In this document: positions 1 through 64,000 of the stretch, piece after piece | Layout of the letters: each line of letters opens with the position of its first letter | How positions within the stretch are numbered: the stretch's first letter is position 1 | Source: a virus | Length of the DNA: 64,000 nt | Virus record (IMG/VR): IMGVR_UViG_3300009155_000040 | Span: 1-64,000 of that record | Reading direction: 5' to 3' (one strand) | The notes under the pieces: model-generated | Database searches by the model: none | Seen by the model: the letters and a program-made list of their open reading frames with translations, nothing else | What the model was told of the DNA's origin: nothing | Position numbers and translations under genes: made by a program

Positions 1-203
1 GTGATAAAGACGAAAGTATAAACTCTGAAAATTTTGCCGATGGTAAAAATCCTGGACGCAAAGGACTGGCTAAACGCAGTGGTGTTAACACTAAAGCCAG
101 TGTAAGCAGCCTGCGTAACACAGCTAAACACAGTACTGGCGAGAAAGCTCGTATGGCACATTGGCTAGCTAACATGAAAGCTGGTAGAGCCAAGCATAAA
201 TAA
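1..203 (+). CDS. C-terminal end of an unidentified phage protein (partial)
   Basis: An open frame enters from the left edge (first full codon at base 3) and ends at TAA 201-203, giving 66 visible residues. The visible part is basic and polar, with many Lys, Arg, Ser and Gly and a short segment reading RMAHWLANM. I do not recognise a named domain. It looks like the conserved basic tail of small T4-like phage proteins. Its start is outside the window, so its length is unknown. The stop codon lies inside a late-promoter-like motif that precedes the next gene. Confidence 0.7.
   Translation, partial: DKDESINSENFADGKNPGRKGLAKRSGVNTKASVSSLRNTAKHSTGEKARMAHWLANMKAGRAKHK
195..202 (+). promoter_or_regulatory. 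Late-promoter-like motif CATAAATA
   Basis: CATAAATA is one mismatch from the T4 late promoter core TATAAATA and lies 7 bases before the ATG at 210. If it works like T4, transcription would start almost at the start codon, and there is no visible ribosome binding site. It overlaps the stop codon of the upstream frame (AAA TAA), so chance is possible. Confidence 0.35.
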
Positions 204-209
204 TACATC

Positions 210-467
210 ATGAAAATACGCGATATTTTAGAATCTGCAACAGCAGGAGCAACAAGTTCAGCTAATGTTGGTACTGTTGTGAGCCCGCATCTTGCAATAG
301 GCAAAGATAGAGGCAACAAATCCTACACCGGAAGCCCGGGGAAAAGCGGTACAAAAGCGCCAGCAGTTCCCAAAGTAAAGCAGGCTAAAAACAGCGACGG
401 TACAGCCAAAAATGCCCTAGATATTAAGACAAATATATTCGGTGGCGGCTCTGCAATCAAAAGATAA
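210..467 (+). CDS. Small conserved phage protein, unknown function
   Basis: 85 residues starting MKIRDILES, then a low-complexity Gly/Ser/Lys-rich body ending in a basic tail (AIKR). No catalytic motif or membrane segment is visible. A similar short MKIRDIL opening is seen in small proteins of aquatic T4-like phages, from general familiarity and not a search. There is no Shine-Dalgarno sequence before the ATG. It sits between the partial gene and the Lys/Glu-rich protein, so a structural or assembly role is possible but unproven. Confidence 0.6.
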   Translation: MKIRDILESATAGATSSANVGTVVSPHLAIGKDRGNKSYTGSPGKSGTKAPAVPKVKQAKNSDGTAKNALDIKTNIFGGGSAIKR

Positions 468-470
468 ATA
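463..470 (+). promoter_or_regulatory. Late-promoter-like motif GATAAATA
   Basis: GATAAATA (one mismatch from TATAAATA) sits 32 bases before the ATG at 503, which has its own ribosome binding site AAGGAA. Spacing fits a late promoter with a short leader. The stop codon of the upstream small gene (TAA 465-467) lies inside the motif. Confidence 0.45.
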
Positions 471-502
471 CAATATGGACCTTTAAAACCAAGGAATTTA
501 AA

Positions 503-2185
503 ATGGACTTCAAATCATTAATTACTAAAATCAGCTCAATGGATTCTCCAATCGAAACCGTTGCAGCTCCAGAATTACCAAAAAGCGTACAGCTTAACGA
601 AGATGCTCAGCTACGTGTTTTAAGCGGACGTACTACATACATTGCTGAAGCAAAGAAAAAAGCAGAAGCTGACGAAAAAGAAAAAGCCGACAAGAAAGAA
701 GAAGCTGTTAAAGAAGAAATGAAAGTTGGCGACAGCAAGAAAACTGCTAAAGGCGGTACTGTTACTAAGACTAAGACAGGTATCGTTCACAAAGCTGGTC
801 CAGGCAACTACGGCGGTTCCGACGATAAGGATACAGATCCTGATGCAGACGACGAGCCAAAAGCTAAGAAAGCCAAAAAAGAGTCCATCGATCCAGAAGT
901 TTTCAAATCCAAATTCCTTAGAATGGTAGAAGCTAAAAAGTCTGGAAAGAAAAAGCCAGATGATGATAACGACGGTGTTCCAGATTGGGCAGACAAAAAG
1001 CCAGGTGAGGATGACAATGCTGGCAAGAAAAAAGGTGCTGCTCCTAAGAAAGGTGTGAATCCTTTTGCTAAAAAGAAAGTTAAAGAAGCTTCAGATGACG
1101 ATGCTGATTTTGATAACATCAGTCACGGAGTTAGTAGTCCTGAAGAAAAGAAAAAACAAGAAAAATCAATGATTGATACGTTTAAGAAATCTGGAAAGAA
1201 AGCAAATCCAGATTCACAAATTGGTCGTTTGATGAAGAAGCACGGTGTTAGCCTTGAAAGCAAAGAGTCTGTTGTTAGTGAACTTTCAAAAGATACCCTA
1301 AAGAGTTACAAAGCTAAAAATATGGATGCAGGTCGCTCAGCGATGATCAAGGGAGACGAAAAAACTCTTGCAAAACGCACAGCTGGTAAAGATGCTGTTG
1401 AAAAGAAACTTGCCAAGAAAGACGAAAGCAAGATGATGCCGAAGGGCAAGAAGCGTCCAGTTAAAGAATCAGTTGAGCCAACACTGACTTTCAAAGACAT
1501 GGTTCGCCTTGTACAAGAAAGTGGTGGCCAACAACAGATCGACGCAGTTGACACTGCATTATTCAACTGGGCTCAACGTGTTGCTAAGAATAAATTAGGC
1601 GAAGGCATGAAAGCAGAACTTTATGCTGGTCTAATCTATGAGCGCAACGGTGGCGTGTTTGAAATGTACGATGTGTTAAGCGAAAGCAAAAAAAATATTA
1701 ATGAAAGCAGAGTTCAATTAGACGAAGGCATGATGGACAAAGTCAAAAGCATGTTGATGTCTAAACTAGCACCAAAGCTTTCAGATCAAGAAAAATCTAA
1801 AATGGCAAACGTTGCTAAACAAGTTTTAGGTAAAGACCGTGCAGATTCAAGCGATTTCACATTAGCAAATATCAAAGCAATTGCCAAAGCACTAGGTGCA
1901 AAACCTGAACCTGCTGCTGAATCTATCGAAGAAGGTCCAATTGGTGACTTCTTTGGTCAGAAAAAGGTAGATCCGAAAAGCGGACAGGGTACCCTAGGAG
2001 GTATTGATGCATGGGATAAAAGTGCTACACTAGGTGAAAAACTTTCAAGTTTAACAGGAGTACTAGGAGGTGCAGCCGCAACAATCGCAGGATTGTTCGG
2101 AGGACCAGCTTGGTTAATAATTCCAGGCATACTAGCGATTATGTTTATGTCGCAAATTGGAATGAGCAAAGGCGGTTCAAGTTAA
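503..2185 (+). CDS. Lys/Glu-rich phage protein with C-terminal hydrophobic segment; possible prohead core or internal virion protein
   Basis: 560 residues. Residues about 50-330 are highly charged with long Lys/Glu/Asp runs. Residues 153-163 contain DDDNDGVPDWA, which resembles a calcium-binding thrombospondin type 3 repeat (DxDxDGxxD). Residues about 335-400 look like a compact helical domain (LFNWAQRVAKNKL region). The last 45 residues are Gly/Ala-rich and hydrophobic and could span a membrane. AAGGAATTTAAA precedes the ATG. T4-like head core proteins are similarly charged, but no family signature decides this. The strong terminator just downstream makes it the last gene of its unit. Confidence 0.65.
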   Translation: MDFKSLITKISSMDSPIETVAAPELPKSVQLNEDAQLRVLSGRTTYIAEAKKKAEADEKEKADKKEEAVKEEMKVGDSKKTAKGGTVTKTKTGIVHKAGPGNYGGSDDKDTDPDADDEPKAKKAKKESIDPEVFKSKFLRMVEAKKSGKKKPDDDNDGVPDWADKKPGEDDNAGKKKGAAPKKGVNPFAKKKVKEASDDDADFDNISHGVSSPEEKKKQEKSMIDTFKKSGKKANPDSQIGRLMKKHGVSLESKESVVSELSKDTLKSYKAKNMDAGRSAMIKGDEKTLAKRTAGKDAVEKKLAKKDESKMMPKGKKRPVKESVEPTLTFKDMVRLVQESGGQQQIDAVDTALFNWAQRVAKNKLGEGMKAELYAGLIYERNGGVFEMYDVLSESKKNINESRVQLDEGMMDKVKSMLMSKLAPKLSDQEKSKMANVAKQVLGKDRADSSDFTLANIKAIAKALGAKPEPAAESIEEGPIGDFFGQKKVDPKSGQGTLGGIDAWDKSATLGEKLSSLTGVLGGAAATIAGLFGGPAWLIIPGILAIMFMSQIGMSKGGSS

Positions 2186-2203
2186 ATTTACCGTTTGGTA
2201 AAG

Positions 2204-2236
2204 AAAGCCAGCAATTTAGGTTGACTGGCTTTTTTG
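2204..2236 (+). terminator. Intrinsic terminator after the Lys/Glu-rich gene
   Basis: AGCCAGCAA pairs with TTGACTGGCT (one bulged base) around a 6-base loop, followed by a run of T. It starts about 20 bases after the stop at 2185 and overlaps the -35 element of the next promoter. Confidence 0.75.
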
Positions 2237-2249
2237 TTGGCTATATAAT
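2221..2249 (+). promoter_or_regulatory. Sigma70-like early promoter upstream of the dsbA-like gene
   Basis: TTGACT (2221-2226) and TATAAT (2244-2249) are separated by 17 bases, the ideal spacing for bacterial sigma70 promoters. The -35 box is in the 3' arm of the terminator hairpin. A ribosome binding site (AGGAGAG) follows before the ATG at 2270. It probably drives the dsbA-like gene, the membrane protein and perhaps the polymerase. Confidence 0.65.
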
Positions 2250-2269
2250 AGTCTTATAGGAGAGATTAT

Positions 2270-2533
2270 ATGTCAACCAGAATGTACGGTCCGGAAGAAA
2301 AAGCAAAACTAGAACGTCTTATTAACGAAGGCGGCAATGTATTACGTGAAGTAGAAGACCTCAAAGAGGGTCTTAAAGAAACTGTTAAAGCAGTTGCAGA
2401 AGAACTACAAATTAAACCCAGCGTTATCAACAAAGCAATCGCTATTGCACATAAAGACAATTGGAAAGATCACGAACAAGAATGGAATGATATTGAAATG
2501 ATTCTTGGCGTTACAAAGCGTCTACCTGAATGA
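2270..2533 (+). CDS. dsbA: DsbA-like double-stranded DNA-binding protein (T4 late transcription helper family)
   Basis: 87 residues, mostly charged helices, with a conserved-looking C-terminal half (INKAIAIAHKDN). T4 DsbA is 89 residues with a similar pattern (MFNRLLALYHKDN) and binds DNA near late promoters. Length, helical character and this C-terminal motif support the match. It follows a strong sigma70-like promoter with a good AGGAGAG binding site, and its stop overlaps the next start (ATGA). The assignment rests on remembered family similarity. Confidence 0.6.
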   Translation: MSTRMYGPEEKAKLERLINEGGNVLREVEDLKEGLKETVKAVAEELQIKPSVINKAIAIAHKDNWKDHEQEWNDIEMILGVTKRLPE

Positions 2534-2823
2534 TTATTGATTTTTTTAAACCTACTGTAGAATGGATTAAAGATGACTACTATACTCATCCCTTTCGGTT
2601 TTTTATTGAACTGCTTGCTTGGGCTGTGTCTATTGGGTGCAGTATCACTATGGCCTTCACCGTCCCCAATCCGCCACTACTCGCGTTATATCCTGTTTGG
2701 ATCAGCGGCTGTGCTATGTATGCTTGGGCTGCTTATACTAGGAAATCATTTGGCATGTTGGCTAACTACATTTTGCTAACCAGCATTGATACGTTTGGCT
2801 TAATTAGAATGCTAACTAATTAA
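2530..2823 (+). CDS. Small membrane protein, unknown function
   Basis: 97 residues with about three hydrophobic segments: residues 24-46, 50-70 and 75-94. There is no signal peptidase site and no catalytic motif. The start overlaps the dsbA-like stop by 4 bases (ATGA), so translation is coupled. It lies just before the polymerase gene. It probably sits in the host inner membrane. Nothing in the sequence tells its role. Confidence 0.6.
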   Translation: MIIDFFKPTVEWIKDDYYTHPFRFFIELLAWAVSIGCSITMAFTVPNPPLLALYPVWISGCAMYAWAAYTRKSFGMLANYILLTSIDTFGLIRMLTN

Positions 2824-2900
2824 ATAAAGTTGAAGATGGTCGGCGGGCCAGAAACCGCACATTTGGTATTTGCAAGCCCTAAATTGCATAGGAGAAAAAT

Positions 2901-5570
2901 TTGAGTTATGTAGACGCTTTCTATGATAGAGAGCAGGATGTTATTCGTGTCGTTGAACGTGACGACAAAGGTAAAAAGCAATTTCGTGAACATCCAGCTC
3001 GTCATATTTTTTATTATCAAGACCCTAAAGGTAAATTCCTTTCAATCAAGGGAGAACCCCTTACTCGTGTAAGTTGTAAAAATGTTAAAGAGTTTCGAAA
3101 AGAACTTGCTATCTATAGCAATAAAAAACTTTACGAATCGGACATTAATCCAATTTATCGTTGTTTAGAAGACAATTATCTAAACGCAGAACCCCCAAAA
3201 CTAAATGTAGCGTTTTTCGATATTGAGGTAGACTTCGATCCAGAACGTGGCTATGCATCACCTGATGATCCATTTATGCCAATCACTGCGATTGCTGTCT
3301 ACCTCCAATGGATGGAAACAATGATCTGTTTGGCTATTCCTCCTAAGACACTGAGTATGGAAGAAGCTAAACGTCAAGTTGAAGAATTTCCAAATACCAT
3401 GCTGTTTGACAACGAAGCAGACATGTTGGACACCTTCTTAGATTTGATACAAGACTCTGATGTACTAAGTGGATGGAACAGCGAAGGCTTTGATATTCCG
3501 TATACTGTTAATCGTGTGACTAAAGTATTGAGCAAAGAAGATACACGTAGATTCTGTTTGTTTAATCAATTCCCTAAAAAACGTGAATACGAAAAGTATG
3601 GCAAGGCTGCTGTTACCTATGACTTAATTGGTCGTGTGCATATTGATAGTTTAGAACTTTATAGAAAATACACCTATGAAGAACGACACACCTATCGACT
3701 AGATGCTATTGGTGAGATGGAAATTGGTGAAAACAAAACTGTATATGAAGGCACACTGGATCAACTTTATAACAACGACTTCCGTAGATTTATCGAATAC
3801 AACAGACAGGACTGTGCATTGTTAGACAAGTTAGATAAAAAATTAAAATTTATTGATCTTGCCAATACCATTGCACATGAAAACACAGTATTGATTCAAA
3901 CCACAATGGGTGCTGTTGCTGTTACAGAACAGGCAATTATCAACGAAAGCCATCGCAGAGGGATGATTGTTCCAAACAGAGTTAAAATGGACGATCGTGG
4001 AGATACTTCTGCAGCGGGTGCGTATGTTGCGTTTCCTAAGAAAGGCATCCATGAATGGATTGGTTCATTAGATATTAACTCGCTATATCCTAGTGCTATT
4101 AGAGCATTGAACATGGGTCCAGAGACCATTGTCGGGCAACTGCGTCAAGATGGTACTAAAGACTTTATTGCTGCCGAAATAGCGAAGGGCAAATCATTTG
4201 CATCAGCATGGGAAGGTATATTTGGATCGCTTGAGTATACTGCTGTAATGAATAAAGAAGTTGGCAGGGAAATTGTCATTGACTGGGAAGGTGGCGGGCA
4301 TGACGAACTCAGTGCCGCACAGGTTTATGATTTAATTTTCGAAAGCAATCAACCCTGGATGATCAGTGCTAACGGTACAATCTTTACTTATGAAACAGAA
4401 GGTATTATCCCAGGATTGTTAAAACGTTGGTATGCCGAACGAAAAGAGATGCAGGCTAAACTTAAAGAATGTATAAAGGCAGGGAATAAAATTGAAGAAG
4501 AATATTGGGATAAACGTCAGCTCGTTAAAAAGATTTTGCTTAACAGCTTGTACGGTGCTATTCTTAATCCTGGTTGTCGTTTCTTCGACAATCGTATTGG
4601 TCAATCAACCACTCTTACTGGGCGAGCCATTGCTCGCCATATGGCCGGGAAAGTAAACGAAATCGTTACTGGCGAATATAATCACGTAGGCAAAGCAATT
4701 ATCTATGGTGACACAGATTCATGTTATTTTTCTGCGTTCAACACGCTGAAAAAAGAAATCGAACGAGGTACACTACCTTGGACAAGAGAATCAGTAATTG
4801 AACTTTATGATACTATAGGAGATGAAGTAAATGGCACATTCCCCAAATTTATGCAAGATGCTTTCCACTGTCCAAAAACCAGAGGAGAGGTCATCAAAGC
4901 AGGTCGCGAAATTGTTGCAAGCAAAGGACTCTTTATCACAAAGAAACGATACGCAGTCCTCTATTACGACAAAGAAGGAAAACGGTCAGATGTTGATGGC
5001 AAACCAGGGAAAATTAAAGCTATGGGGCTTGACCTCAAGCGTTCAGACACCCCGGTTGTTATCCAGGACTTCTTAAGCGAAGTGCTGACACGAGTACTAA
5101 ATGGTGCTGGCAAGGAGGAGGTATTAGAATATATCACTAACTTCCGTACAGAGTTTAAAACTCGTCCAGGTTGGGAGAAAGGTAGTCCCAAACGTGCCAA
5201 CAATATCACTGAATATGCCAGTAAAGAAAAGAAAGCAGGCAAGACTAACATGCCCGGACACGTTCGAGCAAGTCTTAACTGGAACACTTTGAAGCGTATG
5301 ATGGATGACAAATACTCCATGAACATCGTTGACGGTATGAAAGTGATTGTTTGCAAAATCAAAGATAATCCAATGGGGTATACCAGTGTAGCGTATCCTG
5401 TAGATGAACTTCGTTTACCTCAATGGTTTAAAGACATGCCTTTTAACGATGCAGAAATGGAAACAACTGTTATCGATGAAAAGTTAGAAAACCTAATTGG
5501 TGTTTTGGAATGGGACATCAGTTCAACTCGCAGTGATAACACATTCACAAAATTGTTTGATTTTGAGTGA
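2901..5570 (+). CDS. gp43: Family B DNA polymerase with 3'-5' proofreading exonuclease (T4 gp43-like)
   Basis: 889 residues, close to T4 gp43. It copies the phage genome. Exonuclease motifs are FFDIEVD (D107, E109), NSEGFDIPY (193-201) and YNRQD (300-304). Polymerase motif A is SLDINSLYPS (389-398), motif B is KILLNSLYG (544-552) and motif C is YGDTDS (602-607). All catalytic acids are present and there is no intein. The C-terminus ends TKLFDFE, a likely clamp-binding peptide. The start is TTG at 2901 behind AGGAG; no in-frame ATG gives a better start. The sliding clamp follows 60 bases downstream. Confidence 0.97.
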   Translation: MSYVDAFYDREQDVIRVVERDDKGKKQFREHPARHIFYYQDPKGKFLSIKGEPLTRVSCKNVKEFRKELAIYSNKKLYESDINPIYRCLEDNYLNAEPPKLNVAFFDIEVDFDPERGYASPDDPFMPITAIAVYLQWMETMICLAIPPKTLSMEEAKRQVEEFPNTMLFDNEADMLDTFLDLIQDSDVLSGWNSEGFDIPYTVNRVTKVLSKEDTRRFCLFNQFPKKREYEKYGKAAVTYDLIGRVHIDSLELYRKYTYEERHTYRLDAIGEMEIGENKTVYEGTLDQLYNNDFRRFIEYNRQDCALLDKLDKKLKFIDLANTIAHENTVLIQTTMGAVAVTEQAIINESHRRGMIVPNRVKMDDRGDTSAAGAYVAFPKKGIHEWIGSLDINSLYPSAIRALNMGPETIVGQLRQDGTKDFIAAEIAKGKSFASAWEGIFGSLEYTAVMNKEVGREIVIDWEGGGHDELSAAQVYDLIFESNQPWMISANGTIFTYETEGIIPGLLKRWYAERKEMQAKLKECIKAGNKIEEEYWDKRQLVKKILLNSLYGAILNPGCRFFDNRIGQSTTLTGRAIARHMAGKVNEIVTGEYNHVGKAIIYGDTDSCYFSAFNTLKKEIERGTLPWTRESVIELYDTIGDEVNGTFPKFMQDAFHCPKTRGEVIKAGREIVASKGLFITKKRYAVLYYDKEGKRSDVDGKPGKIKAMGLDLKRSDTPVVIQDFLSEVLTRVLNGAGKEEVLEYITNFRTEFKTRPGWEKGSPKRANNITEYASKEKKAGKTNMPGHVRASLNWNTLKRMMDDKYSMNIVDGMKVIVCKIKDNPMGYTSVAYPVDELRLPQWFKDMPFNDAEMETTVIDEKLENLIGVLEWDISSTRSDNTFTKLFDFE

Positions 5571-5578
5571 TTTAGCGG

Positions 5579-5607
5579 TTGCTTTTTTACACAGATCTAA
5601 ATATAAT
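5579..5607 (+). promoter_or_regulatory. Sigma70-like promoter upstream of the sliding clamp
   Basis: TTGCTT (5579-5584) and TATAAT (5602-5607) are spaced by 17 bases. A ribosome binding site (CCGGAGA) follows, then the ATG at 5631. It lies in the gap between the polymerase stop and the clamp start and fits an early or middle promoter giving extra clamp. Confidence 0.55.
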
Positions 5608-5630
5608 CTTAATATAACCGGAGAATCTTT

Positions 5631-6368
5631 ATGAAAGATATTTTACAAGACATCGTAAGCCATACACAGAACCTAGGCTTCTTAACAACTGTTAAGGTCA
5701 CAGGCACAGAAGAAAAAACAACTATTAACTCAATGGCAGACGACCGTTCAGTTATTATGGAAGCTGAAACTTCAAACCCATATCCAGATATGCTAGGAGT
5801 ATTTGGTATGCCACAATTACAAAAACTAAAGTATTTGTTAGATGGCAGCGAATACAAAGAAAACGCAAAAATTAATGTTACCTTTGCAGAACGCAACGGC
5901 GAAACCATTCCGGTTGGCATTCATTTTGAAAACAAAGATAGTGACTTTAAAAACGACTATCGTTTTATGAATAGTGAAATCATTAATGAAAAAATGAAAA
6001 CTGTTAAGTTCCGCGGTGTCAAGTGGGACGTAGAAGTTGAGCCAAGCGTTGCCGCAGTACAGCGTTTTAACTTTCAAGCAGGTGCTAACAACGAGCATCC
6101 AACATTCCTTGCTAAAACAGAAGGTGGTAATTTGAAGTTTATCTTTGGTGATGCTTCAACACACGGTGGCGAGTTTATCTTTGCACAGAACGTTGCTGGA
6201 TCATTAGATCGTGGTTGGACTTGGCCAGTTATGCCAATCTTGAGCATTCTTAAGATTGCAGATGTTAACAACACAAAGATGAGTTTGAGTAACGAAGGTG
6301 CTATTCAGATTACACTCGACAGTGGTTTAGCAACTTACAAATATATTATTCCAGCACAGGCAGCGTAA
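5631..6368 (+). CDS. gp45: Sliding clamp, DNA polymerase accessory protein (T4 gp45-like)
   Basis: 245 residues (T4 gp45 has 228). The protein forms a ring around DNA that tethers the polymerase, and in T4 it also activates late transcription. The N-terminal segment with FGMPQLQKLKYLL, the central MNSEIINEKMKTVKF segment and the C-terminal beta-rich part ending ATYKYIIP match the gp45 family as I know it from aquatic T4-like phages. A CGGAGA binding site precedes the ATG. The adjacent polymerase ends in a clamp-binding-like peptide, which supports the pairing. Clamp loader genes gp44 and gp62 are not in this window. Confidence 0.85.
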   Translation: MKDILQDIVSHTQNLGFLTTVKVTGTEEKTTINSMADDRSVIMEAETSNPYPDMLGVFGMPQLQKLKYLLDGSEYKENAKINVTFAERNGETIPVGIHFENKDSDFKNDYRFMNSEIINEKMKTVKFRGVKWDVEVEPSVAAVQRFNFQAGANNEHPTFLAKTEGGNLKFIFGDASTHGGEFIFAQNVAGSLDRGWTWPVMPILSILKIADVNNTKMSLSNEGAIQITLDSGLATYKYIIPAQAA

Positions 6369-6369
6369 T

Positions 6370-6735
6370 ATGATTAAAGGACTTACAGGCACATGCGGAG
6401 TTACGGTATCAGCAGGTAATACTGCTCTGCCGTATGTTGGCCCAAACACTAGTAATCCAATGACCGGAATGATGCGTATTAACGGTACAGAGATAGAAGT
6501 GTTTAACGGTAGTAGTTGGCAACAGCTATCTACTAGCTATGCTACTGTGAGTTTAGATCAAGATATATTAGACACCGTACAATGGGCACGTAAGAAACGT
6601 GACGAAGAAATGAAGTGGAAGAGCTTGGCAAATGACAATAAGGCTGTTAAAATAGCATTAGACAATCTAGAACAGGCAAGACAGCAATTAGAACTTACAA
6701 CAATTTTAGCGAGAGAATATGAAACAACCAGTTAA
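6370..6735 (+). CDS. Conserved phage protein, unknown; short fibre-like N-terminus with a coiled coil
   Basis: 121 residues. The N-terminal half carries a MRINGTEIEVFNGSSW segment, similar in style to the short motifs that repeat in the fibre proteins at 34-42 kb. Residues about 65-121 form a charged helix with heptad spacing and are probably a coiled coil. It starts 2 bases after the clamp stop and overlaps the dpdA-like gene by 17 bases, so it is co-translated with both. No enzyme motif is visible. It could be a small virion component or an adaptor; neither can be decided from sequence. Confidence 0.55.
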   Translation: MIKGLTGTCGVTVSAGNTALPYVGPNTSNPMTGMMRINGTEIEVFNGSSWQQLSTSYATVSLDQDILDTVQWARKKRDEEMKWKSLANDNKAVKIALDNLEQARQQLELTTILAREYETTS

Positions 6736-8329
6736 CCTAACACCATTACAAAAAGACTATGCTGTATACCTACCGGCTATCAGTTCTTTCTATTCAACTT
6801 ATGTAGCAAAACAACGAGAAGGAGAGTTTGTCTCCAAAGATCGTATTCCCAAAGGTTTTGATCAAGGTATTGAAGGAATGAATTTCTTAAATGCAGATCA
6901 AGGATACTTTACCTACAAGTATGCTCTTTACTCTGCAGGACACGCACAGTTGAATCTCGAAAAGAGTGTGATACAAGAATCCATGATACAACAACGTGAC
7001 AGGGCAAATACTGTTATTGTTGGCGACTCTGGTGGTTATCAGATTGGTAAGGGTGTTCTTAAGTTTGATTGGTTGAACTTCGAAGGCCCCGCTGCAAATA
7101 AAACACGTTTAGATATCTTACGTTGGTTAGAACTAACTGCTGATTGGTCAATGATGTTGGACGTTCCAACATGGGCATGTGATCATATTCATAGTCCAAA
7201 GACTGGATTAAAAACATTTGATGATTGTTTAGAAAAGACTGCATTTAATAACAAGTTCTTTTTAGAAAATCGCGACGGCAAAGCCACTAAGTTCTTAAAT
7301 GTGTTGCAAGGCGGTGACTGGGATACTGCTGAAAAGTGGTATAATAGAGTTAAAGAGTTTAGTGATCCGGCAGTATGGGGTGATAATGCCGCAGAAGGTT
7401 GGGCTATGGGTGGTGCTAATATGTGTAAGATGGATATTACACTCAAGCGTCTAATGACCATGCGTGAAGATGGTTTGCTCAAAGGCAAAAACTGGATTCA
7501 CTTCTTGGGTACAGCACAATTAGACTGGTCATGTTACTTAACACAGATCCAACGTCAGATACGCAAACACATTAATCCAGAACTTACTGTCAGCTTTGAC
7601 TGTGCAAGTCCATTTATTGCTACTGCACACGGACTTGTTTATACAAATGCACAACATACCAACAAGCGTTGGAGTGTTATTATGGACAAGGCTCCGGATA
7701 ACAAAGCACTTGCTGGTAGACACGACATTCCGTTTCCGTTTGAAAGTGAAACTGGTTCTCGATTGACCATGGGCGATATTGCATACTACGATTACGGTGT
7801 TCGCAAAACTGACGCAGAACTCGGCGGAGTTAAATTTAATCATTTAGATCCAGAACACTATCATCAAGTTCCAAAACTCAACAAGCTAGGCAAGATTCCA
7901 AATAAGACTAGCTGGGATAGTTTCAGCTACGCACTAATGATGGGGCATAATGTCGAATGTCATATTGTTGCCGTACAACGTGCTCAACAGTTAATGGATA
8001 TCGAATGTGCAAGATTTAAACCTGATTGGCGAATGAAGAGCATTGAAGGTAAGAAAGAAATTGAATTTAGTGATTGGGTTCCAAATAGAATCCTGTACTT
8101 CGGTACATTCATTGAAGAATTATTTAATACCAAAACTAAAGCAGAAGCATTTGACATGATCGAAAATGCTGGGCAGTTCTTGAAATCACTGGAAGGTGCT
8201 CGACTACAGGGCGGTCCTGCTGCAAACACATTTGGTAACTTGTTTGCATTTGATGATGGTAAGAAAGCTGGAGAAATTGATTTTTCTAGTCCAGACGATG
8301 ACGAGTTGAACAGTTTAGTTGTTGAATAA
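6719..8329 (+). CDS. dpdA: DpdA-like 7-deazaguanine DNA transglycosylase (tRNA-guanine transglycosylase fold)
   Basis: 536 residues. DpdA enzymes swap guanine in DNA for a 7-deazaguanine such as preQ0, hiding phage DNA from restriction enzymes. Landmarks of the TGT fold occur in order: GDSGGYQ (102-108; TGT has DSGGFQ), LDVP (148-151), VLQGGD (195-200), GWAMGG (227-232), HFLGT (261-265) and SFDCASP (292-298), whose D294 matches the nucleophile of TGT. The usual C-terminal Cys3His zinc site of tRNA enzymes is not visible. FolE and QueE, which make the precursor, are nearby. A tRNA-acting TGT is the alternative, but the divergent motifs and phage context favour DpdA. The subtype was not determined. 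Confidence 0.85.
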   Translation: MKQPVNLTPLQKDYAVYLPAISSFYSTYVAKQREGEFVSKDRIPKGFDQGIEGMNFLNADQGYFTYKYALYSAGHAQLNLEKSVIQESMIQQRDRANTVIVGDSGGYQIGKGVLKFDWLNFEGPAANKTRLDILRWLELTADWSMMLDVPTWACDHIHSPKTGLKTFDDCLEKTAFNNKFFLENRDGKATKFLNVLQGGDWDTAEKWYNRVKEFSDPAVWGDNAAEGWAMGGANMCKMDITLKRLMTMREDGLLKGKNWIHFLGTAQLDWSCYLTQIQRQIRKHINPELTVSFDCASPFIATAHGLVYTNAQHTNKRWSVIMDKAPDNKALAGRHDIPFPFESETGSRLTMGDIAYYDYGVRKTDAELGGVKFNHLDPEHYHQVPKLNKLGKIPNKTSWDSFSYALMMGHNVECHIVAVQRAQQLMDIECARFKPDWRMKSIEGKKEIEFSDWVPNRILYFGTFIEELFNTKTKAEAFDMIENAGQFLKSLEGARLQGGPAANTFGNLFAFDDGKKAGEIDFSSPDDDELNSLVVE

Positions 8330-8340
8330 AAGGAGTTGTT

Positions 8341-8526
8341 ATGTACGAGTTACGTATAAAACATTTAGAAGAAGCACATCGTGCTTTGGATAAACAAATT
8401 GACACTTTGGAAAAAAATGGCCTGTTTGAAGACCTTAGATTGGAAACTTTGAAAAAAGAAAGGTTGCTCTTAAAGGATAAACTTGCTATAATAAAGCATA
8501 AACAAGAACTTCACACACAGGCATAA
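8341..8526 (+). CDS. YdcH/DUF465-like small coiled-coil protein
   Basis: 61 residues, entirely helical. The arrangement matches the DUF465 (YdcH) family: a short helix with HLEEAHRALDKQI, a turn, then LKKERLLLKDKL. Family members are small antiparallel coiled coils of unknown function. AAGGAG precedes the ATG. It is 11 bases after the dpdA-like gene and one base before the next gene, in the same transcription unit. Confidence 0.65.
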   Translation: MYELRIKHLEEAHRALDKQIDTLEKNGLFEDLRLETLKKERLLLKDKLAIIKHKQELHTQA

Positions 8527-8527
8527 C

Positions 8528-8734
8528 ATGGCATCAAGCTTCACCCTTAATCGAACGCAAGTCGAAAAACTTGCTAAGATGGCGGCACACTTCAAAGAAG
8601 TAGAATGGTTTACTCTTGAAGAAGTTCACACAAGCGGCATTGGCCCTTCGGTCACTGTCAAATTCAATCTTTTCAACGATAACGACAAAGACGTCGATAC
8701 TACCGTTGATATCACTGATGTGAGTACCTGGTAA
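8528..8734 (+). CDS. Small conserved phage protein, unknown
   Basis: 68 residues: an N-terminal helix, then a beta-rich half ending in an acidic strand region. No known motif. It sits in a chain of overlapping genes: one base after the DUF465-like gene, and sharing one base with the next start (TAATG). The chain suggests co-expression with the dpdA-like gene. No function is proposed. Confidence 0.5.
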   Translation: MASSFTLNRTQVEKLAKMAAHFKEVEWFTLEEVHTSGIGPSVTVKFNLFNDNDKDVDTTVDITDVSTW

Positions 8735-9324
8735 TGAAACAAGAACTAGATAAATTGTTGTGCGAGCGGTATCCTAAGATGATGGTTAACCGCAACAAGA
8801 ACATGCAGGAAACTTGTATGTGTTGGGGATTCGAATGTGGCGATGGTTGGTTCAATATCTTGGATCAGCTTATGGGCAGTATTCAACATCACATTGATTG
8901 GAAAGAGAAACAGCGCAAGTGGGCCATTGACTATAACGAAATGGCTGCACAGGCTAAGGCAGGTAACTTCGACTTGTTTGAAGAAAGCATGAAGGACACA
9001 CTCAGCGCAGAGTATAAAGAAAAGCGTCTTGGAGAAATTGTGGCTGGAGACTTTAGAGAAGTTCCTGAATTGATTCCACAAGTAACATTGGATCAAGTTA
9101 AAGAAAAGTTTGGTACACTACGTTTTTACTATACAGGCGGTGATGACTACATCAGCGGGCTTGTTAGTATGGCTGAATCAATGTCAGGCGTAACTTGCGA
9201 AGAATGTAGCGCACCTGCTCAAACACACGGACCTGGTTGGATTCGTACTATATGTGTACCTTGTGAAACAAACCGTGAAGAAGAACGTGCAAGAATTATG
9301 AAAGCTGAAGGGTACGAAGAATGA
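8734..9324 (+). CDS. Conserved phage protein with a C-terminal zinc-ribbon-like Cys cluster
   Basis: 196 residues. The N-terminal region has several Cys and Trp (ETCMCWGFECGDGW). The centre carries VKEKFGTLRFYY, a segment I associate with widespread phage hypothetical proteins. CEECSAPA plus CVPC near the C-terminus form a likely four-Cys zinc site. The N-terminal Cys group could hold a second metal. The start shares one base with the previous stop and the end overlaps the next gene by 4 bases. The function is unknown; nucleic acid binding is plausible for a zinc ribbon but not shown. Confidence 0.55.
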   Translation: MKQELDKLLCERYPKMMVNRNKNMQETCMCWGFECGDGWFNILDQLMGSIQHHIDWKEKQRKWAIDYNEMAAQAKAGNFDLFEESMKDTLSAEYKEKRLGEIVAGDFREVPELIPQVTLDQVKEKFGTLRFYYTGGDDYISGLVSMAESMSGVTCEECSAPAQTHGPGWIRTICVPCETNREEERARIMKAEGYEE

Positions 9325-9878
9325 AACGTGACTATGACACAGGTGTAGCAGACAGCATTACATTCTTTACAGGTGTAGAGATTGAAAAAACTCCTGCGTA
9401 TGGAATGAAAACTCTATTTGTAGTAGGAGTTCATGATCCATATACTATTTTAGAAATGGTTGCTGAAAGCCGTTCATACACAGACAAGTCTAAACATATT
9501 ACACATATCTATTTTGGTGCTAATCAAAGTTTTAAAACCAAAGGCGTAAATGATGTCGAAACATGGCGTCCTTGGGAGAATATGATCTATGTTTGTTTAG
9601 ACAGTGAATATGATCTTTGGTGTACTCTAGACTTTGATGTCTGCGAAGTAGAAGGCTTGTTAGAAAGCGGACTTGTCGAGAAGCGTCAATTTATCCCGCA
9701 AATTTCGGTTAAACTACCCTATTTACAACAGCTGGGATATAATGCTACAATCAAGATAGACGACAAAGATTTTAAAGCAACTAATCCTGGAGTGTGGTGC
9801 CATAACCTCCATGACCTACTAGATAGAAATAAGTTTACTAGTTGGGACCAATATGGTAAGGATGAGATTATAAAATGA
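9321..9878 (+). CDS. Conserved phage protein of unknown function in the modification operon
   Basis: 185 residues, well folded alpha/beta composition without low complexity. Notable segments are DYDTGVADSITFF near the start, HIYFGANQSF in the middle and FIPQISVKLPYLQQLGYNATIK toward the end. I recognise it as a protein recurring in aquatic T4-like phages but know no assigned function. It overlaps the genes on both sides by 4 bases (ATGA), so it is translationally coupled. Its place between the dpdA-like and folE genes makes it worth testing for a role in base modification, though nothing in the sequence proves that. Confidence 0.55.
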   Translation: MKRDYDTGVADSITFFTGVEIEKTPAYGMKTLFVVGVHDPYTILEMVAESRSYTDKSKHITHIYFGANQSFKTKGVNDVETWRPWENMIYVCLDSEYDLWCTLDFDVCEVEGLLESGLVEKRQFIPQISVKLPYLQQLGYNATIKIDDKDFKATNPGVWCHNLHDLLDRNKFTSWDQYGKDEIIK

Positions 9879-10255
9879 GTGGTGGATATGCAGTAGCAAC
9901 GGCCAAAAGTCCGAGGCGTATACCTCGAATCACTGGCTCTAACCGTATCGGTCGTACAAGCCCTCCCAGAGAAATTCAAACTATGAAACTAACATTTAAA
10001 CAACGTATTCGAAACTGGTTAATGAATGACAGCGACGACTGTGAACAAGTTTATGCTGAAGACTGTGCTGGGCTAGAGCTTCAATCTAATAGCTTCCGCC
10101 TAAATATCTATGGTGCTAGTGGTGGCACTATTATCGAAACTACCAAGTACGACCGTAAGAGCGATGAGAATCGCCATAGTCTACATGTAGTCACTGAAGA
10201 TAAAGATCTCGGTGAAGAACTCAGCAAAATTATCACTATGGAGCAATTACGATGA
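9875..10255 (+). CDS. Small conserved phage protein, start uncertain (ATG 9875 or ATG 9983)
   Basis: From the ATG at 9875, which overlaps the previous stop as ATGA, the protein has 126 residues. An internal ATG at 9983 gives 90 residues beginning MKLTFKQRIRNWLMND, a more usual opening for this kind of phage protein. The extra 36 residues are basic and rich in Arg, Ser and Pro. Either the long form is real or the upstream part is a short coupled peptide read through. The C-terminal half has alternating strands and DKDLGEELSKIITMEQLR. Function unknown. Confidence 0.5.
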   Translation: MSGGYAVATAKSPRRIPRITGSNRIGRTSPPREIQTMKLTFKQRIRNWLMNDSDDCEQVYAEDCAGLELQSNSFRLNIYGASGGTIIETTKYDRKSDENRHSLHVVTEDKDLGEELSKIITMEQLR

Positions 10256-10479
10256 TGCACGAAAGTATTGAAGTTAAACACTTCACAGTAAAAAACAATC
10301 CTGGATTCCGTGTTCGTGTTGAACAATGGGAAGTTATTAGTCCTAAAGGTTTGTACTCTTTGAATTTTATTCAAGAGAGTCTTAAAGACGATGGCACTGT
10401 GCAAGATAGTCAAATTTACAATTTCTTTATGACTAAAGAAGAAATTAAAACTCTAACAGAAGGATTGCTAAGTGAGTAA
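10252..10479 (+). CDS. Small conserved phage protein, unknown
   Basis: 75 residues with alternating beta strands and a C-terminal helix. Possible starts are the two adjacent ATG codons at 10252 and 10255. It overlaps the preceding gene by 4 bases and the following one by 8. No motif supports a function. Confidence 0.5.
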   Translation: MMHESIEVKHFTVKNNPGFRVRVEQWEVISPKGLYSLNFIQESLKDDGTVQDSQIYNFFMTKEEIKTLTEGLLSE

Positions 10480-10873
10480 TACACTTCGACAAGATTGGCG
10501 TCCTAATAAAATGATATGGGTTACTTTCCGTAAGGAAGGCATTCATAAATACCCTGCGGCGCTGACAGATCCAGCGTTGGCTACAGGAGACGAATATGAC
10601 GTATCTTTTTTGGGTTATCCTCACCGCCACATCTTTCATTTCAGGGTGTGGATCAGTGTGCTCCACAATGACAGGGATATCGAGTTCATCCAGTTCAAAC
10701 GATGGCTCGAGTCGCTGTATAATGGTCAAGGTGCCGTTCTAAGCCTTGATTTCAAGAGTTGTGAAATGATGTCAGACGATCTGTTTGATGTTATTTCCAA
10801 TAAGTATCCAGGTCGCGAGATCTGGATTGAGATCTCCGAAGACGGAGAAAATGGTTCATTTATCAAATATTAA
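10472..10873 (+). CDS. Conserved phage protein, unknown, GTG start
   Basis: 133 residues starting at GTG 10472, inside the end of the previous gene. The segment HRHIFHFRVWISV followed by DRDIEFIQFKRWLESLY is of a type I associate with conserved proteins of T4-like phages. The three His in a short span could bind metal, but no enzyme family is recognised. The C-terminus is acidic. It belongs to the chain of overlapping genes between the dpdA-like gene and folE. Confidence 0.5.
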   Translation: MSNTLRQDWRPNKMIWVTFRKEGIHKYPAALTDPALATGDEYDVSFLGYPHRHIFHFRVWISVLHNDRDIEFIQFKRWLESLYNGQGAVLSLDFKSCEMMSDDLFDVISNKYPGREIWIEISEDGENGSFIKY

Positions 10874-10885
10874 CAAGAGGCTGCA

Positions 10886-11131
10886 ATGGCTAGAAACTAT
10901 AAAGATTATTCATATTTTGAAAATCGTCCTGATGTTGTGCGGGTCTTTGATGACCTGGATGCATATCTCAACTACTGTCGTATTGAGTTATGTGATTTTA
11001 ACCCTGCGGATCTTTATCGCAAAGATTCTGCAATTTATCAGGCTTACTTAAACAGTAAGCGACCACGGAGACCATACCAAGGTAATAAACCTAGGTTTGA
11101 AAAAAGACGTAATGACAATTTTTCTCGTTGA
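10886..11131 (+). CDS. Small basic-tailed conserved phage protein, unknown
   Basis: 81 residues. The N-terminal half is aromatic and acidic (FENRPDVVRVFDDLDAYLNYC). The C-terminal 25 residues are strongly basic (KRPRRPYQ then RFEKRR), suggesting RNA or DNA contact. AAGAGG precedes the ATG. The end overlaps the glycosyltransferase gene in another frame. Such proteins recur in aquatic T4-like phages, to my memory, with no assigned function. Confidence 0.5.
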   Translation: MARNYKDYSYFENRPDVVRVFDDLDAYLNYCRIELCDFNPADLYRKDSAIYQAYLNSKRPRRPYQGNKPRFEKRRNDNFSR

Positions 11132-12185
11132 TTTAGAATCAGTCGAAACAAGGTACACGGGACAATGGAAGTCCCATGTGCCTGCGCTCCTACGAAAGGA
11201 AGGACACAATGTTCAAATTATCTCTGGCCCTACGGATATTCCTACAGCCACTACTCCTGGTGCTTTCCTTAATTTTGGTGGTACCAATATATACAAGTCT
11301 GCTCAAGTTGAGCAGATGGGCCGTTTATTTTGTAACGGAGCCGTTCATCCCGGCGATCACTTTATTTTTACTGATGCTTGGCACCCAGGTATCATCAACT
11401 TAAAATACATGAGTGAGCTACTGGGCATACCAGTAACAACACACGGCTTATGGCATGCTGGTAGTTATGATCCTCAAGACTTTTTAGGTCGACTAGTTGG
11501 CAACAAGCCTTGGGTAAGACACTCAGAGAAAAGTTTCTTCCATGCGTTTGATCACAATTATTTTGCTACAGACTTTCATATTGATATGTTTGCACACAAT
11601 CTACTAAACATAGATTTTGAAACAGCAAAACTTTCATACATCGATAAAGGTAAAATTATTCGCACAGGTTGGCCAATGGAGTATATGCAAGATACCTTGG
11701 TGATGTACAAGAACATGCCCAAACGCGATCTTATATTGTTTCCGCATCGCATTGCTCCAGAGAAGCAAGTTGAGATTTTCCGTGACTTGGCTACACACTT
11801 GCCACAATACGAATTTGTAGTGTGTCAGGATCAACAGTTAACAAAGAATGAATACCATAACTTGTTAGGTGAGGCGAAGATGGTGTTCAGTGCCAACTTA
11901 CAAGAAACATTAGGCATCAGTTGGTATGAAGGTGCTGTAGTAGATGCCATTCCTATGGTTCCAGATCGTTTAAGTTACAGTGAAATGGCTTTGGATATTT
12001 TTAAATATCCTAGCAAGTGGACTGAAGACTATCACGCATACGAAGTATATCGTCCAGATCTATGTCGAAAAATTATCGAACATATGGATAATTACAAAAC
12101 TCGATTGCCAAGCCTAAATAAACAGGTATATGATTTAAAAGAAAACTTTTTTAGTTGTAATCCGTTACTAAAGAAGTTACAATAA
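11112..12185 (+). CDS. GT-B fold glycosyltransferase
   Basis: 357 residues from ATG 11112. A TTG at 11097 would add five residues but has no better binding site. The N-terminal domain has a Rossmann-like opening (MTIFLVDLESVE). The C-terminal domain has a strand-turn IILFPHRIAPEKQ-type donor-domain entry and SWYEGAVVDAIPMVPD, the acidic and Pro-rich motif of GT4-type enzymes. It would transfer a sugar from a nucleotide sugar; the acceptor is unknown. T4 glucosyltransferases act on modified DNA, so DNA is possible given the neighbours, but close sequence likeness to those enzymes is not evident. It lies 40 bases before folE. Confidence 0.65.
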   Translation: MTIFLVDLESVETRYTGQWKSHVPALLRKEGHNVQIISGPTDIPTATTPGAFLNFGGTNIYKSAQVEQMGRLFCNGAVHPGDHFIFTDAWHPGIINLKYMSELLGIPVTTHGLWHAGSYDPQDFLGRLVGNKPWVRHSEKSFFHAFDHNYFATDFHIDMFAHNLLNIDFETAKLSYIDKGKIIRTGWPMEYMQDTLVMYKNMPKRDLILFPHRIAPEKQVEIFRDLATHLPQYEFVVCQDQQLTKNEYHNLLGEAKMVFSANLQETLGISWYEGAVVDAIPMVPDRLSYSEMALDIFKYPSKWTEDYHAYEVYRPDLCRKIIEHMDNYKTRLPSLNKQVYDLKENFFSCNPLLKKLQ

Positions 12186-12225
12186 TAATATATGTCATCC
12201 ACGACATTAACTCGGAGAATTTTAA

Positions 12226-12990
12226 TTGACAACATTTACATCAGAAGATCTTCAAAGCGTACTTAAAGGCGCAGATGATATGAGCGACAAAGGTTACGAA
12301 GAAGGCTATCTAGGCGATGCTATTCGTTTTAAAATGAAACGTGATCGTAAACGTTTCTGGGCTGGCGATAATATCAGCGATTACGTTAGTGAAGCAGATA
12401 AAGAAATACTTATTGACGAAGCAACAGAAGCGTTTGAACGAGTATTGGATACATTGCTTATTGATCGTGAGAATGATCCAAACAGCAAAGGTACAGCCCG
12501 TCGACTGGCTAAAATGTACTTTAATGAAATAATGGCAGGGCGATATGATCCAGCACCAAATGCAACTGCTTTTCCAAATGATAGTGCAGATAGATATGAA
12601 GGAATGCTTGTGGTGCGAAGTGAGCTTCGTAGTATGTGCAGCCATCATCACCAGCCTGTTAGTGGCGTGGCTTACATTGGCATTATCGCAGCAAATAAGT
12701 TGATCGGACTTTCAAAGTATACTCGCATTGCACAATGGTGTGCTAAACGTGGGACACTACAAGAAGAACTATGCAATGATATTGCTAGAGAAATTCAAAA
12801 AGTCACAGGTGCTAACGATTTAGGTGTTTACATTCAAGCAGTCCACGGCTGTTGTGAGAATCGAGGCATTATGGCACATAGTTCATTGACGCAGACAACT
12901 GTGCTCAAAGGAGCATTTAATACAGATCCAGGTACAAAGAAAGAATTTTTCGACAACATTAAAATGCAACAAGAATTCGCACCACGTTAA
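12226..12990 (+). CDS. folE: GTP cyclohydrolase I (FolE), first step of 7-deazaguanine precursor synthesis
   Basis: 254 residues, starting at TTG 12226 behind CGGAG. The enzyme converts GTP to 7,8-dihydroneopterin triphosphate, the shared entry to folate and 7-deazaguanine. Visible motifs: TARRLAKMYFNEI (90-102), zinc ligands in SMCSHHHQP (C138, H140, H141), GLSKYTRIAQWCAKR (161-175) and HGCCENRG (207-214) with the second zinc Cys. The first 60 residues are an extension beyond the catalytic core. In a phage with DpdA and QueE, the product most likely feeds preQ0 synthesis. QueD, the next enzyme, is not in the window. Confidence 0.95.
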   Translation: MTTFTSEDLQSVLKGADDMSDKGYEEGYLGDAIRFKMKRDRKRFWAGDNISDYVSEADKEILIDEATEAFERVLDTLLIDRENDPNSKGTARRLAKMYFNEIMAGRYDPAPNATAFPNDSADRYEGMLVVRSELRSMCSHHHQPVSGVAYIGIIAANKLIGLSKYTRIAQWCAKRGTLQEELCNDIAREIQKVTGANDLGVYIQAVHGCCENRGIMAHSSLTQTTVLKGAFNTDPGTKKEFFDNIKMQQEFAPR

Positions 12991-13001
12991 GGAGATAGAC
13001 G

Positions 13002-13202
13002 ATGCAGATAAGAGCAACTGAAAATACAGAAGCATTTGGAAAGTGTGGATGTGGCCGTAGCCCTACAGGTAAGTGTATCGGCTGGCATGGCCTCAATGAA
13101 GAGCAATTAACAGAAGCTCGAAGAGTTTGGGACTTAGAAGAATATAAAAAACAAGCTCAAACTCTTTGGAGTGATAGTTGTACCAGTGGGAGAGCCGAAT
13201 GA
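13002..13202 (+). CDS. CDGSH-like small iron-sulfur or zinc motif protein
   Basis: 66 residues. Residues about 14-29 read KCGCGRSPTGKCIGWH. This resembles the CDGSH iron-sulfur signature (CxCxxS...CDGxH): it keeps three Cys, Ser and His, but has Ile where Asp is usual and one residue less before the third Cys. The rest is a charged helix. It may bind a [2Fe-2S] cluster or zinc. Interestingly, QueE and the radical SAM protein in this phage also need Fe-S clusters, but a link is speculative. AGGAGAT precedes the ATG, 11 bases after folE. Confidence 0.55.
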   Translation: MQIRATENTEAFGKCGCGRSPTGKCIGWHGLNEEQLTEARRVWDLEEYKKQAQTLWSDSCTSGRAE

Positions 13203-13417
13203 ACACAGCAAAGGATATAGCAGACACTCTAATCCATCGTGCTAAAAATTTACAAGAATTTATTGTGGAAAGAGATTGGGCACTTATTCCAGCAGGTGTT
13301 GTAAAATATGACATACAACATACTGTTGGTGAGCCTGCTCGTATCTTTGTACACGCAATGACACAAGAAGAAGCAGAACGTCAAGTTGACGACTGGTTTG
13401 GTGAAAGCGTAGAATGA
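13199..13417 (+). CDS. Small conserved phage protein, unknown
   Basis: 72 residues from ATG 13199, which overlaps the previous stop as ATGA and has GGGAGAG upstream. Earlier in-frame non-ATG starts are less likely. It is an alpha/beta mix with acidic C-terminus (DDWFGESVE). It overlaps the MBD4-like gene by 4 bases. No motif indicates function. Confidence 0.5.
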   Translation: MNTAKDIADTLIHRAKNLQEFIVERDWALIPAGVVKYDIQHTVGEPARIFVHAMTQEEAERQVDDWFGESVE

Positions 13418-13824
13418 TTAAACCCTTGCGTGATGACTTAATGGTTCAACAGCAAGTAGATGATCCATGGCAACATTTTGTCGGTGTTATTATGCTTAAC
13501 CAAACTGGAAGAAAGGCTGTAAAAACTACATTGCCCGAATTTCTTTATTGGTTTCCTACCCCAATGGCGTTAATTAACGCAGAGGAAGAATTTGTTAAAA
13601 GCATTATACAACCACTAGGTATGGTTAATGTCCGTTATAATCGATTAGTTAAGATGAGTTGGGATTATTTGACTTGGGACAGAAATGATGCTACAATGTT
13701 ATATGGCATTGGAAAGTATGGTTCCGACAGCTATGAAATCTTTTACAAGCACAACTACACAGTCGAGCCAACCGATAAAGAATTAAAACGATACTTAGCA
13801 GAGGAAGTATTTGATGTTGCTTAA
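13414..13824 (+). CDS. MBD4-like helix-hairpin-helix DNA glycosylase
   Basis: 136 residues, a compact version of the HhH-GPD catalytic domain. The order of features follows the glycosylase domain of vertebrate MBD4: DPWQHFVGVIMLNQT near the N-terminus, FVKSIIQPLGM in the middle, the hairpin LYGIGKYGSDSYEIF (96-110), and a catalytic-type Asp D121 in VEPTDKELKRYL. MBD4 removes T or U opposite G. The substrate here is unknown; it could be a damaged or deaminated base, or a host or unwanted modified base. No Fe-S cluster Cys loop of endonuclease III is present. It overlaps the genes on both sides, deep inside the folE-queE stretch. Confidence 0.75.
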   Translation: MIKPLRDDLMVQQQVDDPWQHFVGVIMLNQTGRKAVKTTLPEFLYWFPTPMALINAEEEFVKSIIQPLGMVNVRYNRLVKMSWDYLTWDRNDATMLYGIGKYGSDSYEIFYKHNYTVEPTDKELKRYLAEEVFDVA

Positions 13825-14287
13825 ACTCCTTGAACGATTAGGTCGCAAGCGTATTATTATGGATCGTGTACACGATGAACCATTGCTGACTCGTTATTAC
13901 TTGTTTTTAACAGATCGTAAATGGTTTCCATTTAATATATTCTTACACAAATTTCATAAAGGCGATCCCGGTGATGTACACGATCATCCATGGCCCTACG
14001 CTACACTGATATTGAAAGGCGGTTACTATGAATACACTCCTAATTTTGAAAATGGCAAAATGGTTGGAGAGACTAAGCATTGGCGCGGTCCTGGGCATTT
14101 CCGCATTTGTGGTTCTAACAGCTACCATCGTATCGAATTGGTTCCTGGAATAACTGCTTGGACACTGTTTATGCCAGGTCCACATAAACGTGAGTGGGGA
14201 TTTTTAGTTAATAACAAATGGATACAAAACGATCAATATCTAAAGGAGAGATATGAACAAGCTCATAATCAATCAGCAAGAACTTAA
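13814..14287 (+). CDS. Cupin-like protein
   Basis: 157 residues from ATG 13814, behind GAGGAAG (a TTG three bases earlier is less likely). The segment GDPGDVHDHPWPYATLILKGGYYEY has the His pair, Pro-Trp turn and Gly-rich strand of a cupin metal site. A second His-containing strand (YHRIEL) follows. Cupins bind small molecules or iron in a beta barrel; the substrate is unknown. It overlaps the MBD4-like gene by 11 bases and the phosphoribosyltransferase gene by 35 bases. I have seen this family in aquatic phages without an assigned role. Confidence 0.65.
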   Translation: MLLKLLERLGRKRIIMDRVHDEPLLTRYYLFLTDRKWFPFNIFLHKFHKGDPGDVHDHPWPYATLILKGGYYEYTPNFENGKMVGETKHWRGPGHFRICGSNSYHRIELVPGITAWTLFMPGPHKREWGFLVNNKWIQNDQYLKERYEQAHNQSART

Positions 14288-14762
14288 TGGTTTAGTTAAT
14301 AAGATATGTCGCGACATTGTTATCAGTGATTGGCGTCCGGATTATGTTGTAGGCATAAGTCGCGGAGGATTGATTCCTGCCATTATGATTAGTCACTATC
14401 TAAATATTCCAATGCGTCCATTGCAGGTAAGTCTGCGTGATGGCGGAGATTGCGTAAGCGATTTAGGTATGGCGGAAGATGCATTTGGACATTTAGAGAA
14501 TCTTAAAAACATTCTCCTAGTAGATGACATCAACGACACTGGTGCTACATTTAATTGGATCATGAAAGATTGGCCAAGTGGTTGTTTTCCTGATGATCCT
14601 ACCTGGGAAGAAGTATGGAACGACAATGTAAGGTTTGCTGTTGTTGTTGATAATCTATCTAGCAAATGTGAAGCACCAATGGACTATGTTGGTAAAGAAA
14701 TCAACAAAGCAGAGAACGATGTCTGGGTTGATTTTCCTTGGGAAGATTGGTGGGCAAAATGA
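14253..14762 (+). CDS. Type I phosphoribosyltransferase
   Basis: 169 residues. The PRPP-binding loop ILLVDDINDTGAT (87-99) is canonical, and GISRGGLIPA (34-43) matches the second conserved loop of hypoxanthine/guanine or xanthine-type enzymes. It would join a base to phosphoribosyl pyrophosphate, or act in reverse. The hood region that fixes base choice is divergent. In this setting it could salvage purines or act on a deazaguanine base; both are guesses. AAGGAGAG precedes the ATG. Its stop overlaps the next start (ATGA). Confidence 0.85.
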   Translation: MNKLIINQQELNGLVNKICRDIVISDWRPDYVVGISRGGLIPAIMISHYLNIPMRPLQVSLRDGGDCVSDLGMAEDAFGHLENLKNILLVDDINDTGATFNWIMKDWPSGCFPDDPTWEEVWNDNVRFAVVVDNLSSKCEAPMDYVGKEINKAENDVWVDFPWEDWWAK

Positions 14763-14986
14763 TTGATTCAAAAATCAAAGTACATTGCACTGATGCTGGT
14801 AAAGATTTCGACATGCATGTATTGGGCTACAAGCCTAAAGCATTTTTAGAAGTTGCATTTCAAACAATCAAAATGCGTTTGGCCTATATGGAACGTACTC
14901 GAGCGTTTGTTGGCAGTTTAGGCGGGCGTGAATTTGTCATTCGTGAAGATGCGCTGCCCACAGAAAGAAAGGAATACAAACGATGA
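14759..14986 (+). CDS. Small conserved phage protein, unknown
   Basis: 75 residues from ATG 14759, overlapping the phosphoribosyltransferase stop as ATGA. An upstream TTG in frame would add seven residues but is less likely. It is beta-rich at the N-terminus, then helical (FLEVAFQTIKMRLAYMER), with a basic end. It overlaps the HIT gene by 4 bases. No function is recognised. Confidence 0.45.
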   Translation: MIDSKIKVHCTDAGKDFDMHVLGYKPKAFLEVAFQTIKMRLAYMERTRAFVGSLGGREFVIREDALPTERKEYKR

Positions 14987-15369
14987 GAGAAGTAATTATG
15001 GAAGGACAACCTTCCGCAATTGAAGATTCAAATGCACCATGGGATAGTCTTGTTGAAGAAGACTTTCATGTTAAAGTGTTTTCAGACAAATATCCTGTAA
15101 CTGAAGGACATTTATTATTTGTGCCTAAATATAACACTGTAAGTGTTCTTATGAATGCATTTGAAGATGCAGTTCGAGACGGAATGCGTATGGTAGAAGC
15201 TGGAGAGTGTGACGGATTTAATGTAGGATTTAATTATGGTGCTACTGCTGGACAGACTGTTGGCTGGCCACATGTGCATTTAATTCCTCGACGCAATGGC
15301 GACATGGAAGATCCCACAGGCGGTGTTCGACACGTGATTCCAGAACGGGGTAATTATAGGAAATGGTAA
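14983..15369 (+). CDS. HIT-family nucleotide hydrolase or transferase, atypical His triad
   Basis: 128 residues. The fold landmarks are EGHLLFVPKY (41-50), NVGFNYGATAGQTV (80-93) and PHVHLIPRRNGD (96-107). Family members cleave nucleotide phosphates such as Ap4A or AMP-linked compounds. The usual HxHxH triad reads WPHVH here, so the last two His (H97, H99) are kept while the first is Trp. Some phage homologues share an aromatic residue at that place, so it may still be active. It overlaps the neighbours by 4 and 7 bases or less. Confidence 0.8.
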   Translation: MREVIMEGQPSAIEDSNAPWDSLVEEDFHVKVFSDKYPVTEGHLLFVPKYNTVSVLMNAFEDAVRDGMRMVEAGECDGFNVGFNYGATAGQTVGWPHVHLIPRRNGDMEDPTGGVRHVIPERGNYRKW

Positions 15370-16190
15370 TGTCAAGAACTTTGTTCATTGGTGATAGTCA
15401 TACTTGCGGTTATGTTGCAGTTCCTGGAAAAGTAGGCCCGGGTAGTTATAGCTTTTGGAACGACAATAGCTATTGCGATCTGTACAGCAACGAAAATAAA
15501 AAACCCATTGCTGTCTATGCAATGGCAGGTGTTAACAACCGTGTATACACTGACTGGCTTAAAACCATGTTTGAAAGATACAGTGAAATTGACGAAGTAT
15601 TTCTTTGCATGTCTGCATTAAATCGATTTACGATTGCATACGATCCGGGTTTAATTGATGAACCCATTGCCGTTGACAACTTTACAATATTTGACAAGAC
15701 AGCATCTACAGATATGATACATCGTTATGCTGATTTGACTATGGCAAATGAAAGAGCTCAGTTATTTCAAAAGCCAATTTATAACGATTACGCCGATCCT
15801 CCTTCTTTTGAGATTAGTCCAGAAAAAGGTCTGGTTGATCCGGATCTTAGAAAAGACACTTTTATGAAAATTAAATTGTTCTTTGATCTAAATACCTATA
15901 CAGAAAAACGTGATTTTTTAAATTGCGTATACACATGGGATAATATCTGTAACGATCACGGCGCCAAATTGTATCTTTTTAATTTTACAGAACGATTAAA
16001 ATATCCTAGCAATTTTGAATACTACGGCAAATTAAAATGTACGAAGATAGCACCCAAAACTGTAGAGAAATTTTTCTCAGGACGAATGGTTGATCATTCA
16101 AAATATCTATTATCAGATAAAGAACATTACGATAAAACATATCATCACATGATTGCTACACAATATATTCCGTGGTTACGATCTTTATGA
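15369..16190 (+). CDS. SGNH-hydrolase-like protein
   Basis: 273 residues from ATG 15369, which shares one base with the HIT stop; ATG 15363 would add two residues. GDSHTCG (8-14) is the block I Ser motif, and DKEH near the C-terminus has the spacing of the catalytic Asp-His pair (DxxH). Known members cleave acyl groups from sugars or lipids. No signal peptide is seen, so it acts in the cytoplasm or on virion parts. The next gene is a second SGNH-like protein. The substrate is unknown. Confidence 0.65.
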   Translation: MSRTLFIGDSHTCGYVAVPGKVGPGSYSFWNDNSYCDLYSNENKKPIAVYAMAGVNNRVYTDWLKTMFERYSEIDEVFLCMSALNRFTIAYDPGLIDEPIAVDNFTIFDKTASTDMIHRYADLTMANERAQLFQKPIYNDYADPPSFEISPEKGLVDPDLRKDTFMKIKLFFDLNTYTEKRDFLNCVYTWDNICNDHGAKLYLFNFTERLKYPSNFEYYGKLKCTKIAPKTVEKFFSGRMVDHSKYLLSDKEHYDKTYHHMIATQYIPWLRSL

Positions 16191-16762
16191 AATTGTTAAT
16201 TGCAGGAGACAGCTTTGCCGCACCGTGGCCCAATGCAACTACAGGTTGGGTTAATCTTCTTGCAGAAAAATATAATGTTGTCAACATTGCTCAACCGGGT
16301 ATAAGTGAGTATAAGATACTAAAACAGATCGAATCTCAAAACGTTAATAACTTTGATCTTGTTATTGTGAGCCATACTAGTCCTAGCAGATTACATACTA
16401 AAAATCATCCGATACACAAAGAAGGCTTTCACAAAGACTGTGATTTAATTCTTAACGATTTAATCGATAGACCTTCGCTAGGCAACCCAAGTTTAAAAGC
16501 AGCTCAAGAGTATTTTAAGTATCACTATGATGATAACTATCAAATTGACATTTATAATTTAATTAGAAAACAAATCAATTCATTAATTAATGTGCCGTAT
16601 GTTAGTATATCGCATGTTGACATTGCTAACGAACTAGCGATAGAAACTGATCACATTGATTTTAGTCATCTTTGGTCTAAGGAACGAGGAACTGTAAATC
16701 ATTACACTGAAGAAGGCAATCGTGAAATATTTAAAAAGTTAGAGGAAATTATCAGTGAATGA
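16187..16762 (+). CDS. Second SGNH-hydrolase-like protein
   Basis: 191 residues from ATG 16187 (ATGA overlap with the previous stop). The opening KLLIAGDSFAAPW holds the block I GDS motif (7-9). NHYTEEGNREIFKKL near the end resembles the C-terminal His block, although the Asp three residues before the His is missing (Thr in its place). It is shorter than typical hydrolases. It forms a tandem pair with the previous gene. Activity is uncertain because of the missing Asp. Confidence 0.55.
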   Translation: MKLLIAGDSFAAPWPNATTGWVNLLAEKYNVVNIAQPGISEYKILKQIESQNVNNFDLVIVSHTSPSRLHTKNHPIHKEGFHKDCDLILNDLIDRPSLGNPSLKAAQEYFKYHYDDNYQIDIYNLIRKQINSLINVPYVSISHVDIANELAIETDHIDFSHLWSKERGTVNHYTEEGNREIFKKLEEIISE

Positions 16763-16949
16763 AATAGTAATCCTGTGGGATAACCAAAAAGGATTTTGGT
16801 GGAATGAAACCTGTGCCATGATATTGGAACACTTTGGATTACCTGGCGAACGATATACTAGTCATCCAGAGACCGATCAAATGACATTTAAATTTTTTAA
16901 CGAACACGATGCATTACTGTGTAAAATACTGTTAAGTGATAGAATATGA
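16755..16949 (+). CDS. Small phage protein, unknown, GTG start
   Basis: 64 residues from GTG 16755, inside the end of the SGNH-like gene (8-base overlap). It is rich in Trp and Phe near the start (WDNQKGFWWNE) and has an alpha/beta pattern. Its stop overlaps the next start by 4 bases. The overlaps on both sides support a real coupled gene. Function unknown. Confidence 0.45.
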   Translation: MNEIVILWDNQKGFWWNETCAMILEHFGLPGERYTSHPETDQMTFKFFNEHDALLCKILLSDRI

Positions 16950-17164
16950 AAAAAGACATAATTATAGCAATTATATTATTTGCACTTGCTGTATCTATTA
17001 TGGTGTTTAGCGATATAGATAAACATGGAGTGAGGGTGTACAATTGTGGATTGGCTGAAATTAGTCCTGACTATCCCGTTGAAGTTCGAGATGAATGTAG
17101 AAAATTACACCTAGAAGAATATCAAAAACAATTTGAAACCAATAGAAAGACAATATCAATATGA
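16946..17164 (+). CDS. Small single-span membrane protein
   Basis: 72 residues. Residues 5-21 (IIIAIILFALAVSIMVF) form one membrane helix preceded by MKKD, so the N-terminus is probably inside and the soluble C-terminus outside. Two Cys (in YNCGLAEI and DECRKLH) could form a disulfide there. No lipobox. It overlaps neighbours by 4 bases. It may be an envelope or superinfection-related protein; that is only inference. Confidence 0.5.
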   Translation: MKKDIIIAIILFALAVSIMVFSDIDKHGVRVYNCGLAEISPDYPVEVRDECRKLHLEEYQKQFETNRKTISI

Positions 17165-17346
17165 ATAAATGGACATTAACAATTGAGGAAGATCCGGATA
17201 CAAAAGAATTAGTTCTTCCATTCACTGATGAAATTTTGGAGACTGTTGGGTGGAAATCTGGAGACACCATTGTTTGGAAAAACAATAATAACGGTACGTG
17301 GACGTTGACAAAAAAGATTGACAAGATCGATGAAAAGAGTGTATAA
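17161..17346 (+). CDS. Small AbrB/SpoVT-like beta protein
   Basis: 61 residues. The pattern of acidic strands, LPFTDEILETVGWKSGDTIVW and NGTWTLTKK resembles the swapped-hairpin AbrB fold of transition regulators and MazE-type antitoxins. The usual DNA-contacting Arg residues are not clear. No toxin gene lies next to it, so it is not called an antitoxin. It overlaps the previous gene by 4 bases and ends 6 bases before queE. Confidence 0.45.
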   Translation: MNKWTLTIEEDPDTKELVLPFTDEILETVGWKSGDTIVWKNNNNGTWTLTKKIDKIDEKSV

Positions 17347-17347
17347 T
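17318..17347 (+). promoter_or_regulatory. Sigma70-like promoter immediately upstream of queE
   Basis: TTGACA (17318-17323) and TATAAT (17342-17347) are both perfect boxes, 18 bases apart. The ATG of queE is at 17353, so a transcript would start at or next to the start codon. The boxes lie in the end of the previous coding region, so coincidence cannot be excluded. Confidence 0.5.
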
Positions 17348-17352
17348 ATATT

Positions 17353-18213
17353 ATGAGTAAAATTAAAATTGCAGAGCTGTTTTACAGCATTCAAGGTGAA
17401 GGACGCTACATGGGCGTTCCGTCTGTGTTTCTACGCACATTTGGTTGTAACTTTAAATGTGCTGGCTTTGGTATGCCACGTGGTGAAGTAAGTCACGAAG
17501 CAACTGACATTGCGGCTACACATACTATGATTGAGTCTTTTCAAAAGTACGAAGAGTTGCCATTGGTTAGTACAGGCTGCGACAGCTATGCAAGTTGGAT
17601 GCCAGAGTTTAAAGACTTGAGTCCTATGCTGACAAGTGATGCTATTGCAGATCGTATTGCAGAGATTATTCCACACGGTGAGTGGAAGGATGAACACTTA
17701 GTTATTACAGGCGGTGAGCCTTTGCTAGGGTGGCAACGTGCTTATCCGGACTTGTTAGATCATCCTAAAATGGCAGGACTAAAAGAGATTACTTTTGAAA
17801 CTAACGGTACTCAAAAGCTATCACAAGAATTTAAAAATTATCTAACTGTGTGGAAAGGACTTCCACGTCAAAAAAGAGAAATTACATTTTCAGTAAGTGC
17901 TAAACTTCCTTGCAGTGGAGAGAAGTGGGATGAAGCTATTCTTCCAGAAGTAGTTTGCGAATACGAAGAAGTTGGCACAGCATATTTGAAGTTTGTTATT
18001 GCTACTGAACAAGATTTTGCTGACGCAGAGTGTGCAATTGCCGCTTATCGTACAGCAGGATTCAAAGGACACGTTTATCTAATGCCGGTGGGGGGCGTAG
18101 AAAGCGTTTACGCACTGAACAATAAAAATGTAGCATTGTTGGCAATGAAAAACGGTTTACGTTATAGCGATAGACTGCAAGTGCCGTTATTTAAAAATGA
18201 GTGGGGAACTTAA
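17353..18213 (+). CDS. queE: QueE, 7-carboxy-7-deazaguanine synthase with a split Cys motif
   Basis: 286 residues. QueE is a radical SAM enzyme that makes 7-carboxy-7-deazaguanine, the precursor of preQ0. The opening ELFYSIQGEGRYMGVPSVFLR is the QueE signature. The cluster Cys are C32 and C36 (GCNFKC) and C76 (GCDSYASW): the CX3CX2C motif is interrupted by about 36 extra residues before the third Cys, after which the usual CD(T/S) context resumes. TGGEPLLGWQ (119-128) is the SAM-binding GGE motif. The end (RLQVPLFKNEWGT) is typical. With FolE and DpdA in the same unit, it most likely feeds DNA base modification. Confidence 0.93.
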   Translation: MSKIKIAELFYSIQGEGRYMGVPSVFLRTFGCNFKCAGFGMPRGEVSHEATDIAATHTMIESFQKYEELPLVSTGCDSYASWMPEFKDLSPMLTSDAIADRIAEIIPHGEWKDEHLVITGGEPLLGWQRAYPDLLDHPKMAGLKEITFETNGTQKLSQEFKNYLTVWKGLPRQKREITFSVSAKLPCSGEKWDEAILPEVVCEYEEVGTAYLKFVIATEQDFADAECAIAAYRTAGFKGHVYLMPVGGVESVYALNNKNVALLAMKNGLRYSDRLQVPLFKNEWGT

Positions 18214-18650
18214 TGAAAAAATTTGTAGAAAAACTATTTGGCATTGATAAGATTCGTGCAGAGGCAGAACGGTCTGTAGCCCTAGCAGAAGAAGCTGCCA
18301 AAGCAGCCAAAGATGCAACCGAGGCGGCTGAGAGAGCTAAAGAAGCAGAAGAACTTGCAAAACTGAGCGAAAAGGATCGAGCTACTCGAAGAAAAGAACC
18401 TTGGGTAGGAGTATTGAATACTCATGTTAACAAAGACAATGTACGCAATGGTTTTTTTGAGCTTGACTGGAATGAGCCATTTGTTGTAAAATTAAAGCAA
18501 GAAGGTTACGGTTTTGATGGTGACAAAGATGAAGAAATTGTCGATCGTTGGTTCCGTGAACTGTGTGCTAATGTAGTAGTTGATGGTGATTTTGGCGGCC
18601 CTGTGAATACAGGTGTGATTGATATTAAAACAGTGAAAAAGAATAATTAA
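18213..18650 (+). CDS. Conserved T4-like phage protein with N-terminal Ala/Glu coiled coil
   Basis: 145 residues from ATG 18213, one base overlapping the queE stop; a GTG at 18201 is less likely. Residues 10-60 form an Ala/Glu/Lys coiled coil. The C-terminal half has a KEPWVGVLNTHVNKDN segment and a conserved-looking NGFFELDWNE, then IVDRWFRELC. I know this type from aquatic T4-like phages next to RNase H, without a function. It shares one base with the next gene. Confidence 0.55.
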   Translation: MKKFVEKLFGIDKIRAEAERSVALAEEAAKAAKDATEAAERAKEAEELAKLSEKDRATRRKEPWVGVLNTHVNKDNVRNGFFELDWNEPFVVKLKQEGYGFDGDKDEEIVDRWFRELCANVVVDGDFGGPVNTGVIDIKTVKKNN

Positions 18651-19636
18651 TGACCTATATTATAGTTGATACAGCAAATACATTTTTTCGTGCTCGTCAC
18701 GTTATCAACGGTGACGCTGATATCAAACTAGGCATGGCTTTTCATATTACATTAAACAGTATTCGAAAGGCTTGGCAGCAATTTAACGGCACCCATGTCA
18801 TCTTCTGTTTAGAAGGTAGATCGTGGCGTAAAGATTACTATGCTCCTTACAAACGCAATCGCAGTGATGCTCGTGCCGCACATACAGAAAAAGAAGCAGA
18901 AGAAGATCGTGTATTCTGGGAAGCGTTTGATACATTTAAAGAATTTATCAATGACAAAACTAACTGCACAGTATTGCAAAATTCACGACTAGAAGCTGAT
19001 GATTTGATTGCTGGCTGGATACAAACTCACCCACAAGATAACCATGTAATTATCAGCACCGATACAGATTTTGCACAGTTAATTGCACCCAATGTAAAAC
19101 AGTACAATGGTGTAATGGAAATGACAATTACACACGAAGGCTATTTTGATGACAAAGGCAAAGCAATCATTGACAAGAAAACACAAGAAGCCAAAGCTGC
19201 TCCAAACCCAGAATGGCAATTGTTCGAAAAATGTATGCGTGGTGATACCAGTGATAATGTCTTCTCGGCGTATCCAGGTGTGCGTACTAAAGGCACAAGC
19301 AAAAAAGTGGGTCTTACTGAAGCGTTCGAAGATCGTAAGAGCCGCGGATATGCGTGGAACAATCTCATGCTTCAGAGATGGACTGACCACGAAGGGTTAG
19401 AACACAGAGTGTTAGAAGACTACGAGCGTAATCGTAGACTAATCGATTTAACTCATCAACCCGAAGATATTAAGAAAATTATTGTAGATACTATTTCTAC
19501 AGCAACAGGTGCAAATAAAAACATCAATCAGGTTGGCATCCGATTGATGAAATTTTGTCACTTGTACGATTTAAAGAAAATTTCCGAACAGGCGCAAAGT
19601 TATGCAGAACCATTAAATGCGAGGTATACACTATGA
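18650..19636 (+). CDS. rnh: T4-type RNase H, 5'-3' exonuclease and flap nuclease
   Basis: 328 residues (T4 RNase H has 305). It removes RNA primers and flaps during lagging-strand synthesis. Metal-binding acids appear in the right order: IIVDTANTFFRARH (D7), the WRKDYYAPYKRNR arch, EADDLIA, STDTDFAQLI and MRGDTSDNV followed by PGVRTKG. This matches the FEN/5'-nuclease family and T4 RNase H rather than bacterial RNase HI. The stop overlaps the next start (ATGA). It partners with the polymerase and clamp encoded upstream. Confidence 0.88.
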   Translation: MTYIIVDTANTFFRARHVINGDADIKLGMAFHITLNSIRKAWQQFNGTHVIFCLEGRSWRKDYYAPYKRNRSDARAAHTEKEAEEDRVFWEAFDTFKEFINDKTNCTVLQNSRLEADDLIAGWIQTHPQDNHVIISTDTDFAQLIAPNVKQYNGVMEMTITHEGYFDDKGKAIIDKKTQEAKAAPNPEWQLFEKCMRGDTSDNVFSAYPGVRTKGTSKKVGLTEAFEDRKSRGYAWNNLMLQRWTDHEGLEHRVLEDYERNRRLIDLTHQPEDIKKIIVDTISTATGANKNINQVGIRLMKFCHLYDLKKISEQAQSYAEPLNARYTL

Positions 19637-20109
19637 CAGACTTACATGCAAAACCAATCATTGAAAACAAATTTTGGATCGTTGAACGAAACGGAGAAAA
19701 ATTTGGCACTTTAAGAAAGAACGAAGACAATCGATTTATCTTAAGCAATGAAGCAGGTGTTAAAATTTACGACACTAAAAAAAGTTTAACTGATCAATTT
19801 GGCAAGGATTTCTTTGTTGCTAAAATTGTTAAAGAAGCACACAATGCATTACCTAATGAAGTTCATGGGTATAGCACCAGCGTTGAACCTCACAATGCAA
19901 TGTTTGACATACAACGTAAACTACCATTGTTCACAAAAAGTGGCGATAGTAAAAGTTTATATTGTGCAGGATACTATGTTATTCGATTTGAAAAAGGATG
20001 GGTTAAGAGTTTTTGTCCTAAACTGATCACTTTACAAAGATACGAATACAAAGGTCCTTTTAAAACTGACTTTGAAATGAAACAGGTACTTTCAAATGTC
20101 TCAAAATAA
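19633..20109 (+). CDS. Conserved T4-like phage protein, unknown
   Basis: 158 residues from ATG 19633 (ATGA overlap with rnh); earlier in-frame starts lie inside rnh. It is beta-rich with LPLFTKSGDSKSLYCAGYYVIRF and WVKSFCPKLITLQRYEY, segments I know from conserved proteins of aquatic T4-like phages. No enzyme motif. It overlaps the next gene by 14 bases. The fixed place after rnh hints at a replication or transcription role, but this is only context. Confidence 0.55.
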   Translation: MTDLHAKPIIENKFWIVERNGEKFGTLRKNEDNRFILSNEAGVKIYDTKKSLTDQFGKDFFVAKIVKEAHNALPNEVHGYSTSVEPHNAMFDIQRKLPLFTKSGDSKSLYCAGYYVIRFEKGWVKSFCPKLITLQRYEYKGPFKTDFEMKQVLSNVSK

Positions 20110-20344
20110 CATACCTTCTAATTTGCCTTCGGTTGAAAGACTGATACAGCGAGTAGCAGTTGCTGAAAAGAGTCAACAAAAAGACATAAAATTATCCTTA
20201 CAAGAAGCTCGAGACCTAACTGCTGAATTAGCCATCATAACTGCCAAGTTAGGTAAGACAGTTCAAGAAATACATCAAATGTTGTCGGAAATACGTGAAT
20301 CTACCACTAATATAGACGTAAAATTTGACGGCGGAACGTTCTAG
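20096..20344 (+). CDS. Small helical phage protein, unknown
   Basis: 82 residues, nearly all helix, with heptad-like spacing through residues 12-68 and an acidic C-terminus ending FDGGTF. It could be a coiled-coil adaptor. In T4 the genes after rnh and dsbA include the late co-activator gp33, also small and helical, but no sequence signature supports that here. A late-promoter-like motif follows its stop. Confidence 0.5.
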   Translation: MSQNNIPSNLPSVERLIQRVAVAEKSQQKDIKLSLQEARDLTAELAIITAKLGKTVQEIHQMLSEIRESTTNIDVKFDGGTF

Positions 20345-20348
20345 CCGA

Positions 20349-20356
20349 GATAAATA
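20349..20356 (+). promoter_or_regulatory. Late-promoter-like motif GATAAATA
   Basis: One mismatch from TATAAATA, in a 41-base gap between genes and 29 bases before the ATG at 20386. TTAGGAAC lies between as a binding site. Position and spacing fit a T4-type late promoter. Confidence 0.5.
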
Positions 20357-20385
20357 TATACGTGGTTAATTAGGAACACGTATCA

Positions 20386-20670
20386 ATGAGTAGACCAAAA
20401 CCTAAAGTTTTGCTTGAATATGCAAATAAAGAAACATTTAAGATCGAACAGATTCTTGAAAGTGATGCCATCTGGGCAGTTTTTTATAAAACACAACCGT
20501 TTAATTTAAAGAGCGGAAGTTTAGTTGCAAGTTATCCAGGTCCAAAATATAAAAAAGTTTCGTTTAGCAATCCCGGACATGCACACAATCTTGCTAAAAA
20601 ATTAAACAGACTCTTTAAGACAACAGAATTTACTGTTGTCAAATTAACACAAGGTGAAGAAATAAAATAA
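20386..20670 (+). CDS. Small basic conserved phage protein, unknown
   Basis: 94 residues, basic. It carries FYKTQPFNLKS, YKKVSFSNPGHAHNLAKKLNRLF and a C-terminal strand. Net positive charge suggests nucleic acid or virion contact. It is preceded by a late-promoter-like motif and followed one base later by the next gene. No named family. Confidence 0.5.
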   Translation: MSRPKPKVLLEYANKETFKIEQILESDAIWAVFYKTQPFNLKSGSLVASYPGPKYKKVSFSNPGHAHNLAKKLNRLFKTTEFTVVKLTQGEEIK

Positions 20671-20671
20671 G

Positions 20672-21061
20672 ATGGACCTCAAGGATACCTACACTGAGGT
20701 ATTCCTAAAAGCAGTTAACCAAGATGTTAACGGGGATATCATAAAACAATTTCGTTCTGCGTGGTGGTGGAACGTTAGAGGAAAATCTAGTGGCGGGCTT
20801 CGTTTGACTGACGAGGGGTTGAATTTTGTTCAAGACAATGCTAAAATTAAAACTTACAAAATAGACTTTCCTAAGGACTTTGCCATTACACCACAAATTC
20901 TAGTTTGGTTAGATCAATTTATTGACTCACCGTTTTACATCACAAAAAAATCAATCACTGTTTTAAAAGAAAAAGCCGCATTTGAATTATATCTGTTTTC
21001 TGGAGATATAAGAAAGATGGGATACAATAAAGCACTAGCCAAACGCTTTAGCCAAGAATAA
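20672..21061 (+). CDS. Conserved T4-like phage protein, unknown
   Basis: 129 residues. The segment SAWWWNVRGKSSGGLRLTD is distinctive and, from memory, recurs in T4-like phages of aquatic hosts. The remainder mixes helices and strands and ends basic. It probably shares the late transcript that starts at about 20360. No function can be given. Confidence 0.5.
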   Translation: MDLKDTYTEVFLKAVNQDVNGDIIKQFRSAWWWNVRGKSSGGLRLTDEGLNFVQDNAKIKTYKIDFPKDFAITPQILVWLDQFIDSPFYITKKSITVLKEKAAFELYLFSGDIRKMGYNKALAKRFSQE

Positions 21062-21081
21062 CCCCCCTAATTTGCCAAGTC

Positions 21082-21089
21082 TATAAATA
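21082..21089 (+). promoter_or_regulatory. Perfect late promoter core TATAAATA
   Basis: An exact match to the T4 late promoter core, in the gap between genes. It lies 8 bases before the ATG at 21098, so the transcript would have almost no leader for that start. A second in-frame ATG at 21140 would have a normal leader. Confidence 0.65.
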
Positions 21090-21097
21090 TTTTTACT

Positions 21098-21370
21098 ATG
21101 TTTGATCTTAATCCTATTGACGTACTAAATCAAAGAGAGATGACGGTGTTACCGCCGCACTTCTCTAAGATACAAATTTCCGACAGCGACCTCTTTGATG
21201 GAAAAATGAAGACGTGGGTTAGGACCAAACTAAAAGGTAGATTTTGTATGTTAAGAGCACCCGCAATTGACCAAAGTGGAAATTTAAAATCATCCACATT
21301 TTTGGCTTTTGAGGATCACAAAGAGCTAACATACTTTGCACTTGCCTGCCCATATTTAAGGAGAACCTAA
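21098..21370 (+). CDS. Small conserved phage protein, unknown; start uncertain
   Basis: 90 residues from ATG 21098, or 76 from ATG 21140 (MTVLPPHFSKIQ). The late promoter core ends 8 bases before the first ATG, and the second has AAAGAGAG directly in front, so neither has ideal initiation signals. The protein has LPPHFSKIQISDSDLFDGKMKTWVR, then FLAFEDHKELTYFALACPYLRR. It is followed immediately by the next gene. A late promoter suggests a virion or assembly role. Confidence 0.5.
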   Translation: MFDLNPIDVLNQREMTVLPPHFSKIQISDSDLFDGKMKTWVRTKLKGRFCMLRAPAIDQSGNLKSSTFLAFEDHKELTYFALACPYLRRT

Positions 21371-21598
21371 ATGACTGAAGAAGTTAACAACCAAGCAGCA
21401 CCAGAAGCACAACCAGCACCGGCTACAGAAGCACAGCCAGGCGCAGAATTAAACATCAGCGACCTTGTTGCTGTTAAGAGCATTATCGAAGTAGCATCAC
21501 AGCGAGGAGCGTTTAAAGCAGCAGAACTTGAAGCAGTGGGTAAAACTTTCAACAAGTTAAACACCTTTATCGAGTCTGTAAGCAAAAAGGAGGCCTAA
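21371..21598 (+). CDS. Small Ala/Glu/Pro-rich phage protein
   Basis: 75 residues. The first 28 are a disordered Ala/Glu/Pro/Gln segment. Residues 30-75 are helical, with LVAVKSIIEVASQRGAFKAAELEAVG. This two-part form recurs in late gene clusters of aquatic T4-like phages as I remember them. AGGAGAACC precedes the ATG. It sits one base before the next gene. Confidence 0.5.
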   Translation: MTEEVNNQAAPEAQPAPATEAQPGAELNISDLVAVKSIIEVASQRGAFKAAELEAVGKTFNKLNTFIESVSKKEA

Positions 21599-21599
21599 A

Positions 21600-22238
21600 A
21601 TGGCAGCATTAAAACACATCGGTAAAATGAAAAACACAGGATCGAAAGTTGTTGTAGTTTTTCGTACATTACCCGGAGAATCAAATACTGCATTAGTATT
21701 ACCAGCTGCAACATTGCCGGACTCATATCATAACTCATTAATGGCATTGATCGAAACTGATCAAGCACAACAAAGTTTTGAATTAGGCGAATTAATGTTT
21801 GTGCGTTTATTCCCAGATGGTAGACAGATGTTACAGGCAATGCAACAAGATGGCAGGCTACAAAAAGTTCCAACCGATACTGTTATCATGACACCTACTA
21901 ATCAAACTGAAATTGTATTAGCCGACTTGAACGTTCTTATTGCTGAACAAAAGAACTGTACTATTGATGACCTATGTACATTTGTAAAAGGCTATCAAAG
22001 TCCTAAAGACAACAGTACAGAAGTTAAAACAGTTGCGGAAGTTAAAGAAGTTCCAGCAGCGCCAGTAAGAGCACAAGCAGCTCAAAATGAAGTATTAACT
22101 GATCTTGACATTGCTAAGTCTTATCGTAGCCAAGCAGATGCTATGTATAAAGAAGCAGCTAGATTGCGTAAACAAGCAGATGATTTAGATCCTCCTAAAA
22201 AGAAGGCAACTAAAGTAAGTGAAACTGCTGATGCCTAA
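21600..22238 (+). CDS. Conserved late phage protein, unknown
   Basis: 212 residues starting MAALKHIGKMKNTGSKVVVVFRT. Residues 1-140 look folded, with VVVVFRTLPGESNTALVLP and FVRLFPDGRQMLQAMQ. Residues 140-212 are an Ala/Glu/Lys linker and a helix ending basic. AAGGAGG precedes the ATG. A similar opening occurs in late genes of cyanophage-like myoviruses to my knowledge, with no function assigned. An assembly or tail-completion role is possible. Confidence 0.55.
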   Translation: MAALKHIGKMKNTGSKVVVVFRTLPGESNTALVLPAATLPDSYHNSLMALIETDQAQQSFELGELMFVRLFPDGRQMLQAMQQDGRLQKVPTDTVIMTPTNQTEIVLADLNVLIAEQKNCTIDDLCTFVKGYQSPKDNSTEVKTVAEVKEVPAAPVRAQAAQNEVLTDLDIAKSYRSQADAMYKEAARLRKQADDLDPPKKKATKVSETADA

Positions 22239-22536
22239 TTCGTTATTTAGGCCTCCACGTCATTTAGTTAAAGAGTGGCCAGAAGTGTTTGAAGATTTGT
22301 ATATGAATACCATGCCCGTGGCATATCTAGAGATGGTTCATCTAGAATTTGCCGACGGCAGGGTATGGCAAATCGATATTAAAAATCAGTTAGCCGAAGA
22401 AGCTGCTGAATTTATTGCAGACAAACTTTTGGAAACTTTTCAAGAGTACAAAGATGATATCAAAAAAATTGATTTTAAAATAGATGTAGAAAGATTAAAA
22501 AAAGATATCGCTACTTCAACAAAGGCTATTCTTTAA
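22231..22536 (+). CDS. Conserved late phage protein, unknown, last gene of the + strand unit
   Basis: 101 residues from ATG 22231, overlapping the previous stop by 8 bases; an upstream GTG is less likely. The core is VAYLEMVHLEFADGRVWQIDI followed by a long acidic helix. The stop codon lies in the loop of the terminator hairpin. It may work with the preceding gene, since both are coupled. Function unknown. Confidence 0.5.
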   Translation: MPNSLFRPPRHLVKEWPEVFEDLYMNTMPVAYLEMVHLEFADGRVWQIDIKNQLAEEAAEFIADKLLETFQEYKDDIKKIDFKIDVERLKKDIATSTKAIL

Positions 22537-22548
22537 TATAGCCTTTTT
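22521..22548. terminator. Bidirectional intrinsic terminator between convergent gene blocks
   Basis: AAAGGCTAT (22521-22529) pairs perfectly with ATAGCCTTT (22538-22546) around an 8-base loop. A T run follows on the + side; the - side has a weaker T-rich tail. Stop codons of both convergent genes are within the hairpin. Confidence 0.8.
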
Positions 22549-23395
22549 CTTTCATAAATTTAAAAATTTCTTCAGCCATTATTCTATAACCTTCTCTAGT
22601 AGGGTGCATACACGTTGTAATGTAATCTGTAGGTTCTTTTAATTTAGAATAATAGTCATAAAAAGCACCGTCGGCTAATTCTTCCCTACCGTCATATCGT
22701 AATAATAATTGCATAAAACTGTTGCACCCTTGAGGATATAAAAACTTATCCCACGGAATAGAATCTACTAATTCAGTATGCTCTTCTCCAATTTGCTGTA
22801 TAAAGTTTTCTCTAGTAATTCTTTGATCAAATGCACTGGCAACTATAAAATTCCATCCTTGGGCTTTGGCAAACATTGCTGCTTCGCGAATGTTTAATAG
22901 TGCTTCAAGGCAGACAAATTTTTCACTCCATATATCTCGAGAGTATGCTTCCCACAATTGTCGTTGTGTAGCATTTTTATCCCAAGGATTTGGCCACATG
23001 GCAAAAAAGTGATGATGTTCTTCGAATTGTCTATTAATAAAATCAAAACGCTCTATACCACTAAGCATTAAAACAAGAGTAGCTTCATTAGCTTTTTCCA
23101 TTTTAACTTTGGGGTTAATGTACAGCTCTTTTACACTTGCTCTATTTCCTTTACCAGATGCTCCAAAATTTACCGGAGTAAAGTTAGGAAGATGATTTTT
23201 ACAAATTTGAGATACCCAACTATATTCGTACATTTCAAATTCTAAATCTCTAGGAACCTTTAACGGATCAACAAATCCTCCGTATTGTTTATAAGTTTTT
23301 TTACTCCAGCTGCCTACTCCTTGAGTAAAGCTATCTCCTAATCCAATAATTAATTTTGAATTTTCATCTATTATAGGTATATGGATGTCATACAT
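22526..23395 (-). CDS. SGNH-hydrolase-like protein, last gene of the late - strand operon
   Basis: 289 residues. GLGDSFTQGVGSW (18-30) is a clear block I, NFGASGKGN resembles block II, and MHPTREGYRIMAEEI near the end is the His block. The Asp expected three residues before that His is Thr, so catalysis could be altered. Family members remove acetyl or acyl groups from glycans. Being in a glycosyltransferase operon, a sugar-editing role fits. It begins 2 bases after the previous gene's stop. It has no signal peptide. Confidence 0.7.
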   Translation of the reverse strand: MYDIHIPIIDENSKLIIGLGDSFTQGVGSWSKKTYKQYGGFVDPLKVPRDLEFEMYEYSWVSQICKNHLPNFTPVNFGASGKGNRASVKELYINPKVKMEKANEATLVLMLSGIERFDFINRQFEEHHHFFAMWPNPWDKNATQRQLWEAYSRDIWSEKFVCLEALLNIREAAMFAKAQGWNFIVASAFDQRITRENFIQQIGEEHTELVDSIPWDKFLYPQGCNSFMQLLLRYDGREELADGAFYDYYSKLKEPTDYITTCMHPTREGYRIMAEEIFKFMKEKGYIKE

Positions 23396-23397
23396 TT

Positions 23398-24654
23398 TTA
23401 TACTTTTCCTAATTTAAAATATTTGTTATACGCTTTTTCTAAACTGGCAAATGCAGGATTTATTTTTGTAGCATTCTTTTTTAGATTTTCATAATTGTGT
23501 TCTAAGATTGGTCGCATAGATTCAATCCAACTTGCTTTATCTTCAATTGCAATTATTTTTTTTATTGACTCAACTATTGCATCGTATCTTTCAAACGTTG
23601 ACAAGTTATCGTAACTTTCATCAATAAATCCATCAAACGTTTTATATCCCATGTCACGCAATTCTTTTAAACTGCCTTTGTTGCCTAAAATAATAAAAGG
23701 ATGAAAACACACAATCGGTTTGAAAACTTTTTCACTTAAGAATAATTGTTGATCAAAATCTGAAAAAGATGCTTCCGACACAACAGTGACCCACGAATCA
23801 AGACATACTTGATCCTGTATTCTTTGTATGTAATATCTATCGTCAAACTCGTTATTATTTTTTCCATGCACTATCAACGGTAACATAGAGTTTGCAACAT
23901 CTGCTCTTTCTTTTGGTAATATGCGATCTTCAAAATACACAGTATTGGTATTAAACGGATTCATACTTACTAGTCCGTGTTTTAATAATTGTTCTTCAAA
24001 CATTCTAATATAAAACCAAACTCTGTGCCCGCGAAGTCTTTTTTGTAGACAATTAAAATCTTTAATTTCGTTTATTTTTTTATATGATAAGTGTTTGTCG
24101 ACTGATGCTTCTAAAGCTGTCCAAACAGAATTATTATACACATCTGCTTCAAAATGCACATAGGGAATTGCAGTCATTCTATTTTCAATAGCATTATCCG
24201 TTGCCCATTGATCATATTGAATAGCACATAAAGAATTGCCGGTGGTGTAAATCACAGCCTCTGGGGGGATTTGATAATCAACACACTCTTTATGAAAAAA
24301 TTCCCATAACCATACTGCATGATATCCTTCCAAACATTGATCAAATAACAGCATTGCCTTTCCGTCACGAACATCATTAAGTTGTTTTTTACCGATATGA
24401 GAAAAGGCTGTTGCTTTGTTGTTTCCTATAGCTTTTGAATAACCTGTCCAATCGTTAGGACTATGATTAACACCAGTAGGTATAATGTACGGACGGGGTT
24501 TATTTTTCATAGAATACTGTCGTGCCATTTGAGTTCTATGTAATATAGTTATAGCCATTGGAGAAGGTGCAAATCGTCTAGACCCAGATAACACAACGTC
24601 CGGACATGCTGTATAATTTAAATAATTTTCTGAATCTTCAAATACAAAATTCAT
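23398..24654 (-). CDS. Putative glycosyltransferase-like protein
   Basis: 418 residues from the ATG at 24654, overlapping the upstream stop as ATGA; a start four codons earlier is possible. The C-terminal third has LFLSEKVFKPIVCFHPFIILG followed by LRDMGYKTFDGFIDESYD. That pattern is reminiscent of the donor-binding end of fucosyltransferase or exostosin-like GT-B enzymes (EK...PI...G). I know similar proteins in T4-like aquatic phages without tested activity. Neighbouring glycosyltransferases support the idea. The acceptor is unknown. Confidence 0.5.
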   Translation of the reverse strand: MNFVFEDSENYLNYTACPDVVLSGSRRFAPSPMAITILHRTQMARQYSMKNKPRPYIIPTGVNHSPNDWTGYSKAIGNNKATAFSHIGKKQLNDVRDGKAMLLFDQCLEGYHAVWLWEFFHKECVDYQIPPEAVIYTTGNSLCAIQYDQWATDNAIENRMTAIPYVHFEADVYNNSVWTALEASVDKHLSYKKINEIKDFNCLQKRLRGHRVWFYIRMFEEQLLKHGLVSMNPFNTNTVYFEDRILPKERADVANSMLPLIVHGKNNNEFDDRYYIQRIQDQVCLDSWVTVVSEASFSDFDQQLFLSEKVFKPIVCFHPFIILGNKGSLKELRDMGYKTFDGFIDESYDNLSTFERYDAIVESIKKIIAIEDKASWIESMRPILEHNYENLKKNATKINPAFASLEKAYNKYFKLGKV

Positions 24655-26015
24655 ACTGTTGCACACTCAAAATAGAATTCTTCCAATTCTGGAAAGGTTT
24701 TTACAAAATCTGTACCTCTTCTACGATCATATTCCGTGAACCAATTAAAGAAGTCGCGTTTGCCTTCTAACAGCTTCTCTGGGGTATAGATAGCTGATTC
24801 CATGTATTTCACGACTCTTTCAAATTTAGCATACTCTAAGTCGTTGAATTTACTACGGTTTTTATCGTCTAAATTGGCTAGAATGAAGTCTAGGTGCCGT
24901 TTCATATAAGGTATAAATTCATCTTTAGGCAAAATATTCATGTCGTACTGTAACGGTTCTTTTAAGTAGGGTGTATCAAATCGGATACGCTGCCATTTGT
25001 TTTGTTCAAATCCATTGTACTTAACACGCCACTCTAGAATTTTTTCTAACAAACTTTGGAAGTTAGTCACTGTAAGGATATTAAAGGTTATCATAAATGT
25101 AACCGGTAATTGAGTTTTTGTTAGATATGTATCTAAGTTACGCTCCCATACAGTTAAGTCCAATCCTGTACGAATGTATTCTGCCGGTGCTCCCCAAGTA
25201 TCCATACTGGTAAAAATTTTAAAATCTTTAATACAACTATTGGCAATCAAATTATTAACTTTTTCTACTAGCCTATCGATTAAAATCGGCTTGACTCCAA
25301 AATTTGAGTTGATGTTTAATTCAAGATTAGGCAACGGATTGATCAATAGATCATCTAATAGCTTCCATGTGCTAGATTGCAATAACGGCTCGCCACCAGT
25401 AATTCTTAGGATAGTTAAAGTCTTACTAACTTCCGGCCACCACTTCCACCACGCTATCACATAGGGATTAGTTTCTTCTTCGTAAATTTGAAACCAGTCA
25501 ATATCGTTGCGATGATTCTTAACCATAGTGTAAGGACCGTGATCTTTAATTTCTTTGTAATATGCACTGCTGTGTTTTGGATGACAATATCCGCATTTAA
25601 AATTACATTCATTACCAAAACTTACTTCGATGTACTGAGGATTGACAGGAGCTAGAGGATCGGCTTTAATAGCTCCTAATCGTTGTTCTGTAAAGATACT
25701 GGCATTGCGTTCATGTCTGTCGCTGATATAATCTTCGCCTAATGCTTCAATGTTCCAACAATAATTACATCCGGAAGGTTTTTCTCCTGCTATCATTTCA
25801 GCACGTTGACTGATCTTTTCTTTAGTGTTATGCAATGCACTAGGGTCTAGTGCAATTTCGTCTAAAGGAATTTTATGCGGGGCGGGATGATAACAACTGT
25901 GTGTTTCACCTGTACCTAAATAAATGGTTGTGTGATGCCATTTAGCAAGACAAAAGGTAGGAGAGATTTCATTCATTATAGGAATGAATTTCTTAATCCG
26001 GATCTTATCGTCCAT
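24651..26015 (-). CDS. Twitch-type radical SAM protein
   Basis: 454 residues. The radical SAM cluster motif is NECNFKCGYC (C137, C141, C144) and TGGEPLL (206-212) is the SAM-binding motif. Extra Cys at 22, 41, 83 and 86 (FCLAKW, SCYHP, GCNYCW) suggest auxiliary cluster binding as in twitch or SPASM enzymes. Such proteins modify peptides, sugars or cofactors by radical chemistry. Here it lies between glycosyltransferases, so a sugar or fibre-residue modification is possible. It overlaps the upstream glycosyltransferase by 11 bases. Confidence 0.85.
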   Translation of the reverse strand: MDDKIRIKKFIPIMNEISPTFCLAKWHHTTIYLGTGETHSCYHPAPHKIPLDEIALDPSALHNTKEKISQRAEMIAGEKPSGCNYCWNIEALGEDYISDRHERNASIFTEQRLGAIKADPLAPVNPQYIEVSFGNECNFKCGYCHPKHSSAYYKEIKDHGPYTMVKNHRNDIDWFQIYEEETNPYVIAWWKWWPEVSKTLTILRITGGEPLLQSSTWKLLDDLLINPLPNLELNINSNFGVKPILIDRLVEKVNNLIANSCIKDFKIFTSMDTWGAPAEYIRTGLDLTVWERNLDTYLTKTQLPVTFMITFNILTVTNFQSLLEKILEWRVKYNGFEQNKWQRIRFDTPYLKEPLQYDMNILPKDEFIPYMKRHLDFILANLDDKNRSKFNDLEYAKFERVVKYMESAIYTPEKLLEGKRDFFNWFTEYDRRRGTDFVKTFPELEEFYFECATV

Positions 26016-26703
26016 TTAGTTTATCCTTTGACAGTTCATATTGTTCTTTTAACCAATCAAAATCATTTATCTTTATTAACTCACTTGGCGCATTTTGCCA
26101 GAACAGACCAAAATATTTTCCTGCAATTGCCCCCATATAAGCATGAGAGCCATATGGGACTGCATCGTTTAGTGTACACCATGCTTCTAATCGCTGTGTT
26201 GTCTCTAGGTCATCTTGGCGGTCAATGGTTTTACTTGCCAACTTGCAACATTCTCTGAAAGCTGATTTCCATGTATTGAACGAATCTGTATTGAATGCAG
26301 TAATGTTGCTGACTTCCGGCATTGCTTTAAACAAAGAACTAATACTTGTTGTCATGTCTGGAGTAGAGACATCCATATTTTGTGTTAGTCGTTTAGGCAG
26401 CAACTTAACTCCACCGTATCCGTATTCTAAATCATTGATAGGATTACGACTGCGCCAAACATGCACACACTCCAAATCGTATTTGCTAACTTCGTAATCA
26501 AAATTAAATGTATCAAGTATTTCTGCATCAGCATCTACTACCCAAAACATTTTTGTAAATGCTTTTTTTGCTGCGGCAATATGTGCTTGGTGTATTCCTT
26601 TAATTCCATGCACTCTGTGTGCGTAAGGAAACCTTGCCTTTAACTTAGCAAAGTTAGCATCTGCATTTGGTTCGTTATAACTGATAAAAATAATATCGTA
26701 CAT
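26005..26703 (-). CDS. GT-A-like glycosyltransferase, copy 1 of a tandem pair
   Basis: 232 residues. The opening YDIIFISYNEPNAD and WVVDADAEI (D57/D59 region) fit a GT-A nucleotide-sugar domain with a DxD metal motif. It is clearly related to the gene just upstream: shared FISY(N/D)EPNAD, RVHG(I/V)KG, AHKAA-type helix, VDAD, and YG(Y/N)GG(V/I)K. It ends within the radical SAM gene start. Substrate unknown. A processing or sensing role cannot be excluded. Confidence 0.65.
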   Translation of the reverse strand: MYDIIFISYNEPNADANFAKLKARFPYAHRVHGIKGIHQAHIAAAKKAFTKMFWVVDADAEILDTFNFDYEVSKYDLECVHVWRSRNPINDLEYGYGGVKLLPKRLTQNMDVSTPDMTTSISSLFKAMPEVSNITAFNTDSFNTWKSAFRECCKLASKTIDRQDDLETTQRLEAWCTLNDAVPYGSHAYMGAIAGKYFGLFWQNAPSELIKINDFDWLKEQYELSKDKLNGR

Positions 26704-27584
26704 TATTGCCTAAAATAAGTTAATCCGAGATCTATTGTTTCATTATAAAGATCTAAAACATATTTGCTCTGCTGGGCATCAAGGTTGGGCCAATCTAACC
26801 CTAAATTAAGTTTAATTTTTTCTCCAAGGTCCTGTATGTCTTTTTCAAGACATCCATGCAAAACATTTTCTTGGTATATATTTTTAAGAATTTCAAAATC
26901 TCTAACTTGGACATAATCCCAATCTGTACAGTTAGTCATCCATGTACCAAGCCTTGCACCATGTATTGCATATAATCCGTTTTCCTCATGGGCTCCTACA
27001 GTACTCCACATACGCAACCTATGGATATTATGCCACCATATATGATCCTGTAATTCCATTGCTGGAACTTTAATTCCGTCCTTCAATGTCATCTTAACAC
27101 CTTCACGGAATCCTGCTCGCCATGCTTGGAACGGCGAACCTGTGATAATGCTTTCACTGTAGACTACTGGGAAATTTCGATAACCGTCTTCCCAACAGAA
27201 ATCTACCTGTGCCCTATCGCTTGTACTGGCTTCATGGGTTTGCATATTGAGAATAAACTCTTTTTTCCAAATTTTAATTCCGCCGTTACCGTAACGTAAA
27301 CCATTAATTTTATTTCTACCACACCAACCATAAACTTGTATCTTTGGATCACTCATATCTAGATCTAAATCAAAAAATTTAGGATCTACAATATTATCTG
27401 CATCAACAGTTATAAGCCAATCGGTATCACTCAAGTTGGCTGCGGCTTTGTGTGCATGGTCGCTGCCCTTAACACCGTGTACTCGTTTTGCCCACGGAGC
27501 TTTATCGCATAAGTCGGCATAATGTATATCAGCATTTGGTTCATCGTAACTGATAAAAATAATATCAAATTCTACTATTTTCAT
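26703..27584 (-). CDS. GT-A-like glycosyltransferase, copy 2 of a tandem pair
   Basis: 293 residues. DIIFISYDEPNAD (7-19), RVHGVKG (34-40) and ITVDADNIVDP (58-68) mark the GT-A domain and DxD motif. It carries an extra C-terminal 60-residue helical part absent from its neighbour copy. The two genes share a single base. Divergence between copies suggests different donors or acceptors. No signal peptide or membrane helix, so it works in the cytoplasm. Confidence 0.65.
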   Translation of the reverse strand: MKIVEFDIIFISYDEPNADIHYADLCDKAPWAKRVHGVKGSDHAHKAAANLSDTDWLITVDADNIVDPKFFDLDLDMSDPKIQVYGWCGRNKINGLRYGNGGIKIWKKEFILNMQTHEASTSDRAQVDFCWEDGYRNFPVVYSESIITGSPFQAWRAGFREGVKMTLKDGIKVPAMELQDHIWWHNIHRLRMWSTVGAHEENGLYAIHGARLGTWMTNCTDWDYVQVRDFEILKNIYQENVLHGCLEKDIQDLGEKIKLNLGLDWPNLDAQQSKYVLDLYNETIDLGLTYFRQ

Positions 27585-28204
27585 TTAATCTCCAATACAT
27601 AATTTTTAAACAATCGTCTTGTATACACACTAAATTTAATAGGTAAATCTAAATTTTTAAGTACAAATTTCTTTCCTACAAGATCTGATATTTTTATAGA
27701 AAACGGTTTGTACAATACATTAGGATCATTGTAATCTGTAATTAAAAAATTCATATCAGTATTACCGGCCCAATTGATTTTTTTCTTTTTAACTGGTTGG
27801 AATTTCTTAGGAAGTTTTTTAGTTCCACCGTATTCTTCAGTTAATTCTAGTGTCAACGAGTTTGCTTTATAAGTTAAAAATACATTTGGTTTATCAAATT
27901 CTGCATGTTGCACTTCAACAATGCGATGTAACACATCGTCTATTTTATATAAAGCTCTAGTTTCGGATATAACATAACTGTCGCCTGTGATGTCCACCGA
28001 ACAAGAATTAAGATTAATTTTACCTTCAATGATCATTTCAGCAACTTCTTGATCCATTGGAATTTTATGTTCTTCATTTAAAAATGCAGACTTTGGACCA
28101 ACTGCTGTTATTGCGCCTGATGTCGGATTAAACACAGCAAAGAATTCTACCGGAGGTAAAATAATAGGTTCGAATAACATATCAAAATCAATTATTTCTT
28201 CCAT
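27581..28204 (-). CDS. Phage protein of unknown function in the glycosyltransferase operon
   Basis: 207 residues, beta-rich, with VEFFAVFNPTSGAITAVGP near the start and NWAGNTDMNFLITDYND then KNLDLPIKFSVYTRRLF near the end. It has no catalytic motif I recognise. It overlaps its neighbours by 4 and 13 bases, so it is made together with the glycosyltransferases. It could be a carbohydrate-binding or acceptor protein; that is inference. Confidence 0.5.
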   Translation of the reverse strand: MEEIIDFDMLFEPIILPPVEFFAVFNPTSGAITAVGPKSAFLNEEHKIPMDQEVAEMIIEGKINLNSCSVDITGDSYVISETRALYKIDDVLHRIVEVQHAEFDKPNVFLTYKANSLTLELTEEYGGTKKLPKKFQPVKKKKINWAGNTDMNFLITDYNDPNVLYKPFSIKISDLVGKKFVLKNLDLPIKFSVYTRRLFKNYVLEIK

Positions 28205-29031
28205 GCTATTTCCTCTAAAATATTAATTACTTCTTGTGTAATTTTATCTTTTTCTACATAATGAACAATATTATGTTGTTGATAGTTTCCTATTTTTACC
28301 TGTCCTTTGCGATTTACATAAAATCCCAAATGATCGCTCCATACATCTGACGGCCAAGGAAAGTTTTGTATCATGCCTTTCATGTGTACTACTTTAGGAA
28401 AATCTAAATCATATGCGATATCATCAGCAATATCTAAAATTTTTGCTGCTAGGGCAAAGGCTTCGTCAGTGCCAACAACTTTTGGTTTAAGTTCTGTTAA
28501 AAATAAATTTGAAAATTCTACAGGATTTTCAATAATACTGCGAGCCAATGTAAAAAACTCTTTGGCTACAGCACTGTCTTTTTTAAAAAATGTATAGAAA
28601 CTATAAAGATTAGGTAATTTATTTTTTGTAAATGTCCTACGATAATAGTCACTGTCTACTAATTCTTCTCTATAGGTATATGCATTATTGGCAATATACA
28701 ATTCATTATTTTCTACAAAATAATCAATCCAATGACTGTAGTCTCTAGTAAACAACATGTCAGAATCTAAACAAACTGTATAATCAAAAGGACTGTATGT
28801 GTCCATCCATGATCTAGCATCCCAACCTTTATACTTTTCAATTTTTTCTACATGATCAAACACCCAAGAAGATTTTAATTTCTTTACTGCATCGACATCG
28901 TCTGTCATTAGACATACTTTGTCATATCCTTCTTTTTGAGTATTCTTAATACTAAGTGCTAATGCATAAGCTAGATTGAGATAATCTATATTGTCATTAG
29001 TAGAAACAAAAATTAAATATCCAAAGTTCAT
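28192..29031 (-). CDS. GT-A-like glycosyltransferase (GT8-like layout), copy A
   Basis: 279 residues. YLIFVSTNDNIDYLNLAYALALSIK at the N-terminus and CLDSDMLF (D89, D91) resemble GT8-type enzymes with a DxD metal site. A later HMKG and W-rich segment fit the nucleotide-sugar pocket region. It is related to the next gene upstream (similar N-terminus, DSD motif and overall order). Overlap with neighbours: 4 and 13 bases. Confidence 0.65.
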   Translation of the reverse strand: MNFGYLIFVSTNDNIDYLNLAYALALSIKNTQKEGYDKVCLMTDDVDAVKKLKSSWVFDHVEKIEKYKGWDARSWMDTYSPFDYTVCLDSDMLFTRDYSHWIDYFVENNELYIANNAYTYREELVDSDYYRRTFTKNKLPNLYSFYTFFKKDSAVAKEFFTLARSIIENPVEFSNLFLTELKPKVVGTDEAFALAAKILDIADDIAYDLDFPKVVHMKGMIQNFPWPSDVWSDHLGFYVNRKGQVKIGNYQQHNIVHYVEKDKITQEVINILEEIAWKK

Positions 29032-29891
29032 GCTAACTCCATTAGTTTTTCTGAGTGGCGAATAATACTTTGTTTGTTCATCACATGGATATCAAGTCCT
29101 CTTACAGCAGCGGCATAATAATTGTTGTCGCTGTGTGGACTTGCTAATATTATTAGTTTTCCTGTAGCGTCTACCGAATGTAAAACATCTTTATCTAATA
29201 CTGTTAAAATAGGAGGAAGACTTTCGTTGGTGGTTGTTTCAAACCCATCTAATATATGTTTTGCCACACTAAAAGAAATGTCATTTCTATACTGTGTTGT
29301 GTCGAATCGAAATAGGTCAGCATAATATTGATAGTTTTGTCTAATAACGTTGACCAGTTCAAAAAACATTTTGCTGTAGGGTGTTTTTTTAAACATCACA
29401 GTTGTTGCCCAATATAAATGGACCCCTGTATCGGATACATATTTGTCATGATATCCTAATCTTTTTTGATCGTAGATGTCTAGCATATTTTTAGCAATCA
29501 TAACATCTGCATCAACGTCCCAATACGAACTCAATCTATTGGAAAAAATTAAAAAATCACTGTCCATTAACAGTGTTTGATCATACGGTGTTAACTCGTA
29601 CACATTAGCACGGTTGGCATTGACAAATGGAATATTTTTAAAATGTACACCGTCGTGCAAGCGTCTCATATTGTCTGTTATTGGACGATCAACTTCTATA
29701 ATTTTATCGAATGTTGAAACTAGTTGTTCATAGTTGTTTGATATTTTAGCCCATTCTAATGTAGAGGGGTCTGTAACTAATGACACCGGTATACCTAAAT
29801 TCTTTTTAGCCAAGCGAGCAGCTAACATTGCCATGTATGCATAGTCAATGTCTCTATTGTTGTGTGCAAATATTAATGCGCCGCGTGTCAT
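29028..29891 (-). CDS. GT-A-like glycosyltransferase (GT8-like layout), copy B
   Basis: 287 residues. It opens GALIFAHNNRDIDYAYMAMLAARLAK, and LLMDSDFLIF (D110, D112) is the DxD site. It has the same domain order as copy A but low identity. It overlaps copy A and the upstream small gene by 4 bases each. Substrate unknown. Confidence 0.65.
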   Translation of the reverse strand: MTRGALIFAHNNRDIDYAYMAMLAARLAKKNLGIPVSLVTDPSTLEWAKISNNYEQLVSTFDKIIEVDRPITDNMRRLHDGVHFKNIPFVNANRANVYELTPYDQTLLMDSDFLIFSNRLSSYWDVDADVMIAKNMLDIYDQKRLGYHDKYVSDTGVHLYWATTVMFKKTPYSKMFFELVNVIRQNYQYYADLFRFDTTQYRNDISFSVAKHILDGFETTTNESLPPILTVLDKDVLHSVDATGKLIILASPHSDNNYYAAAVRGLDIHVMNKQSIIRHSEKLMELA

Positions 29892-30238
29892 ATGTCTAAT
29901 AATTTTTCCACACTGCGGCTTTTTTTAAGTTCTTGAAATTCTTGATAGTACTCTAATGTAGTATCATAATATCTGTCAAATATATCATCTCTAAATTTTT
30001 CTAAATCTTCAATCATGATTGGATTTTCGTTGGAATCAATTAAGGGAACATTTTCTGTTCTTCCCTGATCAATAAACATCTGTACAAATGTTATTAACGA
30101 TTTGTCAATCTTAAAGATGCCGCCGTTTTGACCAATGGTTAATTTGGCTTCAATTTTTTCTTTGAGAAGGCGTCTTTGGATTGAAAAGGTCTGACGATAG
30201 TTTGAAAACTCTAGAGCTTTTTTGAGTTGCTCTTCCAT
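29888..30238 (-). CDS. Conserved phage protein, first gene of the glycosyltransferase operon
   Basis: 116 residues, largely helical, with MEEQLKKALEFSNYRQTF at the start, KIEAKLTIGQNGGIFKIDKSLITFV in the middle and LKKSRSVEKLL at the end. I associate this type with T4-like aquatic phages, near fibre genes. A late-promoter-like motif lies upstream in the 57-base gap, with a GGGG-containing binding site. Function unknown; a fibre or assembly accessory is possible. Confidence 0.5.
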   Translation of the reverse strand: MEEQLKKALEFSNYRQTFSIQRRLLKEKIEAKLTIGQNGGIFKIDKSLITFVQMFIDQGRTENVPLIDSNENPIMIEDLEKFRDDIFDRYYDTTLEYYQEFQELKKSRSVEKLLDI

Positions 30239-30265
30239 AATAATCCCCTAATTAAAGTAGCAGTT

Positions 30266-30273
30266 TATTTATT
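30266..30273 (-). promoter_or_regulatory. Late-promoter-like motif AATAAATA before the glycosyltransferase operon
   Basis: The reverse complement reads AATAAATA, one mismatch from TATAAATA, about 28 bases before the ATG at 30238 in the only sizeable gap of this region. It is placed to express the nine-gene operon late. Confidence 0.5.
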
Positions 30274-30295
30274 GTGCTAGATAATCAGGAAAAAA

Positions 30296-33019
30296 TTATG
30301 TGGTTGGTGCAGTGGTAATTTGTATTGTTGGTGTTGTTACTTGGAAATTGCCTGACCCACCTGGCAATAGTGTACCAGTGGCTTCAAGCGTTGACAATGA
30401 AATACTTAATGTTCCGTCAACACCTTCTGTTGCGCCGCCGATGCCTGTGTGATTATCTGTCCACTCAACTTGGAATTCGATGCTGGATGCGGTTCCTGCA
30501 GAGTTATCCGAAATGCCTGGAGTTCTAGCATAAATTTTATAGGTGTTTGTTGAATATGGATTTGATGATGTAGCAGTATACCATGCATTAAATCCGTTGC
30601 TTAATCTATAAAAATTACCGCCATTCAAACTTCCAGTTTCAGCAATTGGTTTGTTTCCGCCAAATGCTTGTGTGCCGATTCCCGTTAAGAATGTTGTCCA
30701 ATTTGCATTTTGAGCAGCAATTGCGCCTGTAGTTGATCCACCGGCCCTTGCTGATAAAAATCTTATTTCACCGCCACTATTGAAGAACGCTCGGGCTTGG
30801 GCAGCAGTTGGCCAGTATACACTGATTAAACTGTATACTCTAGTGGTCCAAGTTGAGCCAAGTGCACCTGGCCACGCTGTTTCAGAATACCAAGATCCTA
30901 ATCCCACAGGAGCAGTCCTAGTAATGGCCTGTGTAGCAGAAATGTCAAATTTTTGTGTAACCAACACATCGGCCCAAGTAGCATATTGTTTATAAGGTGC
31001 AGTTGCAGTATGAGCTCTTACAGTTTCTCCTACAGATGCATTGACCAATGTTGGTGTAGTTCCAACCTGATGTATATAGGCATTGATAATGTCATATTTT
31101 AACGTAGTCCAATCAGTTACTGAAACTCGATTGCTGGTTGTTATTTGATTACTGAAAACTGTTTGTCCGTAACCGCTATTTCCAGAACCTACACCTAATA
31201 CACCAGCTACTTTAGCTTGGATATCGTTGTAGTCTGCAACCTGAATAGTTTTAGAAACCCATATACCCGAAGCTACGCCCGTACCTTGAGAAGCGGTACC
31301 TAAGTCGGTGCCAAGTGTTAATGATGTTGCTGGCATCACTGTGCCGGTGCCGGTGCCTGGACCAGTTGCTGTAAATGTTAATCCTGTTGTGGCTGTAAAT
31401 GTTTCTGGAATAGCACGTCCTGTTCCAGGGCTAGTTGTTATAACTGTTGCTACTGTGATTGTCATACCCACAGTATATGTTATTCCCGACGTGCCGGCAA
31501 TGTTATTCCATTGAGTATTTGTTGTCGAACCTATTACTTTAATTGTATAGACTTCACCGATTTGGAATGCAGCAACATCTACCCATCCTGCACCAACTGC
31601 TGTATAGTCTGTGGTTCCCAAAGTTACTACGGTATATTTTTGAGCTGCTACCATTGCTGTTGCATTGATAAATCCAGATCCTGTGGCAGTGAATGTTACA
31701 CCAACGGTATTTGACGATGCACCAAATTTTGTAAAATCAGTGTTGCCAGCAAATGTAATAGTGTAAGATCTACCACTGACAAAATTACCAGCGGTTACTA
31801 AACCTGTGGCGGTGGCTGTGAATACTGTACCTGCAGTATTATTAGCGGAACCAAGATCTGTCCATATTGTTGTGCCTGCGGTAATAATAGTATAAGAACG
31901 GCCTATTACTAAGGCACCCGGATAATCAGCTGTGTTAGCCACAGCATTTTGATATAGGTCACCAATTTTAAATGATGTAAAACCTAAACCGTTGTTTAAG
32001 CTGAGAAGGGCAATTTCTTCACCTTCTGTAATACCGCTATCTGCGGCAATGGTTATTGTGGTACTGGCCATTCCACTAAGACCGCCATCTGTACTAGATA
32101 CTGTAAATGACCCAGTTAAAGTTGCAGGATTAAAATCAGTGCCGGTAATGCCTGCACCGGAAATTGTGTAAGGCAACACTGTACCATTTGGCACATTACG
32201 TGTATACATGTATACAATTATGGAGTTACCGTCAGACACTCCAGGAAGATTAGTCTTAAAAGAAAATTCAGCTTCGTCATAGGTAAGGATGATAATACCT
32301 TGCGACCCAGCTCCGCCAGCTGTAAATCCGCGAGATACATATGACGCTCCAGGGTTTGGTGTTCCGCCGGTAGCTGTCCTTTCTGTAGATACTCCTTGAG
32401 ATGCACCGCCACCTCCGCCTGAACCCGTGAAGCCCTGTCCGTCGGCACCGGTTAACCCTTCGCCGCCGCCGGCGCCGCCACCGCTTGCACCCCTGGTGCC
32501 ACCTGCTATTGGTCTTGCGGTTGTTTGATCAAATACTCCGCAGCCGCCGCCGCCGCCGCCACCATAAAGGGTTCCTTTATACAGATATCCTGCTGCGCCT
32601 GCACCTCCAATAATCCCATTTTCAGGTAGTCCGTTATTAGCAGGACTAGGGCCGCCGCCTCTCGCACCTGCACCTTGAGACGTAACGGTAAGCACACCAT
32701 CAATAGTTCTAGAGGATCGGTTACTGCCCAATGCCCCTCCACCGAGCGCACTTAGTGCTCCAAACGTAGTAGTAAAACCGGTACCGTTTGGTGCCACGCT
32801 GGCTCCGACGGCATACGATATTGATGTGCCAGGACTAACTATTATATTCCTTGTAAGGAGGATACTGCCGCCGGCGCCGCCGTAACCGCCACCGTTCACG
32901 TTTCCTTGTCCAGCAGCACCGCCACCAACAAGAAACACCTCACTAAGTAAAAAACAGTTAGCAGGGGGGGTCCATGTTGTGGGTGATGTACTGGTTAGTG
33001 TGACTGTTTGTACGGCCAT
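30296..33019 (-). CDS. Glycine-rich tail fibre protein with internal repeats
   Basis: 907 residues. Residues 1-245 form a Gly-rich domain (many GGG and GGAGG turns) as in phage adhesin tips. Residues about 250-345 resemble a Calx-beta-type strand domain (ITEGEEIALLSL). Residues about 365-560 hold degenerate repeats of the form GRSYTI..GTT..T..GA..NTVG..FTATG. The last 320 residues are related to the next protein upstream (30S-style match: ADYNDI, GYGQTVF, ARAFFNSGG, NWTTFL). Probably a receptor-binding fibre. A perfect late promoter core precedes it. Confidence 0.75.
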   Translation of the reverse strand: MAVQTVTLTSTSPTTWTPPANCFLLSEVFLVGGGAAGQGNVNGGGYGGAGGSILLTRNIIVSPGTSISYAVGASVAPNGTGFTTTFGALSALGGGALGSNRSSRTIDGVLTVTSQGAGARGGGPSPANNGLPENGIIGGAGAAGYLYKGTLYGGGGGGGCGVFDQTTARPIAGGTRGASGGGAGGGEGLTGADGQGFTGSGGGGGASQGVSTERTATGGTPNPGASYVSRGFTAGGAGSQGIIILTYDEAEFSFKTNLPGVSDGNSIIVYMYTRNVPNGTVLPYTISGAGITGTDFNPATLTGSFTVSSTDGGLSGMASTTITIAADSGITEGEEIALLSLNNGLGFTSFKIGDLYQNAVANTADYPGALVIGRSYTIITAGTTIWTDLGSANNTAGTVFTATATGLVTAGNFVSGRSYTITFAGNTDFTKFGASSNTVGVTFTATGSGFINATAMVAAQKYTVVTLGTTDYTAVGAGWVDVAAFQIGEVYTIKVIGSTTNTQWNNIAGTSGITYTVGMTITVATVITTSPGTGRAIPETFTATTGLTFTATGPGTGTGTVMPATSLTLGTDLGTASQGTGVASGIWVSKTIQVADYNDIQAKVAGVLGVGSGNSGYGQTVFSNQITTSNRVSVTDWTTLKYDIINAYIHQVGTTPTLVNASVGETVRAHTATAPYKQYATWADVLVTQKFDISATQAITRTAPVGLGSWYSETAWPGALGSTWTTRVYSLISVYWPTAAQARAFFNSGGEIRFLSARAGGSTTGAIAAQNANWTTFLTGIGTQAFGGNKPIAETGSLNGGNFYRLSNGFNAWYTATSSNPYSTNTYKIYARTPGISDNSAGTASSIEFQVEWTDNHTGIGGATEGVDGTLSISLSTLEATGTLLPGGSGNFQVTTPTIQITTAPTT
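31340..31915 (-). repeat. Degenerate protein repeats in the Gly-rich fibre
   Basis: About four to five copies of a 35-45 residue unit with YTI(V)..GTT(N)..T..GA...TVG..FTATG(A). The copies differ in sequence, so this is an old protein repeat rather than a recent DNA duplication. Boundaries are approximate. Confidence 0.6.
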
Positions 33020-33044
33020 TATTGTGTTATCCTTAACTCAGGAA

Positions 33045-33052
33045 TATTTATA
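33045..33052 (-). promoter_or_regulatory. Perfect late promoter core TATAAATA before the Gly-rich fibre
   Basis: The reverse complement reads TATAAATA, exact T4 late core, 25 bases before the ATG at 33019. AAGGATAAC lies between as a binding site. Best of the late motifs on this strand. Confidence 0.7.
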
Positions 33053-33056
33053 TAGT

Positions 33057-33977
33057 TCAAGTCGCAGTTATTGACGATATTGAATACGTTGGGCTTGTGA
33101 TAGTAAATGTTCCAGTAGGCACTAACAATCCTGCTGCTTTTAGTTCGTCCACAGCCACTGCCAATGTGCCGTCTATTACATCTCCCGGTGGAAAGATTGT
33201 AGGAGGGTTTGGATACCCAGGATTTAGCGTATCTGGATCAACATAAGCATCATTCCAAATTACCTTGATGTAAACAACTGTGGCTGTTCCGCCCACATTG
33301 TTTGCCACATTAGTTTTGGCCTGCAATTGATAATTGTTAGACGAGTAAGAGCTGGTTGCACCCTGTTGATAAAATGTTTGATAAACATTGGTTAACGAAT
33401 AAAATGTTGCACCGCCGGGTGTGTTTGCACCAAGTCCCTGTGATCCAATAGTATCTAACAAACTTGTCCAAGATGAATTTTGTGGAGTTGTTGCTCCGCC
33501 GGTTCTCGTACTGGAAATTCTAATTTTTCCGCCACTGTTAAAAAAGTATCTTGCTTGATTTGCTGAACCAAAAGTAACAGTAATCTCACATGATGATTGC
33601 GATGCCCATGATCCTGTTCTTGATGTTCCGGGTTTAGCAGTAATTACTGACTGGTCAACACCAATATTAAATCTATTTAGACTGGCTGCGTCAGCAGCAA
33701 TATCAAATCCGTTGTTAGGAAATGTTATTCCTTGTTGAATAACAGATAGTGGTTCCACTTCTGCAAGAGCAGGTTCTCCGCCATCTTGATGTATTTTGAT
33801 ACTGCGAAGCATGTTGCGCAAATCGTCCCATTGAACTTTGGAAATTTGCTCGCCTTGCGATACTGTGGCTCCTAATACTGTTTGTCCATACCCCTTTGAG
33901 CCCGTGCCTGTCCCAAGAATGTCAACAATCTTGGCGCGGATATTATTGTAATCGGATGATGATATTTGAGTAGGCAT
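33057..33977 (-). CDS. Fibre protein, paralogue of the C-terminal part of the Gly-rich fibre
   Basis: 306 residues. The segments SDYNNIRAKI, GYGQTVLG, ARYFFNSGGKIRISS, SSWTSLLDTIGSQ and a C-terminal DGTLAVAVDELKAAG block line up in order with the last 320 residues of the Gly-rich fibre (DYNDIQAKV, GYGQTVFS, ARAFFNSGGEIRFLS, NWTTFLTGIGTQ, DGTLSISLSTLEATG). It lacks the Gly-rich head. Duplication and fusion of one module best explain this. It likely forms part of a distal fibre. It begins one base after the upstream fibre's stop. Confidence 0.7.
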   Translation of the reverse strand: MPTQISSSDYNNIRAKIVDILGTGTGSKGYGQTVLGATVSQGEQISKVQWDDLRNMLRSIKIHQDGGEPALAEVEPLSVIQQGITFPNNGFDIAADAASLNRFNIGVDQSVITAKPGTSRTGSWASQSSCEITVTFGSANQARYFFNSGGKIRISSTRTGGATTPQNSSWTSLLDTIGSQGLGANTPGGATFYSLTNVYQTFYQQGATSSYSSNNYQLQAKTNVANNVGGTATVVYIKVIWNDAYVDPDTLNPGYPNPPTIFPPGDVIDGTLAVAVDELKAAGLLVPTGTFTITSPTYSISSITAT

Positions 33978-33978
33978 T

Positions 33979-35796
33979 TTATAACACTAGTGCTTCAATT
34001 GTTGTTATTCCGTCAACATCACTAGACTCAAGTGCAATTGCAAATGTATCTACGTTGAAATTTTGTCTTACTAGCGCAGTACCAGCTGGGCCTGCTACCA
34101 GTCTATCGCCTTTCTTAACAGCACCTGTTACTTTAACAGGAACTCGTCCTTTAAGGGCAATGTATGTACCGCCTACTAGATCTTTATTCATCATAAACGC
34201 TGGATTTGCACTAACTACACCAATAGCTCTGTCGCCTTGTGTGCAGGCAGTAACTTCTTTAGTACCTCCAACTGCAACCACTGTGCCTGTTTCGTAGTCG
34301 GCGTCTGCCAGATATTTTTCTGCCAAGTCAGCATATTGAGCTGATGTAGCTGTTCCGTCAAATACGTTGGCTAACAAATTACCTGCGGCATTTCTAGCAG
34401 CAATTGTAAATGCTGTTTTTGTTGTTCTAGCTGATCTGTACCAAGTGCTTTGATCGCTGCCGTTCCAAGTGGTATCAGTGGCTGCATCATCAATTTTTAA
34501 TTTGTTTGTACTTGTGGCAATGCCGTTGAATTTTACAGCATTTAATTCACCTAATGAGTTTCTTACTGCTATCGAATCGGCGGTTGCTGTAACTTCACCA
34601 GATAGTGAATTTAATTCTAACGCATTTGATGCTGTTCCGTTAACATCTCCTTGAACAGAACCAAATAAGTTTCCTCTAAGAGTTGCACCAGTGTAACCAA
34701 TTTGTTTAGTAGTACCATTAATCAATACAGTGGCATCAGTTGCTAGGACATTTCCTACAAATGCTCCAGTAAATTGTTTGGTAGAATAATCATATGCAGT
34801 TGTAAGGTCAGACGCTTTAAGATTTGCCACTACGCCGTCAGCATAAACAGATCCCCATTTAAGCGTTGGCGATCCTAAATTATAACCTTCATCTATTCCT
34901 GGTACTATTCCTGTACCCGTAAACACAGCAACGTTTTGTTTAACAGTGCCATTGGTAATTCTAACAGTAATATCATTGTTATTTTTATTTTCAATAATAA
35001 CATCTTCACTGTTTTCAATCCAAATACGAAGATCAGTATCAGTACCTACATAAAAACCTACATCTGGAAAAGTAATTGCTGAAGTAAACGGATTTGCAAT
35101 ACCAACTCGAACATAGTCAGATGCTAATCTTCCACCTAACCTGTCTGAATTACTTGCTGTTCCCCAGAATCTATAATCGCTAGTGGTCTGTCCATTACTC
35201 GGAGTATTAATTAATGTAATACCCTGTTTAATAACTGGAAAGTTTGCTGTCAATCCTGTTGAACTTGCTGGAATAAACTCTTCAAGGGCGTTGACAATTG
35301 CTACAATCTCTCCGCCTGCAATAATTTTAATAATGGCATGTGTATCAGCAACCGGCGATTGATTATCTTTAATTGTATCAGTAGCAATAGCACTAGATCC
35401 AAGTTCAGGACTTGCAGCTGGTCCAACTAGAACATACTGTGTTCCGGACCACGTGTATAATTGTTTAGCGTTTGAATCCCACCAAAACTCACCAGTAGCC
35501 AAGCCTGCGGGCTGAGTAATGCTGACTTCAGCGCCATTGGCAACTTTAAATTTAACACCATCGTAGAATTTTAGCTTTTTATTTCCGCTATCATACCATA
35601 TTTGCCCTGGAACCACTTTTGGGGGTGCTGAAGTGTTTGCAAAATTTTCCATTAAATGTAGGAAATTTTCGTTTTGTACTTCGCCGTAGCCTGCGTAGTT
35701 TTTACCTACAAATCGTAGATCAGTGCTGGAATCGATTGTTCCGTCTGCTACAGTTGTTTGTAGTACTCCGTTAAATTTGTTTACTTGATATGCCAT
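33979..35796 (-). CDS. Tail fibre protein with shared N-terminal module, paralogue 1
   Basis: 605 residues. The first 180 residues are a module shared with three neighbours: DGTIDSSTDLRFVGKNYAGYGE, NENFLHLMENFAN, GQIWYDS and KLKFYDG, then VLVGP. The middle has beta-rich strand repeats. The last 130 residues (YLADADYETGTVVAVGG, VTACTQGDRAIGVVS, GGTYIALKGRVPVKV) form a separate terminal domain typical of phage fibres. A late-promoter-like motif and AAGGTGGATC precede the ATG. Confidence 0.75.
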   Translation of the reverse strand: MAYQVNKFNGVLQTTVADGTIDSSTDLRFVGKNYAGYGEVQNENFLHLMENFANTSAPPKVVPGQIWYDSGNKKLKFYDGVKFKVANGAEVSITQPAGLATGEFWWDSNAKQLYTWSGTQYVLVGPAASPELGSSAIATDTIKDNQSPVADTHAIIKIIAGGEIVAIVNALEEFIPASSTGLTANFPVIKQGITLINTPSNGQTTSDYRFWGTASNSDRLGGRLASDYVRVGIANPFTSAITFPDVGFYVGTDTDLRIWIENSEDVIIENKNNNDITVRITNGTVKQNVAVFTGTGIVPGIDEGYNLGSPTLKWGSVYADGVVANLKASDLTTAYDYSTKQFTGAFVGNVLATDATVLINGTTKQIGYTGATLRGNLFGSVQGDVNGTASNALELNSLSGEVTATADSIAVRNSLGELNAVKFNGIATSTNKLKIDDAATDTTWNGSDQSTWYRSARTTKTAFTIAARNAAGNLLANVFDGTATSAQYADLAEKYLADADYETGTVVAVGGTKEVTACTQGDRAIGVVSANPAFMMNKDLVGGTYIALKGRVPVKVTGAVKKGDRLVAGPAGTALVRQNFNVDTFAIALESSDVDGITTIEALVL

Positions 35797-35818
35797 GTTT
35801 GATCCACCTTAATCTTTG

Positions 35819-35826
35819 TATTTATT
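35819..35826 (-). promoter_or_regulatory. Late-promoter-like motif AATAAATA
   Basis: The reverse complement reads AATAAATA (one mismatch from the core), 23 bases before the ATG at 35796, within the gap to the upstream gene. Confidence 0.5.
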
Positions 35827-35828
35827 CA

Positions 35829-36185
35829 TTATATAATACGAGTTGCAGCCGCTTGTCTTTGAGTTTCTAAATCTAAATATTGCTGTTGCGTTAAACTCGT
35901 TGGAATCGACAATGCTTGCTGTCTAATATGACGCAAAACTTTCCAATCTGTGCTTCTTAAAAATTCTAAATCGCTTGCATTTCTTAATTGATTTTCTTTC
36001 TGTGTTAAAATTTCAACGCCTACTGGTTGAACAGTTTTAGTAGGAATATCAAAATAGTGAGTTTGTGCTATTATGGAGTTATGATCAGCATCACTAATCT
36101 CCGATACTGACACAGTATTAGGAACGGACGGTGCATAACTTAATATGCTGATTACTTTATTATCTTCTATACATACGTAGTGCAT
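35829..36185 (-). CDS. Tail-fibre-assembly-like small protein
   Basis: 118 residues from the ATG at 36185, with GGAG upstream; a longer frame that starts inside the fibre gene is not needed. The C-terminal part, with LEFLRSTDWKVLRHIRQQ, is typical of caudoviral tail fibre assembly chaperones. The N-terminal half is a strand-rich cap (HYVCIEDNKVISI). It begins 3 bases after the stop of the upstream fibre, the usual place for a chaperone acting on that fibre. The fit is by motif only. Confidence 0.65.
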   Translation of the reverse strand: MHYVCIEDNKVISILSYAPSVPNTVSVSEISDADHNSIIAQTHYFDIPTKTVQPVGVEILTQKENQLRNASDLEFLRSTDWKVLRHIRQQALSIPTSLTQQQYLDLETQRQAAATRII

Positions 36186-36187
36186 TT

Positions 36188-38473
36188 TTAACTCCAAATT
36201 GCCATGTAATTGGCGGCCGGTGTAGATCGTTGTTCTGTATTTTGAACATATACTCGAATCCTGTCTCCAAGATCGCTCCAGGTACAACGTAGTGAGTCGT
36301 TACCATCAACTCCGCCGGCATAGTGTATAACTGCTATACTAGGCATAAATGCAATTAAATTAGCCATTGTTTTGCCTGAGGGCGGAAACACATCAAAAAA
36401 GTTTGCGCCATTATTCCAACTGCCTACTTGATTTGTGTAACCCGAAGTACTGTAAACTGTATTACCGTAGGTAAATGTATACTGTGGTAATCTACTGTCA
36501 ACATACTGTTTAGGAGTGGCATGTAAATCAGATATCGGATTGCCGTTCAGTGTTAGGTATCCAGACATTGTGCTACCGGAAATGGCTACTTTTGTTGGAT
36601 CGGTTGCACTAATTGATATATTAGTTGTGCCGTCAAACGACACACCATTAATAGTTCTAGCTGTTTGTAATCTCGATGCCGAGGTTGCATTTCCAGTTAC
36701 TGCTCCAACTAACGAAGCTGTAATTGTTCCTGCTGAAAAATTACCACTAGAATCACGTGCAACTACTTTACTTGCAGTATTAGCAGATGTAGCATCTACA
36801 GAAATTGTTAATGGTAACTGAGTATCGTAGTAACTCGGTGAACCAGTGCCTGAATAAGAAATATAAGTGCCAGCAGTTAATTTTTCTAACGCCATTGCAC
36901 CCCATGTTATAGAGTTGCCGCCGGTTGATTTAAGAACATAGCCAGGGGTGCCGGCTGGTAAAAATGCCGTTGTTCCAGATGCCGTTTGATAAGGTACAGA
37001 ACCGGCACTGCCGCCGGCGATGTTTGTAGATCTAGTTGCTAATGTTGCTGTTTCTGCATTGCCAACTAGAGTATTTGCATATATTTTATCCCATTTATTG
37101 TTTGAAGTTCCCAAATTAATTGGATCTCCAGCATGTATAAAATTAGGTGCAAAAGCTGGCTGGTTAATTCCGCTGCTGCTTAAAGATTGCGCAGATGTAA
37201 TAAAACCAATATCGGCGAAGTCTCCAGTAACAGCAGTATCAAATATTTTTAATAAAAATCCGGTTTGCTGATTTGCTGATAATGTTGGTGTACCACCTTG
37301 CACTCCAAGTGTAAGTTCTTCGGCTCCACCAACTGTTACTCCAAGGTCTGCAACATTTAAAGAATTAAGTGTTCCAACGTCAGTTAAAGACGAATTTAAA
37401 ACACTAGGACTTAATATGTCCCCAGTCAATGTTTCTGCGGCGGCTGGAATACTAATGTCAGCAGTTCCATCAAAATTAACATTATTGATTTTTCTAGGTG
37501 TTGTTAATTTAGTTGCTGTAGCAGCATTACCGCTAAGTGTTGCTCCAATAAATGTATTGGCTTGAACTACGTCAAAGGTGCTGGTTCCACTTGATGCTGT
37601 TACATTTCCAAGTAAGGTAGCAGTAATTGCGCCTGCTGAAAATCCGCCTGTGCTATTTCTTGCTACTACTTTTCCTGCTTGATTTGCAGACGATGCATCA
37701 ACAGCCCATGTAACTTCTGTTGACCCATTAAAATCAGTTCCAGTTAGATATGTTCCACGTTTCAACCTGTTGGTAGTATTTGATAAAACTGTTACATCCG
37801 ATGTTCCATCGAACACTGTACCGTTAATCAATCTTGGTGTTATCAGTCGTGTTGCAGTTGCCGCATTACCTGTTAGATTTCCTTTAACTACTGTTGATGA
37901 ATTTAATGTCAGGCCGGCTGCTAAGTTACTAAATCCAACAAGTCCATATGAAGGATTAATTGTAAATGCTGTGGCTGAAATAATGCCGATTATGCCGCCG
38001 TCGATTGTTAATTTTATAACTGGTCTACTGACATTGTCGCCATCTAATAAAGTAGTCGATACTGCTCGGGTGATTCCGAACCCTTCGGCAGTTTCTGGTC
38101 CGATGAATCGCCAATTGTTATCAGCCCATACATGCAATGTATTAAACGGAGATTTTAACCACAAAGCACCATTTGATGGCTCTTCCGGTGGGTCATTTGA
38201 TATTACAGCCGAGCCAACAATGGTCCATTTTGAGCCGTCATATACGTGTAAAATATTACTTAAAGTATTAAACCAAGTTTGACCTTGTAAAGGCCTTGCA
38301 GGAGGAAATTCATTTGCAAAATTTTCTAACATCCATACAAAGTTTTCGTTTTGTGTTTCACCATATCCAACATAGTTTCTTCCAACCAAGCCAATGCTGG
38401 TAGAAGTATCTATTGTACCGTCTTCTAAAACGACTAACGGTTCATTGTTAAATTTATTAATTGTATATGGCAT
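36188..38473 (-). CDS. Tail fibre protein with shared N-terminal module, paralogue 2
   Basis: 761 residues. The shared module reads DGTIDTSTSIGLVGRNYVGYGE, NENFVWMLENFAN and GQTWFNT. The central region repeats a pattern with GNATSA(T)RL, RTINGVSFDGT and VVARNSTGGFSAGTIT, at least three times. The last 110 residues are a distinct domain with YGNTVYSTSGYTNQVGSWNNG, perhaps receptor binding. TAGGAG precedes the ATG. The following gene is the assembly-like protein, which may serve this fibre. Confidence 0.78.
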   Translation of the reverse strand: MPYTINKFNNEPLVVLEDGTIDTSTSIGLVGRNYVGYGETQNENFVWMLENFANEFPPARPLQGQTWFNTLSNILHVYDGSKWTIVGSAVISNDPPEEPSNGALWLKSPFNTLHVWADNNWRFIGPETAEGFGITRAVSTTLLDGDNVSRPVIKLTIDGGIIGIISATAFTINPSYGLVGFSNLAAGLTLNSSTVVKGNLTGNAATATRLITPRLINGTVFDGTSDVTVLSNTTNRLKRGTYLTGTDFNGSTEVTWAVDASSANQAGKVVARNSTGGFSAGAITATLLGNVTASSGTSTFDVVQANTFIGATLSGNAATATKLTTPRKINNVNFDGTADISIPAAAETLTGDILSPSVLNSSLTDVGTLNSLNVADLGVTVGGAEELTLGVQGGTPTLSANQQTGFLLKIFDTAVTGDFADIGFITSAQSLSSSGINQPAFAPNFIHAGDPINLGTSNNKWDKIYANTLVGNAETATLATRSTNIAGGSAGSVPYQTASGTTAFLPAGTPGYVLKSTGGNSITWGAMALEKLTAGTYISYSGTGSPSYYDTQLPLTISVDATSANTASKVVARDSSGNFSAGTITASLVGAVTGNATSASRLQTARTINGVSFDGTTNISISATDPTKVAISGSTMSGYLTLNGNPISDLHATPKQYVDSRLPQYTFTYGNTVYSTSGYTNQVGSWNNGANFFDVFPPSGKTMANLIAFMPSIAVIHYAGGVDGNDSLRCTWSDLGDRIRVYVQNTEQRSTPAANYMAIWS

Positions 38474-38494
38474 TTGAGCCGCTCCTAAATTTCA

Positions 38495-40387
38495 TTATAT
38501 TGTTACACTTCCAACGAATGTCCAAGCACTGCCTATAATTCTAAATGTTCTAACACTTCTAACAGGATTCAATATTTGTGCATCTAATGATTGTGCTGGT
38601 ACTGATAAACTGGTAATTGCCGATGCTGATCCACCAGCTGCTACTGTAAACACATTGCTTCCTGGCGAACCAATATTGAGATTCAGCGTGGATGGTAAAT
38701 TGCTTAACTCCATACAGAATATTCTTGCAAATGTGTTTACATCGTATTCAGCTATGGGTGCTATTTCCGGCAACATTGTGCCAGCAATATACCCGTTGGT
38801 AATTGTCGGATTGCCTGCAGAGTCCATTGGAATTACCAATGATAATACCACAGCCCTTGATCTAATTGATGCATCAACGTATGCTTTATTTGTAGCATCG
38901 TTAGCAGATGCAGGAGTTCCTAATCCAGTAATTTTAGGAGTACCAATTAATGCAATACTACCGCCTAATGAAGAAATTTCTAAATTTGGTAGTGCCGCAT
39001 TAATTGATGATATTCTATTGTTTTCTATTCTGACTGTTGATACACTTGCTGGTCCAACGTTAAGTTGTGTTAACGTACCAAAGGATGTAACACCCGGAAT
39101 ACTGGTAATTCCTGCACCCAATGAAGTTGCTGATAATACTTCAACTCCGTTAATGGCAAAATATTTTCCTGCTGCAATATTGATATGTTCAGAACTGTTC
39201 CATGCTGTGCCTAATAACTGCGGAGTTGAATCAGTGTATCCTGCTAGAACTGCGGCTGCTGTTGACTGTTGTGGAGCAAGTCCGCTAGAATCGGCCCATA
39301 AAAATATATGACTGCTGGCGCCTTGCAGGATTATGCCGCCACCGCTGGCATTTTGATCTGTTGGCACAGTAGATGTTTGTTTAGCTAATACAATGTTTTT
39401 ATCTTCTACAACTAACGTTCCAACATCAACAGTTAGGTAATCTCCTTGAACTGTGAGGTTTCCAACTACTGTTAAACTTCCGCCAATGGTTGTTTGGCTG
39501 GCAGGTTGTCCGTCGTATATGGAAACTGTACGAGAGTCGGATGCAATTCTAACAGCATCTTCTTGTACAATACCTTTTCTAACGTTAAAAACAATATCTC
39601 GGTTTGTTGCAGAGTTTGAAAGAATTACATTTCCTCCGCTAACAGTAATAGCACCCTGGCCAGCACTACCGACAGATATTCCTAAGTCAGTATTAATTCT
39701 TATCTGCCCTTCAATAATATTTGAAGTATCTTTACGAACATAGGTTGTAGCATCTGCGCCACCTAATTGTTCTGCATTTGTAGCAGTTGCATAAAATTTA
39801 AAACCGTCAACTGTTCCTGCATTGAAACCTGGACCGATGGATCCTGAAAATCCTTGAATGGCAGATTTTGGAGTAAATGCATCTTTTGAAAAGATTCCCA
39901 ATAATATTCCATTGTTGTATAGATAGGTTACAACTCGTGTTTGATTCAGCGTATCTAAAATACTTACAACTTTGAGACCACTTAATCCTTGACTAGCAGA
40001 ATATGCTGGTCCTAATAGTATTGTGCTAGTACCGTCATAAAAATATAATTGTTTTTCAATACTATTAAACCACAAGTCACCTGCACCCAAAGTTAAAGGC
40101 TGCGATCCTGCAATTGTTGCAGAACTTACTGGAATAAATTCATTTCCGTTATAAACTTTTACTCTGTTTTCTGACGTATCAAACCAAACTTGACCGCGGA
40201 TTGGATTAGTTGGGGTGTCGGCACTTGCAAAATTTTCCAATAGCTTGATTAAATTTTCATTATATATCTCACCAAAGCCGCTGTAATTTTTACCAATAAG
40301 AGTTAAGTCAGTGGATGACTGATCTATTTGACCGTCTGGAACTGTAGATACTATAGTTCCGTCTGTTTTATTAATTTGATATGCCAT
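38495..40387 (-). CDS. Tail fibre protein with shared N-terminal module, paralogue 3
   Basis: 630 residues. Shared module: DGQIDQSSTDLTLIGKNYSGFGE, NENLIKLLENFAS, GQVWFDT, KQLYFYDG. Central beta region includes VVGNLTVQGDYLTVDVGTLVVEDKNIVLA, a common fibre shaft motif. The C-terminus (residues about 520-630) differs from the other paralogues. AGGATAAGAAC precedes the ATG. Confidence 0.75.
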   Translation of the reverse strand: MAYQINKTDGTIVSTVPDGQIDQSSTDLTLIGKNYSGFGEIYNENLIKLLENFASADTPTNPIRGQVWFDTSENRVKVYNGNEFIPVSSATIAGSQPLTLGAGDLWFNSIEKQLYFYDGTSTILLGPAYSASQGLSGLKVVSILDTLNQTRVVTYLYNNGILLGIFSKDAFTPKSAIQGFSGSIGPGFNAGTVDGFKFYATATNAEQLGGADATTYVRKDTSNIIEGQIRINTDLGISVGSAGQGAITVSGGNVILSNSATNRDIVFNVRKGIVQEDAVRIASDSRTVSIYDGQPASQTTIGGSLTVVGNLTVQGDYLTVDVGTLVVEDKNIVLAKQTSTVPTDQNASGGGIILQGASSHIFLWADSSGLAPQQSTAAAVLAGYTDSTPQLLGTAWNSSEHINIAAGKYFAINGVEVLSATSLGAGITSIPGVTSFGTLTQLNVGPASVSTVRIENNRISSINAALPNLEISSLGGSIALIGTPKITGLGTPASANDATNKAYVDASIRSRAVVLSLVIPMDSAGNPTITNGYIAGTMLPEIAPIAEYDVNTFARIFCMELSNLPSTLNLNIGSPGSNVFTVAAGGSASAITSLSVPAQSLDAQILNPVRSVRTFRIIGSAWTFVGSVTI

Positions 40388-40410
40388 GTTCTTATCCTAA
40401 ACGCCTTATA

Positions 40411-42543
40411 TTATATTACTGTACTGAATGCAGGTGGTCCGGATCTAATAATATAATTAATTGTTAGATACGGATTCATAATACCCACTGGTTGCGCTAA
40501 TGCAAATGTTGGGTCTGGTTTAGTAACCGGTCCTGAATTATTAAAATACTGTGCTTGACCTGGGGCTGTTGGTCCTAAGCCTGTGGTTGCTGGCGGATTA
40601 ATTGCAGTGTCTACACGTAGCGCAGAATACTGCGTTGTGCCATTTTGGAATGAATGTGTATGTTCCGGTAAATTACCCAGTGTCAATGTTGCAGCACTTT
40701 GCCCTGCATCTCCACCCAATGTTTGTGCTTTTGTGTCAGGCACCCGTCCTGCTGTACCGCCACCGCCATCAATGTAAGATCCTGTAGACAACGGAACTGA
40801 AACTCCGTTATCCATGTTGTCTTTACCAAGAGGAAATCTACCTCTCAAGTCTGGTAATCGATAAGTGTTAAAACCATTTAGTACTGATGAGCCATTGTAA
40901 GTAACTCCTATAGTATCATACAATGCTTGATACTTTGCAATTTCAACTTCAGATCCATCACACAACAAGTATCCGTAAGGAACGTTTGGTCCAGCATACG
41001 GAAGTATTGCTCCGATAGGAACTCCTAAGTCGCCAACAAAGGTATCTCTAGTTTGTTTGTAAAGACCAGTTGATCCAATACTTCTGTAGGTCAATACATA
41101 ATCAGACGGTTTTGAAACTGCAGGAGATGGTTCAGGTTTAGCAGAAATAATATTTGCTGTCAACTGTGTGTTAAAAATCTTTGAATTACTTTCAACCTGT
41201 CCGTCGAATCTAATAATGTTAGTACTGATAACGTCGCCTTGCATTTGGAAGGTTGTAATATTTTTAAGGTTAGTAGCAGTATTGGCATTTCCGCTGATGT
41301 TGCCATCAAGTACTCCTGAAATAGTTTCAGCAATAATTGTTTTTGCTCTAATTTCTTTCCAACGTTTTGACGCTGTTCCTAAATTGTAAGTATCGGTTGT
41401 TTTAGGCTGGGTAGCTGATAGGATCGTTGTTCCTGATATTTCAAGATCAGTGCCGACTCTAAGATTTTTTGTAATTGATACTCCGCCTGCTGTTCTGATA
41501 CTACCATCGCTAAGACTAGTACTTTCATCAGAGTTTGTAATTATTACCGATCCAGTTGTTTTTATGTTACCAATAATATCCAATGCTTCGTCCGGAGTTT
41601 CATTGTTAATACCAACCTTATCATCAATTATTCGGATAATAGCCGTTGCTCTTCCATCAATGTTTGTTTGAAGATCAATACTGCTACCAGTTTGAGAATT
41701 AAAAATTCTTGCAGATGTTGCTGTTGTTGATAATGTAAATGTTCTGTCAGCACCTAATGTTATACCTGTATTATTTGCAATATTAAATCCAGCAGCAGAA
41801 ATTGTATTTGCTGTGTCTGATCTTAAAAAGAATCCAGAATTAACTGTGTCTCCGTTTACAATTAATGCATCGGCAGCAAGAGCTGTTCCGTATAATTTAG
41901 GAAGCAATCCGCCTTCAAAATTTGCAGCTTCTGATAAACTCGGAACGTTAAGATTAATACCAGATTTAATAATTGGGAAGCCATTTAAAATAACTTTAGG
42001 TGTAAACGTATCTTTACTAAAAATAATAACAGGAATGTCAGCAATATAAAATACCAACACACTTCTAGTTGTATTATCACTGTCAGATATTCTTTCTACT
42101 GTAGGACCGTATCTTAAACCATCAATCGAACTTTCGCTCGGACCAACTAAAATCCAACGACCATTTTCTCCTCCAGAGAAAATACGCAACTGTTGATTGG
42201 TCGTGTCAACCCACAATTCGCCAACCTTTGCCGTATCAACTGAAGGTTCGGTTGGACCTTTTTGTATGTTTGACGCTGCCTTCCAACTCGAGTTATCCCA
42301 TATTTGTAAAATACCGTTTGTAGTATCATACCACAATTGGCCTTCTACTGGATTAACCGGTTTATTATCTTCATCGTTGGCAAAATTTTCTAACAGATGT
42401 AAAAAATTCTCTGCAATAATTTGTCCATAGCCTGTTTGATTTCGACCTGGAAATACTAAGGAAGTATCAAAATTTGATGTGTTGTCGTATACCGTAAGGT
42501 CTGTTTTGTTATTACTATCTGAAAATTTAATTGAATATGGCAT
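40411..42543 (-). CDS. Short-tail-fibre-like protein with phage tail collar domain, paralogue 4
   Basis: 710 residues. The shared N-terminal module is present (DTSLVFPGRNQTGYGQ, ENFLHLLENFAND, GQLWYDT). Residues about 530-710 hold a tail collar domain: VPIGAILPYAGPNVPYGYLLCDG, LPDLRGRFPLG, LPEHTHSF and the end MNPYLTINYIIRSG. This is seen in T4 gp12-like and many baseplate-linked fibres. It is the first of the four paralogues after the giant protein and the 213-residue protein. It probably binds the cell surface. Confidence 0.82.
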   Translation of the reverse strand: MPYSIKFSDSNNKTDLTVYDNTSNFDTSLVFPGRNQTGYGQIIAENFLHLLENFANDEDNKPVNPVEGQLWYDTTNGILQIWDNSSWKAASNIQKGPTEPSVDTAKVGELWVDTTNQQLRIFSGGENGRWILVGPSESSIDGLRYGPTVERISDSDNTTRSVLVFYIADIPVIIFSKDTFTPKVILNGFPIIKSGINLNVPSLSEAANFEGGLLPKLYGTALAADALIVNGDTVNSGFFLRSDTANTISAAGFNIANNTGITLGADRTFTLSTTATSARIFNSQTGSSIDLQTNIDGRATAIIRIIDDKVGINNETPDEALDIIGNIKTTGSVIITNSDESTSLSDGSIRTAGGVSITKNLRVGTDLEISGTTILSATQPKTTDTYNLGTASKRWKEIRAKTIIAETISGVLDGNISGNANTATNLKNITTFQMQGDVISTNIIRFDGQVESNSKIFNTQLTANIISAKPEPSPAVSKPSDYVLTYRSIGSTGLYKQTRDTFVGDLGVPIGAILPYAGPNVPYGYLLCDGSEVEIAKYQALYDTIGVTYNGSSVLNGFNTYRLPDLRGRFPLGKDNMDNGVSVPLSTGSYIDGGGGTAGRVPDTKAQTLGGDAGQSAATLTLGNLPEHTHSFQNGTTQYSALRVDTAINPPATTGLGPTAPGQAQYFNNSGPVTKPDPTFALAQPVGIMNPYLTINYIIRSGPPAFSTVI

Positions 42544-42545
42544 GT

Positions 42546-43187
42546 TTAGACCTCAGTGAAACCAGTTAAACTCTGTATGCGGATTGTATAATCAATCTGC
42601 AATAATCTGTTTAAAGATTTTTGTACAGGGTGGAATACTACATGGGTCAACAGTTTGCCGCCCTCTGGATGAAATGATTTTAATCCCAGTTCATCAAATA
42701 CAAAGTTGCCGGATAAATCAACAGAATTATCAAATGCTTCTTGCCCTAACGGTTCACCGTAGTCAAGCAAACAGGTTACAATAATGTCACTGTAAGTTGC
42801 TCCGCTAACATGGCGTATCTCCATTTTATTTCTAATTGGATCTGTATTTTCAATAACGTTTTGATCAACAATTTTGTTATAAGTTTGATTGTATAAGCTA
42901 GAATTAATTCCTATAGTATTCGGAGTCAAATATGTTATCAATCCAGTTGGGTCAACCACTGTGCCGCCAGTGCCGAATACCATTTCATATATGGTTCCGT
43001 TGCCTTGATTTGATAAACTGTTAACCATTGCTACTGACATGTTTTCGTAATGTATAGCATTTCGTTTATCAACAGCAATTTCGCCGGTTTCGGGATACCA
43101 AATTTTGATATGTCCTTCAAAATGGAACCCGCCTGTTTCATTTGGGCGAGTTGTTTGTTGTTTGTTTTGATCGTTATTTTCTGGCAT
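42546..43187 (-). CDS. Virion structural protein, unknown (baseplate or fibre-associated)
   Basis: 213 residues from ATG 43187, chosen because AAGAGA lies 5 bases upstream and the late-promoter-like motif leaves a normal leader; an ATG at 43208 would give 220 residues but sits too close to the motif. The N-terminus is disordered (Asn/Gln/Thr). The core has GGFHFEGHIKIWYPETG and YEMVFGTGGTVVDPTG. Such proteins accompany fibre genes in aquatic T4-like phages as I recall. It ends 2 bases before the collar fibre gene. Confidence 0.6.
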   Translation of the reverse strand: MPENNDQNKQQTTRPNETGGFHFEGHIKIWYPETGEIAVDKRNAIHYENMSVAMVNSLSNQGNGTIYEMVFGTGGTVVDPTGLITYLTPNTIGINSSLYNQTYNKIVDQNVIENTDPIRNKMEIRHVSGATYSDIIVTCLLDYGEPLGQEAFDNSVDLSGNFVFDELGLKSFHPEGGKLLTHVVFHPVQKSLNRLLQIDYTIRIQSLTGFTEV

Positions 43188-43213
43188 GTTAGTCTCTTGT
43201 GATTCCATAGTAG

Positions 43214-43221
43214 TATTTATT
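43214..43221 (-). promoter_or_regulatory. Late-promoter-like motif AATAAATA at the end of the giant gene
   Basis: The reverse complement reads GAATAAATAC, one mismatch from the core, and contains the stop codon of the giant gene (GAA TAA). It is placed 26 bases before the ATG at 43187 and may start the fibre transcript. Confidence 0.45.
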
Positions 43222-46200
43222 CGGGCAGTCTAGTAGTCTTTTTAGCTATGAACGCAGCAATAGGAGTACTGTTTTCTAACAATGTAATACCCTTGCTGAC
43301 TGTTGTAGCACCTTTTTCGTACCAAATATTGCCTACCTTTTTAATAATTGAAATTCTAGTTCCGGCTGGTATTTTAGATGTTAGTCTAATGTACGGACTA
43401 ACTCCATCTACTGAAAAATCAGCTTCTAAAACAACGTCCGAGGACGGACTAGATGCTCCTAGTGACTCATCGTATACTTGTAGAGAATCTTTTCTCAATC
43501 TTTCTCCGCCAGCAAATACTTCAAATTCATCACAAGGTCCGTATTCTTCTGGTATAGTAACAGTTGTTGCTGTAGTCCATATTCTGCTAGATTTCGTTGG
43601 GATAAAATCTAACGGGCCAACTAACAATGTGCTTCCGTCGCTTATAAAGTCTAATTTATTTTGACTTTCTTTGTAAGGAATTGTTTCATTTCTGCCAATA
43701 TCAACTACAAAACTTCCTGCACTATGAATAGGTGCAATAGCTGTTCCGCTAACTCCACGTCTTAATTGAGTTAGCGTATTGCCAGTTTTTTGTAGATATT
43801 CAATTCTTTCACTGTTAATTATCAAAGTTCCAGGAATGTTTCTTTCTCTCATGGGTTCTGATAACGTTGACGCATCTGTCACAACAATCTCTTGATCGTA
43901 ATATGTTAACTCTTTGGTTAGAGTAACTGTACTGTCAACACTGTATCGTTTGAAAGAATAACCGTTTAACATATCTTTGTGTATTTCATATGCGCTCGGT
44001 GATCTATATATTTTAGAACCAAATAATACTATTTTAATAGTATCATCAGTTGTTGTGGAGTCTTTCAAGTAGACAACACCACGCGGTAGAGAAACATAAA
44101 ACTCTCTGTCCTGAACAAGTCGTTCTCCGTTTTTGTATACCCATACATAACTAGCATCCAATGGTGCAAATCCTAACTGATAGTTAATTTTTCCGCCAAC
44201 ATATTCGTCGGACACTATTTCCATTGACGGATATTCACTAAACCAAGTAATTTTGATAATGTCATTATCTGTTTCGTTTGTTGTTGACATTGGGAGCGTA
44301 CTGTTTAAAGTTAATATTGTAGCTGTTGAATCTGTTGAAATTGTATATTCAGCTCTAAAATCATTTTCAATCTTAATAGTATCGCCCTCGGACATGTCCT
44401 TAGTGATTATCAACTGTTTTGTCGGGCCGTTGTAGATATAATCTTTAACAAACTCTGTTAACTCGTTATTAACAAAAACTTTTATGTTAGAAGATAATAC
44501 TGTACCAGCACCTTCGAGAGGGTCTACTCCAATAACAAAAGTATTTGTTACGCCGTCATATATTGCTGATATAGTATCCACACCTTGCAGTATTGTTCCA
44601 TTAAGTTCAACCACAACTGATGCAACGACCGATCCTTTTGATTGAATGCTTAAATCAGCGATTTCAAAGCTTCGTGTGCTTCCTTCAAATTCAAATTCTT
44701 GTGAATGCACTCTAACAATGCCTGAGGATGTTGCGCCTGGGCCTATTGATAGAATTTTAATAACTGAGTTGGCCAATGGGGTTGTTCCAAATTGTATCAA
44801 TGTTTTTTCTAATGTGTCTACTACATTCGTGCTGTTGATAAACCCGGTATCTTCGTAAATTCCGTTAACCGATACTGAAACCATATCTGTGTCTTTAAAA
44901 TTTGCATTGGTCAAGAATAAATTCGTTTCACCGTCTGCAATAAACTCCTGATAATCTAACAATGCAACACCGCCAATTCCAAAAGATATTAATTCAATAA
45001 GCATTCCTGTTGTAGGTGCTGTATTAAACAATACTTCATTGGATACAAAATCTATAGAGTAATCAAAAGAAGATGTTCCTTGATACTCTTTTTTGTTTTT
45101 GTCAACATACACCAATAATGAATTAGATTCAAATATGTTTAAACCTATTTTAAATATTGTATCGCTACCGTTACCTACTAGTGTTTTAGTCTGTAGAGGT
45201 GCAGCACCGTCGCTATCTGTTGTAAACACTTTAATGCTAACGCTGTCAAGAATCTGTCCTGGGATATTCTCTTCAGGAGCAGGTACTTGATCTGGTCCGA
45301 TCAACTTACCGCCGTCGATGGTTATATCTTCTGCTCGTGTTCCTGTTGCAGTAATATATGCCGGACCCATTGCTGCAAACGACCCGCCGCTGAGTTTAGT
45401 ATCTAATAAATTAGTGTCGTTAATTGTAACAGATCCATCACTGTCAACTGTTCTAAAAATTAATGTATCGCCGGCATTGGTGTGAACATACTCGCCAATT
45501 TCAACTACCTTAGTAGAGCCGTCGCCAATAAACGTAGGCATTAGTGCATTTGGATCAGTTCCTACCACTCCGTCAATTCTAACTGTTGGCTGGTTAGAAA
45601 TAATTGGTTCGTAGACCACTGTGGGTGCTGTATCATCTCCTAATGTCTGTATTGTCTTTGGTGAGCGGCCTAGTCCGGATCCTGTTCTCTTTAGATATAC
45701 ATTTATTTCTTTTCCATCTAATGGTGTAAACGGTAATGTAATATTTGTTGTGCTACCATCGCAGACAACATAAAAATCAGCACTTGATTCAACGCTGTCC
45801 CATGCATCGGTAAACCACGGTAACGCATCCCAGCCACCTGTTACGTCAAAGGTCGTTCCTTGTACCTGTACTCCGCCATAGTCTATACCTGTCATTAACT
45901 GTCCAAGGTCTTTGCCTTTCATTCCAGTTAATGGATAGTAGTATTTGCTGATCCTGTTAACACTGTCTAATAATTCATCATTTTTTACATAATAAATTTC
46001 AATTAAGTCGCCTAGATATCCAGTGGCTACATTTGGACCTGCTGGAACTTCTGTGAATATAATTTTACCTTTTAGTAAAGAGAATGTGTCAGTGCTTGAT
46101 TTAAACAACGTGATATTGTATTCGTTGCTCAATACCACTTGGTTATTTTTTAACACCTGAATTTGACTCTTATCTCGCGTTGGAGCATAAGCCAATTCAA

Positions 46201-49200
46201 ATGTTGCACTGTATCCGTTAGCTCTAAATTGTTGGAAATTATCTAGAGAAGATAATAAACCAGTTTTAGTAAATCTGTCAAATTTTATTCCTAGATTAAA
46301 TGTTCTAGCTTTTGTATTTCCGATAATTGCCACAGCAGTTGCAGTATTGTCGCTTGATCCATTACCGCCAACTAATGATATAGTCGGAGCTGATGTAAAA
46401 CCTGTTCCTGAATTTATTATCGAAACACCTGATACTTTGCCATTAGAAATGTACGCTTTAGCAACAACTCCGGTTCCGTCTCCTGTAATTAATACATTTG
46501 GAGCTTGAACATACCCGCTTCCAGGATTTGAAATTTTTATAGAAACAATTTCATATGTGTGATTATCAAGCCACGATCTCCATGGGTAGGCCAATGATGT
46601 TTCGTCAGATGCTGTTACAGGTAATATTTTTCCTTCTGCTACTGAGAATGTAGGTGGCAAATCAAAATCGGTATTGGCTGATCCAACACGATCTATTTTT
46701 TCGTAATTGCTGATATATTCTCGAATTGTGGTTCTATACGGCTTAACTTCGTTTATGTATTCTTGATAACTTTCAAGGTTATCGTTTTTGTAATTAAGTT
46801 TTTCTTTTAATTCTCCGACATAATGAGTAGCATTTAAGAAACTTGTTTTAAATGCCCAGTCGATATACTGTTGTTCTGCAAGTGCATATCGAACTGATGT
46901 AAAGAATAATTTATTCCATTCGTTTTCATATTCGCCAATGAATAAAAATTCTTTGATACGCTGTAAAATAATTCTTAATTCTTTGCTGTTGTCGATGTCA
47001 TAGGAATCGGTGTCAAAAGAAACAGTATTGTCAAAGCCAATACCGGACAATTTATTATTCCAAAGAGATTCTGCTAACTGAATAGTTCCTGTGCCGCGGC
47101 CAACTAATTTGTACCTAGCAAAGAATTCTGCACTATCAGAAACTCTTTCAAATACTGCCCAGTCTCCGGTATCATATTGCTTTGCTCTGATCAAATCGCC
47201 AATTTTGGTAGTAAGTAGTGGCTCATAACTTATATCTGGGATTTCTGTTGTGATTCTAGTTTTTATAGAATAGCCTTCGGCCCACCAGTCATATGCATAT
47301 CCGTATCGAGTAGTGTCAAATGCTTGCGCTCTACTTCTATAAAATGTTTGACGCTCATTGTCCCAAGAATAAATTCCCCAGAATCCTTTAGTTGTTTCGT
47401 CAGATGTAACCAACACAGCAAATTGTCTTACGCTGGCTGTTGCTTCACTGTATTTTTTACCTTTTGAGACTACGGTCACTGATGCAATTCTGCCTTGGTT
47501 ATCAAGAACAGCCGTTGCCGATGCACCGTTACCGTCGCCATAAATGCTTACGGCAGGCGTTACTCGATATCCAAATCCTGGATCTAAAATGTCGATAGAG
47601 GATATTTGATTATTTGAAATATTAACTCTTAATGTGGCCTGTTTCACACGAGTTGTACCAACTGTCTGCAATGCTTCGTAAGTGTCTACCGCTTGGTCGT
47701 ATAGATTTAATGCCTGATCGGGCGGCATATCTATTAAATTTAAATCTTCAATCAGTATCTGATCAGCCCAAGGTTGTTGTAATAAAAATTCATTTACCTT
47801 TGTTACAATTATTTTTAGTATAGGCGCACGGTTAACAAACATGCTTTGTCTTGGTCTAAAACTCAATCCATACTTTTGTTTGGCTGGTAAGTTAGGGTCG
47901 GGCACCGGGCCGCCCTGTGAATCAACACCAATCAAACTGTCTAACCATTTAGTTTCTAATGCTTCTGTCGGTCTACTTAATATATGGTCTTCTGTTAACA
48001 GTTGGTATTCGTTATGTATTGGATTTAATTTATCGCTATTTTTAAAATACTGTATGTTCAATACCGCAGTATCCGACGACATGATTGATTTAAAATTATA
48101 AGCTATAAATTTATCGGAATCAATCAATGCAATGTGTGCAATTCCTGATGCAGCCGGATTGGTAATATACGACGAAACCGTAGCAGATGAAATTTCCCTG
48201 CCTGGCATGTTTTCAGGTACTGTTGTTTTATTTTTAACCCAGTAAAAGTATAAAGTTCCAGAAATTTCGCCTGTGGTTGGATTGTATAATTCTTTAACAG
48301 AATATACTGTATCATCTGGATATTTAGGTTGCCCTGAGATACCTAGCGCCAATCCTTCTGTAGTGTCTGCTACAATAGACCATTCGCTTGGTAATAATCT
48401 AGTTTGTACCCATTCATAAACATCAACGCTTGACCCTTCTACTAGACCGTTCCAGTTGCTGGTCTTGTATGCAATGTCGCCTTGTTCATAATATTTCCAC
48501 TTGACTCTAGAAAGATCCCACCATAGTTTTCCAACATTTTTTTCTGCCCAAGCTGTTGTCGAATCAACTGCTTGATTGTCTGTGCCTATTGTATAAGTTG
48601 CTGGGTCATATAGTGTTTTGAATTTAATTTCTTTTTCAGCTGAATTAAGTATTTTTAATTTTGAATGGTCAACATAATCAATGTCTTGTACTTTGACATT
48701 TTTAACCGTGTCGTACATTGAAATGCTTTTAACTTTTCTTACATCAACCAATGGTTTCTGCTGTTCTAAAATTTCCCACGAATTAACCGACGGGTCTTTA
48801 GTAAACAATCTCACAGTACCAATCATTGGACCATCAAACAACACACTCGATCCAGTGTTAACTGGTGCTCGGTAATCTGGTGATCCGACAGCAATTTCAG
48901 AATCAGTACAGTCTAAAGTATAACCAAAAGACTCGTACGGTGATGCTTCGATTTCTAATTTTTCAACTAGGAAGAATTGATCATTTTTCTTTTCAAATAC
49001 GTAGACGCCGCCGGCATATCCTGAACGTTCAACGAATCTAGTTCTGCCTTGATCAAAAGTAGTTTCTTTAGTCGAATCTAATTTTGCCAGTACAGTGAAC
49101 GGTGTATTCTTAGAACCAATTGCAATTCTGTTACCAGACGAGCTAATTGAAACATTTTGTCCAAAGAATTCATTAGGATATTTTTCAAAACTTTCTAATT

Positions 49201-52200
49201 TTTGTTTTAATCTATATTCTATTGATTCTAAACTGTCTGTTTTAAACACATACGCAGAACCTTGATTTTGAAAATTGACATCTGCTTTTGGACTAGAAAT
49301 GATCAATGTAGATCCGGTATAATCTAAATCGGCCGAATAACCAAATTGATCTCCAACATTGATATCGGGTGTGCCTCCTGCGGTAATTTCTAAAGATCCT
49401 GTAGCAGTGGTTAAGGCTACTACACCGCTTCCAAAGGTTCTGCTGACTTTTATTTTTCCATTAACTCCGTATTGTAGAATTTCTTTAACATAATATGTTG
49501 TGCCAGAAATTAATCCGCCAAACGACACGCCTGTAACCAGTAGAGGCATGTTTATTACAATGCCTGTGGTATTCTTTAATACTATTGAATTGTCAACGCT
49601 AGAAGTTACAATTGCACGTGAATTTACTACTGAAGGAGTATCATCTATTAATACCAATGATCCAGCATCAATCGTTTGTATTAAATTGTATTTGTCATCG
49701 GTGTCTCTTTTGTAAACAAAGACTTTACCAGAAGCTTGTGCGCTGCTGTCACCGACATCATCCCATCCGGCATTGCTCGGGTCTACCCCCACTTCGCTAG
49801 ACGAGTCTGCAAGTTGATAATAGTTGTCTTGATATTTTACTACATCATCTTGATTGTAGATAATATCAGACTTCCACCAGCCTCTATAATTTTCAAAATA
49901 TTGGCCATCACTATTCGGAGCTCCGACTACTAACACTGTGCCATCGCCGCTGGTAGCTAATGTAGTACCAAACTCGTCACCATCTTTGATTATTTCAACA
50001 TCAAAATTTACACTCGAACCATCAGACCCTAATGCAATCTGTTGAGGTAGTGCAAAATCAGTATTGTCTATATTCAAGATTTCCCAACTTACAGAGTCGT
50101 CGCCAAGTGTGGTTCCTTTAAACAGATACACTCTGCCTTTATTTCCAAATGCCGCTTTAGCGGCCACTGATGCATAGTAAGTAGTGCCAGACTGACTGAT
50201 TGTTATTTCAGAACCAAAGGTTTCATTGTCTATTGGTCGAGGACTTAGATATGAATTAGTAATTTGCCAACGCTGTCCAGTCCAGTGGTACACTGAAATC
50301 ATACCTTGTTTTGTAAAGCCCGAACTAGTACCAGACGTGGTTACTGGAATTATTCCTTGCGGAAGCCACACGGTTGATGTTGAGTTTGGATACGGCGGTG
50401 TTGCTAAAGATACTTGAGCAACCCACAATCTGTTATCCCACTCTACAATCTCATTTGGTGCATACGCAGTTAAAGGATTAAATGTTCCTTTATAATAGCT
50501 TTTGAGAGATCCTGCAAGTGGAGATCCAACAATTAATTGTTTACCGTCTGGGCTAAGAGCCATTGCTTTGCCGAACGATCCGGTGACACTTGGTCTAATG
50601 CTTTCGGCCGGAGTTAATACCTGTGTAACTCCGATGCCGTTTAATGACTGGGCATACACCATCACATATCCAGTATCTGGGATGCTGGCAAATGTTTGAC
50701 GTGTTAGCGAGTTGTAAACTACCCTAGTTCCTAAATGTGACGGCTCTGCAATTCCAGCATCGATCAATTCTTTAGTAACAAATTGTTTTTTCTTTTTTAT
50801 TACTTCCCAGCCAGTTGTTGTATTATTATCAATCCATACTGTTGAACCAGTTTTTAATAAAGCTGCTTGCTGAGGACTCAATTGTTCATAGTTAGCAAAT
50901 CTTGCTTCTGTGAATAGATTTAAATTAACAATTGAACTGCCGTCCCATTCTGGTGGTTGAGCTTTTGCCGATACTTCTACTGTGATAGTTCTTGGAGTTG
51001 CAGAAACTATTTTAAAGAATCCAGTTAAATTAACAATGTCTTTAATACCAACAATGTCGTCAATTTTACACTCGTGGAATCTTCCTAATTCAATTGTAAC
51101 TTTAGTTTTTTCTTTTGTAATGTTTGTAATAATCAAAATTGGAGATTGATTATATCGCAATACTGTCCACGAATAGTTGTCAAAGGTAATCCAAACATTG
51201 TCATTTTCATTAAAATTAGCAATATCTAAATCCAATATCGAATCTCGAGAGGAAATTATAAAATTTACTTGATCTGTTTTTACATAACCCGGAGTGCGAG
51301 AAAGCAACAGATCATCTGTAGTAGGATTGATATCGACTGAATATTTGTCAGGATCAATTGTAAAATCAGTTTTAAGTACTCTATAATATTGGTCGGAAAT
51401 AGAATCTGATATTTCGTTTGCAATAATAATAGGTTGAGGATTAATTACAAAGCTGTCTTTGTTTAGAGTCATCTCAACTTCTCTTAGTTGATCAACTCCT
51501 CCTAACCTACCAACTCTAAACGCCCATTCTTCTTTAAGGTCTACACTGCCTGCTGCAGAATTGCTGAGTTTATCAAATACTTTTGTTATCGAGTTTGCTG
51601 TTCCTTTCTCTTTAATAAAGCCTTGATACAATTGAAATTGTGTAACAGAATCTTCTGCTAAATTTTGTAAGTATTCTCTTTCTTGATAGCCAATCGAATG
51701 TCTGGCTAGATTTCTTTGATTGTTTCCTAGTCCGTCTGCAGAAACTTCAAAGTAATCTTCAAATTGATTAATTTTGTAATCGAAGTTTGATACTAATTGT
51801 TTCTTCGGATCGCTGTCAAGTTTGGTCCAATAGGTATCGTCAAAAGATTCTACTCCTATCTGATTTGTTAAACTTGTCCAGTTATAACTTCTATAAGAAA
51901 CAATGTCTCCAGATTTATAATCTGTAAACGGTTGCCATTTCTGAATGTTTACATTGTCGAATAAGAAACCCGGACTTGTGTAATCTCCATCCCAATCTAC
52001 TGTTACAAAGCCTTGAGTTTTGATACGATCCTGTCTATATCCTGTAGTCTTGTCATAGATAACATCGTTGAAAACGGTTCTGTCGCTGAATATTACTACA
52101 TGCTCTTTAAGAACAAAATAAACTTTTAAGAAATAAATTCCGTTGGTTGTATTAACTGTTTCTACAGTTATGGATTGGAATCCTCTATTAACATTAATAT

Positions 52201-55200
52201 TTGCGACCGGTAATACTTTACCGTCATCTTTTAAAATTTGATAATCATAAAAACCGTCTAGTAAATTGTCTGCAACGCCCACAGGCATTGTGATATCAAT
52301 TTTTTCTGCGGCTGGACTTAATGTAATCAAAGATCCAATGGCCCAATTATGGGTGGTCCAGTACATAAATTCTTTAGATGATGTTAGCCAGTTTGTTGCT
52401 GATTTAATAGTGGGATCAAAATTATCAAACTTAAATCCGACTGATATTAAATAATTTTCATAACCTAATAGAAAATCTACAACAGCCTGTATCGACGTTA
52501 ACTTGGTACCGTATACTAATTTTTGAGGATTTAAAGTGTTGAATGATCTTCTACGCTGTGCCTCAACTCCGCCAGTTAACGGAATGTTCGGTAATTTTTT
52601 CCAAAGAGTGGCATCAAACTCAGCAGTTGATGTATGGGTTTTTAATGCCCGATAAAAATCATTTCTATACCTTACAATTCTACCATTGTTAAAATTAGTA
52701 TCTTGTGACCAGTCTGTAAAATCTTCACTTACACCGCCTACTGTAATAAGAGGGTCTCCTTTATTAGGGCGGGCTTCATGATAGTTAAAATAAGGATGTA
52801 TATTATCGTAGCCTGTAAGAACCCATCCTCCTTCAGTCTTTTCAATGATCACTCCACTGTATGTTAAATTAGAAATCGGTGAACTTACATTAAAAATAAT
52901 ATCGTAGTTTTCTGAAGGAATAAAAATACTACTTGACGATGACTTTGGACTCTTACTGTCTAACAAATATTTTTGTTGCGATTTATCTGCAAATCCAGAC
53001 AATCTAGTCGACAGTGCTACATCTAAATTTTGTAATTTAGCTTCGTATTCGGCTAATTCTAAACCTCTCGACTTTACATATCCTGCAAGATATTTTACAA
53101 GGCCAACTGTTAAGTCTGCACTAACTCCAGGAAGCGTTATGTCAGCCGGTGTTACAAATAAGTTTGTTTCTGAATGTACGGTCTGTCCAATGATATTAAT
53201 TTTTGTTTTAGAAATGTCAAAACTATCGTTGATAAACTCAAATGGTTTTAATAACGACATTGCCATGACAACCGCAAACGGCCATTCGGAACTAGATCTC
53301 CATGCATATTCAGCAGGACTAATATCACCTAATACAAATGGGCCTCGATTATTAATTAAACTAAAGTTTTGTGCTAGATTTGAATCAAGAGGACTTAATA
53401 AATTACCATCACCGTCAACTGGGATGTGACCTATTATTGTTGGACGTTTATATCGATCGTATGTGCCTGCTCGATCGCCTTGACGAATTATACCGTCTCG
53501 TAAATCTTCCCATAACAATAAGTTACCGCTGGTATAAGGAGCAGGACCATATTCGCTTTCCCACCAATCTGGTTGTTCACTGAAGCCTAACATCTCCCAA
53601 GGACAACGATGTGGCCTGTCGGTGTCGTAAAACCATTGATATACACCTCTCCAATATCCAGGAAGATTAATAGTTCCCGAAGGATCGGCCATATTAGTAT
53701 AGGTATATGTGAATGAATTTTCACTGTCAAAATACTCGTTCAATGTGTAATTAATATTTGTATTTTGCACCCATTTTAAAAATTCTTGAACAACTACATT
53801 ATCAAGCTGTGCTTTAGAATATGTGCTGGTTGTATAATAGAATCCTCCAACGATATCGTCTATATTAAAAATATCTCTATTGTAAGTAACTTTGATATTG
53901 TTATAAATTCTATATTCTAATTCTAATAATAGATCATCACGATAGTCATCATAGGCAACTGTGATACTACCGTCGTGCCCTTGTATAACCATTTGAGGTA
54001 CAACATAAGTATCGTCTAAAAATTTTGCAGGAGTATATTTTTTGTATAATCCCATCGCAGACGGAGTAGGCGGAATATGATTGTATGCTGTGGATACATA
54101 TTCTCTAATCTGGATTTGATCGCCTCTGTTCAATTGAACTTTTAATATTACAAAACCAAATGTTGAATTAAATTCGTACTCTTTTGTGTACAATAACTGC
54201 TGTTCATTTATATAAACATATACTGCTTTTCTACTTAGAGTATCTAATCCAAATTTTTCTGATAATGCAAACGTGTTAATTCCTGTGTCATCAACTGTGT
54301 AATCAATAGACGTATATGCTCCAGAACCGATCATGTCTGAATCTGCAAATGGGCTGTTTTCTGATTTTGTTTTTGTTAACTCATTTATGATATCATCAAC
54401 AAAATCTGCAACATTTTCATTAAAGTCTATTTCTGTTGCTTTTAAAATAAAATTATTTTTATAGTCAGTATAAGACTTTTTAGCATATTGTATCGATTTA
54501 ACAATGTTAGAAGTTTTGTCTGTTAATAGATTAATTGCTAGAGGAGTTAACCCAGAATGTTTTAAAAATCTCTTACTGTTTTTTTGGTAACCAACAATGT
54601 CACGTAAATTAGACACGCCAGGCAGTGCACCAACAAATTCGTCTGTAAACTCGACAGCACTTAGTAAATGATCAATTGCCTGACCAAGTGTAAATGATGT
54701 TAAAATTTGATTTAAAGGATTCTTTTCTAATCCTACAGGAATTTCATAGTAGCCTTCGTTTGGCTCTAGATCTGTAATTATTTTTACAGACACAACATCT
54801 TTATCTGCAAATGTAGTGTTGTCAAAAGTAAATGTCGATCCTGCCCGTGTATATGAATCTGTGAAACGAACGCCGTTTAAATAGAAATTAATTTTTAATA
54901 GCGTTGTATCTGTTACTAAACTCCAATCAACTGGATTTAAAGAAACTGAATTAGTAGACTGTGTAACAATGGTGCTGTCAATGATTGGTTGGATAAAAGA
55001 GTTATCTGTCGTGATCCATCCGTTGGCATTGTTTCCATTTATTTGATAAAATCCTGTTGAGATAGATTTTGAAAATACCTCTTGATTTGCTGTGTAATAA
55101 AATGACTCAGTGTCCCATACCCAGTTAAATTGTATGTCTCCGATATTGTCAATATTAAGATAACTTAGACTAAATCCTAATTCAGAGTCAGCAGTACTGC

Positions 55201-57130
55201 TTCCAATTTTATAAGATAAAATTTCTGTTCCAGCAAAGGTTGTTGTAGGGTAATATGCTTCGTCTGAAAAACTTGTGCCGTTTTCATCAAATGCATCAAA
55301 CTTAGGCTGTTGATTGACTTTCGATTTGCTTTGGCTTTGAACCCAATTAGATCCGTTGTAGTGGAACATTGTTCCACCATACTCGTTACCTCTTTTTACA
55401 ATAACGCCTTCGCCAAGTAACGGTTCCGAATCTTCTGTCGCTCTCAGATGTATTTGTGTTCTACCATTGTGATTAATAAATTCAACTTGATAAATTTTAT
55501 TATTTGCTAATATATCGGGGTCTGCAATTACTAAAATTCTTGCGCCTTCAAATAGAAACTCACCGTCTATGTTATAACCTAGACTACCTTCAATAGTAGA
55601 AAATACATCTGTAGTAAAATTGTCAACAAAATCCACAGCCTCTTTGGCTACTGATCCGTGATTGATTAATTTTAAGCCCGGAACAAATTCAATGATAGGA
55701 CGTTTTGCTCTTGCAGCTTCCGAAGCAGGAAAATCCTGACCTCTTGTTTTGTAGGCATTTTCAAGGACTGATCTATGAAACCATCTATTGTAGCGACTCC
55801 ACGGGTTTCTATCCACGCTGCTTCTGCTGATAGTAATGTAGTCTTTCTGTCCGGGATATTGGGTAGCATCATCAAATGGGCCGGTGTCAAAACCGCCATC
55901 GTCAAATAATACTTCTGGAACTGATTTAGAAATAATAGGAACAATTAAATCAGTAAATTTAATTAGAGAAATCTGATCACCAACACCATCAATTACCCAG
56001 CTATCTGTAGAGTATTTGGTTGGCGTCACTGTTCCTGTGAACTCTATCACCATGCCATTAGAAAATTCTACGCCGTTGCTACTGGTGTATGTAGACTTTC
56101 CTAATATTTCTTTTTCTATATTAAGTTCGGTATTTGATTCAATATTTGAAATTACAAATTGACCAAATTTATTAGGATCAATTATACTTTGGTAGTACAA
56201 TACGTCCGGTGCATCGTACGGAACTTCAAAAGTTAATATGCCATTTTCGATTCTATTATTAGTCACACCTTTATTATAATCAGACGGTGTTCCTATTGAT
56301 ACTAATGAAATATATTCCCAATCTTGAGAATCCGTTGTAATTGTGCTGCCATCGCCTGCAGGAATGTCTACTTTAGCTTTCCAAACTTTACTGTCAAATA
56401 TAGTAACTTGGCCTTTAGAATAAGACATTTCTGGCCTAAAGTATAGTGTACCAACATCGTAATTAGTTCTAATTACAAACCCATCATTAGGTGCATCTAT
56501 TTTAAATTTGTAAGTCTGTCCTCTATACAATGTTACCAACGGATTATTTGTATATCCATCAGGGGTGAAGATAAATGACGACCCCGTTCCAAGAGAAACT
56601 TTGTACGAGCTTACAATTCCTTTTGCCTGTCCACTTACAGGAATTGCAGGCGGTCCAGAAGGTTCCCAATAATATTCTCTGTAGTTGATAAACTTGTCCC
56701 AATCGATTGGGGGGTTCCAAGAATAATGCTCTTGGCTGGTTATTAGATCATCTCTTTCATTTTCGTTTCCAAAGAATTTTAATTGATTTTTAAAATCAAG
56801 ATAATCATGAAAACTTTCAATGTCGTTAGAAACTGTATGGGCATGAGTTGTTACTCCGGCGTCTTGATTTTTAATAATTACACCGGGCTCTAGTTGGTAT
56901 CTGCTACGAAGCGTTTGATCAGTATTAAGATAGATATCCGAACCGTTATAGGTTTTTCCATACCTTTTTCCAACGTAACCGACTGTTTTTTGTAAAACTC
57001 CTGGCTGAATTAATGGGTCAATGACTCCAGCCATAAATTTTTCATTAGTTGGTGTTTGAAAAACTTGAGGTAGAAGATCTACAGATCTTCTAATAGGTAA
57101 TCCGCTCTTTGGAAATATTTTGTTTGCCAT
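43217..57130 (-). CDS. Giant virion structural protein (4637 residues) with FG-GAP-like propeller and repeated beta domains
   Basis: One continuous 13.9 kb frame with no stop, the largest gene here. The N-terminal 120 residues (PKSGLPIRRSVDLLPQVFQ) may anchor it to the baseplate. Residues about 2185-2760 contain six FG-GAP-like blades. Residues about 3180-3230 and 3530-3600 carry G(S/F)GY beta repeats. The C-terminal part includes strand domains and a RRGVSGTAIA segment. The start is coupled to gp6: the gp6 TAA is 2 bases upstream and no strong binding site is seen. It lies where T4 has gp7 and gp8, so a baseplate-arm or long fibre role is likely; large relatives occur in aquatic T4-like phages to my memory. 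Confidence 0.8.
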   Translation of the reverse strand: MANKIFPKSGLPIRRSVDLLPQVFQTPTNEKFMAGVIDPLIQPGVLQKTVGYVGKRYGKTYNGSDIYLNTDQTLRSRYQLEPGVIIKNQDAGVTTHAHTVSNDIESFHDYLDFKNQLKFFGNENERDDLITSQEHYSWNPPIDWDKFINYREYYWEPSGPPAIPVSGQAKGIVSSYKVSLGTGSSFIFTPDGYTNNPLVTLYRGQTYKFKIDAPNDGFVIRTNYDVGTLYFRPEMSYSKGQVTIFDSKVWKAKVDIPAGDGSTITTDSQDWEYISLVSIGTPSDYNKGVTNNRIENGILTFEVPYDAPDVLYYQSIIDPNKFGQFVISNIESNTELNIEKEILGKSTYTSSNGVEFSNGMVIEFTGTVTPTKYSTDSWVIDGVGDQISLIKFTDLIVPIISKSVPEVLFDDGGFDTGPFDDATQYPGQKDYITISRSSVDRNPWSRYNRWFHRSVLENAYKTRGQDFPASEAARAKRPIIEFVPGLKLINHGSVAKEAVDFVDNFTTDVFSTIEGSLGYNIDGEFLFEGARILVIADPDILANNKIYQVEFINHNGRTQIHLRATEDSEPLLGEGVIVKRGNEYGGTMFHYNGSNWVQSQSKSKVNQQPKFDAFDENGTSFSDEAYYPTTTFAGTEILSYKIGSSTADSELGFSLSYLNIDNIGDIQFNWVWDTESFYYTANQEVFSKSISTGFYQINGNNANGWITTDNSFIQPIIDSTIVTQSTNSVSLNPVDWSLVTDTTLLKINFYLNGVRFTDSYTRAGSTFTFDNTTFADKDVVSVKIITDLEPNEGYYEIPVGLEKNPLNQILTSFTLGQAIDHLLSAVEFTDEFVGALPGVSNLRDIVGYQKNSKRFLKHSGLTPLAINLLTDKTSNIVKSIQYAKKSYTDYKNNFILKATEIDFNENVADFVDDIINELTKTKSENSPFADSDMIGSGAYTSIDYTVDDTGINTFALSEKFGLDTLSRKAVYVYINEQQLLYTKEYEFNSTFGFVILKVQLNRGDQIQIREYVSTAYNHIPPTPSAMGLYKKYTPAKFLDDTYVVPQMVIQGHDGSITVAYDDYRDDLLLELEYRIYNNIKVTYNRDIFNIDDIVGGFYYTTSTYSKAQLDNVVVQEFLKWVQNTNINYTLNEYFDSENSFTYTYTNMADPSGTINLPGYWRGVYQWFYDTDRPHRCPWEMLGFSEQPDWWESEYGPAPYTSGNLLLWEDLRDGIIRQGDRAGTYDRYKRPTIIGHIPVDGDGNLLSPLDSNLAQNFSLINNRGPFVLGDISPAEYAWRSSSEWPFAVVMAMSLLKPFEFINDSFDISKTKINIIGQTVHSETNLFVTPADITLPGVSADLTVGLVKYLAGYVKSRGLELAEYEAKLQNLDVALSTRLSGFADKSQQKYLLDSKSPKSSSSSIFIPSENYDIIFNVSSPISNLTYSGVIIEKTEGGWVLTGYDNIHPYFNYHEARPNKGDPLITVGGVSEDFTDWSQDTNFNNGRIVRYRNDFYRALKTHTSTAEFDATLWKKLPNIPLTGGVEAQRRRSFNTLNPQKLVYGTKLTSIQAVVDFLLGYENYLISVGFKFDNFDPTIKSATNWLTSSKEFMYWTTHNWAIGSLITLSPAAEKIDITMPVGVADNLLDGFYDYQILKDDGKVLPVANINVNRGFQSITVETVNTTNGIYFLKVYFVLKEHVVIFSDRTVFNDVIYDKTTGYRQDRIKTQGFVTVDWDGDYTSPGFLFDNVNIQKWQPFTDYKSGDIVSYRSYNWTSLTNQIGVESFDDTYWTKLDSDPKKQLVSNFDYKINQFEDYFEVSADGLGNNQRNLARHSIGYQEREYLQNLAEDSVTQFQLYQGFIKEKGTANSITKVFDKLSNSAAGSVDLKEEWAFRVGRLGGVDQLREVEMTLNKDSFVINPQPIIIANEISDSISDQYYRVLKTDFTIDPDKYSVDINPTTDDLLLSRTPGYVKTDQVNFIISSRDSILDLDIANFNENDNVWITFDNYSWTVLRYNQSPILIITNITKEKTKVTIELGRFHECKIDDIVGIKDIVNLTGFFKIVSATPRTITVEVSAKAQPPEWDGSSIVNLNLFTEARFANYEQLSPQQAALLKTGSTVWIDNNTTTGWEVIKKKKQFVTKELIDAGIAEPSHLGTRVVYNSLTRQTFASIPDTGYVMVYAQSLNGIGVTQVLTPAESIRPSVTGSFGKAMALSPDGKQLIVGSPLAGSLKSYYKGTFNPLTAYAPNEIVEWDNRLWVAQVSLATPPYPNSTSTVWLPQGIIPVTTSGTSSGFTKQGMISVYHWTGQRWQITNSYLSPRPIDNETFGSEITISQSGTTYYASVAAKAAFGNKGRVYLFKGTTLGDDSVSWEILNIDNTDFALPQQIALGSDGSSVNFDVEIIKDGDEFGTTLATSGDGTVLVVGAPNSDGQYFENYRGWWKSDIIYNQDDVVKYQDNYYQLADSSSEVGVDPSNAGWDDVGDSSAQASGKVFVYKRDTDDKYNLIQTIDAGSLVLIDDTPSVVNSRAIVTSSVDNSIVLKNTTGIVINMPLLVTGVSFGGLISGTTYYVKEILQYGVNGKIKVSRTFGSGVVALTTATGSLEITAGGTPDINVGDQFGYSADLDYTGSTLIISSPKADVNFQNQGSAYVFKTDSLESIEYRLKQKLESFEKYPNEFFGQNVSISSSGNRIAIGSKNTPFTVLAKLDSTKETTFDQGRTRFVERSGYAGGVYVFEKKNDQFFLVEKLEIEASPYESFGYTLDCTDSEIAVGSPDYRAPVNTGSSVLFDGPMIGTVRLFTKDPSVNSWEILEQQKPLVDVRKVKSISMYDTVKNVKVQDIDYVDHSKLKILNSAEKEIKFKTLYDPATYTIGTDNQAVDSTTAWAEKNVGKLWWDLSRVKWKYYEQGDIAYKTSNWNGLVEGSSVDVYEWVQTRLLPSEWSIVADTTEGLALGISGQPKYPDDTVYSVKELYNPTTGEISGTLYFYWVKNKTTVPENMPGREISSATVSSYITNPAASGIAHIALIDSDKFIAYNFKSIMSSDTAVLNIQYFKNSDKLNPIHNEYQLLTEDHILSRPTEALETKWLDSLIGVDSQGGPVPDPNLPAKQKYGLSFRPRQSMFVNRAPILKIIVTKVNEFLLQQPWADQILIEDLNLIDMPPDQALNLYDQAVDTYEALQTVGTTRVKQATLRVNISNNQISSIDILDPGFGYRVTPAVSIYGDGNGASATAVLDNQGRIASVTVVSKGKKYSEATASVRQFAVLVTSDETTKGFWGIYSWDNERQTFYRSRAQAFDTTRYGYAYDWWAEGYSIKTRITTEIPDISYEPLLTTKIGDLIRAKQYDTGDWAVFERVSDSAEFFARYKLVGRGTGTIQLAESLWNNKLSGIGFDNTVSFDTDSYDIDNSKELRIILQRIKEFLFIGEYENEWNKLFFTSVRYALAEQQYIDWAFKTSFLNATHYVGELKEKLNYKNDNLESYQEYINEVKPYRTTIREYISNYEKIDRVGSANTDFDLPPTFSVAEGKILPVTASDETSLAYPWRSWLDNHTYEIVSIKISNPGSGYVQAPNVLITGDGTGVVAKAYISNGKVSGVSIINSGTGFTSAPTISLVGGNGSSDNTATAVAIIGNTKARTFNLGIKFDRFTKTGLLSSLDNFQQFRANGYSATFELAYAPTRDKSQIQVLKNNQVVLSNEYNITLFKSSTDTFSLLKGKIIFTEVPAGPNVATGYLGDLIEIYYVKNDELLDSVNRISKYYYPLTGMKGKDLGQLMTGIDYGGVQVQGTTFDVTGGWDALPWFTDAWDSVESSADFYVVCDGSTTNITLPFTPLDGKEINVYLKRTGSGLGRSPKTIQTLGDDTAPTVVYEPIISNQPTVRIDGVVGTDPNALMPTFIGDGSTKVVEIGEYVHTNAGDTLIFRTVDSDGSVTINDTNLLDTKLSGGSFAAMGPAYITATGTRAEDITIDGGKLIGPDQVPAPEENIPGQILDSVSIKVFTTDSDGAAPLQTKTLVGNGSDTIFKIGLNIFESNSLLVYVDKNKKEYQGTSSFDYSIDFVSNEVLFNTAPTTGMLIELISFGIGGVALLDYQEFIADGETNLFLTNANFKDTDMVSVSVNGIYEDTGFINSTNVVDTLEKTLIQFGTTPLANSVIKILSIGPGATSSGIVRVHSQEFEFEGSTRSFEIADLSIQSKGSVVASVVVELNGTILQGVDTISAIYDGVTNTFVIGVDPLEGAGTVLSSNIKVFVNNELTEFVKDYIYNGPTKQLIITKDMSEGDTIKIENDFRAEYTISTDSTATILTLNSTLPMSTTNETDNDIIKITWFSEYPSMEIVSDEYVGGKINYQLGFAPLDASYVWVYKNGERLVQDREFYVSLPRGVVYLKDSTTTDDTIKIVLFGSKIYRSPSAYEIHKDMLNGYSFKRYSVDSTVTLTKELTYYDQEIVVTDASTLSEPMRERNIPGTLIINSERIEYLQKTGNTLTQLRRGVSGTAIAPIHSAGSFVVDIGRNETIPYKESQNKLDFISDGSTLLVGPLDFIPTKSSRIWTTATTVTIPEEYGPCDEFEVFAGGERLRKDSLQVYDESLGASSPSSDVVLEADFSVDGVSPYIRLTSKIPAGTRISIIKKVGNIWYEKGATTVSKGITLLENSTPIAAFIAKKTTRLPE
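48880..50575 (-). repeat. Six FG-GAP-like repeats inside the giant protein
   Basis: Blades start at SFGKAMALSPDGKQLIVGSP (about 50575), ETFGSEITIS (about 50220), DEFGTTLATSGDGTVLVVGAP (about 49980), DQFGYSADLDYTG (about 49350), EFFGQNVSISSSGNRIAIGS (about 49170) and ESFGYTLDCTDSEIAVGSP (about 48945). Several are followed by VYLF or VYVFE strands. This is the repeat form of integrin-type beta-propellers. Boundaries are approximate. Confidence 0.65.
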
Positions 57131-57132
57131 CT

Positions 57133-60100
57133 TTAAGTACTCGATACTATAGAATTAACATCTGCCCTAACTTCAATTGCTGTAATAGCTTTTACTATTT
57201 CAACATCGTCAACTGTTGCACCGCTGACAAAAATTTCGTCAGCTCTGCTTTGTATTTCAAAAAGACTACCAAATGCTTGGCTAGACTGTTTTGGGATTAT
57301 AATCATGTTGCTTACATCCGGAGTTACTGAATTAATTACATAGGTAACCAATTCACTAAGGTAGAAGCGATCTCCAAAATCCCAATTGTTAATATCAAAA
57401 AATGTGTTAACAGCTGAAATAATTCTAACCTTTAGATCATTATCGTTAATCGATTGTGATGGATTTTTAACCACTTTAAATGTTGCTTGTAATTTTTGAT
57501 CAGCTTTAGATCCAAACAAAATTTTATATTTTACAGGATGATAGATAATTTCATCGCTGATAGATTTAATAGAATCTAATGTAGATCCATAATTAATTCG
57601 TAATTGATCAGTTGTCGGCGGAGACGGTTCTGTTGAGCCTCCAGCAATGTATGTTCTAAATGCGGTATCATAATTTCGAGTTAACAAGAATATATCAATT
57701 ATGTTGCTAGAACTTGGATCAATTCTTCTGTTAACACTGGCATTGTGAATGTATTGGAATTTCAAACCTTGTCTTCCAACGTATGCTTTGTATGACGGTT
57801 GTAAAATAAATGTATTTGTAGCTGTGTCAATAGACATAATTCTATCTTCGTTGCTGTCATAAAAATATACCAAGTCGCCGTCGGTGATAGCTGTTCCGTC
57901 TGGCCAAGTTACAAAATCAGTAACTGATGTTTGTTTTAAGAAGAGGCGTATTTTTGTGACAGAAGTGTCAACTAACACATCTGATACATTTCCATAAGTA
58001 TCTGCTGTTTCTTTAAAAAACAAATAGCCTAGATCGATATCCTGCCCTGCAACTTCAATAAAAGATTCTGGGTCGTCAATAACTCCATCATCGTCGCCAT
58101 CTTTAAATGCTACCTGTATTTCTGTTGAACTTTCAAACCCGTCTTCAAATTTTATAGTGTCAACAATTTCGAAAGAATAGTCGCGATTTAAAGACGAAGT
58201 TCCGTCGCTGGTAGGATTGATACTCAATACCTTAACTTGATCTTTTACCACATTGCCTAATCGATCATTATATTGTTTTTCACTAGAATCAAAATAAAAT
58301 CTGTTCTGCTCAACGCTACCAAAGATATATTCAATAGATCTAATACGAATCAAATACTGATCGGCTTCTTTTACAAATGCAATCAGCCACGATGAATCAA
58401 GATTGTTATCTGTAGTATCGCCAGCTTTACCTAAAGTAAAATTATTTGAAAAGTTTACGTTAGATGCTGAAATTATTTTCCATGTAGTTGTAGCAATGTC
58501 GTATCGAACGCCAAAGTTTAAATTTTGATAGATTTGATTTACTAGTTCATTTTCTAATGCGGGGGGTAAATCGTTAATAAATTTAGGGATAATTTGTACT
58601 GCAACTGCTCCAGACGGAATAACATCACTAAATGTAATTGCTCCGATTCCGCTTGGCAGTGTGCCAACTCCGTTGGCAGTACCGTCACCAACTACTTGCA
58701 CAGCCTTGGTCCATATTCTAGTTGTTTGATATGGATCTGCTGCATTATACGTAACCAATGCACCATTTTTAAAAGCATATCCTGTCGGTGGTACAAATTT
58801 AATTAAAGTATCTTTGGCCATATACTTCAAACTGTTTGTTGAATATGAACCAACTCTTAATTTTGAACTGTCAACAAAATTATAAAAATATCCGGTAGAC
58901 ATGTTTATATCTGTTGTAATCGATTCCCAGCGAATATTGGTGTCACCAAATAAAATTTTATCAAATTTAGTTAGATAATAATTGTATACGTAGTCCTGAT
59001 TAATCAGAACCTCGTAGGCTTGTCTAATATAATTGATAATGTCAACTCTGCTGGCAAATTTAAAAGTTTGAGTTTTTTCAGATTCTTTTTTGTAAATGTA
59101 ACCATCGTCGGCAAATACTGTCACCGAGCTGTATTTTCCAGAAGCATCAATAATTTCGTAGTTTCTTGAAATTCCGCTAGAGGTTCTATTAATAGATTTA
59201 ATTTTAATAATATCTTGACTGCTTGACAATGGAGCAAGATTATAGTCTTCTCCAGTAATCATTCTATTTTGTGTATAGTAAAGCGCCGGAGCATTAGTTC
59301 TAATAGTATCTATGTCTTCGGAAGGTGCTGCAGACGAAACTGAAGATTGTAATGCAAGGTTGATAGATACTGTATGTCTAGTTCCTTGTTTATTAACGTA
59401 AGGAATAGCAATTGTAATTCCTCTAAGTTCATTAGGGGCAACGATATATGAAAGACCGTTACTTACTCTATAATAAACTCTGAATGTACCTTGCGGCAAA
59501 TTACCATAAACGCCGTCTGCAAAAATAAGATCAATCTTGTCAGATTCTTTTGTTTGTACAGCATAAATGTTTCTAATATTTTGTGATACGCTGTTATATG
59601 CAATATTGTTGCCAACTAAATTAGCAACCTGTGTCCATTGATCTAATTGTACACCACCCGAACTCAATTTAAACAACCACACATCATCATTATTGATGTT
59701 TGCGCTGTCTACGGCAATTTTTTCATTGGTGGTAGGAACATCAATAGCAAAGTCAGCAAGCTCTAAACTTCCTTGCTTGAACATCAAATAAAATCCGGTG
59801 TTAGCAGATCCAGGTCCACTGCCATCATTTCTGTAAATATATCCTAACTGATTACCGGGCACCGGAGCTTCTTCATACGGTGCTTGAGCATTTTTAAAAG
59901 AAGTTGAAACAACTTCAAATACCATGGCGCGGCCTGCAACAGTTTTGCTAAAAGAATAGATTGGCACGTCTGTTGATATCGAATTAAATCTATATTGTTC
60001 TGTGAGAATTCCTTGAATCGTTGCAGAACCTTGGCTACGACCAAATTCTGTATTGCTTGCCATTGAAGCATTCAATATGATAATAAACTGTTCTAGCCAG

Positions 60101-60552
60101 TTTGAATTTGTAGGATCGTTCCAAGAAATAATTTGTTGGGCAAGATTTTTTCCGTTGCTGTCAACTATGCTTTCTGTTGTTGACACCGAAGTAAATTTTA
60201 ATAAACCAGCTGCTGGCTTATTTCTTTTAGGATTATATCCTAGCATTCTAGCTAGGCGTAAAACAGAATCTTTACGTTCTGCAAGTTCAATAAAGTTTTC
60301 TCTGCTGGCTAGATCAATCCTAAAAGCCAGGCTTTGTCCTAAAAATGCAACAGCATCAATTAGTGCTAGATACTCTGAACTTTCAATATAATCATTAAAA
60401 TCTTCTGGGTAATTTTCACGCAAATAAGTGATCATAACCCTACGTAGATTTTCAAAGTCGTAAGATTTAAAATCAGCATTCTTAAATGTCTGATATATTC
60501 TTGTCCAATCTTGATTAAGAATTAGATTGTTTTGTCTAGCGGTTGTTGTCAT
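57133..60552 (-). CDS. gp6: Baseplate wedge protein gp6-like
   Basis: 1139 residues (T4 gp6 has 660, so this one is expanded). gp6 joins wedges into the baseplate ring. The N-terminal region is typical: NQDWTRIYQTFKNADFKSYDF, LRENYPEDFNDYIESSEYLALID, LGQSLAFRIDLASRENFIELA and RLARMLGYNPKRNKPA. Later segments (LAPLSSSQDIIKIKSINRTSSG, FFDINNWDFGDRFYLSELV) fit the C-terminal dimer region of gpJ-like wedges. The extra length is in the middle. GGGAAG precedes the ATG. It follows gp25 in the order gp5-gp25-gp6 common in cyanophage-type myoviruses. Confidence 0.9.
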   Translation of the reverse strand: MTTTARQNNLILNQDWTRIYQTFKNADFKSYDFENLRRVMITYLRENYPEDFNDYIESSEYLALIDAVAFLGQSLAFRIDLASRENFIELAERKDSVLRLARMLGYNPKRNKPAAGLLKFTSVSTTESIVDSNGKNLAQQIISWNDPTNSNWLEQFIIILNASMASNTEFGRSQGSATIQGILTEQYRFNSISTDVPIYSFSKTVAGRAMVFEVVSTSFKNAQAPYEEAPVPGNQLGYIYRNDGSGPGSANTGFYLMFKQGSLELADFAIDVPTTNEKIAVDSANINNDDVWLFKLSSGGVQLDQWTQVANLVGNNIAYNSVSQNIRNIYAVQTKESDKIDLIFADGVYGNLPQGTFRVYYRVSNGLSYIVAPNELRGITIAIPYVNKQGTRHTVSINLALQSSVSSAAPSEDIDTIRTNAPALYYTQNRMITGEDYNLAPLSSSQDIIKIKSINRTSSGISRNYEIIDASGKYSSVTVFADDGYIYKKESEKTQTFKFASRVDIINYIRQAYEVLINQDYVYNYYLTKFDKILFGDTNIRWESITTDINMSTGYFYNFVDSSKLRVGSYSTNSLKYMAKDTLIKFVPPTGYAFKNGALVTYNAADPYQTTRIWTKAVQVVGDGTANGVGTLPSGIGAITFSDVIPSGAVAVQIIPKFINDLPPALENELVNQIYQNLNFGVRYDIATTTWKIISASNVNFSNNFTLGKAGDTTDNNLDSSWLIAFVKEADQYLIRIRSIEYIFGSVEQNRFYFDSSEKQYNDRLGNVVKDQVKVLSINPTSDGTSSLNRDYSFEIVDTIKFEDGFESSTEIQVAFKDGDDDGVIDDPESFIEVAGQDIDLGYLFFKETADTYGNVSDVLVDTSVTKIRLFLKQTSVTDFVTWPDGTAITDGDLVYFYDSNEDRIMSIDTATNTFILQPSYKAYVGRQGLKFQYIHNASVNRRIDPSSSNIIDIFLLTRNYDTAFRTYIAGGSTEPSPPTTDQLRINYGSTLDSIKSISDEIIYHPVKYKILFGSKADQKLQATFKVVKNPSQSINDNDLKVRIISAVNTFFDINNWDFGDRFYLSELVTYVINSVTPDVSNMIIIPKQSSQAFGSLFEIQSRADEIFVSGATVDDVEIVKAITAIEVRADVNSIVSST

Positions 60553-60593
60553 TTTTCTTCCCTATATCATATTTACCAAACAAAATTAACTGC

Positions 60594-61034
60594 TTAGTTT
60601 ATGACTGAACGTTGTTTATCGAAGTCAAACGTCATTCTTTCGTTAACATTAAATGGAATATAAGTTATGTCTGCTTCAATCCTAATACCTTGGTCTGTTG
60701 AATCAACTGTTACCGCATTTACCACAACACGAGGATCATAATTTACAATATCTTCAACATCTTTGGCAATGATTGTTTTAACTTCTTCTGTAAATGGTTC
60801 AAATAAAATGTCCCATATTACTGTGCCAAATTCTGGATTTTCTAACTTCTCTCCCTTTCGAATATAAAAATTATTAATGATATCTTGTTTTACCAGATCA
60901 ATATCATAAAGTTTATAATTCCTTTTATATTCTTTTGAGCTAAATCCTTTATAGGCAAATGCTCCGGAGTTGGCGTCGCCAACTGATGCTTTGTTTACTG
61001 CAACTGTTTTATTATTGTAAAGTTTAGTTGACAT
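60594..61034 (-). CDS. gp25: Baseplate wedge protein gp25
   Basis: 146 residues. gp25 (GPW/gp25 family) sits in the inner baseplate at the sheath contact. The key segment IRKGEKLENPEFGTVIWDILFEP, with an N-terminal helix and acidic loop around it, is diagnostic. The C-terminus has a beta hairpin (IRIEADITYIPFNVNERM). The start shares one base with the gp5 stop, so translation is coupled. It is followed by gp6. Confidence 0.93.
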   Translation of the reverse strand: MSTKLYNNKTVAVNKASVGDANSGAFAYKGFSSKEYKRNYKLYDIDLVKQDIINNFYIRKGEKLENPEFGTVIWDILFEPFTEEVKTIIAKDVEDIVNYDPRVVVNAVTVDSTDQGIRIEADITYIPFNVNERMTFDFDKQRSVIN

Positions 61035-62650
61035 TATTGAACCTCTCTATCCGTGTTTGCCGGAGTTAATAGTTGTGGCGTTTGATTCTCATGCAATATC
61101 CATGGCTCGTGCATTGGGATGCGTTTCATAATACTAGAAATAGCAGCCTCTTGATATTTGGCTTCTGCCCAATCAGTGGCCGTGCTTGTTTTTGGATTTT
61201 GATGAAGATTCAACGGATTTATAGCTACTGCTTTTGTTGCTGTTCTAGCCACTGGTCCGTTCATATCGATCCTTGCCGCAGTTTCTGTATGATTTCCACC
61301 GCTCTTGATATCTGTAGTTGTGCCTGCTGTAAACTTGTTGCTGGTTCCAGAGTTTAAATCAAACGATGCCGATGTTGTGATTTTTGTGCTGCCGCCAATG
61401 ACATGTTCGTAGTTTCCACCAAGTGTAATTTTTCCATTTGATCCAACTGTGACTAAAAGTTCTGTTGCTATGTCCATTTGCATACGACCGCTCTCTGTGT
61501 GCAGATTAATATTTCTACCTGCTTCCATATTGATGTCTCTATCGGCTTTGATGTTTAAATCATTTTCAGAGTGAATGCTGATAGAGTCTTTTGCAAAAAT
61601 ATCTATCTTTCCATTAGCTGTGAGTTCAATCCACGTTGTGCCTTTGCTGTTGGCAATGTAAATCAAATCTTCTGAATTGTGCATCAATATCTGATGGCCA
61701 GTCCTTGTGCGGATACGGAAATACTCATTATAAGGAATTGTTGGTTCGCCTTTGTCGTTTGTTTTATCTGTTGAACCGACGTATGTTCCGTTTAACACAT
61801 CAACATATTTCATAGGACCAGACGAAGCAGGAGTTGATCTAACATATCTATCATCGCCATCATCCATTACAAATGTGGTTCCTCCTAATCTACTAACAGG
61901 AACCGTCGCTGGCGACTGGTCGTCGGTTTTGCCGATGAATGCTTTTTTTGCTCCGGCTTGTCGATCTACAGGACCAGGAGTTGAAATTCCAAATACCATG
62001 CTCGGTGCTTCTCTGCGAGCTGACGATGTTGTAACTCCGCGGATATCGTCTTCTAATAATCCTTGCTCTACAAATCTATCAACTATAGGATGCAAAGGTT
62101 TTTTAATTTTTTCAACATCGTCAATTTGATTTTTAGAATTTAATCGCTTGTTCATTTCTGCAACAGGCAAAGGCTGTTTTGTGTTAAGACGTTTTTTATC
62201 GTCGTCGTCTAGGTCAACATTTGTTGATCCAGCAATCGCTGGAACCATGTTGTTGATGAATCTTCCAGGAACACAGCCCATCCAGAAACCTTGGCTCGGG
62301 TCTCCGTTGACAAAAAATACAAGAACTGTAACTCCGATATCTGGTGGTACCATCCACCATCCATAGCTTTTTTGAGTATCGTTATATGCTTCAACAGTTT
62401 TAGCGCCATCTGCCGCAGAGTTATTCCCCATATATTCAAATGGAGTATATCCAAAGAAAGGAGATGCTCCTTGAACAACATACGTTTGATCGTTATCGGC
62501 GTTGGCGTTTCCTTGCTCTCTTAATAGGGTAACCTCAAGGCTTCCCATAAAGCTAGGATCTAAATGACTGACAATTCTAGCAAGATACGGGCCTGCACCG
62601 ATATTATTATTTTCGGTCTTACTTGCTACGGTTCTACGTTGTTGAGCCAT
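61034..62650 (-). CDS. gp5: Baseplate hub and spike protein, gp5-like, without a lysozyme domain
   Basis: 538 residues. The N-terminal OB-fold region (YLARIVSHLDPSFMGSLEVTL, WWMVPPDIGVTVLVFFVNGDPSQGFWMG) matches the VgrG/gp5 hub. Residues about 325-460 form a beta-helix spike: regular strands like DLNIKADRDINMEAGRNINLHTE. T4 gp5 has a lysozyme domain between these; here the intervening region is linker-like with no lysozyme catalytic motif. The C-terminus (IMKRIPMHEPWILHENQTP) is a form I know from cyanophage-type gp5. It overlaps its neighbours by one base on each side. Confidence 0.85.
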   Translation of the reverse strand: MAQQRRTVASKTENNNIGAGPYLARIVSHLDPSFMGSLEVTLLREQGNANADNDQTYVVQGASPFFGYTPFEYMGNNSAADGAKTVEAYNDTQKSYGWWMVPPDIGVTVLVFFVNGDPSQGFWMGCVPGRFINNMVPAIAGSTNVDLDDDDKKRLNTKQPLPVAEMNKRLNSKNQIDDVEKIKKPLHPIVDRFVEQGLLEDDIRGVTTSSARREAPSMVFGISTPGPVDRQAGAKKAFIGKTDDQSPATVPVSRLGGTTFVMDDGDDRYVRSTPASSGPMKYVDVLNGTYVGSTDKTNDKGEPTIPYNEYFRIRTRTGHQILMHNSEDLIYIANSKGTTWIELTANGKIDIFAKDSISIHSENDLNIKADRDINMEAGRNINLHTESGRMQMDIATELLVTVGSNGKITLGGNYEHVIGGSTKITTSASFDLNSGTSNKFTAGTTTDIKSGGNHTETAARIDMNGPVARTATKAVAINPLNLHQNPKTSTATDWAEAKYQEAAISSIMKRIPMHEPWILHENQTPQLLTPANTDREVQ

Positions 62651-64000
62651 TAAACTAGTCCTTCGCCTTTGTCGTTAACCGCATATTCTTCTGCGGGGTT
62701 TGTTTTTGGTTTTTCTTGTTGTCCGTTAGATTGAACTGCTAATTGTTTAGATTTATCGTTAGCAATATTAGCAATATTATTAGGATTACTATCTTTAAAG
62801 TCTTGACTTTGCCCAACTTGTCTTATGCAGGTTAGTCGTTGTTTGAATACACCATCGTTAAAAGTATTTTCACACTGAGTAACTCTGTAGATTCCGCTGA
62901 ACGGACTTTCTTTACCCTTTGTAGGCCACTGATATAATCCTGTTTTTTCATCAATATCTGCAGGAGTTCTAAATGTTATGTAGATAAAAACATCTCCGCC
63001 TTCGTAGTTTAACGTTCCGTCTTCTGTTAAAAATCTACTCTTTGTACTAGTCCTAGCAAAATAATTTGAAATTCCGCTGTCTACCATCCAGTAAGGATCG
63101 CCAACGGTTTCTAAATTAACTTTAACTAGGTCGCCGGCGCCAGAGGAAATAAATGCCTGATGGAATGATTCTGCAACTTTTTGTTCTGTGTCTTGATCTC
63201 GTTGTCCGCCTGTGGGTTTTTTCAATTGCACCGGATCTTTTTTAACTCGACGTCTTCCATTAACCACTTCCAGTGCCTTGGGCCCCGAGGCTGTTTTATT
63301 AGTTGGTGTTTCTTTTCCGGGTGCTTCAGTAGTACCTTTTTGGTCTTGATTTACTACTTTGCCGCTGTTGGCTTCTGGTGATGAATTAATTCCTGTAAAG
63401 AATAAATTATCAATTGTAATATCAAATTTTAACACGTCTACATTTTTTCCAGTGTAGATATAATTGTATTGTTTAACTACTTGTTTTAACAGCTCGGAGT
63501 AGTCCATTGGCCCAGCGGTTGCAGGCGAAAACACAGAACGGTGAACTAGGAACGGCACAACTCTAAAAACATATTTGTAAGCATAGTCGCCTGTGTAAGG
63601 ATCAAGTGATTTTATCTGCACTTGGGTATCTAGTCGCCACCATTTGATAAAATCATTTACAAGATTTTTTGGATCTAGTGCTCGCTTTGCATACGTCGAA
63701 CTTAGAATAATTTGATTTATTATGGTTGTTAATTTTTGTTCTTGGGTAAATTGGAATGTTCGTGTTTTAGGATTGATAACCATGTTATCTCTGTTGACCA
63801 CTCCTGTTGCTTTATCAACCGAATCGCCAACTTGACTAAACGGGTAATTTCCTCCAGTGGATTTTCCTAGTGCAAAATCTGCCTTTCCGATGTCATTCTC
63901 TCCAAACTCGAGAACCACCGCAACATTTTTTCCGGTGACCTGTGCTGTTTCAGGGGCTTTAGGATCCGCTGTGGCTCTTTTTGTAACTCCCGGAATCTCG
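62650..64000 (-). CDS. Virion structural protein upstream of gp5, partial; possible baseplate hub component
   Basis: The frame is open to the right edge of the window, so the true start is outside and the visible part has 450 residues. A GTG at 63918 is not a reliable start because the frame continues upstream without a stop. The region YKYVFRVVPFLVHRSVFSP and YNYIYTGKNVDVLKFDITI is of hub-like beta character, and the C-terminal 60 residues are disordered. Gene order (before gp5) favours a gp27-like hub or adaptor. The identity is not certain. Confidence 0.6.
   Translation of the reverse strand, partial: EIPGVTKRATADPKAPETAQVTGKNVAVVLEFGENDIGKADFALGKSTGGNYPFSQVGDSVDKATGVVNRDNMVINPKTRTFQFTQEQKLTTIINQIILSSTYAKRALDPKNLVNDFIKWWRLDTQVQIKSLDPYTGDYAYKYVFRVVPFLVHRSVFSPATAGPMDYSELLKQVVKQYNYIYTGKNVDVLKFDITIDNLFFTGINSSPEANSGKVVNQDQKGTTEAPGKETPTNKTASGPKALEVVNGRRRVKKDPVQLKKPTGGQRDQDTEQKVAESFHQAFISSGAGDLVKVNLETVGDPYWMVDSGISNYFARTSTKSRFLTEDGTLNYEGGDVFIYITFRTPADIDEKTGLYQWPTKGKESPFSGIYRVTQCENTFNDGVFKQRLTCIRQVGQSQDFKDSNPNNIANIANDKSKQLAVQSNGQQEKPKTNPAEEYAVNDKGEGLV

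Follow-up and report, generated by a model that had tools for sequence, protein, structure and literature searches.

The operon described here consists of nine ORFs on the minus strand at positions 22526-30238 of the window, by which we mean the whole stretch of DNA that was analyzed, the first 64 kb of the 139,071-base IMG/VR virus record IMGVR_UViG_3300009155_000040. Portal, major head, terminase, and baseplate wedge families mark the genome as T4-related, and the major capsid proteins of Sinorhizobium phage Phosso, Vibrio phage 2.275, and Pseudomonas phages MIJ3 and PA5oct share 66-71% identity with its own. All nine genes, which the initial annotation had described as overlapping or touching in one direction, were recovered in place, with overlaps of 1-16 nt and a single gap at the last junction. 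The first gene, g116 (29888-30238), overlaps the transferase candidate g287 (29028-29891) by 4 nt (29888-29891). A second transferase candidate, g279 (28192-29031), shares 4 nt with g287 (29028-29031) and 13 nt with g207 (27581-28204; overlap 28192-28204), and g207 shares 4 nt (27581-27584) with g293 (26703-27584), a transferase candidate with a GT-A-like fold. Its paralogue g232 (26005-26703) overlaps g293 by 1 nt (26703) and the gene for a twitch-domain radical SAM enzyme (24651-26015) by 11 nt (26005-26015). The overlap of the radical SAM gene with the gene for a putative 422-aa enzyme (23398-24666) spans 16 nt (24651-24666) with the GTG start, or 4 nt with the in-frame ATG at 24654, the probable start. 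After a 2-nt gap, the operon closes with a gene for an SGNH/GDSL-like protein (22526-23395), and its downstream end faces a convergent plus-strand gene, with a hairpin that is a possible terminator at this point (22521-22546, no strand assigned).

Upstream of the operon, also on the minus strand, lie fib907 (30296-33019), the last virion-type gene before g116, which matches Pfam Gly_rich_2 and joins a Gly-rich N-terminus to a fib306-like part, and fib306 itself (33057-33977), a homologue of PA5oct gp360. Beyond these, positions 33979-42543 encode four fibre-type proteins with a common N-terminal domain of ~80-90 residues that is also present in PA5oct gp358 and gp359. A 152-aa ORF (35829-36287), 50-59% conserved in relatives, sits between fib605 and fib761 and overlaps the latter by 100 nt. 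Further on, positions 43217-57130 encode a 4637-aa protein related to gp355, the giant structural protein of the PA5oct virion (~30% identity in pieces). The late-promoter-like motif previously placed at 30266 is indeed present: recognized by sequence and spacing, AATAAATA runs on the minus strand from 30273 to 30266, 34 nt ahead of the g116 start. Within the window, TATAAATA as such is not enriched (2 found vs 7.3 expected). A TAAATA core occurs within 60 nt upstream of g116 in 32 out of 32 close relatives and 48 out of 52 further relatives, compared with 1.6-3.3% of random 60-nt stretches; because the relatives share ancestry, these counts measure conservation and are not independent hits.

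We found that all four transferase candidates carry a DxD motif that is invariant in alignments of their relatives (D110-x-D112 in g287, D89-x-D91 in g279, and D61-x-D63 in g293), a motif common to many GT-A families. Specifically, g287 and g279 are homologous to each other (hhalign 96.6%, E 6e-10), and g293 and g232 form a second family that is not detectably related to them. None of the four matched a named glycosyltransferase family in Pfam, NCBIfam, or PHROGs, g287 and g279 had no match among PDB profiles, and PDB profile searches of the operon proteins in general gave nothing useful. The GT8 label that had been attached to two of the enzymes is therefore not confirmed for g287 and g279, despite the invariant DxD. 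For g293, a structure model (pLDDT 86, pTM 0.85) has mostly GT-A enzymes as its nearest PDB entries, which supports a GT-A fold but, with a TM-score of at most 0.40, does not prove it. The best match of the g293 model is an enzyme of PBCV-1 capsid glycosylation (PDB 2p6w and 2p72, E 1e-4), which works in the cytoplasm of the host on a protein of the virus particle. The likeness lies in this being the top fold match and in its action on a virus particle protein; the difference is that the TM-scores to g293 are 0.24-0.40, that there is no useful sequence identity, and that PBCV-1 is an algal virus.

The twitch-type assignment of the radical SAM protein proved well founded. It scores 319 bits against NF033640 (N_Twi_rSAM) over residues 18-448, well above the curated cut-off of 170, and C137, C141, and C144 (CX3CX2C) as well as C22, C41, C83, and C86 are invariant in 17 sequences. 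The small conserved protein that had been noted at the head of the operon is g116, with 116 aa and 53-74% identity within the clade of the window. Neither g116 nor g207 nor the 422-aa protein belongs to a named family in Pfam, PHROGs, or NCBIfam, so the 'GT-like' description of the 422-aa protein was not confirmed. A lone PHROG hint at a terminase for g116 (E 0.026) was dismissed as weak. g207 looks non-enzymatic, gave a poor fold model, and matched only uncharacterized phage proteins; profile comparison gave no support for g207 as a tail-fibre assembly chaperone of the Phage_tail_APC or Caudo_TAP type, chaperones that sit between the fibres of relatives lacking the module. In the SGNH-like protein, S22 and H264 are invariant in 24 relatives, the match to Pfam Lipase_GDSL lies below the cut-off (19.7 bits, E 0.001; cut-off 23.6), and the block III Asn is absent, so that the label is a tentative one.

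Phage glycosyltransferases often act on DNA, and a function of the operon in glycosylating hypermodified DNA bases was therefore weighed; we regard it as very improbable. The window does contain GTP cyclohydrolase and QueE-like genes (12226-12990 and 17353-18213), possibly a 7-deazaguanine pathway, perhaps for DNA modification. However, these genes sit in the plus-strand replication half, outside the operon, which follows virion genes and has a late-type motif of its own, and none of the nine proteins belongs to a DNA-binding or base-modifying family in Pfam, PHROGs, or NCBIfam.

When viral contigs were scanned with the radical SAM protein, 500 relatives were confirmed and the top 80 retained, which placed this locus in a wider setting. 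Where the contigs reach, the genes run in the order fib907/fib306-type, g116, g287, g279, g207, g293, g232-type, and radical SAM, followed by a segment that differs between relatives and then by conserved convergent genes. The operon is thus a fixed core with a variable cassette site behind it, and since the 422-aa and SGNH-like genes lie in the variable segment, they are members of the cassette site and not of the core. A search for synteny of the gene set yielded 192 environmental loci that carry the four markers g116, g287, g279, and g293, without a single violation of order and with overlapping junctions; the safer count is the 155 distinct g279 sequences among them, because some contigs were fetched more than once. 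Synteny in so many relatives excludes chance as the source of the arrangement. The nine-gene combination is real in the window, but it is one instance of a core and cassette arrangement that is widespread in relatives. Relatives of fib306 lie directly before g116 in 220 junctions. In a scan with fib306, the complete ordered core was present in 47 out of 47 loci with at least 6.5 kb downstream among the best 80 kept, a sample that is tilted to relatives of the window because the query alignment consisted mostly of module-bearing loci and only the best 80 were retained. In these 47 loci, g116 starts 51-63 nt past the last virion-type ORF. A radical SAM gene scoring above 200 bits was found in 44 of the 47 and an orthologue-like one in only 21, which marks the transferases as the more constant part. 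The g232-type paralogue is usually, not always, present, being often diverged or exchanged and missing in one clade, that of L093. Labelled Rhodobacteraceae, this contig is apparently of phage origin and misbinned; it has fibre genes along with the core, at 26-57% identity. With its radical SAM protein as query, we retrieved 80 further viral contigs of up to 364 kb, most of them with the same core order. Among nine relatives in bacterial genome contigs, L093 has the core, and the other eight have the radical SAM gene as the sole core gene. These eight (L086-L092 and L094; 36-57% identity) come from Bdellovibrionota-type and other proteobacterial MAG contigs, and in L086 the gene adjoins a GT2 transferase gene. 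Some relatives have small ORFs, next to g293 or between it and the radical SAM gene, that by eye resemble HNH endonucleases (IHHIDGN..N.PSNL; L124 7386-7904; L129 7327-7920; L130 5775-6443 and 7391-7906).

The cassette segment measures ~2-8 kb (about 2.1-8.3 kb in loci showing both flanks). The 422-aa enzyme family is its commonest occupant, and it also holds several SGNH-like families, NAD-dependent epimerases, the UDP-glucose/GDP-mannose dehydrogenase family, 2OG-Fe oxygenases, and more radical SAM enzymes. These contents bear on two other explanations of the operon. The main one is that it alters the host surface glycan (lipopolysaccharide or capsule) late in infection, for example to block binding of released or competing phages to infected cells or debris, and that it lies near the fibres because both form one host-recognition region. 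Surface polysaccharide pathways typically include epimerases and a UDP-sugar dehydrogenase, the cassette differs between relatives, and this is the published reading for the fibre-region glycosyltransferases of pelagimyophages (PMC7029224). Nevertheless, we judge this explanation unlikely, as the order and position of the core are fixed across deep divergence, unlike the nonsyntenic island of pelagimyophages, and late expression leaves little time for a change of the envelope. Moreover, none of the nine operon proteins has a membrane segment above KD 1.6, and nothing among them hints at a flippase or membrane transferase, whereas Gtr-type O-antigen conversion combines a membrane flippase with a membrane-bound transferase. 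It is important to point out that peripheral lipopolysaccharide transferases can likewise be without membrane segments.

Less probable still is that the radical SAM enzyme and the transferases make a glycosylated peptide-type product or small molecule unrelated to the particle. SPASM/twitch enzymes often modify peptides, many relatives carry tandem twitch/SPASM arrays behind the core (up to ~5 further radical SAM genes after the first one in L097-L151), and two peptide S-glycosyltransferases are among the weaker fold matches of g293. Set against this are the fixed attachment of the core to virion genes, the presence of sugar-nucleotide genes at the cassette site, and the fact that no precursor peptide was noticed in a non-systematic inspection.

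In addition, we observed that isolates, as well as some related jumbo phages, lack the module. The radical SAM, g287, 422-aa, g293, and g116 proteins, and also a distant g293, had no match in 50,697 phage records. The cultured jumbo phage PA5oct, whose major capsid protein is 66% identical to that of the window, shares the block made up of the giant virion protein, s220, the fibres, and a fib306 homologue; the last is gp360, which is annotated as detected by ESI-MS/MS. Unlike in the window, no transferase or radical SAM module is present at that site, and the convergent genes directly follow the fib306 homologue. Scanning with s220 brought up jumbo relatives from metagenomes that lack the module close to their fibres (L256, L257, L259, and L309), and g279 had no match in the whole records of L256, L257, and L309, which may be fragments. 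In L309, two of the convergent genes known from the window have homologues next to the fibres, so the site is seen both with and without the module.

Taken as a whole, a core that recurs in ~190 environmental fragments and is unseen in phage records suggests that these phages sugar their own particles, and we give a probability of roughly 0.55 to the reading that the operon glycosylates virion appendages in the infected cell. Several observations point this way: the core directly follows a virion-type ORF in all 47 fib306-selected loci with at least 6.5 kb downstream, the complete loci keep their order with overlapping junctions, the fib306 homologue gp360 is annotated as MS-detected in PA5oct, the promoter-like motif is conserved, the DxD is invariant with a g293 fold nearest to GT-A enzymes and first to the PBCV-1 capsid enzyme, the nine proteins show no flippase or membrane transferase, and the cassette site is rich in nucleotide-sugar genes. 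Pairwise distances of g116, g287, g279, and g207 correlate with each other (r 0.89-0.94) and less with those of g293, g232, the radical SAM gene, and fib306, which indicates that these four genes, g207 included, are inherited as a unit and adds to the argument. Counting against virion glycosylation, the divergence of the core shows no special coupling to that of fib306 (r 0.61-0.66), and thus no sign of tuning to fibre alleles, PA5oct keeps a fib306 homologue without the module, the sugar-nucleotide genes would suit O-antigen work as well, and the g293 fold match is weak. The presumed acceptor is only a little richer in Ser/Thr than gp360 (0.25 vs 0.22), too small an enrichment over the module-negative homologue to count. 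The initial annotation had favoured a late role on surface glycans over one on DNA; the conserved motif, the fixed attachment to a virion-type gene, and the lack of membrane segments fit this, and decoration of the virion itself is carried here at the probability given.

We propose the following mechanism, for which we infer the acceptor, the donors, the order of the reactions, the roles of g116, g207, and the radical SAM enzyme, and the benefit to the phage. The late operon would build a glycan and attach it to the phage's own tail appendages in the host cytoplasm, with the fixed core performing the common steps of assembly. Here, g287/g279 and g293/g232 would be two transferase families that add sugars from nucleotide-sugar donors, g116 and g207 may present fibre or fib306/fib907-type proteins as adaptors or chaperones, and the radical SAM enzyme might use radical chemistry to remodel a sugar or a residue of the fibre. 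The cassette, in the window the 422-aa enzyme and the SGNH-like protein, could finish the glycan, for example by adding or removing an acyl group, and as it is swapped between phages, the outer part of the glycan would differ. More tentatively, at below even odds, the operon may be dedicated to virion glycosylation, of old origin, and present in nearly all members of a large T4-related lineage without cultured representatives; its twitch radical SAM enzyme would help make the glycan or its protein anchor, and its exchange site would diversify the outer sugars.

The earlier statement that no described system has this combination was too strong, as related gene sets occur in pelagimyophages (PMC7029224) and moraphages (PMC12619734). 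Pelagimyophages, T4-related aquatic phages, resemble our case in that their tail-fibre region contains glycosyltransferases and radical SAM gene cassettes, interpreted there as modifying the host O-chain (PMC7029224). However, their island is nonsyntenic and lies between vrlC and gp14, whereas the core described here is syntenic and lies, as read from its flanks, between the last virion-type (fib306/fib907) gene and the convergent genes, and its searched proteins are without match in isolate phages. The moraphages, aquatic jumbo phages, likewise have several glycosyltransferase families in their core genome, four in number and with an open role for which virion glycosylation is mentioned as an option; this likeness is one of description, not of sequence comparison, and the text names no radical SAM enzyme (PMC12619734). 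In mycobacteriophages, according to Freeman 2023 as cited in PMC12619734, glycans occur on capsid and tail tube subunits. Going by that citation, phage-linked glycans on particle proteins are the kind of outcome proposed here, with the difference that we propose fibres as the target and have in addition a radical SAM enzyme and an exchange site. We found no description of the operon in open-licence PubMed Central texts, and as far as could be found, the fixed operon, its attachment to virion genes, its breadth, the cassette site, and the radical SAM partner are new. Cultured relatives without the module (PA5oct type) provide a natural comparison. Should our reading hold, a fixed machinery that sugar-coats the tail appendages, with a coat whose end is hypervariable, would be carried by many aquatic phages not yet in culture, some of them on contigs of more than 360 kb, numerous transferases would be available for a test of the acceptor, the prediction of host recognition from fibre sequence would change, and the N_Twi_rSAM family of radical SAM enzymes would gain a role.
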